Positions 1-64,000 of a DNA stretch of 64,000 nt are shown in pieces; the stretch's first letter is position 1; every line of letters begins with the position of its first letter. The stretch lies in NCBI GenBank assembly GCA_029834535.1, contig JAQMWT010000311.1, forward strand, positions 62,001 to 126,000, read 5' to 3'. The stretch comes from Chrysophaeum taylorii (lineage: Eukaryota > Sar > Pelagophyceae > Pelagomonadales > Pelagomonadaceae). Position numbers and translations under genes: made by a program. The notes under the pieces are model-generated. The model was not told the origin of the DNA, did not search any database, and was given only the letters and a program-made list of their open reading frames with translations.

Positions 1-787
1 TACTTTTCAGCGTGTCGAAAGTCTCTTCGGGGGCAGTTTTTGCAGTCCAAAGTGTCGGTACCATGGCGCGCAACTCGTCTTTGGTGGGAGGTGCAGTGAC
101 GAGTACTATCTTGTCCTTACGGGCATTCGGGTAATGTTCGTTAGCGTTGTTCGACGCGAATTTGATCGTGCGGCACTCTGCCGTATCCTGGTAGGGTCTC
201 TTTTCGGGCGGGTCTATGAGCACGAAGGCCTCGCGGTCTCTCGCAGCAAATGCATCGTGCCATATATCTGCACGACCGCGCGTCCACACTTCGTATTTGC
301 CCTGGGCACTAGGTTGGAAGAGGATGATCTCTTCGTCCTTGAACCCAACGCGCATCACGGTCTTATTTTGCGCTAGCAGCTCCTGCATGGCAAAAAACAT
401 TGAACCGCGCGTCTTTCCGATGCCAGGGTCGCCCACGACGATGACATGCCTGCGCTTGTAGGTCGCATCGATCGCGTGTCGCGCCGCGGAGCGCTGCTCG
501 ATCCGAGTGATCACGGCATTATTTTTGGACATCTCCGAGTCCTTGTCGATCGCGATCGACGGTTTCTGCACCAGCACACCGTACCCGGCGTGTTGCACTT
601 CGCCGCCGATCTCCGCATCGAAATTTTCCTCCAGCGCGCAGCACATCCCGTGCAGCTCGATAATCTCGGCGGCGAACCGGTCGAGGTCCTCGCGCCGCGT
701 CCACCCCTCCGACTGATGTGGCCTGCGTGCGATGGTAGTGAGCGCAGTTCTGCCATCATCCGATCTTCCCTCGAATGAATAATTCAT
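1..787 (-). CDS. Crinkler/RHS-type P-loop NTPase, copy A (cut by window edge)
   Basis: This frame is open from the ATG at 787 to the window start, about 262 codons, and matches copies B and C along its length. It contains the Walker A motif GDPGIGKT and a Walker B-like strand FVLIDP. These, with the order of later motifs seen in the complete copies, match the NTPase module of Crinkler (CRN) and retrotransposon-hot-spot (RHS) proteins, which are ATPases often fused to nuclease-like C-termini. Copy A is the most diverged. The stretch between the N-terminal helix and Walker A reads DKDSEMSKNNAV where B and C read DYDSVKSKINAV, with no length change. The start is chosen by analogy to copies B and C; an in-frame TAA lies just upstream in copy C. 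Function in this organism is unknown. Confidence 0.75.
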   Translation of the reverse strand, partial: MNYSFEGRSDDGRTALTTIARRPHQSEGWTRREDLDRFAAEIIELHGMCCALEENFDAEIGGEVQHAGYGVLVQKPSIAIDKDSEMSKNNAVITRIEQRSAARHAIDATYKRRHVIVVGDPGIGKTRGSMFFAMQELLAQNKTVMRVGFKDEEIILFQPSAQGKYEVWTRGRADIWHDAFAARDREAFVLIDPPEKRPYQDTAECRTIKFASNNANEHYPNARKDKIVLVTAPPTKDELRAMVPTLWTAKTAPEETFDTLKS

Positions 788-848
788 CCGGGAGAATTAA
801 TTCGAACATACTTTGTTCGCAACAACAACAGGAAGACGTACGACAAAA

Positions 849-1018
849 ACCAATACCACAACAAAACATACGGGACAACTGCGTGGTTCTGATGGAGAGC
901 GAGACAGTGTCGGCGATATTTTGACCACGTATCACCAATACCACAACAAAACATACGGGACAACTGCGTGGTTCTGATGGAGAGCGAGACAGTGTCGGCG
1001 ATATTTTGACCACGTATA
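849..1018. repeat. 85-bp tandem duplication upstream of NTPase copy A
   Basis: The unit beginning ACCAATACCACAACAAAAC at 849 recurs directly at 934 with essentially no change. Copies B and C have one unit only. It lies between the NTPase start codon and the upstream ORF. It breaks the second upstream ORF in copy A, so it is a recent copy-specific duplication. Confidence 0.9.
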
Positions 1019-1393
1019 TCGCGGCGTGCTCTCGCTCTCCAACGATGTGATTTCGACAACCGTGCCGCTCGCGGCGCTCGAGCTTAAGCGCTTCGCTCTC
1101 GCCACGAGCCCCGTGGCTACCACTTGGAACCACGCCGTGACGCGCCACTGCTCCGCACCGTGCTCATCGAACGCGGCCTTCAAGTGTTCAACAGAGCAAG
1201 CGCCAGCGCGTCGAGATTGTCGAGTCGGCCCATTGCGACAAAAGCTCCAGCTTGAAAGTAACGCCCAATAGAGCGGAAACTCGATAGGCTCGACGAGTCG
1301 AGAGTTACTCAGGCGGCGCAATGCGCCGAGCAACCCACAACATCGCGCACACCGATGCGCGAGTACGAGACCCTCGGCGGAACGAGGATTCAA
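932..1393 (-). CDS. Upstream ORF b of NTPase locus, copy A (interrupted)
   Basis: This ORF corresponds to the ORFs at 26105-26614 (copy B) and 41184-41708 (copy C), directly upstream of the NTPase. The shared part includes a segment around EHGAEQWRVTAWFQVVATG and a Ser-rich stretch with TVVEIT. In copy A the 85-bp duplication brings in an early stop. I do not recognise a domain. Its 3' end differs among the copies through small indels, so its downstream part may be untranslated or intronic rather than coding. Confidence 0.3.
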   Translation of the reverse strand: MNPRSAEGLVLAHRCARCCGLLGALRRLSNSRLVEPIEFPLYWALLSSWSFCRNGPTRQSRRAGACSVEHLKAAFDEHGAEQWRVTAWFQVVATGLVARAKRLSSSAASGTVVEITSLESESTPRYTWSKYRRHCLALHQNHAVVPYVLLWYW

Positions 1394-1405
1394 AAAAACG
1401 GTGAG

Positions 1406-1774
1406 CTACAACAACGACAACACAGTGCGCGCACGACACGAGGGGTTCGTCCACACGGAGACGCCGGACACTCACGGCGCGAGGCGGAGCCCCTTCAACG
1501 TGTCCTGGAGCTTAGCGAGACTGGAATCCAGCTTGTCGATGCGCTCGGAGTAGAACTGCTCCTGTTTGGAATTCTTCGCCGCCTCAAACTTGGCTATAAA
1601 CTCCTTAAGCTCCTGCTCCTTCGCATCGATCTCCTCCCGCACTTGCAACTCCTTGCGCTCCTGCTCCTTCGCAAAGATCTCCTCCCGAATTTTTTCGCGA
1701 TCTAAGTCTTTGCCGCCGCTCGTCGAAACAAAGGCCAACTGCCCCCCGCGAAACCCACCCCCCGACGGGAACAC
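1406..1774 (-). CDS. Small coiled-coil ORF a of NTPase locus, copy A, with candidate intron
   Basis: From the ATG at 1774 the frame gives about 100 residues: a Gly-rich start, then a charged coiled coil (IREEIFAKEQERKEL, VREEIDAKEQELKEF). The coding strand is convincing because all three copies keep the frame and the Glu/Lys heptad pattern. The stop TGA falls inside a GTGAGT sequence. A pyrimidine-rich TTGTTGTAG follows about 65 nt later, so positions 1475-1406 look like a 70-nt GT-AG intron. Splicing would extend the protein by roughly 35 residues. Whether it is a separate protein or an N-terminal exon of the NTPase cannot be decided here. Confidence 0.5.
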
Positions 1775-1978
1775 GCGAGTCGTCGCTCTGCAAATCGAGG
1801 CGAGTCTGCGCAGGGCAAAGGGAAGTCAGCACCGCCACGAATCAACGCGCGCCCTACGAGGACGCAACACAGCGGCGGCAACAACGCACCGCGCAGGTGC
1901 CCTCGATGAGGACGATAGCGTGCGATGGACGGAGGCGAAAAAACAGCGACACATCCGTGCTTCCGAAATGGGCAGGTG

Positions 1979-2108
1979 TATTGAGCCTTACCCGCACCCC
2001 TACCACGTCACACGATGTCTAGATACATACTATACTTTTGGCGCTTCAGAAACGTGCATGTATATTGAGCCTTACCCTCACTAGTCCCACGTCACACAAT
2101 GTCTTAGA
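1979..2108 (-). promoter_or_regulatory. Paired direct repeats with ACGT core upstream of copy A
   Basis: Two direct repeats share TATTGAGCCTTACC, then CCACGTCACAC, then ATGTCT(T)AGA, about 80 bp apart. On the coding strand of the NTPase locus the core reads GTGTGACGTGG, an ACGT-core palindrome of the kind bZIP factors bind. The same pair occurs at 27201-27330 and 40470-40599. Position 5' of ORF a suggests promoter elements; this is inference. Confidence 0.35.
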
Positions 2109-2189
2109 TCTGCAGAGAAATCTGATGCCTCTTACACTTATCCGTCCGTCGAGAGCGTGATCTCTTCCTTACCCTTCTTCTTTTTTGCC

Positions 2190-2586
2190 AGATGAGAGCT
2201 ACACTATTATGTGTGCGACACTGGAACATTTCACACCTATCTCTACACGAGGGTTTTCTCTCCGCAATGCGGCTTTCCCTCTCTCCTTCTTCCCTTACCC
2301 TTCCGCCCCTTTTATCTCAGATTATGAAGAACCCAACCTGAAGCTCTTTTCCAACATGGAGTGGGCCTCCAGGTGCGTACCGTCGGGTACGGGGTTTTCT
2401 GTTTAATTTACAGAGACTTCGTTCAACGTTATCAGTGTAAACGCTGCTATGGGACCTAGTGTCCTTAAGGAGCTAGGGCCTAAATCCCTACCTTGTGTAG
2501 TAGCATGTGACAAGCGGAATGGTCAGTACACGCCTAAGACTGCACGCAGTCTCTACCATGTACCCGGAGAGGGTCCAGTCTCTCCA
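2190..2586 (+). repeat. Copia-type LTR (solo) next to NTPase copy A
   Basis: This is about 397 bp, matching the LTRs at 27409-27805, 39993-40389 and 55189-55958. It starts near AGAGCTACACTATTA and ends in TCTCTCCA. No primer-binding site follows; a broken gag-like ORF begins directly, so no complete Copia element is present here. It lies 5' of the NTPase locus in antisense orientation, as in copies B and C. Confidence 0.75.
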
Positions 2587-3883
2587 GGTTGATGAGCTTG
2601 TTCATACGCTCGGAGCTAGACGTATGTTGGCGACCGGCTTGGCTAAGATTGCGAATGGTTTGGAGTTTGCGACGAACTTCACGAAGGAAGACCTTGAAGC
2701 GTTGGTCTGGAGTAGATGGTTTGGGTGGATGAGGTTGCGTTGGGAAGGTGACCTTTCGAAGATGCGGGTGCTCGCGTTTGTCAGGGGTGACAGGAGGAGC
2801 GCGGGGACGGTGCTTGTTCTTCGGTAGGGTGACAGGGGTGGCCTTGGGCTTAGGACTGTCATTGACGTCGTAGTAAGACGGGGAGCGAGGATTAGGCGGC
2901 TTTTTGCCTGGAGGGGGCTTTTTGACGAGCCGCGAAATTTGCTTCTTGCGGTAGGCGTGTAGTTGGTGAATAAGATCATTGTCTTCCTCTTGATCAAGAT
3001 TGGCCTCCGTGAGAAAAACGGCGACGGGGTCGGTGGCTTCAATGGGGTCCGGTGGGGTTTCGTCTTCAGAGGGAGAGGTTTCATCATCGTCTTCGGTGAG
3101 GTGGAGACCATGACGGCGGGGGCGAAAGCGTGGGTTGTCTTTATCCTTTGTTGGCAGACGACCAAAGTCCGTAACAAAGCGCAAAGGCTTGAAGTTAAGA
3201 GTGGGGTGAGGCTTGAGGTGAGCCCAAAAGTGGCGCTCAAACGTTGAAATAACAGTGATGCGGGCGATGAGCTTAGGAAGGTGGTGGATGGCGTCCTTGT
3301 CTTCGTCGAGTAATAGCGAATCGTTGGGAGTGCGCAAACAGTTAGCGAGACGTGCAAAGCCTTTGATGTGTGTTGGGGCGCGGGAGTCAAGCAAGCTTGG
3401 GGGGTACTTGAATCGAAGAACTTGGTGAATTTCTTCGAGGATCTTGTTGTCGGGAAGTTGGAGAGAAGCGTCCGTGGTGATCTGGCGGAGCTGCTGCTGG
3501 ACATGACGCATGTAATCGATGTAGTGAGCTGGTTCATGGATTTCAGGGTTGAACGGCGTGTCCAGAAAGGCATTGTAAACATAATGCGCATGATGGATGT
3601 GGTTCTGGCCCGTATGCTTATCGAGTGCGAGGCGAACTTGCAGCACGAATTCGAGTCCTATTGGGTAGGAGGATCCAAGTGCATCGATTTCGTCGTATGC
3701 TGGGTACTTGACGGAGTCGCTACCGGCATGTAGGAATCGGCGAAATAGGGGGTGTGCGGTCTCGCGGAGATATACGATGAAGTCGGCTTCTTTTCCTTGG
3801 AGATGCGGTTGAGTGATCGGGTATAGCTTGCCTTTGTTATATCGGTCGGGTCCTTGTCTTGGTTCTTGAGTGCTTGGAGCTTT
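2534..3883 (-). pseudogene. Broken gag-like ORF of an unidentified LTR element
   Basis: Two adjoining minus-strand frames, 3658-3883 and 2534-3646, make one protein once a frameshift near 3735-3745 is allowed for. The protein has a helical, capsid-like middle (HYIDYMRHVQQQLRQI), a Pro/Lys/Arg-rich tail (VKKPPPGKKPPN) and no visible zinc knuckle. Its 3' end reads into the copia-type LTR. Its 5' end is cut by the Ty3-A LTR at 3884, so Ty3-A seems to have inserted into it. It resembles a retrotransposon Gag by composition only. Confidence 0.4.
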
Positions 3884-4217
3884 TGTGGCGTAAGGAGGAT
3901 TTTAGGGGCTACCTGGCGTGCCTTCGAATCCTGGCTCGCCGATCGCGTCCGTGCCCTTGGTGGGATGACTGGACGAGGATGGCCGTTCTCCCGCCACGCG
4001 ATCACAAACAACTTCCGTGCCTGGTCCTCTCAACTTGAGGATCGGCTGTTGCTTTATGATCAAGGATAGAAAATCAGAAATCAGGGTGACATGCGTCACG
4101 GAAAAGGGAGATGATGTCATATAGAACACTGACATCATCGGAACGGAGTAGGGTGCCCCTGATAAGGGGGGGCCCTAGAAGAGGGGTAAGCCTTAGGAGG
4201 CGGGAGTTGCCGCCACA
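3884..4217 (-). repeat. 3' LTR of Ty3-A
   Basis: About 334 bp. On the element strand it runs from TGTGGCGGC to GCCACA, giving TG...CA ends. The half nearest 3884 is repeated at 14143-14327. A short purine-rich tract (AGGGGAG) lies just upstream on the element strand, as expected for a polypurine tract. Confidence 0.75.
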
Positions 4218-4257
4218 GGACTCCCCTGGTAAGAATTCGAGCTGCCCCAGCGAGGTG

Positions 4258-4742
4258 CTAGCGCGAGGAGCGCGGCTTCGCCTTACGAGCATCTCGTGAA
4301 CGAATCTTCTGGTAAAGGCGGGTGATGATCGGTTCAGGAACTCGACCACTGCGTAAAGTAAACTTGGTTATCAACACATCAATCTCGTGTGGAGCGAAAT
4401 CCGTGACACAAGGAGTTGTGTTGGAGGAAATTCGGGACTTGTCGGTGAAACTTCGACCTTCAACGTCCTTGAATTCGGGCTTGAGCTTGCGGTGCGAAAG
4501 GTGAGAGGTCGGCTTGAAATAAGCGACATCATCGTTCGGACCCAAATCGGAATATAAATGTAGAGCAACACGATCATTTTGGTAATCGTAAGGCTCGTAA
4601 ACCTCGGCAACATAAATCTTCTTGCGCCAATCAGATCGCTTCCGGTCAGGAATCCGGAAAACAACAAACTTACCGTGCTGATAATCATCACGGAAGGTTT
4701 CTTCGGTTTTGCGGATGGTTTGATCAACGATGGAGGTACCAT
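4258..4742 (-). CDS. Ty3-A Pol C-terminal domain, separated by frameshift
   Basis: This frame continues Pol after a frameshift near 4745. It contains KKIYVAEVYEPYD and RKLKPEFKD, matching RIYVAEVYEDYD and RQLRPEYKD at the Pol end of Ty3-B. The small beta-rich block after integrase could be a chromo- or SH3-barrel-like targeting module, but no chromodomain consensus is clear. It ends at TAG (4258). Confidence 0.6.
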
Positions 4743-6362
4743 CACAGGCGTGATCTGACTTACATGAACACGCCGCTCTTCGGGCGGAGAGTCGAGAGAC
4801 TCAATCCTATAGGTGACCGGGGAGAGGCGTTCCTTGATAATAAACGGCCCTCGCCATTCCGGTCGAAGTTTGTTCTGAAGGAAAGGGATGTAGAGCAAAA
4901 CGTGCGATCCTTCCTTGTATTCAACATCAACATGATCAGCATTGTAAGCCAATCGCTGTTTCTTCAAAGCTTTATCACGAGCTTCGCGGACGATCTTTGT
5001 ATAATATTTCAATCGTTCGCGAGTCTCGGCGACTGCATCAGAGCGAGTCTTCGGCAATAATCGTGTATCAAAATCCATGAGCGTGTAGTCAGTCGGCAGC
5101 ATCGGCTGACGGTTCAGGCGCAGCATAAAGGGAGAAATCTGCGTGCCTGGAATAAACTTGCGGTTGTAGCAAAACGCAATATAATGAGCAAAGTCAGGCC
5201 AATCCGTGATGTTCCGGCCTTGAAGGCAAGCACGGAGGAAGGCCTTGATAAATCGGTTGACACGCTCAGCCGGGTTCGACTGGGCATGATAGGGAATCGT
5301 AGTTCGGTATCGTGTGTTAAAGAGATGGCAAAACTCGCGCTTCAACTTGTTCACGAACTCTTTACCGTTGTCGGTACGAATCATCTGGGGCAAGTAGCCC
5401 TTGAGGAGAATGTTAATGACAAAAGACTCGAGGACAGACTCAGCAGTCTTATCGTTCAAAACACCCAGAATCAAGAAATGCGAGAACGGATCAAAAAATA
5501 CTAGAAGATACGTCTCGGGACCAGCGCTGGGCAAGGGTCCAAATAAATCCATGCAAAGAACAGCACCATCACCATCGTAGACGGGCTGCTGCAAGAGTCC
5601 AGCTCGTTTCGGCTCAGGCGTACGAGCTTTCTGGCAAACTAAGCATTCAGCAATGAAGACTCCAACTTCGTTCGACATGTGAGGCCACCAAAATCGTTCT
5701 TGGATAGCCTGGACGGTACTGTGACGTCCCATATGACCACCGTTAACCGGAGTGTCATGGTAGAGTCGAATAATGCGCTTGCGCAACGTAGCAGGTGCAA
5801 CAATCATCGGGTGCGAATCAGCAGAAATGCGGTAAAGAACATCTTTAACGACTTCGAATCGTTCGTTCGCTCGGGAACGTCGCGGCGCCTGACCTTGGGC
5901 CATTCGGTAGCGAATATCCTCGCAAGTAGCATCAGATTCTTGCTCACGTGCGATCTCAGCGAGCGTCATATTATCGGGTATCTTATCGATATAATCTTTG
6001 TAAGCGGCTGCGTCCTTGAAGATCTGTGGCTCATCGCGCGCACGGTTCTTCCGACGTTGTCTCGTAGCGTGAGACGTAGCCAATTTCATCGGATCCTTTT
6101 CAGGGTCTTCGTCTTCGTCTTCCGGCAGTTTGGTCGCAATAAACGACATTATGAAGTGGCAGCCGGAGACGGGAACTCCTCGGTCATCAACAGGTCGGGG
6201 AAGCTCTTGGAACACTAAATAAGCGTGGTTCAAAGGTTCTCCAAACTCGTCAGTCTCGATGACATGATCTATCGGGTTGCGGGAGAGACAGTCAGGGATA
6301 CTCATTCCCGGTGACTCTCCCGGCTTGTAACCAAGTTCAGGGTCAAAATTGGCGAGGCGCAT
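4371..6362 (-). CDS. Ty3-A integrase
   Basis: The frame opens after a TAG at 6378-6380 and first gives the end of RNase H (PDCLSRNP). The integrase has an HHCC zinc-binding module (GGHMGRHST with a later CLVCQKA). The catalytic core has Asp in CMDLFGPL, Asp in RTDNGKEF and Glu in AERVNRF, the D,D-35-E triad. The usual post-core segment WRGPFIIKERLSP follows. All three catalytic residues are present, so this domain looks capable. The last roughly 120 residues of the frame, below about 4745, are out-of-frame translation. Confidence 0.9.
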   Translation of the reverse strand: MRLANFDPELGYKPGESPGMSIPDCLSRNPIDHVIETDEFGEPLNHAYLVFQELPRPVDDRGVPVSGCHFIMSFIATKLPEDEDEDPEKDPMKLATSHATRQRRKNRARDEPQIFKDAAAYKDYIDKIPDNMTLAEIAREQESDATCEDIRYRMAQGQAPRRSRANERFEVVKDVLYRISADSHPMIVAPATLRKRIIRLYHDTPVNGGHMGRHSTVQAIQERFWWPHMSNEVGVFIAECLVCQKARTPEPKRAGLLQQPVYDGDGAVLCMDLFGPLPSAGPETYLLVFFDPFSHFLILGVLNDKTAESVLESFVINILLKGYLPQMIRTDNGKEFVNKLKREFCHLFNTRYRTTIPYHAQSNPAERVNRFIKAFLRACLQGRNITDWPDFAHYIAFCYNRKFIPGTQISPFMLRLNRQPMLPTDYTLMDFDTRLLPKTRSDAVAETRERLKYYTKIVREARDKALKKQRLAYNADHVDVEYKEGSHVLLYIPFLQNKLRPEWRGPFIIKERLSPVTYRIESLDSPPEERRVHVSQITPVMVPPSLIKPSAKPKKPSVMIISTVSLLFSGFLTGSDLIGARRFMLPRFTSLTITKMIVLLYIYIPIWVRTMMSLISSRPLTFRTASSSPNSRTLKVEVSPTSPEFPPTQLLVSRISLHTRLMC

Positions 6363-6377
6363 CGCCCACCGAGCAAG

Positions 6378-6584
6378 CTACCCAGACGAGTGCGTCGCCT
6401 TACGTAAAAACGTCAAATTTCGGTGATCGGTCTCCAAAACAGTACGGTGTCCTTCGATGTAGGCTCGAAAGTGCTCTAGAGAAAGTATAACTGCCAGCAG
6501 CTCTAGCCGACGGGGCTCGTAATTGCGTATCTCCTTCGGCACAGCTCGGCTCCAATATTCAATCACTCGTTCGTCTCGAGTCAC
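6378..6584 (-). CDS. Ty3-A RNase H segment between two TAG codons
   Basis: A short open stretch in the same frame as its neighbours, carrying the Ty3-type RNase H pattern (ERVIEYWSR, RRLELLAV, LETDHRNLTFL). TAG codons at 6624-6626 and 6378-6380 bound it. In Ty3-B those positions are Tyr (GAYLFQ) and Gln (SGQLARW). So these are in-frame nonsense or readthrough codons rather than true gene ends. Confidence 0.85.
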   Translation of the reverse strand: MTRDERVIEYWSRAVPKEIRNYEPRRLELLAVILSLEHFRAYIEGHRTVLETDHRNLTFLRKATHSSG

Positions 6585-6623
6585 TCTTCCGGCATCGTCC
6601 TTGACTTCGACAATCTGGAAGAG

Positions 6624-8417
6624 CTATGCTCCAAGTCCATCCTTGGAAGCATCGGATCGGATCTGAAAAGGCAGATCATAATCGGGGTGGTAGACTCCAC
6701 GGGAATCAACCAAAGCTCCAATAATCGTATCCCAAGCTTTCCGACACTCGGGCGTCCACTCGAACTTTACACCTTCGAGACATAATCGTCTCAACGGTTC
6801 CACAATCTTCGAGTAGCCCTTCACATATCGCCGGCAATAATTACTCATGCCGATGAAAGAGCGTATCTGGGTCTTCGGGGAAGTATTCGGTAAAGTACCT
6901 GGAATCGGCATCTTCTGCAGTGCTTCCAGCGTCTTCGGATTCGGCTTCAAGCCTTCTGGGGTAGAAATGTGTCCCAGAAATTCTATATCATCCTTGAGAA
7001 GGTGGAACTTCGCGGTTCGACCGCTGTACCCTCTCTGTGCCAAATGACACATCACTTCGATCAAAACTTGTAAATGTCGATGAAGATCGTTGGATCCCAT
7101 CATAATATCGTCAACAAACGCAACCAAGTCTTGATACATCCATTTCGAAAGGTCGCTCGCCATTTGCTTGCAGAAAAGAGCTCCGGCCGTCTTCACACCT
7201 ACAGGTAATCGCAAGAAACTATGAGCGCCAAGTGGGCTAACCATCGTGACAGCGTCCTGCGCTGCCGGATCCAGACGAAGGTTGTATCCCCATCTAATAT
7301 CGATGCATGTCCGCCATCGTCTCATGGCGAGAAAAGCTAAAGCATCATCTTGTCGAATGTTCGGCCAACTGTCATTGACCAATTGATCGTTGAGCTGACG
7401 TAAGTCAACTGCAGCACGTAACGCGTTTGACGTTCCAATCTCAGCTCCTTTCTTCGGAAGCATCAACACAGGAAAGCCCAAAGGTGAGTTGGCCGGACGA
7501 ATGACTCCATCCCGGCACCACTCGCTGATCTGCTTGCGGAGACAATCGAGCTTCGCAGGCGTCAATCGGTAGGGCGTCATCTTAATCGGTCGCGGATTCG
7601 CGTCTTTGAATCGTAGAGACACAGGAGGCGAGTCCACAGGTCTCATAATCGGGTCGAAAAAGGCCCAAGAATATTGCACACAGTGACGGAGCATCAGTTT
7701 CGCCTCGTCATCTAAGTGCGGATTGTCAGGAATTCCCAGCTCCTGCACAACCTTGTCAACTTCTTCCTTCGTATGAATTTTAACTTTCATTGCTTCGTTA
7801 TCCTTGACATGCTCGGGAGTTTGCGGCAGCGGTGCACCCTCAGCATCGCGCGGCGCATCTTTCCATGGCACATCGAACTTTTTCTCGTATTTTAGTTTCA
7901 CTTCCGGGTGGCTTTTGTTGATCCTCTCGCCTTTGACACGAACACTCGGCTCGCTCTTAATCTTCGGTTCCCGATCTCGCTCAGGATCTGGCGGAACGTC
8001 TAAATTTGGTTGTCGGGGGGGGGCAGCAGAAGAAGCATGAGACGTCCCCGGCTCATCTGTTGCAGGCGGAATCAACGGTACCTCTGGAGGTTTCCATTTG
8101 GTGCGATCTTGGAGATCATCCGTCGACACCCATCTTACGACACGTGTGCGCGTGTTTAACAGCGGAACTTGTACGTGACGAAGGGTGGTTTCATCAATTT
8201 GTAAATAATAATCAAACGGTCGGTCTGCAGGACTCAACGCTGACGGCAAAGCTTCGCCGCTCAGGTGAAATTCCTTGGTCACAGAGTTGTGCAGATCGAG
8301 CACTAATAAGGCCATCGTGTCAGGTGGCACGACGGACGCCAAGTGTTTCAACGAGGTCGTCCTGGAGAAGCCGGCCCAATCAAAATCAAGGGGCATAGTC
8401 AGCAACTCCGAAGTCAT
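6624..8417 (-). CDS. Ty3-A methyltransferase C-terminus and reverse transcriptase
   Basis: This is the same frame as the large Gag-Pro-methyltransferase ORF, separated from it by one TAG at 8484-8486. The first residues carry methyltransferase motif IX (KMTSELLTMP) and motif X (LASVVPPDT, where GNAVPP is typical). A charged Pro-rich linker follows. Then come the Ty3-type reverse transcriptase blocks: AAVDLRQLND, DIRWGYN, the active-site pair in AFVDDIM near residue 434, and EFLGH. It ends at RSDASKDGLGA, the start of RNase H. The methionine at 8417 lies inside motif IX, so it is not a plausible natural start. Confidence 0.88.
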   Translation of the reverse strand: MTSELLTMPLDFDWAGFSRTTSLKHLASVVPPDTMALLVLDLHNSVTKEFHLSGEALPSALSPADRPFDYYLQIDETTLRHVQVPLLNTRTRVVRWVSTDDLQDRTKWKPPEVPLIPPATDEPGTSHASSAAPPRQPNLDVPPDPERDREPKIKSEPSVRVKGERINKSHPEVKLKYEKKFDVPWKDAPRDAEGAPLPQTPEHVKDNEAMKVKIHTKEEVDKVVQELGIPDNPHLDDEAKLMLRHCVQYSWAFFDPIMRPVDSPPVSLRFKDANPRPIKMTPYRLTPAKLDCLRKQISEWCRDGVIRPANSPLGFPVLMLPKKGAEIGTSNALRAAVDLRQLNDQLVNDSWPNIRQDDALAFLAMRRWRTCIDIRWGYNLRLDPAAQDAVTMVSPLGAHSFLRLPVGVKTAGALFCKQMASDLSKWMYQDLVAFVDDIMMGSNDLHRHLQVLIEVMCHLAQRGYSGRTAKFHLLKDDIEFLGHISTPEGLKPNPKTLEALQKMPIPGTLPNTSPKTQIRSFIGMSNYCRRYVKGYSKIVEPLRRLCLEGVKFEWTPECRKAWDTIIGALVDSRGVYHPDYDLPFQIRSDASKDGLGA

Positions 8418-8483
8418 TTTCAGATCCAGAGATCTGTAATCGGAACGGTGCGGTCCTACGCGAAGCGGGACACGCGTAACAGT

Positions 8484-11400
8484 CTAAGCTGCGTCTGTCG
8501 CGGCTCGTGATGATCCTAAATTGTTCATCTGAAGTAAATGTCGTTCGTCGGCGTAGCCAAGTGCTGCGGCGAACTTTTGCTGCATATTCTTGCAAGTCTT
8601 TGGAACTGCGCGCAAATGGAGCGGATGGCTGGAAACCAACAATCGTACGCGACAGCTCATCAAACTAGGAGTTATGTCGTAAAAATTGACGACGTATACG
8701 TACGGGTGCAAACGTTCAACGTAAGAAATAATCGAAGCCTCCTGCTCTATCAACCACATGAAGAAACCAGCCATCTTGCATAATTTCATCGTCCAGTGGG
8801 TAGCGGTAACTCCTTTCCCAACATCTCTGGAGGTCAAGTTGCACAGAGCGGAGTGTACGCAGGGTGGCGACGCGACACATATCGACGACGACCATTCCGC
8901 GTAGGGTAAATAAGATTCGATCAACCGTAAGGTTGTAACATAGCGACCACACAATGTGTGCTGCACCACAGGAATGTTCGGAAAGTTCTTGTGGTGTATC
9001 TGGTTGGCGGTATCCGACGCATCGAGTGCTAACACGACTCGAAACGACGTCCCACACGTTTCGTTGGCTCGTTGGAGACCTAAAGTACTGCCTCCGGCTC
9101 CACTGAACAGCATCACCACCTTGCGATAAGTGATTGGAAGCCATTGAGCCTTTTCATATCGGCAGCGGATCTCCGCTTCGGTGATCTCGCGGCATTTCTT
9201 TTCATCTTCTTCCGACCTTCGAGCGAAATCGTCGCTGCCTTCAGGTCGTTGGAGGGTGGACTTGTCCGTCATAGCGGTCGTAGCGTCCTTCTGCACCGTG
9301 CTCAGCAGCATCGGCGGGGGAGATTCGTCGCATCGCGTCAAGTGACTAGCGACAGAAACGGTGAAAGAAAGGTTCCCCTTGTCGTATCCTTCTTCACATT
9401 CTTTCGTAAGTTCGTTGATCGTAGAGACGTTCAACTCATCTTCGTACCTAACGATATCACCAATCGCAAGGACTTCGCCTTGAGTGACGACCGTCGGCAC
9501 TTCTTCCGTGGCAGTAACCGCCACCCGAGCAGCGGACCGGTCGTGCTCTTCGCAAGAAGAACACATTCCTTCGACAACTCCCAACTGCTCGTTCTCAGCA
9601 AACGTAGCGACGAAAACCTGTCCTCTTTCCATAGGTTTCGACAAAATAACCGGTAGATTGTACGTTCGACCGGGCTCGATTTGAAGCGTGCGCGCAGCAT
9701 AAGCTATTACTTCTCGCGTGTCTTCTCCCGGAGCTGGGGAGAATGTGGTCGTAGCATGTCCCCGCGTAGCCAAGGCTACCTTACGTTCCGGCGGCGGGCT
9801 TCGGAGATCTTTAATCGTGCTCAAACGAGCGTAAACTCGAGTCTGGACCAGGTCGAGACTCTGCCGAAAGGCATCGTGTTGATGATTGTAAATCGGTACG
9901 GTTATCGGATTTCGATCGTAAATAGACCGAAAGGTCACGATTGGTGCATCGACTCGTTCATCCTTAACTTTAATCTTCTTGCGCCCGTAGACGACTTGGG
10001 TTCGACAAAAACAGATCCGATCATGGGGAAAATCCACGATGGCTCCTAAAACTCGTATATCGCGCCCTCCCAACAGGAACAGATAATTCGTGTCGGCTAC
10101 AATGGCGACAATGGGGGCAGCGAAGTCGTCGGCGAAAGCGACCCGAAGGGCGATCCAACGATGGATCGTCGTCGTATTCAACCCTGATCCGTACAGCTTG
10201 CGCTTAATCGGAAGTTCGCCTTCATCGAAAATCAACTGATCTTTGGTCAACTTTTTGACCATTTCTCGGCAAATATAAGAAACATCTGCCATTCCATCGA
10301 CACCGATGGTCGTCGAGAATTTTGGTCCGTCACGATTCCTGTAGATGTGACAGGCTATAAACGTTAGAGTACCCGTATCTAAACAACTTAGGGTAATCAA
10401 ATCATCTTCGATCGTCTTGCCGTCTCGCGGCGTCAACGAAGTGTGAGCACATCGGGCTCTGATTCGCTCATCTCCGGGGTTGGGCATCGATACCGCGGCT
10501 TGAGCTTTCGTATTATCTGTTGTTGGCGTCTTCGCCATAACGCTCGCGGCAGCCTCTTTATCTGGCGGCTTCCGCTCTTCCTCCAAGACAATCTCCGAGG
10601 GAATAAACGCTGGTAGGGGATCCTGGTCTTCGTAATCCTTGGAAGCAAACAACCCCTCCCATAAATCATTCATTTCGTCGTCCCAGAATGCATCTGTGAA
10701 TTCATTCGTCGCCTGCTGATCCTCATCAGCATCGGCGATCGGTTCTGTGTCAGCTGCGGCATTGAGTCTGCAGCTGTGCGGTTGTTCTGGTGGCTTCTTT
10801 AGCAAGAAATTCCGAGCTTTCGTCCACCAATCCTGCAGGTTCCACGTCGGCTCGTCTTCGTCACACTTGAGAACGCTGCTAATCTTCTTCATAAATCTAT
10901 CCTTTTCTTCCGGCGGCGTATCCGTGTCTCGATCCGTAGTAATCGAAACCGTTTCGGGGGGGTCCGCAGGAAAAGATGGCGTCGTCCCCGACGTCAACTC
11001 TATCGTAAAATCGTCGTCTGCAATACTCGCGCTGGTCATCGTCTCGTCAGTCGAATGCGCGCACGAGTTATCACTGCAGAAATTCATGTCTGGCTCACAG
11101 CCAGTTCGGTCGCCGGCGGTCATCTCTGGAGGGTCCAAAGATAAGCCGATGGCATCGAGGGCTTCCTCATCAAAAATAAACGGTGGGTCGTCCGTGGACG
11201 ACCCGTCAAATAACGTTAACGCGGACACTGGTTCACAAAGTGTAGCTTCTTCATCTTCCGAATCTGAATCGCCTTCCCAGTATCGTGGAGCTTCAAGTTC
11301 CTCGCTCGAATCTTCGAGCTCATCGCTCGACATCTGCTCATAAATCTGTGCCAAAGACCGACGATTGGTCAGCACGTCGTTGGGTGGCTCGTCCATCGAT

Positions 11401-12836
11401 GGGCGAGCAAGATCTTCGAATGCGGCCGCGGCAAGGGCGTCGGCTGCGTCGTCGGTGCGGGTGTCCGCGTTCGGGTACACCGTCACTCCTAATGGTAACT
11501 GTTGACCGCAAGGGGTCGTAAATGCACACGTTGCAGACGACTGTCCCGAGTCTTCTCGGTAACGACCATCGTCCGAATCTCGATCGCGAGATCTTCGTCG
11601 CCGGCGGCGGCGTGAATGTCTGCTAGAGCTCCTGCTATCTTTCCGTCGGCGCTGGCACGAGCTGCTACGGCTCTTGTCGTGGCGTCGGGGGCTCCGGCTA
11701 TCTCGACGGCCCGTTCGCGTCGAAGACGATCGGCCGTGTCCATCTGTTAAGTGCTGCACGGTACTCATAACCGTGGTTAGCTGCGTGCTCATATCATTGA
11801 GTCTGCTCTGAATATCGTGAGCAGCGCTCGAACCGAGGGTGGCATTAGAACTGCCGTCGTCACGCGAATGATTATCTTTCCTTTGTCGGCTCACCCATCG
11901 TCCTCGCGAAATGGGCTTTCTGCCGTCTTTGATGTATTTGCACATCGCTACATAATAGTCGTCGGGTTCGCGGTTGCAAATGACGCGGTTCCCGTGTTCA
12001 TCCTTGTCGTGGGTCACTAAGAAAAACCCACAGTCCTGGCACGTCCTCTCGAACCACTTTTTCGGATTCTCTTCGAGGCGTAAGGCTTCATATGTCGTCG
12101 TTTTATCTTTCATTCCCCAGACGAGAGCTCGTCCTCCGCGTCCAGGCGGCGGCTTCTGCGGCTTCCCGCTCGAGGGGTTCATCGAGTTTCGGCGGTTCTT
12201 CTCCGCCATGGCTGTTGCGAAGTCGTTTTCGAGCCGCGTAATCAGCGACAACGTAGACGTAAACGTCTTATACGTCGTCGGGTGTCCGCTGCGCATCGTT
12301 CGCACGCGGGATTTCAATTCGCTGGACTCTAGTCCACGTATCAAGTAAGAGATGATCTCCACGTCGTTGAGATCTCGGTTGGCCACGGAACAGTATGCCA
12401 TGGCTTCTTGCTGAAATTTAATGCAATACGTATGCACGTGACGTTCTCCAGAGCGTTTCGGAACTGTCGCTTGGGTCGTGCATTGTAACTTTCGTAATGA
12501 TTCCTCTGCCGTCACCGGCAGCGGACAACTCTCTCGGAAATATTTCAAAATCTGGAGGCAATACTTCTCGTTCAATCGTCGTATCCGTCGTACAACGGAA
12601 CCGTACTCCTCATCGTCGATATCCCGACGTAAATAGAAAGACGCTGGGTGATCGAGGTCTTTACACAGGTCTTCATACTTCTTTAAGTGTTCTCGAAAAA
12701 TCGGTGCGACCGTGTCGCGCAGGGTCGCGGGAAGCAGATATCGGAGTTTCTCCAAGCTGAAATGGTCTTCGGCTAACGTACTCATCACCGCGCCCGCATC
12801 TAAATCGAACTGGTCCTGATCGCGTCCGTGTCGCAC
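8484..12836 (-). CDS. Ty3-A Gag - protease-like - C5-methyltransferase polyprotein
   Basis: This is a 1450-residue open frame. Residues 1-230 are capsid-like. About 267 lies a zinc-knuckle-like CQDC with later His and Cys. About 365-420 lies a dense Arg/Ser stretch like an SR-protein RS domain. A long acidic region follows. Near 845 is a retropepsin-like region where GVDGMADVSYI replaces the usual DTGA, with LLGGRDIRVLG downstream. The end is a C5-methyltransferase-like domain: motif I VVMLFSGAGG, motif IV ASPPC, motif VI WLIEQE, motif VIII SCRVRLL. Motifs IX and X follow in frame beyond a TAG. Catalytic Cys, Glu and Arg are all present. The real Gag start is upstream; a duplication separates the two parts. 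Confidence 0.85.
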   Translation of the reverse strand: MRHGRDQDQFDLDAGAVMSTLAEDHFSLEKLRYLLPATLRDTVAPIFREHLKKYEDLCKDLDHPASFYLRRDIDDEEYGSVVRRIRRLNEKYCLQILKYFRESCPLPVTAEESLRKLQCTTQATVPKRSGERHVHTYCIKFQQEAMAYCSVANRDLNDVEIISYLIRGLESSELKSRVRTMRSGHPTTYKTFTSTLSLITRLENDFATAMAEKNRRNSMNPSSGKPQKPPPGRGGRALVWGMKDKTTTYEALRLEENPKKWFERTCQDCGFFLVTHDKDEHGNRVICNREPDDYYVAMCKYIKDGRKPISRGRWVSRQRKDNHSRDDGSSNATLGSSAAHDIQSRLNDMSTQLTTVMSTVQHLTDGHGRSSSTRTGRRDSRSPRRHDKSRSSSCQRRRKDSRSSSRHSRRRRRRRSRDRDSDDGRYREDSGQSSATCAFTTPCGQQLPLGVTVYPNADTRTDDAADALAAAAFEDLARPSMDEPPNDVLTNRRSLAQIYEQMSSDELEDSSEELEAPRYWEGDSDSEDEEATLCEPVSALTLFDGSSTDDPPFIFDEEALDAIGLSLDPPEMTAGDRTGCEPDMNFCSDNSCAHSTDETMTSASIADDDFTIELTSGTTPSFPADPPETVSITTDRDTDTPPEEKDRFMKKISSVLKCDEDEPTWNLQDWWTKARNFLLKKPPEQPHSCRLNAAADTEPIADADEDQQATNEFTDAFWDDEMNDLWEGLFASKDYEDQDPLPAFIPSEIVLEEERKPPDKEAAASVMAKTPTTDNTKAQAAVSMPNPGDERIRARCAHTSLTPRDGKTIEDDLITLSCLDTGTLTFIACHIYRNRDGPKFSTTIGVDGMADVSYICREMVKKLTKDQLIFDEGELPIKRKLYGSGLNTTTIHRWIALRVAFADDFAAPIVAIVADTNYLFLLGGRDIRVLGAIVDFPHDRICFCRTQVVYGRKKIKVKDERVDAPIVTFRSIYDRNPITVPIYNHQHDAFRQSLDLVQTRVYARLSTIKDLRSPPPERKVALATRGHATTTFSPAPGEDTREVIAYAARTLQIEPGRTYNLPVILSKPMERGQVFVATFAENEQLGVVEGMCSSCEEHDRSAARVAVTATEEVPTVVTQGEVLAIGDIVRYEDELNVSTINELTKECEEGYDKGNLSFTVSVASHLTRCDESPPPMLLSTVQKDATTAMTDKSTLQRPEGSDDFARRSEEDEKKCREITEAEIRCRYEKAQWLPITYRKVVMLFSGAGGSTLGLQRANETCGTSFRVVLALDASDTANQIHHKNFPNIPVVQHTLCGRYVTTLRLIESYLPYAEWSSSICVASPPCVHSALCNLTSRDVGKGVTATHWTMKLCKMAGFFMWLIEQEASIISYVERLHPYVYVVNFYDITPSLMSCRVRLLVSSHPLHLRAVPKTCKNMQQKFAAALGYADERHLLQMNNLGSSRAATDAA

Positions 12837-12940
12837 AGGGTCGCGGGAAGCAGATATCGGAGTTTCTCCAAGAAATGGTCTTCGGCGAACGTACTCATCA
12901 CCGCGCCCGCATCTAAATCGAACTGGTCCTGATCGCGTCC
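12712..12940. repeat. Tandem duplication inside Ty3-A gag
   Basis: The segment 12712-12827 (116 bp) is repeated at 12828-12940 (113 bp, lacking three bases). The extra unit is not a multiple of three, and it splits Gag into two overlapping frames that each encode RDQDQFDLDAGAVMST. One unit must be a later addition. Confidence 0.9.
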
Positions 12941-13678
12941 ATCGAGAACCAGTTTAAAAGTTTCGGTTTTTAATCCAGAGGTTGATCGCCGCTCCTTGTT
13001 GCGATCGTGTTTAGCTAACGCGCTCGCGAGTCGATCCGTAAAACCCATCAAGAACTCCTGGGTGTCGATCTTTCCGGCGCCACGCGTCTCCTCCTTTTCT
13101 TCTTCATCATCGTCTTCATAGCGCGGCTTCCTAGCTTTCGCGCGTGATCGTGTAGTCGGCGGCTCTTCCTCAGCTCGGGACTCCGGGCTGCTCGCTCGCC
13201 TTGATCGACTCGGCGTACGTAACTCGTCTCTTTCACGGGTCAACGAGCTTACTTGCTCTTGGAAGGCGTCTGCTCGAGCGTTGGCCCGACGCAGTTGCTC
13301 TTTTAATTCTTCTTTCTCCTTCCGTTGTAGCCGTTCTTTTCGTTCGTTCTCTTCCCCTATTTGTTTTAAAAGTCGTTCTTGCGCGCGTTCGTTCTCTTCG
13401 CGTAATGCCCGCAAGTGAGCCTCGTAGAACTCATTCATTTTCGTTGCATCCGGGGGTTCTGCACGCGTTGACGGAGCTGTCGATCGTCCTCCCGTCGGTC
13501 TCTCCGTGGGCTTGCCGTCGTTGTAGTCTAGCTCTTCTTCCTCGTCGTCAGCTTCTGCGTCGTGCTCTTCTTCATCGTCGTCATTATCATCATCGTCATT
13601 CCGCTCGTTCGTCTCATCCTGACGGCGTGGCGGTTCTTCATATCGTAGCTGCTCGACGGCAGCATCATCGTCTTCCAT
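12800..13678 (-). CDS. Ty3-A Gag N-terminal part
   Basis: The ORF starts at ATG 13678, about 465 nt downstream of the 5' LTR. It encodes a very acidic N-terminus (runs of Asp/Glu), then a Glu/Arg-rich coiled coil (RLQRKEKEELKEQLRR), then KTETFKLVLDGRDQDQ leading into the capsid region. It ends in out-of-frame residues because of the tandem duplication. An acidic head, a coil and a capsid-like region are also the layout of Ty3-B Gag (coil then capsid), so this is Gag. Confidence 0.8.
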   Translation of the reverse strand: MEDDDAAVEQLRYEEPPRRQDETNERNDDDDNDDDEEEHDAEADDEEEELDYNDGKPTERPTGGRSTAPSTRAEPPDATKMNEFYEAHLRALREENERAQERLLKQIGEENERKERLQRKEKEELKEQLRRANARADAFQEQVSSLTRERDELRTPSRSRRASSPESRAEEEPPTTRSRAKARKPRYEDDDEEEKEETRGAGKIDTQEFLMGFTDRLASALAKHDRNKERRSTSGLKTETFKLVLDGRDQDQFDLDAGAVMSTFAEDHFLEKLRYLLPATLCDTDAIRTSSI

Positions 13679-14142
13679 ATCGGCTCTGGCTCGTTCTAGT
13701 CGGCCGAGATCAGAGCGGGTCCAAAATGGTTGAGTCGTCGTCGTTCTCGTGCTCCTTCGACTCTGGAACTTCTAATCGTCCACGACACGCGTAATATCGT
13801 CGTTGCGTGCGTCTTCCACCGACAAATCTATCCGTACGGTGGGCGGCAGAACTCGTCTCTGCCCGGCAACAATGCCTTATCCGTGAGTTGCGATCTCACT
13901 CCGCTCGCCTGCGGCAGCGGTACCCGGGTTGCGCGTCGGTTAGCACCAAATCGCGCGTCGTCACTTCCGACGACTAACGTATCCGGCCGGGGAACTTTCC
14001 CACGGCAATGGTCCTTCTGGAATTCCTTGTCGGCGCGCTTGATCAGGGCGCGCACGGCTTGTCCGGACCGTGTAGAGAATGCAAGATGCACTAGTTCGTT
14101 GCGACCGATATAGTCGCTCGAATTTCGTATTCCTCCACCACC
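13679..14142 (-). other. Ty3-A leader between 5' LTR and gag
   Basis: No convincing coding sequence. Just inside the LTR the element strand reads CAGG then TGGTGGAGGAATACG, a possible primer-binding site starting with TGG. Ty3-B has CAGGTGGTCTC at the same place. I could not match the downstream bases to a specific tRNA. Confidence 0.4.
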
Positions 14143-14327
14143 TGTGGCGTAAGGAGAATTTTAGGGGCTACCTGGCGTGCCTTCGAATCCTGGCTCGCCG
14201 ATCGCGTCCGTGCCCTTGGTGGGATCACTGGACGAGGATGGCCGTTCTCCCGCCACGCGACCACAAACAACTTCCGTGCCTGGTCCTCTCAACTTGAGGA
14301 TCGGCTGTTGCTTTATGATCAAGGATA
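14143..14327 (-). repeat. 5' LTR of Ty3-A (outer part replaced)
   Basis: Nearly identical to the 3884-4070 half of the 3' LTR, up to GATCAAGGATA. Beyond that a CTAA tandem tail and LINE-derived sequence begin. A further short LTR match (GTGACATGCGTCACGG) lies just after the tail. Confidence 0.75.
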
Positions 14328-14690
14328 ACTAACTAACTAACTCGGGTGACATGCGTCACGGGAGCCAGGCTGATGTCCGGTAGAATCACAGACAAAATCA
14401 CACAGTTAGGGTGCCCTTGGGAAGCATGGATGGCGGACCGCCTTGCGAGGCGTGCGAGTTGCCGCGAGTTGAAGGGCGTCGTCCAGGCCTTGGCCGACCT
14501 CCCGCGTCATCTGCGGCCCCGGTGGGCGCTTGGAGCGGACCCGAGATCTCGGCGAGTCAGGAGAAGGGCATGGGGCGACGTGACGGCCCGCGAGCTGGCG
14601 GCGCGTGAGGTAGACGTCGATGGACTCGATGCCGACCGCAGCCGAGGTGTTGTTACCGGAATGGCGGTGTGTGGAAACCACCGGCGCGCC
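14328..14690 (-). mobile_element. 5'-truncated, degenerate LINE 3' end
   Basis: Starts with (CTAA)n at the LINE 3' end. It then matches the LINE at 36452-37541, including GCATGGATGGCGGACCGCC and the codons for ESIDVYLTRRQL. Small deletions have destroyed the frame. Only the last part of the reverse-transcriptase ORF is represented. Confidence 0.75.
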
Positions 14691-14789
14691 CAAGGATACA
14701 CCGCACCGAGAACAGGGAGCTCTTGACGATCGCTTGGCGCGGATCACCCGACTTCCTAACACAATCGCCAGAGTTTGATCTTGTCGTTT

Positions 14790-15380
14790 GTCGTCCCTCG
14801 AAGAGGAAGGAGCAGGTACGCGTCGACGTGGATCAGGCAGGCGCGAGAGCCGATACGAGATCCTCGAAGCCGTCGGCGACCTCGCAGACTACCGACGACC
14901 CGCGGCGGCTCTTTCAGCGCGCCATTCACGCCCCGTCGAAACGATGTTGTCGATGCTGACGCGTGCGCATGACCTCGGCGCCCGGAGACGAGGCGTCGGA
15001 GTTCTTTTCGGCCGACTGGTTGGGTCGGAAGACGACGCCTCGTCTCAAGAGTCGATTTTCAACTCCGTGACAACCAACGGCATGCTGACGATCGCGAGCT
15101 CAAACTTCGCAACCTCGACCCGTCGCACGGCCACTGCAACGGTACCAGATACATGATCGATCGTGTCGTTGTCACCGAGGCTCCTCAACCGTATCCCTTA
15201 AGGCCCGCCGACGCCAAACGATCACCAAGAGCCAGGGCCAGACGCCCCGCGAGCGGCGTCCTCTTGGCGAAGCCCGTCTTCTGCCACGTCCACTCTACGT
15301 GGCTCTCGTCGATCGGCAAGGGATATGATCTGGTCGACGACCACTACTCCGGGCATGCGTCCAAACCGATGCCCCTATAG
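14790..15380 (+). pseudogene. PIF1/Helitron-type helicase C-terminal remnant (outer copy)
   Basis: Several frames together give hallmarks of the PIF1-like helicase found in Helitrons: GDLADY, RAI(H)APSK near the segment usually reading RAILTPRN, LRNLDPSHGHCNGTRY around 15105, and TKSQGQTPRE with RPLYVAL around 15222-15300. These match helicase motifs V-VI and the loop that usually reads GLCNGTR. Frameshifts throughout show it is dead. A diverged homologue occurs in both arms of the inverted repeat (23262-23775 and 43990-44530). No Rep domain or Helitron terminus is visible. Confidence 0.7.
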
Positions 15381-15394
15381 CGTCTACACGCCTA

Positions 15395-15488
15395 TAGGTG
15401 CTTGCGACCAGGTGAATTTAGAGGTTAGAGATTGGGACTAGGTTGACTGAGTACCAGGTGAAACTGGGACCAGGTGAACATACTGGGG
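15395..15488. repeat. Degenerate array of ACCAGGTGAA units
   Basis: Irregular copies of GGGACCAGGTGAAC(T) follow the helicase remnant, as they do after the homologous remnant at 23776-23880. Confidence 0.6.
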
Positions 15489-15495
15489 TTTTTAG

Positions 15496-15717
15496 CTTGC
15501 CGATCTAGCATATCTTGCTGGATCACCCATTGGAATCTATCGATTCTTGTTGTTTCCTTGAAATTACCCTCAATTAAATGTTCGACAGCATGGCGTGAGT
15601 GGAGTGTGAGCGCTTGGTTGGACGTGTGGTGGAACCACCCGTGGTTCAGGACCGTTGAGCGGTCACGTTGTGACCGACGGTTAGGCGAAGAGGGGCGGGT
15701 GAGCTGAGTTTCCACCA
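15496..15717 (+). repeat. Truncated 5' LTR of Ty3-B-L
   Basis: Matches the last 222 bp of the 351-bp 3' LTR (22063-22413), from CTTGCCGATC to TTTCCACCA. The cut point is also the outer end of the inverted-repeat homology. Confidence 0.85.
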
Positions 15718-16195
15718 CAGGTGGTCTCAGAAACGGGAACTGATAGTTTCCGGGGTTGTTGTTACGCGAATCCCGGACTGTCAGTCTCCCGCGCCCGGCG
15801 GCGAATCGGTGTTCAGGCTTTGGGCGAGTGCAGAGCCGACGTGTTTGTGAGTGCGGTTCCGGCGAATCGAGGGTGTCACTCCGATACGCAAAGCGGAACA
15901 AGCGTTCGGCGTGTTCGAACGTGAGCGGACGTTGTCGTGAGTCTCGAAAAAAAAAAACAATCGCCTGGGGAGCGGGGAGTAAGCCATCGCTCCCAGAACG
16001 GCAGACCGGGGAGGACAACCATATCCTCAAGACAACCCCCAAAAAAAAAAAGAGTTCGCCTGGGGGAGACAGCCATCTCCCAGAACAGGTAGGCCGGGGA
16101 GGACGACCATATCCTCTAGTCAACCGGCTCAAGCGCGCAGTCAAGCAGTAGCCGGCAAATTGCTGCTTTGACGACAAAAAAAAAAACAAAATTAG
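15718..16195 (+). promoter_or_regulatory. Ty3-B leader: putative primer site, stem-loop array and A-tracts
   Basis: CAGGTGGTCTCAGAAACGG directly follows the LTR, with TGG as a possible primer-binding-site start. Downstream are four short stem-loops: 15969-15993 (GGAGCG/CGCTCC), 16011-16028 (GAGGA/TCCTC), 16064-16081 (GGGAGA/TCTCCC) and 16099-16116 (GAGGA/TCCTC). Each has CCAT at or in the loop. They form two similar pairs separated by runs of exactly 11 A at 15947, 16041 and 16176, the last just before the gag ATG at 16196. The layout suggests an RNA packaging, dimerisation or translation signal; that role is inferred. Confidence 0.55.
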
Positions 16196-17383
16196 ATGAC
16201 GGCCCCGTGGTTTCGGGACGCCCAGGAACGTCTGCGGCGAGTCATCACCCCAGTGATGGAGTCATCCCTCCGAAGACGGCTAGATGTCGGGACGGGTGGC
16301 GAACGAGTGGAGATACCAGTGGAGAGTGCGGCGGATACGGCTGTCCGGCCAGAAGTGCGCACTCCAGAAAGTGAAGAGGTAGGGGCCATGACAGCCCCAG
16401 AACCTATGCCTGCAACGGTAGTCGGGGGCGAGCCAACGCCTATGCCCGTGCACGTACGAGAAGACGAGACGATCCGTACGGAACGACTACGGTCCGACCC
16501 AGGAACTCCAGCTGCAATCCGGGAGCCGGTGACTCGAGCACCGCCGGCCCCACCTTACTCTGCGATTGCTGGAGAAGAAAAGATAGAGGGAGATCCCACG
16601 CTTATGCGCACCCTCCTCGAAAAAGTTGAAGAATATCGCTCAAAGATCCACTATCTCGAAGGGACGATGGAATACGAGCGAGAAGAGTCTCAACGCCAAT
16701 ACCGAGACGCTGAGCTTCAGCGTCGAACAGTTCAGCATGAACGAGCCGAGAATGAACGGCTTCGACGAGAAATCGAAGACACGAGACGAGCTCGAGAAGA
16801 ATATCCACCATCTCTCAATACTACCCTCGTCGAACAACATCGTCGAGAGGCCGAGTTTCAGCGGCACGAGGCCGAGAAGCTGCGGCGTGAGCTTAAAGAG
16901 GCCACACGAGTCCGAAACAAGCGACCACCATCACCTGACGTTGATCGCGCCAGACCGGAACTAGCGGACGACGCCGCGGCGACTCGTGCAGACGACCCCC
17001 CGCCTCGAAAGCATCCCGAACCAATACGGCGGAGGCCCTCTGCACCTGACTTCGATCCTTCTGGCGACGATGATGAGTTCGATGATACCATCAGCATCGA
17101 TAGAGGTCCGACGGGGATGCACAGGTTGAACTTCCCGACACTCCAGGGCCCTATTGTCAAGACGCGTGACGAAGTACGGACGTGGTGGAACCAACTGATG
17201 CGGATCATCGAGCTAAGGCTCGACCGTCCTTCATGCGCCATGAACATGATCGGTGGCGAATATCAACTCGCTCCCATGACTGTTTATAACAAGTGGGAAG
17301 ACGAGCACAAGCCGCTATGGAAAGGGTATTTACGCGGACGTGTTTCGAAGGCGGAATCCGTAAGCACGACGAGGAGTACTTGA
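16196..17383 (+). CDS. Ty3-B-L Gag, N-terminal part
   Basis: The ATG at 16196 follows the third A-tract and is shared with Ty3-B-R. Residues 1-125 are Pro/Glu-rich. About 135-245 is a strong coiled coil (VEEYRSKIHYLEGTMEYERE, QHERAENERLRREIED). From about 300 it is capsid-like (RTWWNQLMRIIELRLDRP, WKGYLRGRVSKAE). The frame is lost at about 17346 where one A is missing relative to the right copy. Confidence 0.85.
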   Translation: MTAPWFRDAQERLRRVITPVMESSLRRRLDVGTGGERVEIPVESAADTAVRPEVRTPESEEVGAMTAPEPMPATVVGGEPTPMPVHVREDETIRTERLRSDPGTPAAIREPVTRAPPAPPYSAIAGEEKIEGDPTLMRTLLEKVEEYRSKIHYLEGTMEYEREESQRQYRDAELQRRTVQHERAENERLRREIEDTRRAREEYPPSLNTTLVEQHRREAEFQRHEAEKLRRELKEATRVRNKRPPSPDVDRARPELADDAAATRADDPPPRKHPEPIRRRPSAPDFDPSGDDDEFDDTISIDRGPTGMHRLNFPTLQGPIVKTRDEVRTWWNQLMRIIELRLDRPSCAMNMIGGEYQLAPMTVYNKWEDEHKPLWKGYLRGRVSKAESVSTTRST

Positions 17384-19551
17384 CCAAAATCGAGGAAGCA
17401 CTCCTATTGCCCTGCCCTCCTCGAGCTACTACAGAGCAACTGGAGTATGAGTGGTACACGATGACGCAAGGCAACCTTCCGCTCTCCAAGTACGTCAGCA
17501 AGTGGGTCCAAAAATTTGGACTATGGCGAGCTGCTTCTAAGAACCCGGTGGAACCCGAAGCTTTTCGGATGCACTTTCTCCGAGGGTTATCGTCTGAAAA
17601 GCTCCGACACGACATTCACCTTGCGCGGATCTCGGCCCCGGACCAAACGCTAGACCAGACGTTCCAACTTGCCTTGCAATTGGACGCGATGCCAGAGGTG
17701 GGGACGTCCAGCGACAAGCATGAAGGTCCAAAAAAGACCGAAGTCCCAAAAGACAAGCCCCACCGTACGCGTAAGGAATGCCATCCTTATGTGCTGGAGC
17801 TTGTCTGTGACGCGCCACTGATGAGAGGTCAGGCCTACCGCCCTTATCGCTCGCTCTACCCTGATTTGCGTGTGATACCAAACTCTTTGTCGTCATATTG
17901 CTTCCACGAGCCGAACGAAGTTTACGTGGCTGTGGAGCATGTTGGCACAGGACCTATTGGACTCGACCCTGAGGTACCCATGATCGAGGGAGAGATCATA
18001 CCACATGAAGGTTGCGTCAAAGTACAGCTGGAAGCCGCTGAAGAGGATACAAGAGTCTGTTTTGCGACTGCTTCAGCTGACGAAGATGAGACGGAAGTCG
18101 AGGAGGTCTTAGCTGTGAGACCCCCTCCTGAACCTCCTCCAGAAGAAGGAACAAAAAAAATGTCGAAGGAAGAAGCCACGACTCAGGAGCTGATTGCTAG
18201 GCATGCTTCTTTGGTTTGGATTCCAATCACCTATATCAGCGTCGTCGTTTATTTCGCCGGCGCTGGTGGATCGAGTTTGGGGATCCAACGATGCAATACT
18301 GTTCCCACCACCACCCCACCACCACCGTTGGTTGTATCGCCTGGGACGGCTCAATCTTTTTCAGGGGGCACCGTCGCCACTGCTGTGATGCAGAGCAACC
18401 AAGTCTCTACGACCGCTGAAGAGGAGGGCGCATTGAAGGAGCGACCAGCGTATTTCAAGACGTACGCAGTTCCGTGGGCGGACGCGCCTAACGACGAACA
18501 TGGTTATCCTGTACCAGTGGTGCCTCCTCATTTAGCTGATCAAGAGAGCATGCAAGTCATCCCTCCGACCGTCGCGCAGGTCGAAGAGGTGATGGCCGCG
18601 CTGGGCATTACAGACCATCCCGCTTTAAATGAGGATGAAAAACGGATGATGCGACATTTGCTTTCCTACTCGTGGGCATTCTTTGATGACGTGATGAGAC
18701 CCGTTGATTCGCCTGAGGTCACCCTCCGGTTCAAAGAGGACAATCCGAGCCCGATTAAGTTGTCGCCGTATCGGTTGTCAAAGGAGAAGATCGAGTGCTT
18801 GAGACTTCAAATCGAGGAATGGAGTCGAGACGGAGTTGTCCGTCCCGCGCACTCTCCTTGGGGTTTTCCTATCCTGATGCTGCCTAAGAAAGGGGCTGAG
18901 TCGGGCACTTCCAACGCTTACAGAGCGGCTGTCGACCTGCGGCGCCTCAACAAATTGCTCAAGGATGACAGTTGGCCGAGCGTGAGCATGACCGACGCGT
19001 TGATGTTTCTCACCGACAAGTTCCGTCGTTCTAGCATGGACATCCGATGGGGTTACCACAATTTGCGATTGTCAGCGGACGCGCAGGATGTAGTGACCTT
19101 CACTAGTCCTTTGGGAGCATTCAGCTATATGCGTTTACCTTTGGGAGTCAAGCCTGCTGGCAGCCTGTTCTGCAAGCAACTCAACACCGATCTGTCGAAG
19201 TGGTTGTACCGTGACCTAGTGGCTTATATCGACGACATTTTGGTTGGGCATGCAGACACTAAGAGTCATTTGCAATGCCTTGTTCAAGTCATTCCCCACT
19301 TGGCGTCGAAAGGGTATAGCGGCAAGGTTAAGAAGATCCACTTCATGAAGGAGGTCATTGAATTCTTGGGGCATTTGTCTACCCCGAATGGACTTCTCCC
19401 GTCACCAAGATCGACGGAGGCCATCCGGCATATGCCAATCCCTGGTACTTTGTCAGATGCTGATCCCAAAAGCAAGTCCGCTCCTTCCTTGGGATGGGGA
19501 GTTTTTGTCGTCGTTATGTGCGCAATTTCGCGCGAGTCGCGGAGCCGTTAA
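17293..19551 (+). pseudogene. Ty3-B-L Gag C-terminus fused to reverse transcriptase by two in-frame deletions
   Basis: The capsid C-terminus (YEWYTMTQGNLPLSKYV, MHFLRGLSSEKL) runs to HRTRKE and jumps to the region after the protease-like domain (HPYVLELVCDAP). It then reaches methyltransferase motif I (VVYFAGAGGSSLGIQRC) and jumps again to the Pro-rich linker TTTPPPPLVV before reverse transcriptase. RT blocks are intact: AAVDLRRLNK, DIRWGYHNL, VAYIDDIL, EFLGHLST. The frame ends at about 19471 through one lost A. So a Gag-RT fusion remains without protease or methyltransferase. Confidence 0.88.
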
Positions 19552-21761
19552 GACAGTTGACTTTGCCAGATGTTAAGTTCGAGTGGACGAAAGAGTGTCA
19601 AGAGGCCTGGGATGCCATCATCGAAGCTATTGTTACTTCTAAGGGCATTTACCATCCGGACTACTCATTGCCGTTCTACATTCGGACAGATGCATCTGCG
19701 CATGGATTAGGCGCTTACTTGTTTCAGAAAGTGCCAGTCGTTGGTGACGATGGAAAAGAACGGGTGGAGGAGAGAGTTATTGAGTACTGGAGTCGAACCG
19801 TGCCTAAGTCGATGAGGAAGTATGATCCTCGGCGCTTGGAACTCCTCGCAGTACTCTCTGCTCTCGAAAATTTCCGATTTTATATCGAAGGTCATCAGAC
19901 AAAGTTAGAGACGGATCATCGTAACTTAACGTTTCTGCGGGATTCGAATCATACGTCTGGACAGTTAGCACGATGGGCTATGCGGCTTGCTGCGTTCGAC
20001 CGGGAGCTCGGATACAAACCTGGAAGCTCCCCGGGCATGCGCATCCCTGATTGCCTGTCGCGCAATCCAATCGACAAGTTAATCGAGCAGGACGAAGACG
20101 GAGAACCGATCAATGAAGCGTATCTGATCTTCCAGGAGATCCCCACCGATGTTCCGGGCACAGCGTGCTTCACCTTCTCATCAGTGACGATGTCTCTGTT
20201 GGCAGACAGGGAGTATACTGCAGCTCTAGCAGCAGTTAGTACGCGTCGGAGCGCGCCGCCGCCTCAATTTGCGTACGAAGCCGATCCGGTAGACCCCGTT
20301 GAACGGCTCCCTTTTGCTGATCAAGCTGAGGATGAGATCACTCTCGAGGAGATAGCTAAAGAACAGATTGAAGACAAGACTTGCACGCAGATCCGTCAGA
20401 GCCTCGATTCGGAGCAGAAGGATCCACGCGATAAGCCACCCCTGCCGTACGAGATCGAAGACAACGTCTTGTACAAGGTTGACGAGTCAGAATCTCGACG
20501 TCTGATTGTGGTCCCACAGTCGATGCAGGAGCGTGTGATCACCATGCACCATCGAGGGCTGTTCGGAGGCCATGTGGGACGAGATTCGACAGCGAGCCAG
20601 ATTTTGGAGCGATACTGGTGGCCCAACGTCATATCGTCGGTCACCGACTTCATCAAGGCCTGCATCATCTGTCAGAAAGTTCGATCCACGGTGCCGAAGC
20701 GCTATGGCCTCCTTTGCCAACCGAATCGCATTGGTGATTGCTATGTCCTAGGAATGGATCTCTTTGGACCACTGAGAGGAGCCGACTTGCACACGTATAT
20801 CCTCGCGATGTACGATGCTGCGTCGCATTTTCTCAAGCTGGCGTTGATAAATACCAAGCATGACTACGCGATCTTGAATGCATTTGTTGACAAGATTGTC
20901 CTCGAGGGATGTCTCCCGCGGTGTATAGTTACGGATAATGGTAGTGAGTTCGCGAACAAGTTGTTCCGGACGTTCGTTCGTCAATTCAACGTTCGATACC
21001 GCACGACCATTCTTTATCACCCACAGAGTAATCACACTGAGCGAGTCAATCGGTTCATCAAGGCCTTCCTCCGGGCCGCGATGGATGAGCAGCGCCAAAC
21101 GGACTGGTCTATTTTTGTCCAGTACGTGGCTTTCATGTACAACCGGATGTATATCCCCGGAACGAAGATCTCGCCGTTTATGATGCGTACCGGCAAGCAA
21201 CCCCTGTTACCGCCTGATTACAACATCTTGGGCGAACAGCGTGGTCTGCCTCAATCGCGTCAACAGATCCTGACGGACTTTAAGCACAAGTTTGAATTTT
21301 ACAGTCAACTCGTCGCTCGGGCACATCAAAAGGCCCAGGAGACTCAGAAGATCAACTACGACGCCCATCAGATCGACATCCAGTTCTCTCCTGGCGATTA
21401 TGTCTTGCGTTTTGTGCCTAAGACGCGTCACAAGTTGCGGCCTATTTGGCGTGGCCCATATATTGTTACCAAGAAGAAGTCTCCAGTCGTTTACGAAATT
21501 AAAGACGTGCACGACGACAATGCCGAACCCGTTGTGGTATCCGTGCAGCAGATTGTGCCTTTGAAAGTGCCGATAATCGACACCTCTTCGGCCCCCTGCA
21601 CACGCCTTCAGACCGCGACCGCTTTAAGCACGGCAAATTTGTCATTTTTCGGGTCAAAGCACGAGGTAATGCGTGGAAGAAACGTATCTATGTTGCCGAG
21701 GTCTATGAAGACTATGATCACGACAATGATACTGTGGCATTACACTATTATACTGATCTAG
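19494..21761 (+). CDS. Ty3-B-L RNase H and integrase
   Basis: Continues Pol after the frameshift: RT connection (RRYVRNFARVAEPLRQ), RNase H (RTDASAHGLGAY, ETDHRNLTFL), zinc-binding HHCC (HHRGLFGGHVGRDST, ACIICQKV), and the integrase core with Asp in GMDLFGPL, Asp in VTDNGSEF and Glu in HTERVNRF. The post-core segment WRGPYIVTKKKSP follows. It then shifts frame at about 21594 where one C is missing from a run. All catalytic integrase residues remain. Confidence 0.88.
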   Translation: MGSFCRRYVRNFARVAEPLRQLTLPDVKFEWTKECQEAWDAIIEAIVTSKGIYHPDYSLPFYIRTDASAHGLGAYLFQKVPVVGDDGKERVEERVIEYWSRTVPKSMRKYDPRRLELLAVLSALENFRFYIEGHQTKLETDHRNLTFLRDSNHTSGQLARWAMRLAAFDRELGYKPGSSPGMRIPDCLSRNPIDKLIEQDEDGEPINEAYLIFQEIPTDVPGTACFTFSSVTMSLLADREYTAALAAVSTRRSAPPPQFAYEADPVDPVERLPFADQAEDEITLEEIAKEQIEDKTCTQIRQSLDSEQKDPRDKPPLPYEIEDNVLYKVDESESRRLIVVPQSMQERVITMHHRGLFGGHVGRDSTASQILERYWWPNVISSVTDFIKACIICQKVRSTVPKRYGLLCQPNRIGDCYVLGMDLFGPLRGADLHTYILAMYDAASHFLKLALINTKHDYAILNAFVDKIVLEGCLPRCIVTDNGSEFANKLFRTFVRQFNVRYRTTILYHPQSNHTERVNRFIKAFLRAAMDEQRQTDWSIFVQYVAFMYNRMYIPGTKISPFMMRTGKQPLLPPDYNILGEQRGLPQSRQQILTDFKHKFEFYSQLVARAHQKAQETQKINYDAHQIDIQFSPGDYVLRFVPKTRHKLRPIWRGPYIVTKKKSPVVYEIKDVHDDNAEPVVVSVQQIVPLKVPIIDTSSAPCTRLQTATALSTANLSFFGSKHEVMRGRNVSMLPRSMKTMITTMILWHYTIILI

Positions 21762-22027
21762 GTTCACGCGATGACCCCCGTGTTTTCGACCCTACCAAGC
21801 CTCTAACTGAGCGACAGCTCAGACCAGAATACAAAGATCGTGACGGATGCAGTTTCACTCGTTTTCGAGCGAACATGGATGGCTGTGAGCCTTGTGTCAA
21901 CGATTTCCACCCTGACGAGATCGATACCCTTGTCACTAACTTCAGCCTCCACAGCAACAAAGTCCCTACGGACATCGCTGAACGCGCTTATCGTCTCATT
22001 CGTGAGCGCGACCTTCGTCACCCTTGA
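21734..22027 (+). CDS. Ty3-B-L Pol C-terminal domain (frameshifted off)
   Basis: Holds YTDLGSRDDPRVFDP, RQLRPEYKDRDG and the natural Pol end at RERDLRHP-TGA. The frame is that of the right copy's Pol C-terminus. It is separated here only by the single-base loss at about 21594. Confidence 0.75.
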   Translation: MALHYYTDLGSRDDPRVFDPTKPLTERQLRPEYKDRDGCSFTRFRANMDGCEPCVNDFHPDEIDTLVTNFSLHSNKVPTDIAERAYRLIRERDLRHP

Positions 22028-22062
22028 AGTCGAGGACGACTTCACCTTAAGTAGGGGGCTCC

Positions 22063-22413
22063 TGTGGCGGTAATAACCATCCCCCACTTATGTGCCTGTT
22101 ACCTGCCTGTTACCTTGAATTTGGCGGTGTCATGCTTGACACCCACACCTGCTTCTCCAAGGATACTCCTGTACCGAGAACCTGTGTTGCTCTTGCCGAT
22201 CTAGCATATCTTGCTGGATCACCCATTGGAATCTATCGATTCTTGTTGTTTCCTTGAAATTACCCTCAATTAAATGTTCGACAGCATGGCGTGAGCGGAG
22301 TGTGAGCGCTTGGTTGGACGTGTGGTGGAACCACCCGTGGTTCAGGACCGTTGAGCGGTCACGTTGTGACCGACGGTTAGGCGAAGAGGGGCGGGTGAGC
22401 TGAGTTTCCACCA
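22063..22413 (+). repeat. 3' LTR of Ty3-B-L
   Basis: 351 bp, from TGTGGCGGTAATAACC to TTTCCACCA. Preceded by AAGTAGGGGG, a likely polypurine tract. Nearly identical to the LTRs at 45353-45708 and 54825-55181. Confidence 0.9.
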
Positions 22414-22896
22414 TAGCGTCAGCGAGATCGTTAGATCCGTGCAGGACGGATTCCCACGTGTAGAAGCCCTGTAGGAAGTACTGAGTTATACCTGTTTCAG
22501 GCATCAGATGTTCGACGAACAATTGCATGACGCGAAACGAAAGCATTTGGAGTGTGACTTGGGCGTTGTCCATCGACTTGAGGACGGCGCTAGGGGGGGT
22601 CACTAAAGGTGCTAACCTTAGACTTGGGATCTTGTTGAGCCGGAGTGGGAGGCGGAGCCGCAGCAGCGACGGCAGGTGGTGGTGCTTGCGTTGCTTGCAC
22701 TTGGGTGGACAAAGCGCTTATTTGTGCCATCAAGCGAGCTTCGTTGTCTAACATCTCTTGTCTATGCCGAGCTTCGTACGCTTGAGCTTGCTGTTGCATG
22801 TCTCTTTGGTACTTGGCTTCTATACGAGCTTCTTGCTCTCTTAAAACGAGCTTCTTGCTCTCTTATCTCCTTCTGGAGTTCTTGGTTCGTCGGCAT
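22414..22896 (-). pseudogene. Gag-like fragment of element X, left arm, cut by Ty3-B
   Basis: Mirror copy of 44871-45352. From ATG 22896 it encodes a Glu/Gln/Arg coiled coil, an Ala/Pro stretch (APPPAVAAAAPPPTP) and, after a frame change at a run of seven C, a helical segment (LKSMDNAQVTLQMLSFRVM). Here one extra T near 22840 adds a second frameshift. Ty3-B interrupts it at the same base as in the right arm. Confidence 0.65.
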
Positions 22897-23261
22897 TTTG
22901 GTTCAGGAACGTCAGTGAACTTGACTTGTCTGGAAATCCTGGGACTCTGCTGATACCGGGACTGGGCCCATAACCTAGAGAACAGTAATCACAACTGTGT
23001 TACCCTTCAGCAGAGTGTGAGAACAGTGGTAGTCTGTCCTCGAATCTGTCTCTTAATCGAGGACAGCCGGTGTGAATAACACCGCGTTTTCTTAAATCAA
23101 AGGTGGCAAAGTTAAGTAAAAACCCTAGAACAGGAGGTACTAACCCTCGCTCAGATTTTCTATCTCTACTCCTACCCCACAAAACCACCCACGTCCTTCA
23201 TGCCCCCCACACACACACACCCCTCTTAGCAGTCGACCTTTAAAAACTTTCAACCAAAGCC
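22897..23261 (-). other. Element X leader, tRNA-iMet primer site and probable LTR, left arm
   Basis: On the minus strand GGTTATGGGCCCAGTCC (about 22962-22978) lies about 66 nt upstream of the gag-like ATG. It is complementary to the anticodon-stem region of initiator tRNA-Met, the half-tRNA primer type known from Drosophila copia. Sequence outward of it (to about 23210) is probably the LTR; its outer boundary is not clear. A CA microsatellite lies near 23205-23222. Confidence 0.6.
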
Positions 23262-23775
23262 CTGTGCCGCGCCGCCCAAGGATAAGGAGGTCATCCAAGC
23301 CGTCTACGGCGACCTCGCAGACTATTTCCACGACCCGCGGCGGCACTTTCAGCGCGCCATTCTCACGCCCCGTCGAAACAATGTTGTCGATGCTGGCAAC
23401 GCGCGCATGGCCGCGGCCTTTCCAGGAGACGAGGCGTCGGAGTTCTTTTCGGCCGACTAGGATGGGTCGGAAGACGACGTCTCGCTCTTTACAGTCGAGT
23501 TTTCAACTCCCTGACAACCAACGGCATGCTGACTTTGAGCGCGAGCTTAAGGTGCTTAAGGTCTTCGCAACCTCGACCCGTCGTGCGGCCACTGCATCGG
23601 TACCAGATACCAAGATCAATCGTGTCAGCTCTCTGTCGAGTCGGCAACCCCGAGGATATCCTCTTCTGGGTCGACGACTCCACCCTACCCCACACGTGCT
23701 GCGCAATACCGATAAGCCCCCTCCCGGCGTCTACACGCGCACTGTCGTCTGCGCCGAGGTCCTCCTCGGGTAGCC
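23262..23775 (+). pseudogene. PIF1/Helitron-type helicase remnant, left arm
   Basis: One frame from about 23278 reads KDKEVIQAVYGDLADYF, then RAILTPRRNNVVDAGN, PGDEASEFFSAD and a stop at 23458. This is the PIF1-like segment RAILTP...PG-E---S-D common in Helitron helicases. Shifted frames then give LNSLTTNGM and, near 23570, LDPSCGHCIGTRYQDQ. Several frameshifts make it non-functional. Flanks show no Rep gene or Helitron 3' hairpin. Confidence 0.72.
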
Positions 23776-23880
23776 GCCCTTACTAGGACCAGGTGAGCTT
23801 ACTGGGACCAGGTAAACTTACTAGGACCAGGTGGATTTACTAGGACCAGGTGAACTTACTGGGACGTCAACTTACTGGCC
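23776..23880. repeat. Tandem array, about 20-22 bp units (ACTGGGACCAGGTGAACTT)
   Basis: Four to five units follow the helicase remnant. The right arm (43920-43984) keeps only about two, so the array length has changed since the arms duplicated. Confidence 0.8.
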
Positions 23881-24349
23881 TGCACTTGTCCTTACTACTA
23901 ATTGGCAGATCAAAGGAGCTGGAGGTGACCAAGCCGACCAGAAAGAGTGACGTGGTTTACTTACCTGCGTTCGGATCACCGACGGCCAAGCTGTCGGACC
24001 CTCTGGGCAAGCAAAAAGCCCTGAAGGCAAAAACAAACCGCGGCCGTCGCAACGGTCGAGGACTAGAATCGTTTGGGGGGATTCGACGCGAGCCGGCGAG
24101 GATGCACTCATTCCCCAATGACACAGCATGTCGATGATGCGCAAGAAACGAAGCGGGAGGCGACAAGCGTACACGCTTCGCGTTGCTCCATCAGCGCCTC
24201 TGTAGACCCCAAATTTTACGCAACCGCAGGTCGAGATGCAGCATGCTCGATTGCGGGAGAATGACCCCGCTCAACCCTATTAGGTGCTCTACTATAATAA
24301 TTAGGGTTGTATCAGGGATACCACATGAGAACGGGGGGCGGGACTCATC
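23881..24349. other. Non-coding stretch 3' of NTPase copy B
   Basis: No ORF with codon structure or homology is visible. It is conserved in the right arm (43451-43919). It contains an AACCCTAAT/ATTAGGTGC region with weak inverted symmetry about 80 bp past the NTPase stop. This might be a 3' UTR feature. Confidence 0.4.
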
Positions 24350-26095
24350 TCATTCGGACGGACCATTGCGCAAGAAGTGGTGAAGGCCGTACTTCTCCGC
24401 GACGACACCGACTTTTTCCGTCACCGATTCGAGCACGTCAACAACACACCAGTATTCGAAATCGAAATGTCGATTGATGAGGTCCTCATACCCGCCTTTA
24501 ATATTGAATTGTGGCTTAGGTTCTGCATTCAAGTGAAGGAAGACGAAGGTAGCCTTGAAGTTCTCCTTTCCGGGAACAGTCCGATACTTGCCATCGAATT
24601 TATCCACCACACCGAGACCTTCGAGGAAGAACATCGCAGCGCTTGATTTGAATTCAAACTTATTTGACTTTGAGCTTCTTGCATTGATCAATAGCTTTGG
24701 GCTGTACGCGAAGTCAATGCCCGGGAAATTAAAGGGCACCATGTACATTAAAACGTTGGACTCCTCTTTCAGCTTCTTTAGTGCGTCCATGGACCGGGAC
24801 CAAGCACCCGACTTCGGGCTCTCGTCTGATTTTATCACCGTGCGACGAAGTTCGAGAGCGTCCAGCGCTGATCCCGGCTTCCAGTTGGCCGGCAGCACCG
24901 AGAGCACGAAAGTGCACACGTCGCGCTCGAACATGTGTCCAAACTCGGAACTATGATAAACCTGTTGGGCACACTTGAGTTTTTTGACGACGAGGGTGTG
25001 GAGGGCGAGCCGAGCAAGCTCGTGAACTGACGCGACGGCCTGCACCCTGTCTTGCCACGTCGGCACGGGCAAACCATGGGCTGGAGCGATTGTGAAGAAC
25101 TTCCCGGAAACCGACGAGGAAGCTTGGACGTCACTGGACGCATCGAAAGCCAGAAAGTTGACGAGAGTATCAAGCGCGCCCGATGACTTCACGGTTTCTT
25201 TTGCGTGTCTGTCGATAATGCGGGCGCGTGCAAGAAATTTCGCTTTATTGAAAACGTACCGCGGCGCGCAGCCCACCAGCAGCGCCCGCCGCAAGATTTC
25301 GTCTTCCTTACTTTTCAGCGTGTCGAACGTCTCTCCGGGGGCAGTTTTTGCAGTCCAGAGTGTCGGTACCATGGCGCGCAACTCATCTTTTGTAGGTGGC
25401 GCCGTGACGAGAACTATCTTGTCCTTGTCGGCATTCGGGTAATGTTCGTTAGCGTTGTTCGACGCGAATTTGATCGTGCGGCACTTAGACGTATCCTGGT
25501 AGGGTCTCTTTTCGGGCGGGTCTATGAGCACGAAGGCCTCGGGGTCTCTCGCAGCAAGTGCACCATGCCATATATCCGCACGACCGCGCGTCCACACTTC
25601 GTATTTGCCCTGGGCACTAGGTTGGAAGAGGATGATCTCTTCGTCCTTGAACCCAACGCGCATCACGGTCTTATTTTGCGCTAGCAGCTCCTGCATGGCA
25701 AAAAACATTGAACCGCGCGTCTTTCCGATGCCAGGGTCGCCCACGACGATGACGTCCTTGCTGGATTCCGTCGCATCGATCGCGTGCCGCGCCACCGAGC
25801 GCTGCTCTTTCCGAGTGATCACTGCGTTAATTTTAGATTTCACCGAATCGTAGTCGATCGCGATCGACGGTTTCTGCACCAGCACACCGTACCCCGCGTG
25901 TTGCACTTTGCCGCCGATCTCCGCATCGAAATTTTCCTCCAGCGCGCAGCACATCCCGTGCAGCTCGATAATCTCGGCGGCGAACCGGTCGAGGTCCTCG
26001 CGCCGCGTCCACCCCTCCGACTGATGTGGCCTGCGTGCGATGGTAGTGAGCGCAGTTCTGCCATCATCCGATCTTCCCTCGAATGAATAATTCAT
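24350..26095 (-). CDS. Crinkler/RHS-type P-loop NTPase, copy B
   Basis: 581 residues, complete. Walker A is GDPGIGKT (119-126). Walker B-like AFVLIDP lies at 187-193. A sensor-like strand is followed by KDELRAMVPTLW (235-247), corresponding to the MPxWSxxEL motif of CRN/RHS proteins. GCAPRYVF (275-282) corresponds to GGxPRYV. The C-terminal half (from about 370, GHMFERDVCTF; later FPGIDFAYSPKLL) occupies the place of the restriction-endonuclease-like domain of the family. I cannot identify a full D-(E/Q)xK set, so nuclease activity is doubtful. No signal peptide or LxLFLAK-type header is seen in this ORF. CRN/RHS proteins act on host nuclei as effectors in pathogens, or in intragenomic conflict; the role here is unknown. 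Confidence 0.85.
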   Translation of the reverse strand: MNYSFEGRSDDGRTALTTIARRPHQSEGWTRREDLDRFAAEIIELHGMCCALEENFDAEIGGKVQHAGYGVLVQKPSIAIDYDSVKSKINAVITRKEQRSVARHAIDATESSKDVIVVGDPGIGKTRGSMFFAMQELLAQNKTVMRVGFKDEEIILFQPSAQGKYEVWTRGRADIWHGALAARDPEAFVLIDPPEKRPYQDTSKCRTIKFASNNANEHYPNADKDKIVLVTAPPTKDELRAMVPTLWTAKTAPGETFDTLKSKEDEILRRALLVGCAPRYVFNKAKFLARARIIDRHAKETVKSSGALDTLVNFLAFDASSDVQASSSVSGKFFTIAPAHGLPVPTWQDRVQAVASVHELARLALHTLVVKKLKCAQQVYHSSEFGHMFERDVCTFVLSVLPANWKPGSALDALELRRTVIKSDESPKSGAWSRSMDALKKLKEESNVLMYMVPFNFPGIDFAYSPKLLINARSSKSNKFEFKSSAAMFFLEGLGVVDKFDGKYRTVPGKENFKATFVFLHLNAEPKPQFNIKGGYEDLINRHFDFEYWCVVDVLESVTEKVGVVAEKYGLHHFLRNGPSE

Positions 26096-26104
26096 CCGGG
26101 AGAA

Positions 26105-26614
26105 TTAATTCGAACATACTTTGTTCGCAACAACAACAGGAAGAAGTACGACAAAAACCAATACCACAACAAAACATACGGGACAACTGCGTGGTTCTGA
26201 TGGAGAGCGAGACAGTGTCGGCGATATTTTGACCACGTATCGCGGCGTGCTCTCGCTCTCCGACGATGTGATTTCGACAACCGTGCCGCTCGCGGCGCTC
26301 GAGCTTAAGCGCTTCGCTCTCGCCACGAGCCCCGTGGCTACCACTTGGAACCACGCCGTGACGCGCCACTGCTCCGCACCGTGCTCATCGAACGCGGCCT
26401 TCAAGTGTTCAACAGAGCAAGCGCCAGCGCGTCGAGATTGTAGAGTCGGCCCATTGCGACAAAAGCTCCAGCTTGAAAGTAACGCCCAACAGAGCGGAAA
26501 CTCGAAAGGCTCGACGAGTCGAGAGTTACTCAGGCGGCGCAATGCGCCGAGCAACCCACAACATCGCGCACACCGATGCGCGAGTACGAGACCCTCGGCG
26601 GAACGAGGATTCAA
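26105..26614 (-). CDS. Upstream ORF b of NTPase locus, copy B
   Basis: 169 residues ending just before the NTPase start. Conserved with copy C up to about residue 125 (VEHLKAAFDEHGAEQWRV, ARAKRLSSSAASGTVVEIT). The ends then differ because copy C has two extra bases at the CACGTAT(AT)CGCGG site. Loss of frame conservation there suggests the last part is not coding, or that splicing joins the conserved part to the NTPase. Unrecognised family. Confidence 0.35.
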   Translation of the reverse strand: MNPRSAEGLVLAHRCARCCGLLGALRRLSNSRLVEPFEFPLCWALLSSWSFCRNGPTLQSRRAGACSVEHLKAAFDEHGAEQWRVTAWFQVVATGLVARAKRLSSSAASGTVVEITSSESESTPRYVVKISPTLSRSPSEPRSCPVCFVVVLVFVVLLPVVVANKVCSN

Positions 26615-26626
26615 AAAAACGGTGAG

Positions 26627-26995
26627 CTACAACAACGACAACACAGTGCGCGCACGACACGAGGGGTTCGTCCACACGGAGACGCCGGACACTCACGGCG
26701 CGAGGCGGAGCCCCTTCAACGTGTCCTGGAGCTTAGCGAGGTCGGCCGCGACCTCCTTGCGCGCTTCGGCGAAGAACTGCTCCTGTTTGGAATTCTTCGC
26801 CGCCTTGAACTCGGCTATAAGCTCCTTAAGCTCCTGCTCCTTCGCATCGATCTCCTCCCGCACTTGCAACTCCTTGCGCTCCTGCTCCTTCGCAAAGATC
26901 TCCTCCCGAACTTTTTCGCGATCTAAGTCTTTGCCGCCGCTCGTCGAAACAAAGGCCAACTGCCCCCCGCGAAACCCAGCTGCCGACGGGAACAC
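26627..26995 (-). CDS. Small coiled-coil ORF a of NTPase locus, copy B, with candidate intron
   Basis: Coiled-coil ORF from ATG 26995, as in copies A and C. Near residue 75 the segment reads FFAEARKEVAADLAKL where A and C read ERIDKLDSSLAKL/ERIDKLESNLAGL. A block of about 40 bases is replaced without loss of frame. The stop lies inside GTGAGT. A 70-nt candidate GT-AG intron spans 26696-26627, with its acceptor after TTGTTGTAG. Confidence 0.5.
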
Positions 26996-27200
26996 GCGAG
27001 TCGTCGCTCTGCAAATCGAGGCGAGTCTGCGCAGGGCAAAGGGAAGTCAGCACCGCCACGAATCAACGCGCGCCCTACGAGGACGCAACACAGCGGCGGC
27101 AACAACGCACCGCGCAGGTGCCCTCGATGAGGACGATAGTGTGCGATGGACGGAGGCGAAAAAACAGCGACACATCCCGTGCTTCCGAAACGGGCAGGTT

Positions 27201-27330
27201 TATTGAGCCTTACCCGCACCCCTACCACGTCACACAATGTCTAGATACATACTGTACTTTTGGCCCTTCAGAAACGTGCATGTATATTGAGCCTTACCTT
27301 CACTAGTCCCACGTCACACAATGTCTTAGA
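27201..27330 (-). promoter_or_regulatory. Paired ACGT-core direct repeats, copy B
   Basis: Two copies of a TATTGAGCCTTACC...CCACGTCACACAATGTCT block about 80 bp apart, 5' of ORF a on the minus strand. They mirror 40470-40599 and resemble 1979-2108. Candidate upstream activating elements. Confidence 0.35.
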
Positions 27331-27408
27331 TCTGCAGAGAAATCTGATGCCTCTTACCCTTATCCGTCCGTCGAGAGCGTGATCTCTTCCTTGCCCTTCT
27401 TCTTCCTT

Positions 27409-27805
27409 TCCAGAGAGCTACACTATTATGTGTGCGACACTGGAACATTTCACACCTATCTCTACACGAGGGTTTTCTCTCCGTAATACGGCTTTCCCTC
27501 TCTCCTTCTTTCCTTACCACTTCCGCCCTTTTGTCTCAGATTATGACGAACCCAATATGAAGCTCTTTTCCAACATGGAGTAGGCCTCCAGGTGCGTACC
27601 GTCAGGTACGGGGTTTTCTGTTTAATTAACAGATACTTCGTTCCTCGGTGTTAGTGTAAACGCTTCTATGGGACCTAATGTCCTTAAGGAGCTAGGGCTT
27701 AAATCCCTACCTTGTGTAGTAGCATGTGACAAGCGGAATGGTCTGTACACGCCTAAGACTGCACGCAGTCTCTACCATGTACCCTGAGAGGGTCAAATCT
27801 CTCCA
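27409..27805 (+). repeat. 5' LTR of Copia-1
   Basis: 397 bp from TCCAGAGAGCTAC to AAATCTCTCCA, with imperfect inverted ends. Followed immediately by the tRNA primer site. It lies tail-to-head with NTPase copy B, so this LTR flanks the NTPase promoter side. Confidence 0.88.
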
Positions 27806-28289
27806 GGTTATGGGCCCAGATGCGTAGGTGTGTCAGCCCAACTGTGTTGTACGTTTAAATGGGGTGATCAATTTGCGCCTGATCACGAGTACAATGCGAC
27901 AACGTGTTTGGCGGTGGTCTACTATACATATTTGTTGTGTGACGGTATGTGCCCACCAGTTAATTCGGTTTGTGGCCGAGTTGGGTCGGTCACTGGTCGC
28001 ATGCACTCGCACAACCAATAAAATTAAACTTTTTCCTATACAAGCGGCGGAAACTTGTACGGGTTTTTCCTTCCATTCCCCACCAAAAGACTGACTGCTC
28101 GAGAACTAATCCACTCTTCAGTCTCAAGTCATCCTGTTTTAAATAGCATGTTGATTTGTTTGGTCTTGTCAATAAGCCCACGTTTAAAATAGCGTACTGT
28201 ACATAGAACCCGCACTCGAGAAACCCTTCATTCTTATGTGTCGAATATGTATATCAATCCTATAACCTAATTCTTAATAGGTCACAGTC
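27806..28289 (+). other. Copia-1 primer-binding site and leader
   Basis: GGTTATGGGCCCAG at 27806-27819 is complementary to the anticodon-stem region of initiator tRNA-Met and lies directly against the LTR, the classic half-tRNA arrangement of copia. About 470 nt of leader without coding sequence follows. The leader up to 28075 is duplicated inverted at 39728-39980. Confidence 0.8.
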
Positions 28290-29302
28290 ATGTCAAAACA
28301 AAAACCAATATCCACTACGGACATCTACAAACAAGAACAAATCCTCGTCGATAAGATTAACGCAGGTTTGCGTTTCCAAGACAATTCAACCAAGGTGAGC
28401 TTGCAGATTGAGGTGCTTCGCAGGCATATGACAAGTCCATATGTGGACGCGTTATTCTGCTTCGATTCATATGAAGCTTACACCCGGAATGCTCCGGGAT
28501 GTAATCAACTTCTTGAAAAAGAAGTTGATATCATCTTCGCTCAATGGACAGCTGAACAAGTAAACGATTTAAACTTACCTGATGAAGATTCCCTGCCTGA
28601 TGATCTTAAAACTTGGCACGTCAATTCATCACATCAACTATCAGTTGATGTCCGTAATAATCTTGGACGACTTTACTACCAAGAGCCGTACAATCTCGTT
28701 CGTCCCGAATTAAATGAGGATGTCAAAAGTGTCCTCACTCTATTATATTCCCGATTTCCTGAATCAATTGTGTATGATTCATCTCTTACTAACATATCCT
28801 TTACAGGTCTCTCTAATGCCGACTGGATAAACACTGCGAAACTTATGCTGGTTTCTTGTACACATTCTTTAACTTCGAGTCACAAGAAAAACCCGCACTC
28901 GCTATGTGGCCTCAATTGAAGAAGATTTATGCAATTACTGCACATCCTAATAAACTACGTGCAGTAATGCTTTTGGCTTACCATTACTATGAGACAGTGT
29001 CTTGTACAGATGTTACTGAGCTTAAATCTCAGTTTAATCGAATGTCTCTAAATGTTAATTGGTATGCCCATGTATTTGTCGAACAACTGCTTGCCTTCCA
29101 ATCTCAGGCAAAGCAAAAAAATAATGATGAAGCATCAATCAAATTCAATAACTCCATAATCACTCTTAAGGCTCACGAGGAGATCTACCGTCTATATGCT
29201 AATCCCTCGGATCACAAGCGCTATTCTCAATCTTTATTGGAAGGTGTAAACTCTACGAGACACGCTCTGGGAACAACTCGATTCACGATCCTGAAGTGTT
29301 AA
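28290..29302 (+). pseudogene. Copia-1 Gag-like N-terminal region (frameshifted)
   Basis: Two overlapping frames (28290-28919 and 28856-29302) make one helical protein beginning SKQKPISTTDIYKQEQ. The stretch ADWINTAKLML continues into YTFFNFESQEKPALAMWPQL in the second frame, which fixes the shift near 28856. No known domain is evident; Gag identity rests on position after the primer site. No zinc knuckle is seen. Confidence 0.6.
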
Positions 29303-31056
29303 AGCTAGTTGATCCTAACGACGTTCGTCCGTTATTGGAATTATTGTTAAAGATATACGACGAAACAAAGTTTTCCTCTAACCGACGCTTGGATAAGTCC
29401 GCTTCCTGGATCCGTTACATCCCTGGTACTACCGCCACCAAGCCACCTAAGGTATCATTGATGGATACTATTCATCAATCCCACGACTCTCTAAACAACG
29501 CTTACTCGTTGTTAGCTACTGTAGCTGGACAGTCTGGCTTCAACGCTCGTAAGCTTCGAAATGCGAAAGACAAAACATCGACAGTTTCACCTCGTGACAA
29601 GTCGTACTAACGTCCACCTTCAAATTATAACGTCAAAGGTACCAGCTTCGATCGTCCTGTCTACTCACATTCCTCTAACCGCAATGCACGCTCTAATATG
29701 TCTCTTATGGACCGGGCTGCTTATCAAGTTGATCGTCTTAGCCACCTGTTTGGTAAATTACAGGAAGCGAATCCCAGCCCTTCTACCGACTCTAAAATGG
29801 TACAGGAGGAAATGAAAAGCTTATTGAGTACCCTCTGGACAACCGCTTCTCAAGCTTCGACACAGTGCTTAGATCCGGACGAAGCCACCCAAGTTCATCT
29901 CTACTTATCTCGAGTTGATACTATGTCCAATACCACATCGAACCTCTTAGAAGCCGATAAGGAATATCTTGTTTCAGAAGAAAAGTATCAAACTGAAACA
30001 TCTGCTCCTGAAGCGTCCCCCAGTGATGCGGAGCAGAGGGGGATTGCTGATACAGAGAAAACGTTCCACACTTTTCTGTGTGAGAAAATGTTCCACACTT
30101 TTCTGTCCATTAAAGATGATGAAATCGATAACATCCCTCAGCCGCTACTGCAGCACGTTAATGCTAAAGCTCAGAATGCTATCGTTCGTCGTCAAGCTCG
30201 GGAAACTTCTTCGCACTCCGAGCTTCCCAGTAATCAACCTAACGAAGATACTGAAGATGGCACAGATCCCCCTGTGTTGCTACCAAAATTAAACACTGGT
30301 TTTACACTCGTCGTTGTGCCTTCCGAACAAACGCAAAATTTCATGACACAGTACGTGTTTGGTCAAAGCTCAACACATGCCTGTTATGCAACAATGCTTA
30401 AACTGTACAACGAGTACAATTTGCCGCTAATGACTACGCCAGGATATGCTGAAATATGTGCTTCTCAACATGTAATTAACTTTGAACGTTATGCTGATCC
30501 TATCCACATCGTAAAGCTACCCGAGTCCTTATCACCGGCTATCCAGACTGCTACGGATACGCAGAGTATCACACATGCTATGATTATAAGGACCGTCATT
30601 CCCGCTCCCCCAAAGCATCCAAATGTGGGATATGTAAAGCTGGATGTTGCGCTTTTCCTACCCAAGCAAAACGACCATAACGATCCCGATCTGCACATCA
30701 TCAGTATGACTCAATGGGGAGAAGATAAACTTGGTATACATCTTTATGGAGTTGAATTTAAAGGACAATCATCTATCCAGAGTAAAATCGACGATAATGT
30801 TAAGATTACTTCGTTTAGACTCAGCAACCTGTTACCGACTCTAACAATTTACTCGCTACAACAAGCAAAAGCGCGTAAAATGGAACTTCGCTCACTACAG
30901 TTCAGACTATGTGCTTTTAATGAACAACGCGAAATGCTCAAACTATATTCCACCCTCATGGAACGCGTAATTTACGTCCCATGGCTTAAAACCATCCTGG
31001 AGTCAATGCATTCGCAGCTGCCTTACATACGCAAGCATTTCCCACCTCCCGTATGA
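29296..31056 (+). pseudogene. Copia-1 Gag-like C-terminal region with in-frame stop
   Basis: A single frame runs from 29296 to 31056 with one in-frame TAA at 29608-29610. It then continues past a TGA at 31054 straight into the methyltransferase segment. The sequence is helical with Ser/Thr-rich linkers, and from about 30280 more globular (VGYVKLDVALFLP, FRLCAFNEQREM). A Gag-like region near 2.8 kb is long for copia, where about 1 kb is usual. I see no zinc knuckle and no DTG/DSG protease motif, so part of it may have another role. Confidence 0.6.
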
Positions 31057-31074
31057 CGCAAGGTTACCACACGT

Positions 31075-32252
31075 TTGCTCCATACAGTAGCTTCATCTCA
31101 TAGCCCACGAATACCTACAGTAACTCTACTTTGCTCTGGGATGTCCACTCCTGCATTCTTAGCTTGCGCTTCTAATGACTTGCAAATCAACATCAACGTT
31201 AAAGTTCTTGTTGAGAGCGACGACAATATCACGCACATGATACGAAGACGTTTTGGTAATTCCATCGAAGTTTTCCCATCCTTACCTGAGTTTTTGACAT
31301 ATCTCCATCGAGCATCGGACGTTGAACGTGCACGATATTACACCGATATAGTGGAATTGACATCACCGTGCACAAATCGCAACATAATCAATGGGAGATC
31401 CATTTCCACCTTCGAGCGTGATATGGATGATTCCTTGTTTCCAAGTGCTCTAAGTGTACTTGAGCTTTTAAAGCCGCTCGTTCTTTTCATGGAAATGACA
31501 CCACCACACTCCGCATCGTATGAAGACCATATACGAGTTACAAATCTCATCTTCTCAACGATGCACTATACGGTGGATATATGTGACCGATTTCCATGCT
31601 GTCTGTGTGGAGATTATCAAGCCAGAGAAAGATGGATCCTCGTCGCACGCAAATATAACACCGGCCATCTTGATCTGCTTTCATGGCCCAACAACCGAGT
31701 CACTTCTTTTGTGGACATTGCAGACCACGCTAATTCCATCAGTCGCAAGTGAATAGTCGACGAACCTTGGACGCAGGTCTTTCCCGACATACCATTCGTG
31801 TCCACACCTAAGACCTACAACACTTTTAGTCGTACAGGATCCGTGCGCTTAACTGTGACTGAGCTTGAAACCTTAACTATGCTGTTTCGTCGTCTGCACT
31901 CTAATAAAACAGTCGAACATCCCAGTCAATATGAAATGGGGGACATTTCTAACTTTTCGCCTGGGATTCTCGACTAACTCAAGAAAACCACTTGCATGCA
32001 TGAGATCCCCTATTGAACTCAAAGCTTTTGTGCTCCTCTATAATATTATGGGACGATTATTCCCTAAATCCATCACATTACCTGTGTCCTTTCGTATTAC
32101 AACTATCGAACCTAACCAACCATCTCACAGGTTATTCTTAAATAAATCCCCTACGTCATCCATCATTTACATCACGGGTGGAAGACAAACAGGCGGAGAC
32201 ATAACAGTTTCTAACTCCTCCTCTAGATACCAGGCACATATAAATGCTTTTG
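31075..32252 (+). pseudogene. Copia-1 C5-cytosine methyltransferase-like domain
   Basis: Motifs occur in canonical order: I VTLLCSGM (31115), II VKVLVESDD (31200), IV ELTSPCTNR with catalytic Pro-Cys (31355), VI LFMEMTPP with Glu (31486), VIII GDYQARERWILVAR with Q-x-R-x-R (31610), IX SVRLTVTELETLTML (31838) and X NIMGRLFPKSI (32043). Spacing of about 300 residues fits a full C5-MTase with a short target-recognition region. TGA at 31750-31752 replaces a Leu codon of Copia-2, and a frameshift follows near 31920, so this copy is dead. Confidence 0.82.
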
Positions 32253-32609
32253 AAAACTAACTAACTTCAGACCTCTCCCGAGCATGGGAGCCAGGCCGGA
32301 CCGACAGGAGCCAGTCCGGAATCACGGGCCTGTAGACGAGGAGCGCCGAAAGGTCGGTCGGCGGAGAGTGACCATCAAGCTTGTCGCCATGCGACGAGGA
32401 GACCGCGATGTGACTGACAACCAACTCCTCGATAACCTTCCGTCTTCGCCCCCCAGCCATACCCCGTCCCACTGCGAAGGTTCCGGCTGCCAACCGGCCC
32501 GCCCGGGAGGCGAATAGGTGCCAACCTACGCCGGGAGGGCGGGTGCCCTCGCAAGGCTCAGGATTCATGAGGCACCGTCCTCCATCGCAACCGCAGTCGG
32601 CGATCAGGG
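32253..32609 (-). mobile_element. SINE-like element inserted in Copia-1
   Basis: About 357 bp, flanked by a 12-bp target duplication TAAATGCTTTTG (32241-32252 and 32610-32621). Its 3' end carries a CTAA-unit tail and GACCTCTCC...CATGGGAGCCAGGC, shared with the LINE at 36452. The rest is unrelated to the LINE. Copia-2 near 62940 preserves the empty site. A second copy sits at 55369-55733. No clear Pol III A or B box was found. Confidence 0.88.
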
Positions 32610-33178
32610 TAAATGCTTTTGGTGAAACCTATACCCTACTAACGCATGATGCCGGAATCGATAAGACTGGTTCTCTTGAACCTGTTACTGGCTTTCTTTG
32701 GCTTTGCCAAGCATACCATAATAATAATGAAAATCAAGACACGCGTCGTTTAGTACAAGCACTGGTCCCTTATACTTCTCCTCTATTCCACGATTCTTTT
32801 GTCTTCTATCCTCAGGAGAATCGTCTCGAATTTATCGATAAAATGTTTGCTTTAAGTGACATGCATTTGTCCCAAAGCAGATATCTGGGCTTTACTACAT
32901 CAAGCGATAGGAAGATGGGTGCCAAAGTTCATTCCATATACACTCCTACTCCTACCATTCGTGGATTTGCTAATATGCTCGTGTACGATCCACGACTCGA
33001 TCGCATCCGACACTACTCAACTCGCGAATTGGCACGCGCCAATAACTTCACAGAGTACCAAATCAATTTTCTTTTGTCTTTGTCCCCGGACCTATGCTGT
33101 GACATCATCACAAATGCTATTCCAGCTGGAACATATCATACAAGTTATAAACATTTGTGTCAGCTTGTCTGTGACTAG
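32610..33178 (+). pseudogene. Copia-1 domain between methyltransferase and integrase
   Basis: Continues the polyprotein after the SINE (NAFGETYTLLTHDAGIDKTG..., then RHYSTRELARANNF) and ends at a TAG. The equivalent in Copia-2 is uninterrupted. No family recognised. Its position suggests that any protease would lie here, but I cannot point to a secure D-T/S-G triad. Confidence 0.5.
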
Positions 33179-33307
33179 CGTATATTAACGCTATCACCAT
33201 CGTTTGACCCTGATCATGCTTCTCTAACCAAAAACTATAGGTCAACCTTCTTCACAAATATATTCCCAACAGATACATCCTTAACATAACACCAGAGTTC
33301 CATTACA

Positions 33308-35222
33308 ATGTTCTACATCTCAAATAAAAAATTCTCATATTGTGATACTCTCGCTTCTAACCACGAACTTCCTTCTTTTCATATTAACTCAGTAGCTCAT
33401 GCCTTCCTCTCTAACACCTCATCCACAGATATACCATCTCCTAAAGAAAAACAAATACCCCTTATCATGCCAAGACAGCTCCATGAGAAGCATGCACCCT
33501 TCGATAAGAAAGTTCATGCCAGGGGCACCCTCGCATTTCAAGATGCGCAACAACGAGCCACCAATTTTCACAACATCCACCATTCAAGTGATTCTCAAGC
33601 TATAAAAGCTGTTCAGGTTATTGCCAGTGCTGGACAGCACCCATCTGACGTACCCTACCGTAAGTTCTGTGTGGATTGTACGATTCATAAAAAAACGCTT
33701 TCCTCATCCACATCACCTTACCAAGCAACCATCATTCGAAAAAGTTTTTCAACCTGGTGAAGCCTGGGCATGTGACGGTGGTTACGTCTCTGTGCTCTCG
33801 GAATGGGGATCCTTTCGACATATCATTGTCTTCGAGTGTCTCATTTCTAACTTTCTGTTAGTGTACTTTTGTCGTAGCACTAACTCCAGCGGATTTTGTA
33901 ACGCCCTTGAGTTTGTTCGTAATTTTTGCTCTACTTATGTTCATGTACAACTAAAACAAATCTATTGTGATTCCTTTAAACCCTATTTAGCTCAGCATGT
34001 TACAACCCCCTTCCGTGTGGAACATGGTATTAATATGTCCGCGTTCCCCCCTTACTTGCATGTCTTTAATCATGAAGTCGAAGCCGCTGTTGGTCACATG
34101 GCCACTGCCGCGTCTACACGACTCCGGCATAGACTTAATGTATCCTATAAAGGTCACCCCCTAACAGATCCGGCACCACACTACCCGTGGGCTGTTATAC
34201 ATGCCATCAAATCGTATAATCTCCTCCCTAACGTTTCCCTTGAACGTATTTACAATAATGTCATAAGCCCCCAACAAGTTTTGTTAGACCAATGTAATGT
34301 TCCCCAACAAGACTACCTCAAACCTTTTGGTTCTGTTTGTTATCTGCGTTTGGAACCTAACGAATTTCATAAATATGAACCCCGATGTCGCCCCTACATC
34401 TACTTATGTGGTGCTAACGTTATAAACCCTTTAATAACACCCCATGTTAATCATTTGGCCGATGTTGCCCTTAATCCTGAAAACGGTCAAGTCCGTGTTT
34501 CCTCTAAACTGACTTTTCCTCATATTATTTATAAATCTCCTCCTGATTACGAACAGCATCCACCTCCCGCACCTTCACCCGACATTCCCTTCTCTGTTCA
34601 CAGCACCCCCAATGATGCGGCGCAGAGGGGGAATGCTATGCCATCCGACACTGACCAGGAGAGGGGGACTCCTTCTTCTCATCTCCATGCTCCCTCTCCC
34701 GTTCCCGCATGTGCTCCAGCTGCTTCTGCACCCGCTACTTCCGCCACCACACCTACATCTGAAGTGTCTTCCAACACTTTGCCACTTTTACCATCTTATC
34801 GGTCTCTCTATTCCCAGGATGTCCGCCGTCTCACCCGTGGTCCTCATCACCCTCAGCCTCGTCGCAAAACCAATCTCAAGGATGTTCTTACTCGTATTGC
34901 TTCGCCTACAGTCGCCGCTTATAAACAAGCCGGTGGTGCGCTTGGCGACTTCGAGTATGACCTCTCCAAGCAGTACATAACATTCTGCGACCCCACCCTC
35001 CACTCCCTTCATCTTGCTCATGGCATTCACTGGACGGCTATACCTCCAGAGGGGAATTTACACCATCCCGTCATCACCATGTACACCAAGCGATCTCACA
35101 GTCCTCTTCAGTTATGTGTCATAGGAGCCATAGCCACCCATCGCCTGATACTCCTCATGTTCACTTCTGCGACGACGTCAACCTTGCAGACTTTCACCTT
35201 TCTCAAGGTCTCGTTCATTTAA
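33308..35222 (+). pseudogene. Copia-1 integrase (two overlapping frames)
   Basis: 33308-33760 gives the zinc-binding part (NIHHSSDSQAIKAV with later CVDC). After a frame change near 33690 the core continues in the second frame: Asp in AWACDGGYV, Asp in IYCDSFKPY and a probable Glu in FNHEVEAAVGH, a divergent D,D,E set. The copia-type GSVCYLRLEPNE...YIYLCG segment and a long Pro/Ser/Thr-rich linker follow, as is usual between IN and RT. It ends in shifted frame near 35050. Confidence 0.75.
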
Positions 35223-35857
35223 TTTCTGAACATGCTCACGCCTTTCAAGTTCCTCCCGCTCAATATGTTTATGCTTTGTTCACGCCCCACTCCATTTTGG
35301 ATCATAATGACGCTTCTTATGGTGCCTCCGAGCCTCATCTCTCCGCCATCGAAGACTATATTACCGTGCAATCACATTACATTGAAGCCCACCTTGGTGA
35401 TGCTCCTCTACTAGTTGTTCATCTCGTCGAAGATCCCGATCACGCTCATCTGCACGATAATGTCGCTTCTTACGCGATTACTCATCTGACGACGACTCAT
35501 GACCCCAGCACGGTTGGTTCGGACGAATACAAGATTCAAGCCAAAGATATCAAAACTGATGAATATGAGTTGAACTGCCTCAAAGGTCTTTCATACGCTG
35601 ATCGCAAAGCTTACGTCGCCGCCAACCCCAAAGAGGTTTTTGATATTGTTAAGTTTGGCTGCTTTAAACTAGCGCTGCCAATGGTCAACTCAAAGCCTAT
35701 TGACACCCGTCTCGTCCTACGTATAAAAACCAACGCTGCTGGTCAGTACATTAAACATAAAGCACGCCTGGTCCTACGAGGATTCTTAGCCTCACTGCCA
35801 CTGGAAAAAAAAAACAGCTATATTTTTGTTTGGTTCTCTCATCACTTGGAAGTCTAA
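35114..35857 (+). pseudogene. Copia-1 reverse transcriptase N-terminus, truncated by deletion
   Basis: Begins in the linker and reaches the first copia RT block (RLVLRIKTNAAGQYIKHKAR, LVLRGFLASL). It then jumps, at a junction containing a run of ten A, to the RNase H region (FVWFSHHLEV in this frame). The catalytic SVDD region present in Copia-2 is missing. The element cannot reverse transcribe itself. Confidence 0.8.
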
Positions 35858-36329
35858 GTTGCAGCCTATTACAGCTACTTCTACGCATGAGAGTGAACTT
35901 ATCGCCCTTAATATGCGCGCCGATGATGTGGTCTGGTTACGCAAATTGTTAACATAAATGGCATTCGCTATAAATCCTCACTTCTTTCTCCGCCAACCTT
36001 CAGGGAAAGACTTGCTACTAGATTATGATGCTCACGACAATCCCCTCCCATCGGACATGTCGTTCATACGTAACAGTCCTATACTGGGAGACTCTGCCTC
36101 TGCTATTCATCTATCCAACAATCCCGAGAGTGCGACTAAGGCCAAAGCTATCAGCACACGCTGGTTTCGTATACGCGACTACGTACAGTTAAAACGCATA
36201 CGTCTACATCATGTTTCCGGTTCCCATAATATCGCCGATGGATTTACCAAATCCTTTGGAGCTCCACTCTTCAGCCGATTTCGCACGTTACTCGGCTTGC
36301 AACAACACATAGCTCAACAAGATGGTTAA
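35858..36329 (+). pseudogene. Copia-1 RNase H C-terminus
   Basis: Frames here give TSTHESELIALNMRADDVVWLRKLL, then LLGDSASAIHLSNN-type residues and LHHVSGSHNIADGFTKSFG, the standard end of copia Pol, with TAA at 36327. An in-frame stop at 35955 separates the two halves. Confidence 0.75.
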
Positions 36330-36451
36330 TCATTACCCTCCATTATGTCCGAAATGACCTTAAACTAACCCTGCTATGTGAAGGAATTGCAGAGCATTAG
36401 CAAGCAGCGGTAAGTCACCTGGGAAACCACCCCGTCTCATCATGAACGTCT

Positions 36452-37541
36452 AACTAACTAACTAACTTCGGACCTCTCCTGGGCATGGGAGCCAGGCTGG
36501 GCCGGTAGTAGCCGGTCCAGGATCACAGAGCAAAAATCCCACAGTTGGGGTAGAGGCGAGGGATGAAAGTGCATGGATGGCGGACCGCCACTGCGCGCGG
36601 TCTTGTGCGAGGTCGTGCCACGAGTTGAAGGGGATGTCGCATTTCCGGAGTGCCTTGGCGAGCGACCTCCCGTACGTCATCTGCGGAGCCCCCGGTGGGC
36701 GCTTGGAGCGGACCCAAGACGAGAGCATCTTGCGAGGGAGTCGGGAGAAGGGCATGCGGGCGACGTGACCGGCCCAGCGGAGCTGGCGGCGCGTGACGTA
36801 GACGTCGATGGACTCGAGGCCGAGGCGCCGCAGCAGGATCTCCGTTGAGATGTGGTGGAACCAGGTGTGTTTCCGGGTCACACGACACATGACGCGGGCG
36901 CACTGCGCGTGGAAACACCGCAGCCGGCGGAACAGGACCTCGGTGAGGCACCACGATTCCGCATCGTGAAGGAGGATGGCCAGGACGAGCGAGACGTAGA
37001 CGAGGCGCTTGGCGCGAGCAGAGACGGATTTCAAGGCGAAGATGCAGTCCCGCAAGGCACCGAAGGCCGGAGACGCCTTCTTGATCCGCGCGTCGACGTC
37101 GGAGTCGTCGCGGCAGTCGCGCGAGAGGACCGAGCCGAGGTACTTAAACTGGTCGACGACCGGTATGAAGCGGCCGCGCCCGAGCTCGATGTCCGAGAGG
37201 TTCGTGTCGTCGAACGACTTTGGGTCGCCGTACAGGTGTGCCGGGCGAGCGACGAACAGCACCTCCGTTTTGGACGCCGCTGTCGTGTGTCGGTTGCCGC
37301 AATGCACCTCCATGCCCCAGGCGTCGCAGTGTTCGATGAGGCGCGGTGTCTCGCTGGCGGCGATGTGGCGGTCCCAGAAGAGAAAGGCAACGTCGTCGGC
37401 GTACGCCGATTCATCGAAGGGAAACTCGTCGCCGCGAGCGGACCAACCCCGGTTCGTCATCTGAAAGTCTTTCCGCGTACGGTAGACACACGGGGCGCGG
37501 CCATGGCGTCGTCGAAACGACGTCGTCAGTGCCGCCATGAA
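36452..37541 (-). mobile_element. LINE (non-LTR retrotransposon), 5'-truncated
   Basis: Flanked by the 11-bp duplication CATGAACGTCT (36441-36451 and 37542-37552). The minus-strand ORF (to 36462) encodes the second half of a reverse transcriptase: catalytic AYADDVAF, then FKYLGSVLSRD, HDAESWCL, TRRQLRWAGHVARMP and SRLPRKMLSSWV. No endonuclease part remains. The 3' end has (CTAA)n on the plus strand. The motif set resembles LINEs common in stramenopiles and alveolates. Confidence 0.9.
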
Positions 37542-37899
37542 CATGAACGTCTGGAAGTATTTAATTCGGGGAATGAAAAGGTATGTTCCCTATATCCTCA
37601 GAACACGACAGGCGGCATCTAGAACTACACGAGAAAGGTAAAGTTTATAGTGCTACATACCTCGGGACGCGCTAGACCATGATGATGAGCGTAGGCACAA
37701 ATCAGAGGACTATTTGATTGTGTAGAAAGAAAGAAGGGTAAGGAAGAGGTCGCGTTCTCAACGGACGGATAAGGGTAAAGAGGCAGCCGATTTCTCTGCA
37801 CCCCATCGAGATGTCTTAAGCGCAAGGTGCGACTGTAGAGCATCTCTTGAGAACGATGATGATGAAGAAAAAAGAGGGAATACAGTCTTGATGGTCACA

Positions 37900-39720
37900 G
37901 AGGTCACGTACGAAGCATCAAGAGTATAGAAGGGTCCTCTGACTTGGACTTGGACTTGGTGGAGCTGAGAGTCGATTTGACCCTTTTGAACAGAACATTA
38001 ATAAACACAGATACAACAGACAGTGTGTTAGGATTATTAATCATCGTCAGCCTCTGCTGTAAGGTGGTGAACACCAATAGTTGAATGATGTGGTGCCAAG
38101 AGAAGGGTGAGTGCAAGTAGAGCATTCAGTATGGATGGCGACAGATAATCTAGTTGAAAGGTATCCAGTTGGATTTCCAAAAAGGCTGGACTTGGCGAAC
38201 GAAGGTAGAGGAGTCTTCAGATTCACATGAGAGCGGACGGAATGCTCTGAAGCATGAGAGCAACTTGTCACGTAGTTGAAGGAGGTGATCGTCCGGGGAG
38301 GAGTAGTTGGTAGCATGTTGGTCATGAGCGGTGAGTGTTAAGCGAGACAACAGCTCTGTGATCTTGTACAGTGTATAAGTAACACGTGGGTGTTGGCTGT
38401 AGGAGGGAAGAGCCGGTTCTCCAGGGAGGTGATTGAAGCAATGGCAGCCTCGGTAATATAGATTCGAAGACTTTCCTGGCGTTGGTCGAATTGTTGGCAC
38501 AAGACGTCGAAATCAGCAAGCGAAGCAGAAGACGTAGGTAACGATGGCGAAGATATCTCCAGAGTAGCGTCTAGCGTGGAGTGTGAGTATTTTAACGACG
38601 TTTCGGTCAACGTTAAAAAAGGGGTGCAGGAAGCCTTAAGAATCTGCCTGAACATAAGTGTGGCCGAACATTACATCCCGGAGTGATAGCGATTCCGTAT
38701 CATCCGAGGATGATGCGTAGTTGTTAAGATGTTGTACACGCGATCGAGCAGCAGTAGTAATCAAATGCTGAATGGATGGCTTGTATAGCCTCAGCTGTGC
38801 GACTCTGTGTTCGAACACGAGTCACAAGTAAACTGATCGGTGTTGTGATAATGGGGATGTGACCATTCTTCTTATGGTCGTCCGTGTTGAGGTGACTCGG
38901 CACTTCAGTGGGGAGTTCACGAGGTGTTTGTGCCTTGGAACTGCACGTGGTTGAGACTAGGAATGTCGGTTGTCCACGATCATTGAGGCACTGCGTAAAA
39001 AAAAAAGCGACAGAATGAAACGTTCGCGTTTGGGGCATCTGTAGCAGCCAATAGAAGCAATAGCAGGAGCAGCTTCCCAATGTATAGTAATGGGTAAGCG
39101 CATGCACATGAATGTGGTCAGGTCTACAAACAATGAAAAGTCAGTAGACTCATAGGTCAGTGTGAGTTCCACTCGCATAAAAGAAGAGAGAAATGGGGTG
39201 ACAGGGAGTACGGAAGCTCTCAGAGAGAGAGTATCCTCGTTCAATCAAGGCAAAATCCATGTTGAGGCCATCCTGGAGTGTTAGGGATTGTAGTAAAACA
39301 GGTTCAGCTGGTGTCGGTGAGACAGTAGCAGCCTGGGAGGTAGTAGGAGTGACAGTGGTTATGGGTTGTCGCTTTTGATACAACTTGGGAGAAGGATCGG
39401 CCGTGGAGAGCGAGAAGGGACTGTCCTTCACGCGACTAGTCAGATGCCGCGGCCACGGGAGTGCCAAGAAAAAGACATGAGCGACACTCACACGCGCACA
39501 AAAAATTGTGGCAAAAGAAGGTAGGGCCAGGGCTAGTTTGGCGACGTTGCGGTCACTAGGGCTAGGCATCTTCAATCCTGTAAAGAGGCTTGTCGTCAGA
39601 GGCATGATGCATACCGAGTAGAGAACGAAAAGTGGAGAACTCAGCTGCAAGTGGCTTTGTAAAACCATCCGCCACGTTTAGCTTGCCGGGAACATGATCG
39701 ACTCGTATTTTCTGAAGCGA
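37900..39720 (-). pseudogene. Copia-3 RNase H tail and degenerate downstream ORF
   Basis: From 39720 the minus strand gives SLQKIRVDHVPGKLNVADGF then TKPLAAEFSTFRSLLGM, the end of copia RNase H diverged from Copia-1 and -2. Below about 39580 many short frames follow, with composition and order similar to the 683-residue downstream ORF of Copia-2 (for example CYRCPKRERFILSLFF against FDVPRPFFLLICVMC). This suggests a decayed homologue. Homology of that second part is weak. Confidence 0.5.
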
Positions 39721-39992
39721 TATGTACATGGAAGGAAAAAGGGTACAAGTTTCCGCCGCTTGTTAGGAAAGTTTAATTTTATTGGTTGTGCGAGTGCATG
39801 CGACCAGTGACCGACCCAACTCGGCCACAAACCGAATTAACTTGGGCACATACCGTCACACAACAAATATGTACAGTAGACCACTGCCAAACACGTTGTC
39901 GCATTGTACTTCGTGATCAGGCGCAAATTGATCACCCCATTTAAACGTACAACACAGTTGGGCTGACACACCTACGCATTGGGCCCATAACC

Positions 39993-40389
39993 TGGAGAGA
40001 TTTGACCCTCTCCGGGTACATGGTAGAGACTGCGTGCAGTCTTAGGCGTGTACAGACCATTCCGCTTGTCACATGCTACTACACAAGGTAGGGATTTAAG
40101 CCCTAGCTCCTTAAGGACATTAGGTCCCATAGAAGCGTTTACACTAACACCGAGGAACGAAGTATCTGTTAATTAAACAGAAAACCCCGTACCTGACGGT
40201 ACGCACCTGGAGGCCTACTCCATGTTGGAAAAGAGCTTCATATTGGGTTCTTCATAATCTGAGACAAAAGGGCGGAAGTGGTAAGGAAAGAAGGAGAGAG
40301 GGAAAGCCGTATTACGGAGAGAAAACCCTCGTGTAGAGATAGGTGTGAAATGTTCCAGTGTCGCACACATAATAGTGTAGCTCTCTGGA
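39993..40389 (-). repeat. 5' LTR of Copia-3, with primer site
   Basis: Inverted match to 27409-27805. The primer site GGTTATGGGCCCA follows on the minus strand at 39992-39980. It borders NTPase copy C on the promoter side. Confidence 0.85.
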
Positions 40390-40469
40390 AAGGAAGAAGA
40401 AGGGCAAGGAAGAGATCACGCTCTCGACGGACGGATAAGGGTAAGAGGCATCAGATTTCTCTGCAGATC

Positions 40470-40599
40470 TAAGACATTGTGTGACGTGGGACTAGTGAAG
40501 GTAAGGCTCAATATACATGCACGTTTCTGAAGGGCCAAAAGTACAGTATGTATCTAGACATTGTGTGACGTGGTAGGGGTGCGGGTAAGGCTCAATAAA
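40470..40599 (+). promoter_or_regulatory. Paired ACGT-core direct repeats, copy C
   Basis: GACATTGTGTGACGTGG occurs at about 40473 and again at about 40557, each followed by GGTAAGGCTCAATA. They lie about 200-330 bp 5' of the ORF a start codon at 40803. Candidate transcription-factor sites; no TATA box is evident. Confidence 0.38.
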
Positions 40600-40802
40600 C
40601 CTGCCCGTTTCGGAAGCACGGGATGTGTCGCTGTTTTTTCGCCTCCGTCCATCGCACACTATCGTCCTCATCGAGGGCACCTGCGCGGTGCGTTGTTGCC
40701 GCCGCTGTGTTGCGTCCTCGTAGGGCGCGCGTTGATTCGTGGCGGTGCTGACTTCCCTTTGCCCTGCGCAGACTCGCCTCGATTTGCAGAGCGACGACTC
40801 GC

Positions 40803-41171
40803 GTGTTCCCGTGGGGGGCTGGGTTTCGCGGGGGGCAGTTGGCCTTTGTTTCGACGAGCGGCGGCAAAGACTTAGATCGCGAAAAAATTCGGGAGGAGAT
40901 CTTTGCGAAGGAGCAGGAGCGCAAGGAGTTGCAAGTGCGGGAGGAGATCGATGCGAAGGAGCAGGAGCGCAAGGAGCTTATAGCCGAGTTCAAGGCGGCG
41001 AAGAATTCCAAACAGGAGCAGTTCTTCGCCGAGCGCATCGACAAGCTGGAATCCAATCTCGCTGGGCTTTACGACACGCTGAAGGGGCTCCGCCTCGCGC
41101 CGTGAGTGTCCGGCGTCTCCGTGTGGACGAACCCCTCGTGTCGTGCGCGCACTGTGTTGTCGTTGTTGTAG
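40803..41171 (+). CDS. Small coiled-coil ORF a of NTPase locus, copy C, with candidate intron
   Basis: ATG 40803 to TGA 41105, 100 residues. Gly-rich start (GFRGGQLAFVSTSGG), then a coiled coil (REEIDAKEQERKELIAEF). The stop codon sits within GTGAGT at 41102. TTGTTGTAG ends at 41171, giving a 70-nt GT-AG intron candidate. Splicing would append PHRLFESSFRRGSRTR and about 20 more residues before TAA at 41270. It may be a separate small protein or a header joined to the NTPase by further splicing. Confidence 0.52.
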
Positions 41172-41183
41172 CTCACCGTTTGT

Positions 41184-41708
41184 TTGAATCCTCGTTCCGC
41201 CGAGGGTCTCGTACTCGCGCATCGGTGTGCGCGATGTTGTGGGTTGCTCGGCGCATTGCGCCGCCTGAGTAACTCTCGACTCGTCGAGCCTATCGAGTTT
41301 CCGCTCTATTGGGCGTTACTTTCAAGCTGGAGCTTTTGTCGCAATGGGCCGACTCTACAATCTCGACGCGCTGGCGCTTGCTCTGTTGAACACTTGAAGG
41401 CCGCGTTCGATGAGCACGGTGCGGAGCAGTGGCGCGTCACGGCGTGGTTCCAAGTGGTAGCCACGGGGCTCGTGGCGAGAGCGAAGCGCTTAAGCTCGAG
41501 CGCCGCGAGCGGCACGGTTGTCGAAATCACATCGTCGGAGAGCGAGAGCACGCCGCGATATACGTGGTCAAAATATCGCCGACACTGTCTCGCTCTCCAT
41601 CAGAACCACGCAGTTGTCCCGTATGTTTTGTTGTGGTATTGGTTTTTGTCGTACGTCTTCCTGTTGTTGTTGCGAACAAAGTATGTTCGAATTAATTCTC
41701 CCGGATGA
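41184..41708 (+). CDS. Upstream ORF b of NTPase locus, copy C
   Basis: 174 residues; its TGA overlaps the NTPase ATG (ATGA at 41705-41708). Hydrophobic near the end (YVLLWYWFLSYVFLLLL), but this frame is not conserved in copies A or B. A transmembrane reading is therefore unsafe. The conserved part is residues about 70-125. No family recognised. Confidence 0.35.
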   Translation: MNPRSAEGLVLAHRCARCCGLLGALRRLSNSRLVEPIEFPLYWALLSSWSFCRNGPTLQSRRAGACSVEHLKAAFDEHGAEQWRVTAWFQVVATGLVARAKRLSSSAASGTVVEITSSESESTPRYTWSKYRRHCLALHQNHAVVPYVLLWYWFLSYVFLLLLRTKYVRINSPG

Positions 41709-43450
41709 ATTATTCATTCGAGGGAAGATCGGATGATGGCAGAACTGCGCTCACTACCATCGCACGCAGGGCACGTCAGTCGGAGGGGTGGACGCGGCGC
41801 GAGGACCTCGACCGGTTCGCCGCCGAGATTATCGAGCTGCACGGGACGTGCTGCGCGCTGGAGGAAAATTTCGATGCGGAGATCGGCGGCAAAGTGCAAC
41901 ACGCGGGGTACGGTGTGCTGGTGCAGAAACCGTCGATCGCGATCGACTACGATTCGGTGAAATCTAAAATTAACGCAGTGATCACTCGGATCGAGCAGCG
42001 CTCGGTGGCGCGGCACGCGATCGATGCGACGGAATCCAGCAAGGACGTCATCGTCGTGGGCGACCCTGGCATCGGAAAGACGCGCGGTTCAATGTTTTTT
42101 GCCATGCAGGAGCTGCTAGCGCAAAATAAGACCGTGATGCGCGTTGGGTTCAAGGACGAAGAGATCATCCTCTTCCAACCTAGTGCCCAGGGCAAATACG
42201 AAGTGTGGACGCGTGGTCGTGTGGATATATGGCATGGTGCACTTGCTGCGAGAGACCCCGAGGCCTTCGTGCTCATAGACCCGCCCGAAAAGAGACCCTA
42301 CCAGGATACTTCTAAGTGCCGCACGATCAAATTCGCGTCGAACAACGCTGAGCAACACTACCCGAATGCCGACAAGGACAAGATAGTTCTCGTCACGGCG
42401 CCACCTACAAAAGATGAGTTGCGCGCCATGGTACCGACACTCTGGACTGCAGAAACTGCCCCCGGAGAGACGTTCGACACGCTGAAAAGTAAGGAAGACG
42501 AAATCTTGCGGCGGGCGCTGCTGGTGGGCTGCGCGCCGCGGTACGTTTTCAATAAAGCGAAATTTCTTGCACGCGCCCGCATTATCGACAGACACGCAAA
42601 AGAAACCGTGAAGTCATCGGGCGCGCTTGATACTCTCGTCAACTTTCTGGCTTTCGATGCGTCCAGTGACGTCCAAGCTTCCTCGTCGGTTTCCGGGAAG
42701 TTCTTCACCATCGCTCCAGCCCATGGTTTACCCGTGCCGACGTGGCAAGACAGGGTGCAGGCCGTCGCGTCAGTTCACGAGCTTGCTCGGCTCGCCCTCC
42801 ACACCCTCGTCGTCAAAAAACTCAAGTGTGCCCAACAGGTTTATCATAGTTCCGAGTTTGGACACATGTTCGAGCGCGACGTGTGCACTTTCGTGCTCTC
42901 GGTGCTGCCGGCCAACTGGAAGCCGGGATCAGCGCTGGACGCTCTCGAACTTCGTCGCACGGTGATAAAATCAGACGAGAGCCCGAAGTCGGGTGCTTGG
43001 TCCCGGTCCATGGACGCACTAAAGAAGTTGAAAGAGGAGTCCAACGTTTTAATGTGCATGGTGCCCTTTAATTTCCCGGGCTTTGACTTCGCGTACAGCC
43101 CAAAGCTATTGATCAATGCAAGAAGCTCAAAGTCAAATAAGTTTGAACTCAAATCAAGCGCGGCGATGTTCTTCCTCGAAGGTCTCGGTGTGGTGGATAA
43201 ATTCGATGGCAAGTATCGGACTGTTCCCGGAAAGGAGAACTTCAAGGCTACCTTCGTCTTCCTTCACTTGAATGCAGAACCTAAGCCACAATTCAATATT
43301 AAAGGCGGGTATGAGGACCTCATCAATCGACATTTCGATTTCGAATACTGGTGTGTTGTTGACGTGCTCGAATCGGTGACGGAAAAAGTCGGTGTCGTCG
43401 CGGAGAAGTACGGCCTTCACCACTTCTTGCGCAATGGTCCGTCCGAATGA
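41705..43450 (+). CDS. Crinkler/RHS-type P-loop NTPase, copy C
   Basis: 581 residues, very close to copy B, with only scattered substitutions (for example Ile for Lys before EQRSVARHA, shared with copy A). Walker A GDPGIGKT, Walker B-like FVLIDP, DELRAMVPTLW and GCAPRYVF are all kept. The C-terminal region contains FERDVCTFVLSVL and FPGFDFAYSPKLL. Start at ATG 41705, with an in-frame TAA 15 nt upstream. Both arm copies are open over their whole length while neighbouring transposons are broken. That suggests recent duplication, selection, or both. Confidence 0.85.
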   Translation: MNYSFEGRSDDGRTALTTIARRARQSEGWTRREDLDRFAAEIIELHGTCCALEENFDAEIGGKVQHAGYGVLVQKPSIAIDYDSVKSKINAVITRIEQRSVARHAIDATESSKDVIVVGDPGIGKTRGSMFFAMQELLAQNKTVMRVGFKDEEIILFQPSAQGKYEVWTRGRVDIWHGALAARDPEAFVLIDPPEKRPYQDTSKCRTIKFASNNAEQHYPNADKDKIVLVTAPPTKDELRAMVPTLWTAETAPGETFDTLKSKEDEILRRALLVGCAPRYVFNKAKFLARARIIDRHAKETVKSSGALDTLVNFLAFDASSDVQASSSVSGKFFTIAPAHGLPVPTWQDRVQAVASVHELARLALHTLVVKKLKCAQQVYHSSEFGHMFERDVCTFVLSVLPANWKPGSALDALELRRTVIKSDESPKSGAWSRSMDALKKLKEESNVLMCMVPFNFPGFDFAYSPKLLINARSSKSNKFELKSSAAMFFLEGLGVVDKFDGKYRTVPGKENFKATFVFLHLNAEPKPQFNIKGGYEDLINRHFDFEYWCVVDVLESVTEKVGVVAEKYGLHHFLRNGPSE

Positions 43451-43919
43451 GATGAGTCCCGCCCCCCGTTCTCATGTGGTATCCCTGATACAACCCTAAT
43501 TATTATAGTAGAGCACCTAATAGGGTTGAGCGGGGTCATTCTCCCGCAATCGAGCATGCTGCATCTCGACCTGCGGTTGCGTAAAATTTGGGGTCTACAG
43601 AGGCGCTGATGGAGCAACGCGAAGCGTGTACGCTTGTCGCCTCCCGCTTCGTTTCTTGCGCATCATCGACATGCTGTGTCCTTGGGGAGGGAGTGCATCC
43701 TCGCCGGCTCGCGTCGAATCCCCCCCAAACGATTCTAGTCCTCGACCGTTGCGACGGCCGCGGTTTGTTTTTGCCTTCAGGGCTTTTTGCTTGCCCAGAG
43801 GGTCCGACAGCTTGGCCGTCGGTGATCCGAACGCAGGTAAGTAAACCACGTCACTCTTTCTGGTCGGCTTGGTCACCTCCAGCTCCTTTGATCTGCGAAT
43901 TAGTAGTAAGGACAAGTGC
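43451..43919. other. Non-coding stretch 3' of NTPase copy C
   Basis: Inverted counterpart of 23881-24349. No supported gene; a 113-codon frame at 43588-43929 is not kept intact in the left arm. Confidence 0.4.
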
Positions 43920-43984
43920 AGGCCAGTAAGTTGACGTCCCAGTAAGTTCACCTGGTCCTAGTAAATCCACCTGGTCCTCGTAAG
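43920..43984. repeat. Short tandem array, about two AGTAAGTTCACCTGGTCCT units
   Basis: Inverted counterpart of 23776-23880 with fewer units. Confidence 0.75.
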
Positions 43985-43989
43985 GGCGG

Positions 43990-44530
43990 CTACCCGAGGA
44001 GGACCTCGGCGCAGACGACAGTGCGCGTGTAGACGCCGGGAGGGGGCTTATCGGTATTGCGCAGCACGTGTGGGGTAGGGTGGAGTCGTCGACCCAGAAG
44101 AGGATATCCTCGGGGTTGCCGACTCGACAGAGAGCTGACACGATTGATCTTGGTATCTGGTACCGATGCAGTGGCCGCACGACGGGTCGAGGTTGCGAAG
44201 ACCTTAAGCACCTTAAGCTCGCGCTCAAAGTCAGCATGCCGTTGGTTGTCAGGGAGTTGAAAACTCGACTGTAAAGAGCGAGACGTCGTCTTCCGACCCA
44301 TCCTAGTCGGCCGAAAAGAACTCCGACGCCTCGTCTCCTGGAAAGGCCGCGGCCATGCGCGCGTTGCCAGCATCGACAACATTGTTTCGACGGGGCGTGA
44401 GAATGGCGCGCTGAAAGGGCCGCCGCGGGTCGTGGAAATAGTCTGCGAGGTCGCCGTAGACGGCTTGGATGACCTCCTTATCCTTGGGCGGCGCGGCACA
44501 GGGCTTTGGTTGAAAGTTTTTAAAGGTCGA
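43990..44530 (-). pseudogene. PIF1/Helitron-type helicase remnant, right arm
   Basis: Inverted copy of 23262-23775, with the same GDLADYFHDPRR and PRRNNVVDAGN signature and the same downstream frameshifts. One G replaces A in the stretch that reads RRHFQRAILT on the left. A longer minus-strand frame across it (to 44664) is out of register with the helicase and is not the real reading. Confidence 0.7.
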
Positions 44531-44539
44531 CTGCTAAGA

Positions 44540-44870
44540 GGGGTGTGTGTGTGTGTGGGGGGCATGAAGGACGTGGGTGGTTTTGTGGGGTAGGAGTAGA
44601 GATAGAAAATCTGACCGAGGGTTAGTACCCCCTGTTCTAGGGTTAGTTCACTTAACTTTGCCACCTTTGATTTAAGAAAACGCTGTGTTATTCACACCGG
44701 CTGTCCTCGATTAAGAGACAGATTCGAGGACAGACTACCACTGTTCTCACACTCTGCTGAAGGGTAACACAGTTGTGATTACTGTTCTGTAGGTTATGGG
44801 CCCAGTCCCGGTATCAGCAGAGTCCCAGGATTTCCAGACAAGTCAAGTGCACTGACGTTCCTGAACCAAA
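44540..44870 (+). other. Element X probable LTR, tRNA-iMet primer site and leader, right arm
   Basis: GGTTATGGGCCCAGTCC at about 44793-44809 is a half-tRNA initiator-Met primer site. About 200 bp before it, beginning after a GT microsatellite (44544-44558), is probably the LTR; its start is not determined. The leader to the ATG at 44871 is about 60 nt. Confidence 0.6.
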
Positions 44871-45352
44871 ATGCCGACGAACCAGGAACTCCAGAAGGAG
44901 ATAAGAGAGCAAGAAGCTCGTTTAAGAGAGCAAGAAGCTCGTATAGAAGCCAAGTACCAAAGAGACATGCAACAGCAAGCTCAAGCGTACGAAGCTCGGC
45001 ATAGACAAGAGATGTTAGACAACGAAGCTCGCTTGATGGCACAAATAAGCGCTTTGTCCACCCAAGTGCAAGCAACGCAAGCACCACCACCTGCCGTCGC
45101 TGCTGCGGCTCCGCCTCCCACTCCGGCTCAACAAGATCCCAAGTCTAAGGTTAACACCTTTAGTGACCCCCCCTAGCGCCGTCCTCAAGTCGATGGACAA
45201 CGCCCAAGTCACACTCCAAATGCTTTCGTTTCGCGTCATGCAATTGTTCGTCGAACATCTGATGCCTGAAACAGGTATAACTCAGTACTTCCTACAGGGC
45301 TTCTACACGTGGGAATCCGTCCTGCGCGGATCTAACGATCTCGCTGACGCTA
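44871..45352 (+). pseudogene. Gag-like fragment of element X, right arm, cut by Ty3-B-R
   Basis: ATG 44871 opens a coiled-coil head (QELQKEIREQEARLREQEAR) with a repeated REQEAR unit and an Ala/Pro stretch. A run of seven C at 45168 ends the frame at TAG, and the next frame continues with PSAVLKSMDNAQVTLQM. It is interrupted at 45352 by the Ty3-B 3' LTR. The coil then helical capsid-like order fits Gag. The element family (copia or gypsy) is unknown. Confidence 0.65.
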
Positions 45353-45708
45353 TGGTGGAAACTCAGCTCACCCGCCCCTCTTCGCCTAACCGTCGGTCAC
45401 AACGTGACCGCTCAACGGTCCTGAACCACGGGTGGTTCCACCACACGTCCAACCAAGCGCTCACACTCCGCTCACGCCATGCTGTCGAACATTTAATTGA
45501 GGGTAATTTCAAGGAAACAACAAGAATCGATAGATTCCAATGGGTGATCCAGCAAGATATGCTAGATCGGCAAGAGCAACACAGGTTCTCGGTACAGGAG
45601 TATCCTTGGAGAAGCAGGTGTGGGTGTCAAGCATGACACCGCCAAATTCAAGGTAACAGGCAGGTAACAGGCACATAAGTGGGGGGGGGAATGGTTATTA
45701 CCGCCACA
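45353..45708 (-). repeat. 3' LTR of Ty3-B-R
   Basis: About 356 bp. Element-strand ends TGTGGCGG and TTTCCACCA. A G-run of variable length (about 9 here) lies inside. Confidence 0.9.
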
Positions 45709-45743
45709 GGAGCCCCCTACTTAAGGTGAAGTCGTCCTCGACT

Positions 45744-48700
45744 TCAAGGGTGACGAAGGTCGCGCTCACGAATGAGACGATAAGCGCGTTCAGCGATGTC
45801 CGTAGGGACTTTGTTGCTGTGGAGGCTGAAGTTAGTGACAAGGGTATCGATCTCGTCAGGGTGGAAATCGTTGACACAAGGCTCACAGCCATCCATGTTC
45901 GCTCGAAAACGAGTGAAACTGCATCCGTCACGATCTTTGTATTCTGGTCTGAGCTGTCGCTCAGTTAGAGGCTTGGTAGGGTCGAAAACACGGGGGTCAT
46001 CGCGTGAACCTAGATCAGTATAATAGTGTAATGCCACAGTATCATTGTCGTGATCATAGTCTTCATAGACCTCGGCAACATAGATACGTTTCTTCCACGC
46101 ATTACCTCGTGCTTTGACCCGAAAAATGACAAATTTGCCGTGCTTAAAGCGGTCGCGGTCTGAAGGCGTGTGCAGGGGGGCCGAAGAGGTGTCGATTATC
46201 GGCACTTTCAAAGGCACAATCTGCTGCACGGATACCACAACGGGTTCGGCATTGTCGTCGTGCACGTCTTTAATTTCGTAAACGACTGGAGACTTCTTCT
46301 TGGTAACAATATATGGGCCACGCCAAATAGGCCGCAACTTGTGACGCGTCTTAGGCACAAAACGCAAGACATAATCGCCAGGAGAGAACTGGATGTCGAT
46401 CTGATGGGCGTCGTAGTTGATCTTCTGAGTCTCCTGGGCCTTTTGATGTGCCCGAGCGACGAGTTGACTGTAAAATTCAAACTTGTGCTTAAAGTCCGTC
46501 AGGATCTGTTGACGCGATTGAGGCAGACCACGCTGTTCGCCCAAGATGTTGTAATCAGGCGGTAACAGGGGTTGCTTGCCGGTACGCATCATAAACGGCG
46601 AGATCTTCGTTCCGGGGATATACATCCGGTTGTACATGAAAGCCACGTACTGGACAAAAATAGACCAGTCCGTTTGGCGCTGCTCATCCATCGCGGCCCG
46701 GAGGAAGGCCTTGATGAACCGATTGACTCGCTCAGTATGATTACTCTGTGGGTGATAAGGAATGGTCGTGCGGTATCGAACGTTGAATTGACGAACGAAC
46801 GTCCGGAACAACTTGTTCGCGAACTCACTACCATTATCCGTAACTATACACCGCGGGAGACATCCCTCGAGGACAATCTTGTCAACAAATGCATTCAAGA
46901 TCGCGTAGTCATGCTTGGTATTTATCAACGCCAGCTTGAGAAAATGCGACGCAGCATCGTACATCGCGAGGATATACGTGTGCAAGTCGGCTCCTCTCAG
47001 TGGTCCAAAGAGATCCATTCCTAGGACATAGCAATCACCAATGCGATTCGGTTGGCAAAGGAGGCCATAGCGCTTCGGCACAGTGGATCGAACTTTCTGA
47101 CAGATGATGCAGGCCTTGATGAAGTCGGTGACCGACGATATGACGTTGGGCCACCAGTATCGCTCCAAAATCTGGCTCGCTGTCGAATCTCGTCCCACAT
47201 GGCCTCCGAACAGCCCTCGATGGTGCATGGTGATCACACGCTCCTGCATCGACTGTGGGACCACAATCAGACGTCGAGATTCTGACTCGTCAACCTTGTA
47301 CAAGACGTTGTCTTCGATCTCGTACGGCAGGGGTGGCTTATCGCGTGGATCCTTCTGCTCCGAATCGAGGCTCTGACGGATCTGCGTGCAAGTCTTGTCT
47401 TCAATCTGTTCTTTAGCTATCTCCTCGAGAGTGATCTCATCCTCAGCTTGATCAGCAAAAGGGAGCCGTTCAACGGGGTCTACCGGTTCGGCTTCGTACG
47501 CAAATTGAGGCGGCGGCGCGCTCCGACGCGTACTAACTGCTGCTAGAGCTGCAGTATACTCCCTGTCTGCCAACAGAGACATCGTCACTGATGAGAAGGT
47601 GAAGCACGCTGTGCCCGGAACATCGGTGGGGATCTCCTGGAAGATCAGATACGCTTCATTGATCGGTTCTCCGTCTTCGTCCTGCTCGATTAACTTGTCG
47701 ATTGGATTGCGCGACAGGCAATCAGGGATGCGCATGCCCGGGGAGCTTCCAGGTTTGTATCCGAGCTCCCGGTCGAACGCAGCAAGCCGCATAGCCCATC
47801 GTGCTAACTGTCCAGACGTATGATTCGAATCCCGCAGAAACGTTAAGTTACGATGATCCGTCTCTAACTTTGTCTGATGACCTTCGATATAAAATCGGAA
47901 ATTTTCGAGAGCAGAGAGTACTGCGAGGAGTTCCAAGCGCCGAGGATCATACTTCCTCATCGACTTAGGCACGGTTCGACTCCAGTACTCAATAACTCTC
48001 TCCTCCACCCGTTCTTTTCCATCGTCACCAACGACTGGCACTTTCTGAAACAAGTAAGCGCCTAATCCATGCGCAGATGCATCTGTCCGAATGTAGAACG
48101 GCAATGAGTAGTCCGGATGGTAAATGCCCTTAGAAGTAACAATAGCTTCGATGATGGCATCCCAGGCCTCTTGACACTCTTTCGTCCACTCGAACTTAAC
48201 ATCTGGCAAAGTCAACTGTCTTAACGGCTCCGCGACTCGCGCGAAATTGCGCACATAACGACGACAAAAACTCCCCATCCCAAGGAAGGAGCGGACTTGC
48301 TTTTTGGGATCAGCATCTGACAAAGTACCAGGGATTGGCATATGCCGGATGGCCTCCGTCGATCTTGGTGACGGGAGAAGTCCATTCGGGGTAGACAAAT
48401 GCCCCAAGAATTCAATGACCTCCTTCATGAAGTGGATCTTCTTAACCTTGCCGCTATACCCTTTCGACGCCAAGTGGGGAATGACTTGAACAAGGCATTG
48501 CAAATGACTCTTAGTGTCTGCATGCCCAGCCAAAATGTCGTCGATATAAGCCACTAGGTCACGGTACAACCACTTCGACAGATCGGTGTTGAGTTGCTTG
48601 CAGAACAGGCTGCCAGCAGGCTTGACTCCCAAAGGTAAACGCATATAGCTGAATGCTCCCAAAGGACTAGTGAAGGTCACTACATCCTGCGCGTCCGCTG

Positions 48701-50288
48701 ACAATCGCAAATTGTGGTAACCCCATCGGATGTCCATGCTAGAACGACGGAACTTGTCGGTGAGAAACATCAACGCGTCGGTCATGCTCACGCTCGGCCA
48801 ACTGTCATCCTTGAGCAATTTGTTGAGGCGCCGCAGGTCGACAGCCGCTCTGTAAGCGTTGGAAGTGCCTGGCTCAGCCCCTTTCTTAGGCAGCATCAGG
48901 ATAGGAAAACCCCAAGGAGAGTGCGCGGGACGGACAACTCCGTCTCGACTCCATTCCTCGATTTGAAGTCTCAAGCACTCGATCTTCTCCTTTGACAACC
49001 GATACGGCGACAACTTAATCGGGCTCGGATTGTCCTCTTTGAACCGGAGGGTGACCTCAGGCGAATCAACGGGTCTCATCACGTCATCAAAGAATGCCCA
49101 CGAGTAGGAAAGCAAATGTCGCATCATCCGTTTTTCATCCTCATTTAAAGCGGGATGGTCTGTAATGCCCAGCGCAGCCATCACCTCTTCGACCTGCGCG
49201 ACGGTCGGAGGGATGACTTGCATGCTCTCTTGATCAGCTAAATGAGGAGGCACCACTGGTACAGGATAACCATGTTCGTCGTTAGGCGCGTCCGCCCACG
49301 GAACTGCGTACGTCTTGAAATACGCTGGTCGCTCCTTCAATGCGCCCTCCTCTTCAGCGGTCGTAGAGACTTGGTTGCTCTGCATCACAGCAGTGGCGAC
49401 GGTGCCCCCTGAAAAAGATTGAGCCGTCCCAGGCGATACAACCAACGGTGGTGGTGGGGTGGCGGTGGGAACAGCGGTGACGTTTGAAGTTTGGCTGGAG
49501 TAGAGGTCGTCTTGATGGATCCATGACACACATCGGGTGTCAGGGTCGAGCGTGGGAATACGCGAGTCGATAGCAAAAGATGAAAACCGTAGAAGACGGT
49601 AATCGGGATTGGCCATCGTCGCGGTAGTGATATTCCGTAGTTGACCCTGATTGCGAATCACATGATCAAATGAATTATGCACTGCGAGTGCGATGCGCAT
49701 CATAGTCGCAGGAGGTACCATGCTCCCCAGCATCTTCATAGCCGCTGATTGCGAAATGCTACCCCATTTCCACGTCGTGGGGACGGTCATGATCTCCTGA
49801 TGCATTTCCACGGACAGTGGTCGCACATTGGAAAAGTGAGGGCCCATCTGCAACTTATTGCGCGTCACCGTGAAAGTGGGGCCGATGGCTGGTCGCGTAG
49901 ATGAAAAACTGTTCACCACAATCAGAGGGTGACCACTCGGAAAGCCTAACGCTGGCCCGAAACGGTCCTGCAAATTGGGTGGCACTCGCGTCAGTAGTGG
50001 CAATGACAAGCGCACATTGCTGCCAAGTAGGCGCGTGCGCGAACACAGCAATTCCGGGGTGATACTGTAAAAGTCAACCACACGCGGAATGTAGAACTTG
50101 TGATGGATAAAGGAATCACGGATGGCTCCTGCTCCAACGTCCATCGTCCAATCACGTGAGGTGCATTGCGGAAATGACGCAGAACCCACGAGGTGATGGC
50201 AGCACCCTTGCGCGCGTCCCTGTAGTGCAGGTTCGCGGTCGAGCCATAAATACAAGGAGGACTGGCGTGGAAGTACGAATGTCTCCAA
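45744..50288 (-). CDS. Ty3-B-R methyltransferase C-half and Pol
   Basis: A 1514-residue open frame. After about 45 out-of-frame residues it enters the methyltransferase: motif VIII region (SITPELLCSRTRLLGSN, about 75-90), motif IX (RPLSVEMHQEIMTVP, about 155) and motif X (KMLGSMVPPAT, about 190). A Pro-rich linker follows. Then RT (AAVDLRRLNK; catalytic VAYIDDIL about 581), RNase H (RTDASAHGLG about 733), integrase HHCC (about 1024-1065), D,D,E (GMDLFGPL, VTDNGSEF, HTERVNRF) and the barrel-like C-terminus (RIYVAEVYEDYD). It ends at TGA 45744. All polymerase and integrase catalytic residues are present. Confidence 0.92.
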   Translation of the reverse strand: METFVLPRQSSLYLWLDREPALQGRAQGCCHHLVGSASFPQCTSRDWTMDVGAGAIRDSFIHHKFYIPRVVDFYSITPELLCSRTRLLGSNVRLSLPLLTRVPPNLQDRFGPALGFPSGHPLIVVNSFSSTRPAIGPTFTVTRNKLQMGPHFSNVRPLSVEMHQEIMTVPTTWKWGSISQSAAMKMLGSMVPPATMMRIALAVHNSFDHVIRNQGQLRNITTATMANPDYRLLRFSSFAIDSRIPTLDPDTRCVSWIHQDDLYSSQTSNVTAVPTATPPPPLVVSPGTAQSFSGGTVATAVMQSNQVSTTAEEEGALKERPAYFKTYAVPWADAPNDEHGYPVPVVPPHLADQESMQVIPPTVAQVEEVMAALGITDHPALNEDEKRMMRHLLSYSWAFFDDVMRPVDSPEVTLRFKEDNPSPIKLSPYRLSKEKIECLRLQIEEWSRDGVVRPAHSPWGFPILMLPKKGAEPGTSNAYRAAVDLRRLNKLLKDDSWPSVSMTDALMFLTDKFRRSSMDIRWGYHNLRLSADAQDVVTFTSPLGAFSYMRLPLGVKPAGSLFCKQLNTDLSKWLYRDLVAYIDDILAGHADTKSHLQCLVQVIPHLASKGYSGKVKKIHFMKEVIEFLGHLSTPNGLLPSPRSTEAIRHMPIPGTLSDADPKKQVRSFLGMGSFCRRYVRNFARVAEPLRQLTLPDVKFEWTKECQEAWDAIIEAIVTSKGIYHPDYSLPFYIRTDASAHGLGAYLFQKVPVVGDDGKERVEERVIEYWSRTVPKSMRKYDPRRLELLAVLSALENFRFYIEGHQTKLETDHRNLTFLRDSNHTSGQLARWAMRLAAFDRELGYKPGSSPGMRIPDCLSRNPIDKLIEQDEDGEPINEAYLIFQEIPTDVPGTACFTFSSVTMSLLADREYTAALAAVSTRRSAPPPQFAYEAEPVDPVERLPFADQAEDEITLEEIAKEQIEDKTCTQIRQSLDSEQKDPRDKPPLPYEIEDNVLYKVDESESRRLIVVPQSMQERVITMHHRGLFGGHVGRDSTASQILERYWWPNVISSVTDFIKACIICQKVRSTVPKRYGLLCQPNRIGDCYVLGMDLFGPLRGADLHTYILAMYDAASHFLKLALINTKHDYAILNAFVDKIVLEGCLPRCIVTDNGSEFANKLFRTFVRQFNVRYRTTIPYHPQSNHTERVNRFIKAFLRAAMDEQRQTDWSIFVQYVAFMYNRMYIPGTKISPFMMRTGKQPLLPPDYNILGEQRGLPQSRQQILTDFKHKFEFYSQLVARAHQKAQETQKINYDAHQIDIQFSPGDYVLRFVPKTRHKLRPIWRGPYIVTKKKSPVVYEIKDVHDDNAEPVVVSVQQIVPLKVPIIDTSSAPLHTPSDRDRFKHGKFVIFRVKARGNAWKKRIYVAEVYEDYDHDNDTVALHYYTDLGSRDDPRVFDPTKPLTERQLRPEYKDRDGCSFTRFRANMDGCEPCVNDFHPDEIDTLVTNFSLHSNKVPTDIAERAYRLIRERDLRHP

Positions 50289-50593
50289 TGATCCTTATGT
50301 AGGTATGACAAGACCACATCGTACGTACGACGATGAGATTTCCCCAGGTCATGAAGCACGTACGGGATCTTAGGAAAGTTGAGCTGGAAAACAGCTCGCG
50401 CTTGTGGACATGAGTCCAAAGCCAACACAATGCGAAAAGAGGTTCCATAGATCTCATTGCATCGTTGGATCCCCAAACTCGATCCACCAGCGCCGGCGAA
50501 ATAAACGACGACGCTGATATAGGTGATTGGAATCCAAACCAAAGAAGCATGCCTAGCAATCAGCTCCTGAGTCGTGGCTTCTTCCTTCGACAT
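49991..50593 (-). CDS. Ty3-B-R C5-methyltransferase N-half
   Basis: 200 residues from ATG 50593. Motif I VVYFAGAGGSSLGIQRC (about 25-40), acidic motif II region ALDSCPQA, motif IV HASPPCIYG with catalytic Cys near 50260, motif VI TLEQEP with Glu near 50130. The frame then leaves register in a T-run near 50115, and the rest of the domain continues in the Pol frame. Together the two halves cover motifs I, IV, VI, VIII, IX and X, the full C5-MTase set. Closest relative here is the Ty3-A domain. Target (DNA or RNA) and activity are unknown. Confidence 0.85.
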   Translation of the reverse strand: MSKEEATTQELIARHASLVWIPITYISVVVYFAGAGGSSLGIQRCNEIYGTSFRIVLALDSCPQARAVFQLNFPKIPYVLHDLGKSHRRTYDVVLSYLHKDHWRHSYFHASPPCIYGSTANLHYRDARKGAAITSWVLRHFRNAPHVIGRWTLEQEPSVIPLSITSSTFRVWLTFTVSPRNCCVRARAYLAAMCACHCHY

Positions 50594-53500
50594 TTTTTTG
50601 TTCCTTCTTCTGGAGGAGGTTCAGGAGGGGGTCTCACAGCTAAGACCTCCTCCTCGACTTCCGTCTCATCTTCGTCAGCTGAAGCAGTCGCAAAACAGAC
50701 TCTTGTATCCTCTTCAGCGGCTTCCAGCTGTACTTTGACGCAACCTTCATGTGGTATGATCTCTCCCTCGATCATGGGTACCTCAGGGTCGAGTCCAATA
50801 GGTCCTGTGCCAACATGCTCCACAGCCACGTAAACTTCGTTCGGCTCGTGGAAGCAATATGACGACAAAGAGTTTGGTATCACACGCAAATCAGGGTAGA
50901 GCGAGCGATAAGGGCGGTAGGCCTGACCTCTCATCAGTGGCGCGTCACAGACAAGCTCCAGCACATAAGGATGGCCGGGTGCGAGATAGTGGGTCTTAGT
51001 CACAAACGCGAAGTGAGGGACGACGGTGGGATCCTCACGGGAAACCTGACTTTGTCCGCCCGTACCCGCAGAAATCTCACAACCATGCGCGTCTAGCGGA
51101 GGATGCTCTGGGTCAGTGCGATGGTGCTCGGCTCTAGCCTGGATGGACCGAAGCAAGCTATCATACCGCCAAGGAGTAGCAAATGGCTGCCACTGCTTCT
51201 GGTTCCCGTCGTGTATGGCGAGCTTCGCCGTCGGGAACATAGGAACCACTGTTGGAGTCGCATCGAACGCTTCGTTGAAGAGGACAACGCCCTGGTGGTC
51301 CTGAAGCGCATCGGGATCTCTACTTTTCAGAACTCCAATGGTAACTTCAGAGCGACGGAAAATGGCCAACTCGGAAGCGTAATCCATGATAGAACCCAAA
51401 AGTCGTAATTCTCGCGCTCCTAGTAGTAGCTGCCCATTCGTCTGCCCCACGAAAAACATCAGCAGAGTGGAAGTTCCAGGCGTCATAGAAACGCGCAAGA
51501 TAATCCATTCGCGAATAGCCGCTCCCGAACCACCTGATCCGCTAAGAGTGCGAGTAGAGGGCAGCGCCTGGCGATAAATGATCTTATTTTCACGTCTGAG
51601 CTTGTTGTAGAGCACGTGATCGATGTATGGCGAGTCAGCCATACCATCCAGCCCAGCTGCAAGGACCGAATAAGATGCACCATCCTGAGACACAACGGCG
51701 ACAGGGATATACGTCAAACATGTCAACTTCGTCCCGTCGTATGTCACTGCTTTGTTCTCACGATGATCGGGATGACTAGCTGTATTCATCGCTGTCTGCG
51801 GGCAGAACTCATCGAAATCAGAGCTAATGCTCGGGCATGCAGCGGAGCCAGTGGCAAGATCGTCTGATGACGGCTCCACAGCGATGGCCATCAATTGGTC
51901 TCGACCAGTAAACCAGCTTGGGTCCTCGTCTTTCGACATCTCCCCTCCGTCTTGACTGGAGATGATAGACGCGACTTTGCGCACCTCAGCACTCCGACTC
52001 TCTTCTGCCGTCCATGCGTCCTCGGTGATCACCAAAAAGGAGGGCGGTTCCATGGGTTCATCACAAAAGGAGTGCTCTTCTGGTGTTACATCACCACGGC
52101 TCTCATCCTCGTCGTCTCCGCTGATCACATTGCCGTCAATCAGCGCCGCATTCTGCACCGTGCATCCATTGAATCGCCTAGGGCCGCCCTGATCTTCATC
52201 AAGCACATCGAGCCACTGGGAGGCGGCGCCGGCACTGCACTGGCTGGGGTTGGCCTGCTGCTGTGTCGACTGGGTAGCTTGGCGTAGCAACGACAGGGTG
52301 TTTAGTGCCTGCGCAACGTCCTCCGATCTCAGCGTGCGCGATGCACTCTGCTGCTGCACCACTGGTTGCTGAACCATCTGCTGCGGAGCGGCTGCGATTA
52401 CCTGTTGGGGACCTGCACCTGTGCCCTGCGCAGCAGTGTAGACGACCTGTGGGGGTGGCGTAAATGGTGCTTGAACGCGCCGCGTCACGGCAGCTTGATT
52501 AGCCGTGACCGTTTGTCGACATTGGGCCTGTCCTTCTGCCGTCGGTGGGAAGCCTGCAGCCTTCAACGTTCGGGCAGCGCGAGCTTTCCGATCAGAATTT
52601 CCAGACTTAGGACACACTCCACCATCGTGCCCGTAATAAATATGCTTCCCACATTTCAAGCACGTCATCAACGCATAGTGTAACTCAGAGTCGAGGTTCT
52701 CCGGCAGCCGACCTGACGCGTCAGAGCTGGTGACATAACCTGCTAGCTGCTGCTGCTGATACCATTCCTTACGCGTACGGTGGGGCTTGTCTTTTGGGAC
52801 TTTGGTCTTTTTTGGATCTTCATGCTTGTCGCTGGACGTCCCCACCTCTGGCATCGCGTCCAATTGCAAGGCAAGTTGGAACGTCTGGTCTAGCGTTTGG
52901 TCCGGGGCCGAGATCCGCGCAAGGTGAATGTCGTGTCGGAGCTTTTCAGACGATAACCCTCGGAGAAAGTGCATCCGAAAAGCTTCGGGTTCCACCGGGT
53001 TCTTAGAAGCAGCTCGCCATAGTCCAAATTTTTGGACCCACTTGCTGACGTACTTGGAGAGCGGAAGGTTGCCTTGCGTCATCGTGTACCACTCGTACTC
53101 CAGTTGCTCTGTAGTAGCTCGAGGAGGGCAGGGCAATAGGAGTGCTTCCTCGATTTTGGCCAAGTACTCCTCGTCGTGCTTACGGATTTCCGCCTTCGAA
53201 ACACGTCCGCGTAAATACCCTTTCCATAGTGGCTTGTGCTCGTCTTCCCACTTGTTATAAACAGTCATGGGAGCGAGTTGATATTCGCCACCGATCATGT
53301 TCATGGCGCATGAAGGACGGTCGAGCCTTAGCTCGATGATCCGCATCAGTTGGTTCCACCACGTCCGTACTTCGTCACGCGTCTTGACAATAGGGCCCTG
53401 GAGTGTCGGGAAGTTCAACCTGTGCATCCCCGTCGGACCTCTATCGATGCTGATGGTATCATCGAACTCATCATCGTCGCCAGAAGGATCGAAGTCAGGT

Positions 53501-53940
53501 GCAGAGGGCCTCCGCCGTATTGGTTCGGGATGCTTTCGAGGCGGGGGGTCGTCTGCACGAGTCGCCGCGGCGTCGTCCGCTAGTTCCGGTCTGGCGCGAT
53601 CAACGTCAGGTGATGGTGGTCGCTTGTTTCGGACTCGTGTGGCCTCTTTAAGCTCACGCCGCAGCTTCTCGGCCTCGTGCCGCTGAAACTCGGCCTCTCG
53701 ACGATGTTGCTCGACGAGGGTAGCATCGAGAGATGGTGGATATTCTTCTCGAGCTCGTCTCGTGTCTTCGATTTCTCGTCGAAGCCGTTCATTCTCGGCT
53801 CGTTCATGCTGAACTGTTCGACGCTGAAGCTCAGCGTCTCGGTATTGGCGTTGAGACTCTTCTCGCTCGTATTCCATCGTCCCTTCGAGATAGTGGATCT
53901 TAGAGCGATATTCTTCAACTTTTTCGAGGAGGGTGCGCAT
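50560..53940 (-). CDS. Ty3-B-R Gag and protease-like region
   Basis: 1126-residue frame. Coiled coil 1-105, capsid-like 140-390 (TWWNQLMRIIELRL, FRMHFLRGLSSEKL), zinc-knuckle-like CLKCGKHIYYGHDGGVC near 425 (CX2CX7HX4C, wider than the usual CX2CX4HX4C), and Gln-rich 480-570. A protease-like region lies near 763, where AGLDGMADSPYI stands in place of DTGA, with LLLGARELRLLG about 90 residues later. It ends just after the slippery A-run at the methyltransferase start. Confidence 0.85.
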   Translation of the reverse strand: MRTLLEKVEEYRSKIHYLEGTMEYEREESQRQYRDAELQRRTVQHERAENERLRREIEDTRRAREEYPPSLDATLVEQHRREAEFQRHEAEKLRRELKEATRVRNKRPPSPDVDRARPELADDAAATRADDPPPRKHPEPIRRRPSAPDFDPSGDDDEFDDTISIDRGPTGMHRLNFPTLQGPIVKTRDEVRTWWNQLMRIIELRLDRPSCAMNMIGGEYQLAPMTVYNKWEDEHKPLWKGYLRGRVSKAEIRKHDEEYLAKIEEALLLPCPPRATTEQLEYEWYTMTQGNLPLSKYVSKWVQKFGLWRAASKNPVEPEAFRMHFLRGLSSEKLRHDIHLARISAPDQTLDQTFQLALQLDAMPEVGTSSDKHEDPKKTKVPKDKPHRTRKEWYQQQQLAGYVTSSDASGRLPENLDSELHYALMTCLKCGKHIYYGHDGGVCPKSGNSDRKARAARTLKAAGFPPTAEGQAQCRQTVTANQAAVTRRVQAPFTPPPQVVYTAAQGTGAGPQQVIAAAPQQMVQQPVVQQQSASRTLRSEDVAQALNTLSLLRQATQSTQQQANPSQCSAGAASQWLDVLDEDQGGPRRFNGCTVQNAALIDGNVISGDDEDESRGDVTPEEHSFCDEPMEPPSFLVITEDAWTAEESRSAEVRKVASIISSQDGGEMSKDEDPSWFTGRDQLMAIAVEPSSDDLATGSAACPSISSDFDEFCPQTAMNTASHPDHRENKAVTYDGTKLTCLTYIPVAVVSQDGASYSVLAAGLDGMADSPYIDHVLYNKLRRENKIIYRQALPSTRTLSGSGGSGAAIREWIILRVSMTPGTSTLLMFFVGQTNGQLLLGARELRLLGSIMDYASELAIFRRSEVTIGVLKSRDPDALQDHQGVVLFNEAFDATPTVVPMFPTAKLAIHDGNQKQWQPFATPWRYDSLLRSIQARAEHHRTDPEHPPLDAHGCEISAGTGGQSQVSREDPTVVPHFAFVTKTHYLAPGHPYVLELVCDAPLMRGQAYRPYRSLYPDLRVIPNSLSSYCFHEPNEVYVAVEHVGTGPIGLDPEVPMIEGEIIPHEGCVKVQLEAAEEDTRVCFATASADEDETEVEEEVLAVRPPPEPPPEEGTKKCRRKKPRLRS

Positions 53941-54347
53941 AAGCGCGGGATCCCCTCTATCTTTTCTTCTCCAGCAATCGCAGAGTAAGGTGGGGCCGGC
54001 GGTGCTCGAGTCACCGGCTCCCGGATTGCAGCTGGAGTTCCTGGGTCGGACCGTAGTCGTTCCGTACGGATCGTCTCGTCTTCTCGTACGTGCACGGGCA
54101 TAGGCGTTGGCTCGCCCCCGACTACCGTTGCAGGCATAGGTTCTGGGGCTGTCATGGCCCCCACCTCTTCACTTTCTGGAGTGCGCACTTCTGGCCGGAC
54201 AGCCGTATCCGCCGCACTCTCCACTGGTATCTCCACTCGTTCGCCACCCGTCCCGACATCTAGCCGTCTTCGGAGGGATGACTCCATCACTGGGGTGATG
54301 ACTCGCCGCAGGCGTGCCTGGGCGTCCCGAAACCACGGGGCCGTCAT
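53580..54347 (-). CDS. Ty3-B-R Gag N-terminus
   Basis: ATG 54347 matches the Gag start of the left copy (MTAPWFRDAQ). The true frame is kept to about residue 132 (EEKIEG). There one base fewer than in the left copy shifts it; the authentic continuation is the 53940-50560 frame. The residues beyond are out-of-frame. Confidence 0.8.
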   Translation of the reverse strand: MTAPWFRDAQARLRRVITPVMESSLRRRLDVGTGGERVEIPVESAADTAVRPEVRTPESEEVGAMTAPEPMPATVVGGEPTPMPVHVREDETIRTERLRSDPGTPAAIREPVTRAPPAPPYSAIAGEEKIEGIPRLCAPSSKKLKNIALRSTISKGRWNTSEKSLNANTETLSFSVEQFSMNEPRMNGFDEKSKTRDELEKNIHHLSMLPSSSNIVERPSFSGTRPRSCGVSLKRPHESETSDHHHLTLIAPDRN

Positions 54348-54824
54348 CTAATTTTTTTTTTTTTTGTCGTCAAAGCAGCAATTTGCCGGCTACTGCTTGA
54401 CTGCGCGCTTGAGCCGGTTGGCTAGAGGATATGGTCGTCCTCCCCGGCCTACCTGTTCTGGGAGATGGCTGTCTCCCCCAGGCGAACTTTTTTTTTTTTT
54501 CGGTTGTCTTGAGGATATGGTTGTCCTCCCCGGTCTGCCGTTCTGGGAGCGATGGCTTACTCCCCGCTCCCCAGGCGATTGTTTTTTTTTTTTTTCGAGA
54601 CTCACGACAACGTCCGCTCACGTTCGAACACGCCGAACGCTTGTTCCGCTTTGCGTATCGGAGTGACACCCTCGATTCGCCGGAACCGCACCCACAAACA
54701 CGTCGGCTCTGCACTCGCCCAAAGCCTGAACACCGATTCGCCGCCGGGCGCGGGAGACTGACAGTCCGGGATTCGCGTAACAACAACCCCGGAAACTATC
54801 AGTTCCCGTTTCTGAGACCACCTG
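54348..54824 (-). promoter_or_regulatory. Ty3-B-R leader: stem-loops and three 14-nt A-tracts
   Basis: Same paired stem-loop arrangement as 15718-16195. Here each of the three homopolymers is 14 long (54352, 54488, 54582) instead of 11. The CAGGTGGTCTC primer-site candidate lies next to the LTR. Confidence 0.55.
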
Positions 54825-55181
54825 TGGTGGAAACTCAGCTCACCCGCCCCTCTTCGCCTAACCGTCGGTCACAACGTGACCGCTCAACTGTCCTGAACCA
54901 CGGGTGGTTCCACCACACGTCCAACCAAGCGCTCACACTCCGCTCACGCCATGCTGTCGAACATTTAATTGAGGGTAATTTCAAGGAAACAACAAGAATC
55001 GATAGATTCCAATGGGTGATCCAGCAAGATATGCTAGATCGGCAAGAGCAACACAGGTCCTCGGTACAGGAGTATCCTTGGAGAAGCAGGTGTGGGTGTC
55101 AAGCATGACACCGCCAAATTCAAGGTAACAGGCAGGTAACAGGCACATAAGTGGGGGGGGGGGATGGTTATTACCGCCACA
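54825..55181 (-). repeat. 5' LTR of Ty3-B-R
   Basis: About 357 bp, complete. Its outer 135 bp extend beyond the inverted-repeat homology, since the left copy is truncated there. Confidence 0.9.
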
Positions 55182-55188
55182 GGAGCCA

Positions 55189-55958
55189 TGGAGAGATTCG
55201 ACCTTCTCCGGGTACATGGTAGAGACTGCGTGCAGTCTTAGGCGTGTACAGACCATTCCGCTTGCCACATGCGACTACACAAGGTAGGGATTTAAGCCTT
55301 AACTCCTTCCGGAAATTAGGTCCCATAGAAGCGTTTACACTTACAACGACGAACGAAGCCCCTGTTAACTAACTAACTAACTTCGGACCTCTCCCGAGCA
55401 TGGGAGCCAGGCCGGACCGACAGGAGCCAGTCCGGAATCACGGGCCTGTAGACGAGGAGCGCCGAAAGGTCGGTCGGCGGAGAGTGACCATCAAGCTTGT
55501 CGCAATGCGACGAGGAGACCGCGATGTGACTGACAACCAACTCGCCGATAACCTTCCGTCTTCGCCCCCCGGCCATACCCCGTCCCACTGCGAACGTTCT
55601 GGCTGCCAACCGGCCCGCCCGGGAGGCGAATAGGTGCCAACCTACGCCGGGAGGGCGGATGCCCTCGCAAGGCTCAGGATTCATGAGGCACCGTCCTCCA
55701 TCGCAACCGCAGTCGGCGATCAGGGTAAGGTAGCCTCTGTTAATTAAACAGAAAACCCCGCACCTGACGGTACGCACCTGGAGGCCTACTCCATGTTGGA
55801 AAAGAGCTTCAGACTGGGCTCTTCATAGTCATGAAAATATAATTGCGGAAGGGTAAGGAAGGAAGGAGGGAAAGCCGCATTACGGAGAGAAAACCCTCTT
55901 GTAGAGATAGGTGTGAAATGTTCCAGTGTCGCAAACAATAATAGTGTAGCTCTCTGGA
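55189..55958 (-). repeat. 3' LTR of Copia-2, split by a SINE-like insertion
   Basis: Two pieces (55189-55368 and 55734-55958) together match the 397-bp copia LTR. Outer end TGGAGAGATTC (plus strand) abuts Ty3-B-R with no gap larger than 7 bp. A G-rich tract (GAGGGGG on the element strand) precedes the inner end, a likely polypurine tract. Confidence 0.85.
55369..55733 (-). mobile_element. SINE-like element in Copia-2 LTR
   Basis: Second copy of the element at 32253-32609, over 95 percent alike by eye. It is flanked by CCCCTGTTAA (55359-55368) and CCTCTGTTAA (55734-55743), a 10-bp target duplication with one mismatch. The intact LTRs at 27409 and 39993 show the empty site. Confidence 0.88.
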
Positions 55959-56075
55959 CCCCCTCAACGTGTGAAAACGGTTTATGCATTTCAGACGTTC
56001 TTGAAGCGGAACTTGTGCAATATACACGAAAACAGTGAACAATGGAACAAACAACAACAGAACAGGACAAATTAA

Positions 56076-58127
56076 TTATGACGTCGAGCGTGTTGTGATG
56101 TTGCGCAAAGAAGCAGTATCGGTATCCACAACATCAGATGTGTGGTCCAATTCATCCTCGCTATTATCGTCCAGTTCCGTTAACTCTGGAGAAGACGAAT
56201 TATGATCATCGGAGGATAGGTCGTTAGCAGTGTTGGTATTGTGCGTAGTCATTGCATCACTCAAGGTGACCAAGGGTGATATGACAGACGAAAGGAAAGA
56301 CATAGCAGCGTCTGGTGTAAGAGCGTGTACATCAAATGCAGGAATAACACGATCATGTGCATCAGACATAGCTGTGTGGAGGTGATGAGCTGCTGCATCG
56401 ATTTGAACTCGCTGTGCCTCATTATACGTATCTGGAGGGAGCTGTCCAATAGACGAGATAAGCGATCGAGAAATGATATGGACAAATACAGCAGAGGTCG
56501 GTATTATGGTGTTCTGATGCATTTGAAGACTTGGCAAAATGTTATCTAGTAAAGAAACATGTTTAATGTTCTCGGTCACTCGAGTATTAAGGGTTTCGTT
56601 GTTTTCTGGCAACTGTGTGAGAGACGTTAGAGCGAGCGATAGTTGATGTTCTCGTGCCATCAATTGCTGTTCGGTGTTAGTGAGACGTAGGGATAAGGAC
56701 TGAATCTCTTCTTTTAATTGGTGTAAGGATGCAGCCATATTGTCGTTAGCTTTATCTGGCGTGGGCTCAGCGGGTGGATTATCGATCGGCGCTGGTGACA
56801 CATCTTCAGAAGGGGTATTATTAGAGAAAGTGTCAATGATATGGGATGGGTAGCCAACCTGGATTAACTCGTTTTTAAATGCTAGTTGTTGATTAGGTGA
56901 AAGTTGGTGAAAGTAGTGAAGCATTGGCGGTACCGTCTCGGAAGAAGTTGCATCAAGTAGATGAGACACATCGTTAACGAAGCGTTCGATGAGCACGTTA
57001 AGTAACTCCTCAGGATTGGTAACTACGCAGGTTTTATCTTCCACATATTGTAACAAAGACCAAGCTGCCACAAGAATCTCAAGATTCACACTCGAAATGA
57101 AGGGCAGCTGCAATAAGAGCATGGTGTTAGCGTCAGGATTGACAAGAATTTTAGAAGCATCAATGTTGTGGGATATTGCAGTCTGCATGATTGCCTCTTT
57201 GAGCAGCTTGTTAATCGCAATGGACTTTCCAAGGCGTAGGAATATAGCGCGTATGTGGGCAGCTGGATCATTATAACACGAGAGCTGGCAGGGCTGCTGG
57301 TTGTTGCAAATTAACGCTATCCCATGATTCGACAAATTACACATCACACAGATCAACAAAAAGAAAGGGCGCGGTACATCGAAGCAGTGCGATGCATGTT
57401 GCTCAGACGCGAGATGATCCTCAATAATTTTGCGAATCCTGTCAGTTTTAAGCTCATCTTCAGTACAGATGATGAGCACGAGGGGTGTGCCCGGCATCTC
57501 ACTTTTATTATTACACTTTGTACAGGCCACATGTACTTTGACAACCCCTTTAACGGGTGGAAAGCGGTGAAAGCGAATACCTTCATTAGGAGATATAGCG
57601 GGGGCATTCCGAATGCGCTTTGCTTTGACGCACAGCAATGAACTAAGATATTGGATGTCGTCCACAAAGTCTGTCTGTTGTGCTTCGGTAAGCAGCTGCT
57701 GCACAGACTTAAGCCAACACTGAGGATTATTATGCTGGGGGATGAGGAAATTCGGCGGGGATCCACCAAGGGCGGATATATTCCCTGACATCATCGCAAG
57801 TGCGCCAAATTTGCAATCTTTAAGCAGGAAATACTCAGACTTTGATGGTTGCGATTTAGACGGTTGTTGGACATTTGTCTTGGGTGCCTTAGGCGTAACG
57901 GGCGTAGATTGATGTCCTAGAGCCACTGACAAATAGGTTTGATGCTTCCGATTAGGGGAACTAGTCGGTGCAGCGCTTGGAGTTAGAGCATTAAAAGGTG
58001 GGGATAGTGACAGTGCACCACCACGACCACGGTTTAGGGTAGAGTGGCGTCGGCTCGCAGCATCTTTGTTTTTAGTGGGATTCATCATGAGAGGGATCTC
58101 CAAATCACATCTGTTGTTGCATTTCAC
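56076..58127 (-). CDS. Copia-2 extra ORF downstream of pol
   Basis: 683 residues, intact, between RNase H and the 3' LTR, where env-like genes sit in some LTR elements. N-terminal Ser/Pro/Lys-rich part. Mid region has paired cysteines (ACTKCNNK; FLLICVMCNLSNHGIALICN; CQLSC), suggesting metal binding. From about 480 a coiled coil (MAASLHQLKEEIQSLSLRLT) precedes an acidic Ser-rich tail. No signal peptide or convincing transmembrane span is present, so an envelope role is unlikely. Copia-3 carries a decayed relative. Function unknown; an intact frame next to damaged pol suggests it matters to the element. Confidence 0.75.
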   Translation of the reverse strand: MKCNNRCDLEIPLMMNPTKNKDAASRRHSTLNRGRGGALSLSPPFNALTPSAAPTSSPNRKHQTYLSVALGHQSTPVTPKAPKTNVQQPSKSQPSKSEYFLLKDCKFGALAMMSGNISALGGSPPNFLIPQHNNPQCWLKSVQQLLTEAQQTDFVDDIQYLSSLLCVKAKRIRNAPAISPNEGIRFHRFPPVKGVVKVHVACTKCNNKSEMPGTPLVLIICTEDELKTDRIRKIIEDHLASEQHASHCFDVPRPFFLLICVMCNLSNHGIALICNNQQPCQLSCYNDPAAHIRAIFLRLGKSIAINKLLKEAIMQTAISHNIDASKILVNPDANTMLLLQLPFISSVNLEILVAAWSLLQYVEDKTCVVTNPEELLNVLIERFVNDVSHLLDATSSETVPPMLHYFHQLSPNQQLAFKNELIQVGYPSHIIDTFSNNTPSEDVSPAPIDNPPAEPTPDKANDNMAASLHQLKEEIQSLSLRLTNTEQQLMAREHQLSLALTSLTQLPENNETLNTRVTENIKHVSLLDNILPSLQMHQNTIIPTSAVFVHIISRSLISSIGQLPPDTYNEAQRVQIDAAAHHLHTAMSDAHDRVIPAFDVHALTPDAAMSFLSSVISPLVTLSDAMTTHNTNTANDLSSDDHNSSSPELTELDDNSEDELDHTSDVVDTDTASLRNITTRSTS

Positions 58128-58201
58128 ATTTTAGCGAACCTGTATTCCTTTACATGGCAGGGTTAGTTTAAGGTCATTTCGGACATAATGAAGGGTAATG
58201 A

Positions 58202-59044
58202 TTAACCATATTGTTGAGCTATGGGTTGTTGTAAGCCGAGTAACGTGCGAAATCTGCTGAAGAGCGGAGCTCCAAAGGGCTTAGTAAATCCATCGGCGAT
58301 ATTATGGGTACCGGAAACATGATGTAGACGTATGCGTTTTAACTGTACATAGTCGCGTATACGAAACCAGCGTGTGCTGATAGCTTTGGCCTTAGTTGCA
58401 CTGTCGGAATTGTTGGATAGATGAATAGCAGAGGCAGAGTCTCCCAGTAAAGGACTGTTACGTATGAACGACATGTCCGATGGGAGGTGATTGTCGTGAG
58501 CATCATAATCCAGTAGCAGGTCTTTCCCTGGAGGTTGGCGGAGATAGAAGTGAGGATTTATAACGAATACCATTTCCGTTAGCAATTTGCGTAACCAGAC
58601 CACATCATCGGCGCACATATTAAGGGCGATAAGTTCACTCTCATGCGTAGGAGTAGCTGTGATAGGCTGCAGCTTAGACTTCCAAGTGATGAGAGAACCA
58701 AACAAAAAGACAGCGTAACCGGTTGTAGATTTGCGGTCTTGTTCATAAGAGGGTGCATTATCGGCATCTACGAACGCGACCAGTGGATCAAAATTACCTG
58801 AATTAACTTGTTCTTTAGTGTAGTCCAACATGGTGGCCATGTCAGTACGATTACCGATAAGAAGTCGAAGATGGTCCATTAGAGCGGAAGAACCAGAGTA
58901 GTACCAGAGGCGAAGATTGCGATTTTCGGGCTTGCGCAAGTAGCGGAGCGTCCCTGTTAGTACTTGAACATGTAGAAATGCTGGATTATGCATTCCTCGA
59001 GAGCAACGACTAAGACTTTGTGATAGATCGGGGCGACAGGCCAA
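58202..59044 (-). CDS. Copia-2 RNase H
   Basis: 280 residues. Starts in the connection region (RPDLSQSLSRCSRG) and has the copia RNase H pattern: AFVDADNA, DRKSTTGYAVFLFGSLITW, THESELIALNMCADDVVWLR, LLGDSASAIHLSNN, LHHVSGTHNIADGFTKPFG. Overlaps the RT frame by about 35 nt with a frameshift near 59030, so RT-RH was once one frame. Ends TAA 58202. Confidence 0.88.
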   Translation of the reverse strand: MACRPDLSQSLSRCSRGMHNPAFLHVQVLTGTLRYLRKPENRNLRLWYYSGSSALMDHLRLLIGNRTDMATMLDYTKEQVNSGNFDPLVAFVDADNAPSYEQDRKSTTGYAVFLFGSLITWKSKLQPITATPTHESELIALNMCADDVVWLRKLLTEMVFVINPHFYLRQPPGKDLLLDYDAHDNHLPSDMSFIRNSPLLGDSASAIHLSNNSDSATKAKAISTRWFRIRDYVQLKRIRLHHVSGTHNIADGFTKPFGAPLFSRFRTLLGLQQPIAQQYG

Positions 59045-61271
59045 TTGGACAAACGTGAGCTTGCCGAGTAGAGAAGGTATGAAGGATGAACTTGTCCATA
59101 TCAGAAGATGGCTCTCCAGTTTTATACGTGGTTGATGGTGACATCGGTGTGGAAGTGGGACGTAACGGCATTACAATGGGGTACTCTTCGAACAATGCAT
59201 CAAGTTTAGCCTGACAGTCCAGTGATATAGAGCCATCAGTTGTGCGCGCTATGCGCATGCCTAGGAGAGTATGGACTTCCTCGAAGGTGTCGACTGAGTA
59301 TTCCTTTTTCAGGGCTTGCTGGAACTCACGGCGTAGAGTTTCCGAAGTGCAAGTAATGACGACGTCGTCTACTGAGAGCGTGCAAATTATAAATGTAGCG
59401 TCAGCTTGGACTTTGGCGTAAATGCATGTGTCTGTTCGAAATCGTGTATAGCCTAATGAATCAAAGAAGCCGCTTATGGTTTGATTCCAAAGGGCAGGGC
59501 TAAGACGTAATCCATAGAGCGATTTAAGTAGCTTTGGGAGACGACGGCATTGGTATTTAGTATGTTCGGGATCGAGAAGGTAAATGCCTTGTGGCAGTTT
59601 GACATAGACATGAGAGTCGATGGGAGCTTGAACAAAAGCGTTAGGGACGTCGACATGGTAGACGGGAAGTCGCAGATGAGCTGCTAGCGCCAGAACACAG
59701 CGGATGCCGGTAAGCTGTGCCATGGGGCAGAATGTGTTAAAAAAATCGGTGCCCAGAGAGGCTAAGAATCCTCGTAGGACCAGGCGTGCTTTATGTTTAA
59801 TGTACTGACCAGCAGCGTTGGTTTTTATACGTAGGACGAGACGGGTGTCAATAGGCTTTGAGTTGACCATTGGCAGCGCTAGTTCAAAGCAGCCAAACTT
59901 AACAATGTCAAAAATCACATTGGAGATGGCAGCAACATAAGCTTTGCGATCAGCGTCTGAGAGACCTTTGAGGCAGTTCCACTCATATTCATCAATTTTA
60001 ATATCTTTGGCTTGAATCTTGCATTCGTCCGAACCAACCGTGCTGGGGTCATGAGTCGTCGTCAGATGAGTAATTGCGTAAGAAGCGACATTATCGGGCT
60101 GATGGGCGTGATCGGGATCTTCGACGAGTTGAACAACTAGTAGAGGAGCATCACCAAGGTGGGCCTCAATGTAATGCGATTGCACGGTGATATAGTCTTC
60201 GATGGCGGAGAGATGAGGCTCGGAAGCACCATAAGAAGCGTCATTATGATCCAAAATGGAGTGGGGCGTGAACAAAGCATAAACATATTGAGCGGGAGGA
60301 ACTTGAAAGGCGTGAGCATGTTCAGAAATTAAATGAACGAGAGCTTGAGGAAGGTGAAAGTCTGCAAGGTTGACGTCGTCGCAGAAGTGAACATGAGGAG
60401 CATCAGGCGATGGGTGGCTATGGCTCCTATGACACATAACTGAAGAGGACTGTGAGATCGCTTGGTGCACATGGTGATGAAGGGATGGTGTAAATTCCCC
60501 CTCTGGAGGTATAGCCGTCCAGTGGATGCCATGAGCAAGATGAAGGGAGTGGATGGTGGGGTCGCAGAACGTTATGTACTGCTTGGAGAGGTCATACTTG
60601 AAGTCGGCAAGCGTACCACCGGCTTGTTTATAAGCGGCAACAGTAGGCGAGGCAATACGAGTAAGAACATCCTTGAGATTGGTTTTGCGACGAGGCTGAG
60701 GGTGATGAGGACCACGGGTGAGACGGAGGACATCCTGGGAATAGAGAGACCGATAAGATGGTAAAAGTGGCAAAGTGTTGGAAGACACTTCAGATGTAGG
60801 TGTGGTGGCGGAAGTAGCGGGTGCAGAAGCAGCTGGAGCACATGCGGGAGCGGGAGAGGGAGCATGGAGATGAGAAGAAGGAGTCCCCCTCTCATGGTCA
60901 GTGTCGGTAGGCATAGCATTCCCCCTCTGCGCCGCATCATTGGGGGTGCTGTGAACAGAGAAGGGAATGTCGGGTGAAGGTGCGGGAGGTGGATGCTGTT
61001 CATAATCAGGAGGAGATTTAGAAATAAGATGAGGAAAAGTCAGTTTAGAGGAAACACGGACTTGACCGTTTTCAGGATTAAGGACAACATCGGCTAAATG
61101 ATTAACATGGGGTGTTATTAAAGGGTTTATAACGTTAGCACCACATAAGTAGATGTAGGGACGACATCGGGGTTCATATTTATGAAATTCGTTAGGTTCC
61201 AAATGCAGATAACAAACAGAACCAAAAGGTTTGAGGTAGTCTTGTTGGGGAACATTACATTGGTCTAACAA
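59010..61271 (-). CDS. Copia-2 integrase C-terminus and reverse transcriptase
   Basis: 753 residues. Begins with the IN C-terminal segment (KPFGSVCYLHLEPNE, YIYLCG), then a Pro/Thr/Ala-rich linker, then copia RT: RLVLRIKTNAAGQYIKHKAR, NTFCPMAQLTGIR, VYHVDVPNAFVQAP, LYGLRLSPALWNQ and the active site LSVDDVVIT. All RT catalytic aspartates are present. The frame shifts into RNase H near 59030. The first methionine (61271) is internal to Pol. Confidence 0.9.
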   Translation of the reverse strand: MLDQCNVPQQDYLKPFGSVCYLHLEPNEFHKYEPRCRPYIYLCGANVINPLITPHVNHLADVVLNPENGQVRVSSKLTFPHLISKSPPDYEQHPPPAPSPDIPFSVHSTPNDAAQRGNAMPTDTDHERGTPSSHLHAPSPAPACAPAASAPATSATTPTSEVSSNTLPLLPSYRSLYSQDVLRLTRGPHHPQPRRKTNLKDVLTRIASPTVAAYKQAGGTLADFKYDLSKQYITFCDPTIHSLHLAHGIHWTAIPPEGEFTPSLHHHVHQAISQSSSVMCHRSHSHPSPDAPHVHFCDDVNLADFHLPQALVHLISEHAHAFQVPPAQYVYALFTPHSILDHNDASYGASEPHLSAIEDYITVQSHYIEAHLGDAPLLVVQLVEDPDHAHQPDNVASYAITHLTTTHDPSTVGSDECKIQAKDIKIDEYEWNCLKGLSDADRKAYVAAISNVIFDIVKFGCFELALPMVNSKPIDTRLVLRIKTNAAGQYIKHKARLVLRGFLASLGTDFFNTFCPMAQLTGIRCVLALAAHLRLPVYHVDVPNAFVQAPIDSHVYVKLPQGIYLLDPEHTKYQCRRLPKLLKSLYGLRLSPALWNQTISGFFDSLGYTRFRTDTCIYAKVQADATFIICTLSVDDVVITCTSETLRREFQQALKKEYSVDTFEEVHTLLGMRIARTTDGSISLDCQAKLDALFEEYPIVMPLRPTSTPMSPSTTYKTGEPSSDMDKFILHTFSTRQAHVCPIGLSPRSITKS

Positions 61272-61900
61272 AACTTGTTGGGGGCTTAGGACTTTATTAT
61301 AAATACGTTCGAGGGAAACGTTAGGGAGGAGATTATACGATTGGATGGCATGTATAACAGCCCACGGGTAGTGTGGTGCCGGATCTGTTAGGGGTGACCT
61401 TTATAGGATACAATAAGCATATGCCGGAGTCGTGTAGACGCGGCAGTGGCTATGTGACCAACAGCGGCTTCGACTTCATGATTAAAGACATGTAAGTAAG
61501 GGGGAACGCGGACATATTAATACCATGTTCCACACGAAAGGGGGTTGTAACATGCTGAGATAAATAGGGTTTAAAGGAATCACAATAGATTTGTTTTAGT
61601 TGTACATGAACATAAGTAGAGCAAAAATTGCGGACAAACTCAAGGGCGTTACAAAATTCGCTGGAGTTAGTGCTACGACAAAAGTACACTAACAGAAATT
61701 TAGAAATGAGACACTTGAAAACAATGATATGTCGAAAGGATCCCCATTCCGAGAGCACAGATACGTAACCACCGTCACATGCCCAGGCTTCACCAGGTTG
61801 AAAAATTTTTTCGAATGATGGTTGCTTGATAAGGTGGTGTGGATGAGGAAAGCGTTTTTATGAATCGTACAATCCACACAGAACTTACGGTAGGGTACGT
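61272..61900 (-). pseudogene. Copia-2 integrase core (frameshifted stretch)
   Basis: Different frames give AWACDGGY (first Asp), the 61758-61450 segment LVYFCRSTNSSEFCNALEF...YCDSFKPYL (second Asp), and the Glu region. It matches the continuous Copia-1 integrase. Two single-base changes, near 61830 and 61490, break it. Confidence 0.7.
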
Positions 61901-63944
61901 CAGATGGGTGGTGTCCAGGACTGGCAATAACCTGAACAGCTTTTATAGCTTGAGAATCACTAGAATGGTGGATGTTGTGAAAATTGGTAGCTCGTTGTTG
62001 CGCATCTCGAAATGCAAGGGTGCCCCTGGCATAGACTTTCTTATCGAAGGGCGCATGCTTTTCATGGAGCTGTCTTGGCGTTATAAGAGGAATGTGTTTT
62101 TCTTTAGTAGGAGATGATATATCTGCGGATGAGGTGTTAGAGAGGAAGGCATGAGCTACTGAATTAATATGAAAAGAAGGAAGTTCGTGGTTAGAAGCGA
62201 GAGTATCACAACATGAGAATTTTTTATTGGAGATGTAGAACATTGTAATGGAACTCTGGTGTAATGTTAAGGATGTATCTGTTGGGAATATATTTGTGAA
62301 GAAGGTTGACCTATAGTTTTTGGTTAGAGAAGCGTGATCAGGGTCAAACGATGGTGATAGCGTTAATATACGCAAGTCATAGACAAGCTGACACAAATGT
62401 TTATAAATTGTATGATATGTTCCAGCTGGAATAGCATTTGCGATGATATCACAGCATAGGTCAGGGGACAAAGACAAAAGAAAATTGATTTGGTACGCTG
62501 TGAAGTTATTGGCGCGTGCCAATTCGCGAGTTGAGTAGTGTCGAATGCGATCGAGTCGTGGATCGTACACGAGCATATTAGCAAATCCACGAATGGTAGG
62601 AGTGGGAGTGTATATAGAATGAACTTTGGCACCCATCTTCCTATCGCTTGATGTTATAAAGCCCAAATATCTGCTTTGGGACAAATGCATGTCACTTAAA
62701 GCAAACATTTTGTCGATAAATTCGAGACGATTTTCCTGAGGGTAGAAGACAAAAGAATCGTGAAATACAGGAGAAGTATAGGGAACCAGTGCTTGTACTA
62801 GACGACGCGTGTCTTGATTTTCATTATTATGATGGTATGCTTGGCAAAGCCAAAGAAAACCAGTAACAGGTTCGAGAGAAGCAGTCTTATCGATTCCGGC
62901 ATCATGTGTTAGGAGGGTATAGGTTTCGCCAAAAGCATTTATATGTGCCTGGTATTTAGAAGAGGAGTTAGAAACTGTTATGTCTCCGCCTGTATGTCTT
63001 CCACCGGTGATGTAAATGATGGATGAAGTAGAGGATTTATTTAAGAATAACCTGTGAGATGGTTGGTTAGATTCGATAGTTGTAATACGAAAGGACACAG
63101 GTAATGTGATGGATTTAGGGAATAATCGTCCCATAATATTATAGAGGAGCACAAAAGCTTTGAGTTCAATAGGGGATCTCATGCAAGCAAGTGGTTTTCT
63201 TGAATTAGTCAAGAATCCCAGGCGAAAGTTAGAAATGCCCTCCATTTCATCTTGACTGGGATGTTCGACTGTTTTATTAGAGTGCAGACGAAGGAACAGC
63301 ATAGTTAAGGTTTCAAGCTCAGTCACAGTTAAGCGCACGGATCCTGTACGACTGAAAATATTGTAGGTTTTAGGTGTGGACACGAATGGTATGTCAGGAA
63401 AGACCTGCGTCCAAGGTTCGTCGACTATTAACTTGCGACTGATGGAATTAGCGTGGTCTGCAATATCCAGAAAGGAAGTGACTCGTTTATTAGGCCATGA
63501 AAGCAGATCAAGAGGGCCGGTGTTATATTTGCGTGCGACGAGGATCCATCTTTCTCTGGCTTGATAATCTCCACATAAATAGCATGGAAATCGGTCACAT
63601 ATGTCCACCGTATAGTGCATCGTTGAGAAGATGAGATTAGCAACTCGTATATGATCTTCATACGATGCGGAGTGTGGTGGTGTCATTTCCATGAAAAGAA
63701 CAAGCGGCTTTAAAAGCTCAAGTACACTTAGAGCACTTGGGAACAAGGAATCATCCATATCGCGCTCGAAGGTGGAAATGGATCTCCCATTGATTATGTT
63801 GCGATTTGTGCATGGTGATGTCAATTCCACTATGTCAGTGTAATATCGTGCACGTTCAACGTCCGATGCTCGATGGAGATATGTCAAAAACTTAGGTAGG
63901 GATGGGAAAACTTCGATGGAATTACCAAAACGTCTTCGTAGCAT
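61689..63944 (-). CDS. Copia-2 methyltransferase - unknown domain - integrase zinc region
   Basis: 751 residues continuing a frame that enters from outside the window; the listed methionine is internal. Methyltransferase motifs: IV ELTSPCTNR (about 63845), VI LFMEMTPP (63695), VIII GDYQARERWILVAR (63570), IX SVRLTVTELETLTML (63335), X NIMGRLFPKSI (63130). A roughly 300-residue unassigned domain (LTHDAGIDKT, SRYLGFITSSDRKM) follows. Then the integrase zinc module (NIHHSSDSQAI, CVDCTIHK) and an out-of-frame end from about 61830. Unlike Copia-1 the domain is unbroken within the window. Confidence 0.85.
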   Translation of the reverse strand: MLRRRFGNSIEVFPSLPKFLTYLHRASDVERARYYTDIVELTSPCTNRNIINGRSISTFERDMDDSLFPSALSVLELLKPLVLFMEMTPPHSASYEDHIRVANLIFSTMHYTVDICDRFPCYLCGDYQARERWILVARKYNTGPLDLLSWPNKRVTSFLDIADHANSISRKLIVDEPWTQVFPDIPFVSTPKTYNIFSRTGSVRLTVTELETLTMLFLRLHSNKTVEHPSQDEMEGISNFRLGFLTNSRKPLACMRSPIELKAFVLLYNIMGRLFPKSITLPVSFRITTIESNQPSHRLFLNKSSTSSIIYITGGRHTGGDITVSNSSSKYQAHINAFGETYTLLTHDAGIDKTASLEPVTGFLWLCQAYHHNNENQDTRRLVQALVPYTSPVFHDSFVFYPQENRLEFIDKMFALSDMHLSQSRYLGFITSSDRKMGAKVHSIYTPTPTIRGFANMLVYDPRLDRIRHYSTRELARANNFTAYQINFLLSLSPDLCCDIIANAIPAGTYHTIYKHLCQLVYDLRILTLSPSFDPDHASLTKNYRSTFFTNIFPTDTSLTLHQSSITMFYISNKKFSCCDTLASNHELPSFHINSVAHAFLSNTSSADISSPTKEKHIPLITPRQLHEKHAPFDKKVYARGTLAFRDAQQRATNFHNIHHSSDSQAIKAVQVIASPGHHPSDVPYRKFCVDCTIHKNAFLIHTTLSSNHHSKKFFNLVKPGHVTVVTYLCSRNGDPFDISLFSSVSFLNFC

Positions 63945-64000
63945 GTGCGTGATATTGTCGTCGCTCTCAACAAGAACTTTAACGTTGATGTTGATTTGCA

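Follow-up and report, generated by a model that had tools for sequence, protein, structure and literature searches.

Does the set of cytosine methyltransferase (MTase) motifs found inside a retrotransposon belong to a lasting part of the element, or to one of its copies? This question is raised by a stretch of 64,000 nucleotides of the genome of Chrysophaeum taylorii (C311:62001-126000, the window), in which an initial annotation had placed a full set of C5-MTase motifs between the protease-like region and the reverse transcriptase (RT) of a Ty3/Gypsy element, here called Ty3-B.

Ty3-B and Ty3-A in the window

The Ty3-B element (about 9.8 kb, 45350..55187) is on the minus strand, as are all features of this copy given below, and its LTR pair and the Pfam order RVT_1, RT_RNaseH, H2C2, rve identify it as a Ty3/Gypsy LTR retrotransposon. 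In the orientation of the element, the 5' LTR (54822..55187) and the 3' LTR (45350..45714) are direct repeats with 98.6% identity (5 differences in 366 alignment columns), and no matching target-site duplication was recognised flanking them. An open frame of 1202 residues (50560..54168) contains Gag and a protease-like region, both assigned by inspection, with no Pfam match. The six motifs that had been reported, in order and split over two frames, are all present. The N-half of the MTase (50114..50593) has motif I (FAGAGG, 50483-50500), motif IV (SPPC, 50252-50263) and motif VI (EQE, within TLEQE, 50126-50140), and the C-half (49656..50096), which is in another frame, has motif VIII (CSRTRLL, 50025-50045), motif IX (RPLS..., RPLSVEMHQEIM, 49788-49823) and motif X (GSMVPP, 49710-49727). 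Motifs I, IV and VI are in the ORF 50620-49991, and motifs VIII, IX and X are in the ORF 50294-45744 (1,516 residues), which also encodes RT, RNase H and integrase; the gag-pro frame and the MTase frame differ as well. The RT motif YIDD (48537-48548) comes after the MTase motifs, and the region of RT, RNase H, integrase and a C-terminal tail (45744..49400) is matched by RVT_1, RT_RNaseH, RT_RNaseH_2, Integrase_H2C2 and rve.

A sister element, Ty3-A, has an MTase domain on the minus strand at 8154..9194 (FSGAGG, 9090-9107; SPPC, 8859-8870; IEQE, 8739-8750; CRVRLL, 8637-8654; SVVPP, 8322-8336), of which the part 9194-8487 was modelled. In this copy, an in-frame stop divides the two MTase parts.

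A second Ty3-B copy (15496..22416, plus strand) carries a deletion that has removed almost the whole MTase and keeps the RT frame open. It is related to the main copy by a large inverted duplication (15496-28076 and 39728-55046, 98-99% identity), which holds both copies. The deletion junction recurs at another site (C51) with the same 3' flank, and the two MTase-less copies look like duplicates of one insertion; independent mobility of such copies is therefore unsupported. The window also contains two near-identical P-loop frames of 584 residues (24350-26104, minus strand, and 41696-43450, plus strand), the first of which weakly matches the retrotransposon hot spot protein (RHSP, 13 bits, below the cut-off).

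Evidence for a C5-MTase-type domain

Compared with the PF00145 profile (curated cut-off of 22 bits), the two halves of the window copy match below the cut-off (18.9 bits for the N-half and 16.8 bits for the C-half), and all five of the intact domains tested exceed it (37.6, 38.0, 35.2, 26.4 and 25.5 bits). The related protein P0004 scores 23.9 bits, the longer frame of locus L040 scores 20.9 bits, and P0005, another relative, has no match at an E-value of 0.01. When the 70.8-Mb assembly was searched with each MTase half as a separate query, the C-half gave 150 matches and the N-half 151 (150 candidates scored for either), among them fragments and members of the sister lineage A, and because of these matches the motif set is beyond chance. 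The residues expected to be catalytic are kept in most of 44 A and B loci, a non-random set made up of the 30 best-scoring loci of the N-half search plus 14 chosen ones: the motif IV cysteine, like SPPC, is present in 43 of them, the motif VI glutamate in 41 (40 EQE and one EQA, with one further QQE) and the motif VIII R-x-R in 40, and loci without a motif match may be truncated. Both lineages retain the motif I glycines and S-P-P-C, and an alignment of nine A and B domains shows that these have retained motifs IX and X. A C5-MTase fold is predicted for a relative and, in part, for Ty3-A of the window. With profile matches and a predicted fold at hand, and with the catalytic cysteine kept in related copies, the assignment of the Ty3-A/B domain to the C5-MTase type is supported by sequence and model; the further idea of an enzyme made from the window copy gains no such support, as this copy is frame-broken.

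Intact copies show how the domain is normally encoded. Several near-identical B copies have both MTase halves in a single frame (2,129, 2,115 and 1,457 residues), and the longest of these (L010) begins near residue 690 of the 1,202-residue gag-pro frame of the window, so that it includes the protease-like part, perhaps without Gag. In lineage A, a frame of 3,067 residues is listed, whose examined stretch of 1,333 residues (L040) runs through MTase, RT and RNase H uninterrupted by a stop, and P0004 has MTase, RT, RNase H and integrase in one protein of 2,439 residues. The MTase and RT are thus normally parts of one polyprotein, and since the other copies and P0004 join them in-frame, the copies in the window, of Ty3-B as of Ty3-A, are damaged, the frame break within the MTase being a lesion of the window Ty3-B copy. 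Programmed frameshifting at the gag-pro/MTase junction, as suggested by the window copy, was also considered and dropped, because in other copies the MTase frame extends upstream by about 500 residues.

Relatives and age of the capture

The A1 profile finds a single homologue (P0001) among the 7,995 protein candidates scored, and the MTase part of the 1,516-residue window frame finds none among 4,966 candidates; no viral or prokaryotic relative was confirmed with A1 in viral contigs or genome contigs. The RT-integrase query matches 177 proteins, 120 of them listed, and when the A1 profile is applied to 121 retrieved proteins, the MTase is detected in six (P0001, P0003, P0004, P0005, P0007 and, for its C-terminal part only, P0002). 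P0002 comes from the transcriptome MMETSP1165 of the pelagophyte genus Chrysocystis, and P0003 is another MMETSP transcript.

In a quick IQ-TREE tree of the RT, calculated from 58 of the 116 usable rows, both window lineages and P0002-P0007 form a clade with an SH-aLRT value of 100 and a long stem. The MTase is found in seven of the eight rows of this clade, and the eighth (P0006) begins at RT. Outside the clade, where the rows may include truncated proteins, 49 of the 50 rows have no match to the A1 profile, and the remaining one (P0084) has a different MTase. The simplest explanation is one gain on the stem, followed by inheritance together with RT; most simply, the MTase would have been captured once, long ago, by a Ty3/Gypsy clade of algae and uncultured organisms. 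By reading, P0002, P0005 and P0009 contain stretches similar to the tail after the integrase of the window Ty3-B (45744-46400, KFVIFR...VAEVYEDYD...LHYYTDLG), and P0004 shows the beginning of such a stretch; the window tail has no Pfam match and is perhaps a chromatin-reading domain.

Host methylation enzymes and other MTase captures

The assembly has 84 matches to the light-harvesting family PF00504, which point to an alga, and the RT neighbour from Chrysocystis hints at a pelagophyte or a close relative as host. The host gene L001 is DNMT2 (E-value of 3.9e-39 to 1g55). The host gene L002 matches PDB entry 7r76, deposited as Rad8, over 640 residues (E-value of 3e-143); we take this entry to be Cryptococcus DNMT5, and L002 is hence referred to as DNMT5-like. 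DNMT5 is described as an enzyme that maintains CG methylation and does not accept unmethylated DNA (PMC13297926), and pelagophytes are described as having DNMT5a, with heavily methylated linkers in Aureococcus (PMC9998398). No host DNMT1 or DNMT3 was found among the candidates scored (123/474 and 122/327, exons searched singly), and there is one SRA match in the host genome. The host protein at L059:648-3374 (plus strand) exceeds the cut-offs for a 2OG-Fe(II) oxygenase and an SRA domain and narrowly misses that for a PHD-like zinc finger.

Apart from the two host genes, the search gave 55 PF00145 matches, and the six that were read (L003-L008) all have PCQH and form a family distinct from the Ty3 MTase. 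This family, with PCQH and ENV, belongs to copia elements: at L055 (5298-7232, minus strand), the MTase frame (38.6 bits) is upstream of a very weak rve (13.4 bits, below the cut-off) and of RVT_2 (140 bits), as in Ty1/copia, and a protease-like DGGAS is seen upstream of the copia MTase by reading only (L006, L007). Three LTR families (Ty3-A, Ty3-B and the copia family) carry C5-MTases downstream of a protease-like region. When profiles built from shallow alignments were compared, the Ty3 MTase did not significantly match the copia MTase, nor did A2 significantly match the host DNMT5-like gene.

A frame with MTase-like motifs (LCSG, TSPC, MEMTP, ARERW) in a copia element of the window (31057-31752) has 150 scored genome matches; it is not counted as an MTase here, as it scores 13.1 bits with PF00145, below the cut-off, and has no match in two other copies. 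A Gag-like window frame (2534-3901, minus strand) resembles, by reading, the frame upstream of the copia MTase in L003.

Possible function of the captured domain

From sequence and model, it seems somewhat probable that the clade keeps the captured C5-MTase as a Pol enzyme, in the interval between the protease-like region and RT, which methylates the cDNA of the element itself; these Ty3 elements may, in other words, mark their own copies. In Gag-Pol biology, a protein made in one polyprotein with RT enters the particle together with RT and the cDNA, and from its place in the RT polyprotein such co-packaging is implied for the MTase. The MTase would then be packaged with RT as a polyprotein part, the protease would free it, and the released enzyme would methylate cytosines of the double-stranded cDNA, before or at integration. 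A host DNMT5-like enzyme together with an SRA protein could maintain the mark carried by the cDNA, and the new copy would resemble settled, methylated host DNA and not unmethylated foreign DNA. The weakest steps of this scheme are that the substrate would be DNA and that the element would benefit. Self-methylation of cDNA before integration was proposed by de Mendoza et al. for elements with a DNMT able to methylate CG (PMC5890265). A wider scheme, in which the elements seed host methylation, the MTases of Ty3-A, Ty3-B and copia writing CG marks on cDNA and the host DNMT5/SRA keeping them, is considered improbable; if it were true, the epigenome would be seeded by its parasites.

The C/T difference rates between copies bear on the substrate. 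Before G, as compared with before other bases, the pairwise rate is 0.012 versus 0.007-0.027 for B1 (7 copies), 0.057 versus 0.037-0.074 for B2 (22 copies), 0.030 versus 0.010-0.027 for A2 (6 copies) and 0.058 versus 0.017-0.060 for A1 (5 copies), so that any CpG transition excess is weak at most. There is no CpG depletion in the window (observed/expected 0.91-1.38), and no G-to-A strand bias of the APOBEC kind is evident in the pairwise spectrum of the copies. The little CpG decay argues against heavy, lasting CG methylation and against the marking idea; the absence of clear decay is also compatible with methylation that is weak, transient or directed at RNA.

The domain could, with a lower but still appreciable probability, methylate RNA. 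Its target in the particle would be the genomic RNA of the element or the tRNA primer, and the effect would be on stability, on packaging or on the priming of reverse transcription. This possibility is in agreement with the partial model of the window Ty3-A, for which the three best Foldseek matches are DNMT2 chains and on which FtsJ-type RNA MTases score equally high, and with the PDB sequence search with A2, in which the four best matches are DNMT2, albeit weak (E-values of 0.0075-0.018, as compared with 3.9e-39 for the host DNMT2). It is also in line with the SymbioLINE DNMT, which did not methylate DNA when tested in yeast and was suggested to act on RNA (PMC5890265). However, the full-domain model of a relative has DNMT1, M.HaeIII and other DNA MTases as its top matches, all 50 rows shown being within 2 Z units, and its matches include DNMT3 chains as well as DNMT1 and M.HhaI. 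The retention of motifs IX and X in the nine aligned domains also speaks against an RNA substrate, and Rossmann resemblance by itself cannot separate substrates.

It is less likely again that the domain is catalytically altered and has been retained because it binds nucleic acid, takes part in the choice of the target site or has some other structural or binding function. The usual form of motif VI is ENV, and here it is EQ. In the five relatives covering the motifs (P0001, P0003, P0004, P0005, P0007), the proline adjacent to the nucleophile is lost (SPSC, SVDC, TPDC) and motif I of P0003 is degenerate; as P0005 moreover has no PF00145 match, the domain may be altered or inactive in part of the clade. 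Against an altered domain in general, Cys, EQ and R-x-R persist in these relatives, among the few invariant residues as their neighbours drift, and lineages A and B keep the motif I glycines and S-P-P-C.

That the domain is a dead passenger or a chance motif set within decaying repeats is very unlikely and largely contradicted already: the broken window copies, the Ty3-B copy lacking the MTase and one young copy pair with a dN/dS value of 0.945 would agree with it, but the open frames are long, every member of the RT clade having the stretch has the MTase, the MTase-less copies share one 3' flank, and dN/dS between diverged copies is low. By NG86 over 364-365 codons, dN/dS is 0.088-0.135 for six pairs of B1 versus B2 and 0.064-0.072 for four pairs of A1 versus A2 (20 of the 36 pairs, those of A versus B, gave no value), and within groups the five pairs other than the young one give 0.13-0.26; an RT stretch (309 codons) gives 0.103. 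Judged from these substitution patterns, the MTase domain looks kept by selection, as the favoured reading of a retained Pol enzyme would have it.

Comparison with known systems

The motif set of Ty3-A/B (SPPC, EQE and R-x-R, with motifs IX and X) is presumably unlike that of Dnmt3, as judged by comparison of motifs. With DNMT1, M.HhaI, M.HaeIII and DNMT2 (PF00145) the domain shares the motif order and the predicted fold, but it is 10-20% identical to the solved structures listed and is embedded in a retrotransposon polyprotein. The precedent cited initially, cytosine MTases inside retrotransposons of dinoflagellates and a charophyte, is real, as described for Symbiodinium and Klebsormidium (PMC5890265). 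KnitGypsy-Dnmt3 of Klebsormidium nitens is likewise a Gypsy LTR element with a cytosine MTase within the Pol frame, under purifying selection (Ka/Ks < 0.2 reported for KnitGypsy), but its MTase groups with Dnmt3 and its repeats are DIRS-like, whereas Ty3-A/B have plain terminal direct LTRs and an MTase that spans the whole RT clade (PMC5890265). SymbioDIRS-Dnmt3 and SymbioLINE-Dnmt of Symbiodinium also form many intronless cytosine-MTase retrotransposon copies, the LINE type with an orphan MTase class; these are tyrosine-recombinase or LINE elements, in contrast to the LTR elements Ty3-A/B with their rve and H2C2 integrase (PMC5890265). Further orphan DNMTs, some in transposons, have been described as well (PMC12344493).

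The metagenomic Ty3 polyproteins P0084 and P0112 also combine RVT_1, rve and PF00145 in one polyprotein. By reading, however, the MTase comes after RNase H in P0084 and between RT and RNase H in P0112, neither matches the A1 profile, and P0084 is distant from Ty3-A/B in the RT tree (P0112 being outside its rows); from their sequences, these MTases are apparently separate captures.

In the open-licence literature searched, as far as its text was accessible, no earlier report of this MTase-bearing Ty3 clade was found. What is already known is the presence of cytosine MTases in retrotransposons, including a Gypsy element (PMC5890265); what appears to be new is a clade-wide Ty3 MTase with motifs presumably unlike those of Dnmt3, in a host that has a DNMT5-like enzyme and a further MTase in a copia family. 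The findings suggest that LTR retrotransposons can acquire a cytosine MTase as a durable component of Pol across a whole clade, beyond local capture, and that in one genome Ty3 and a copia family each have an MTase downstream of the protease-like region. If active, these domains would allow a direct test of why a transposon would write a mark by which it is usually silenced, in a host that apparently has a maintenance-type methylation enzyme of its own.
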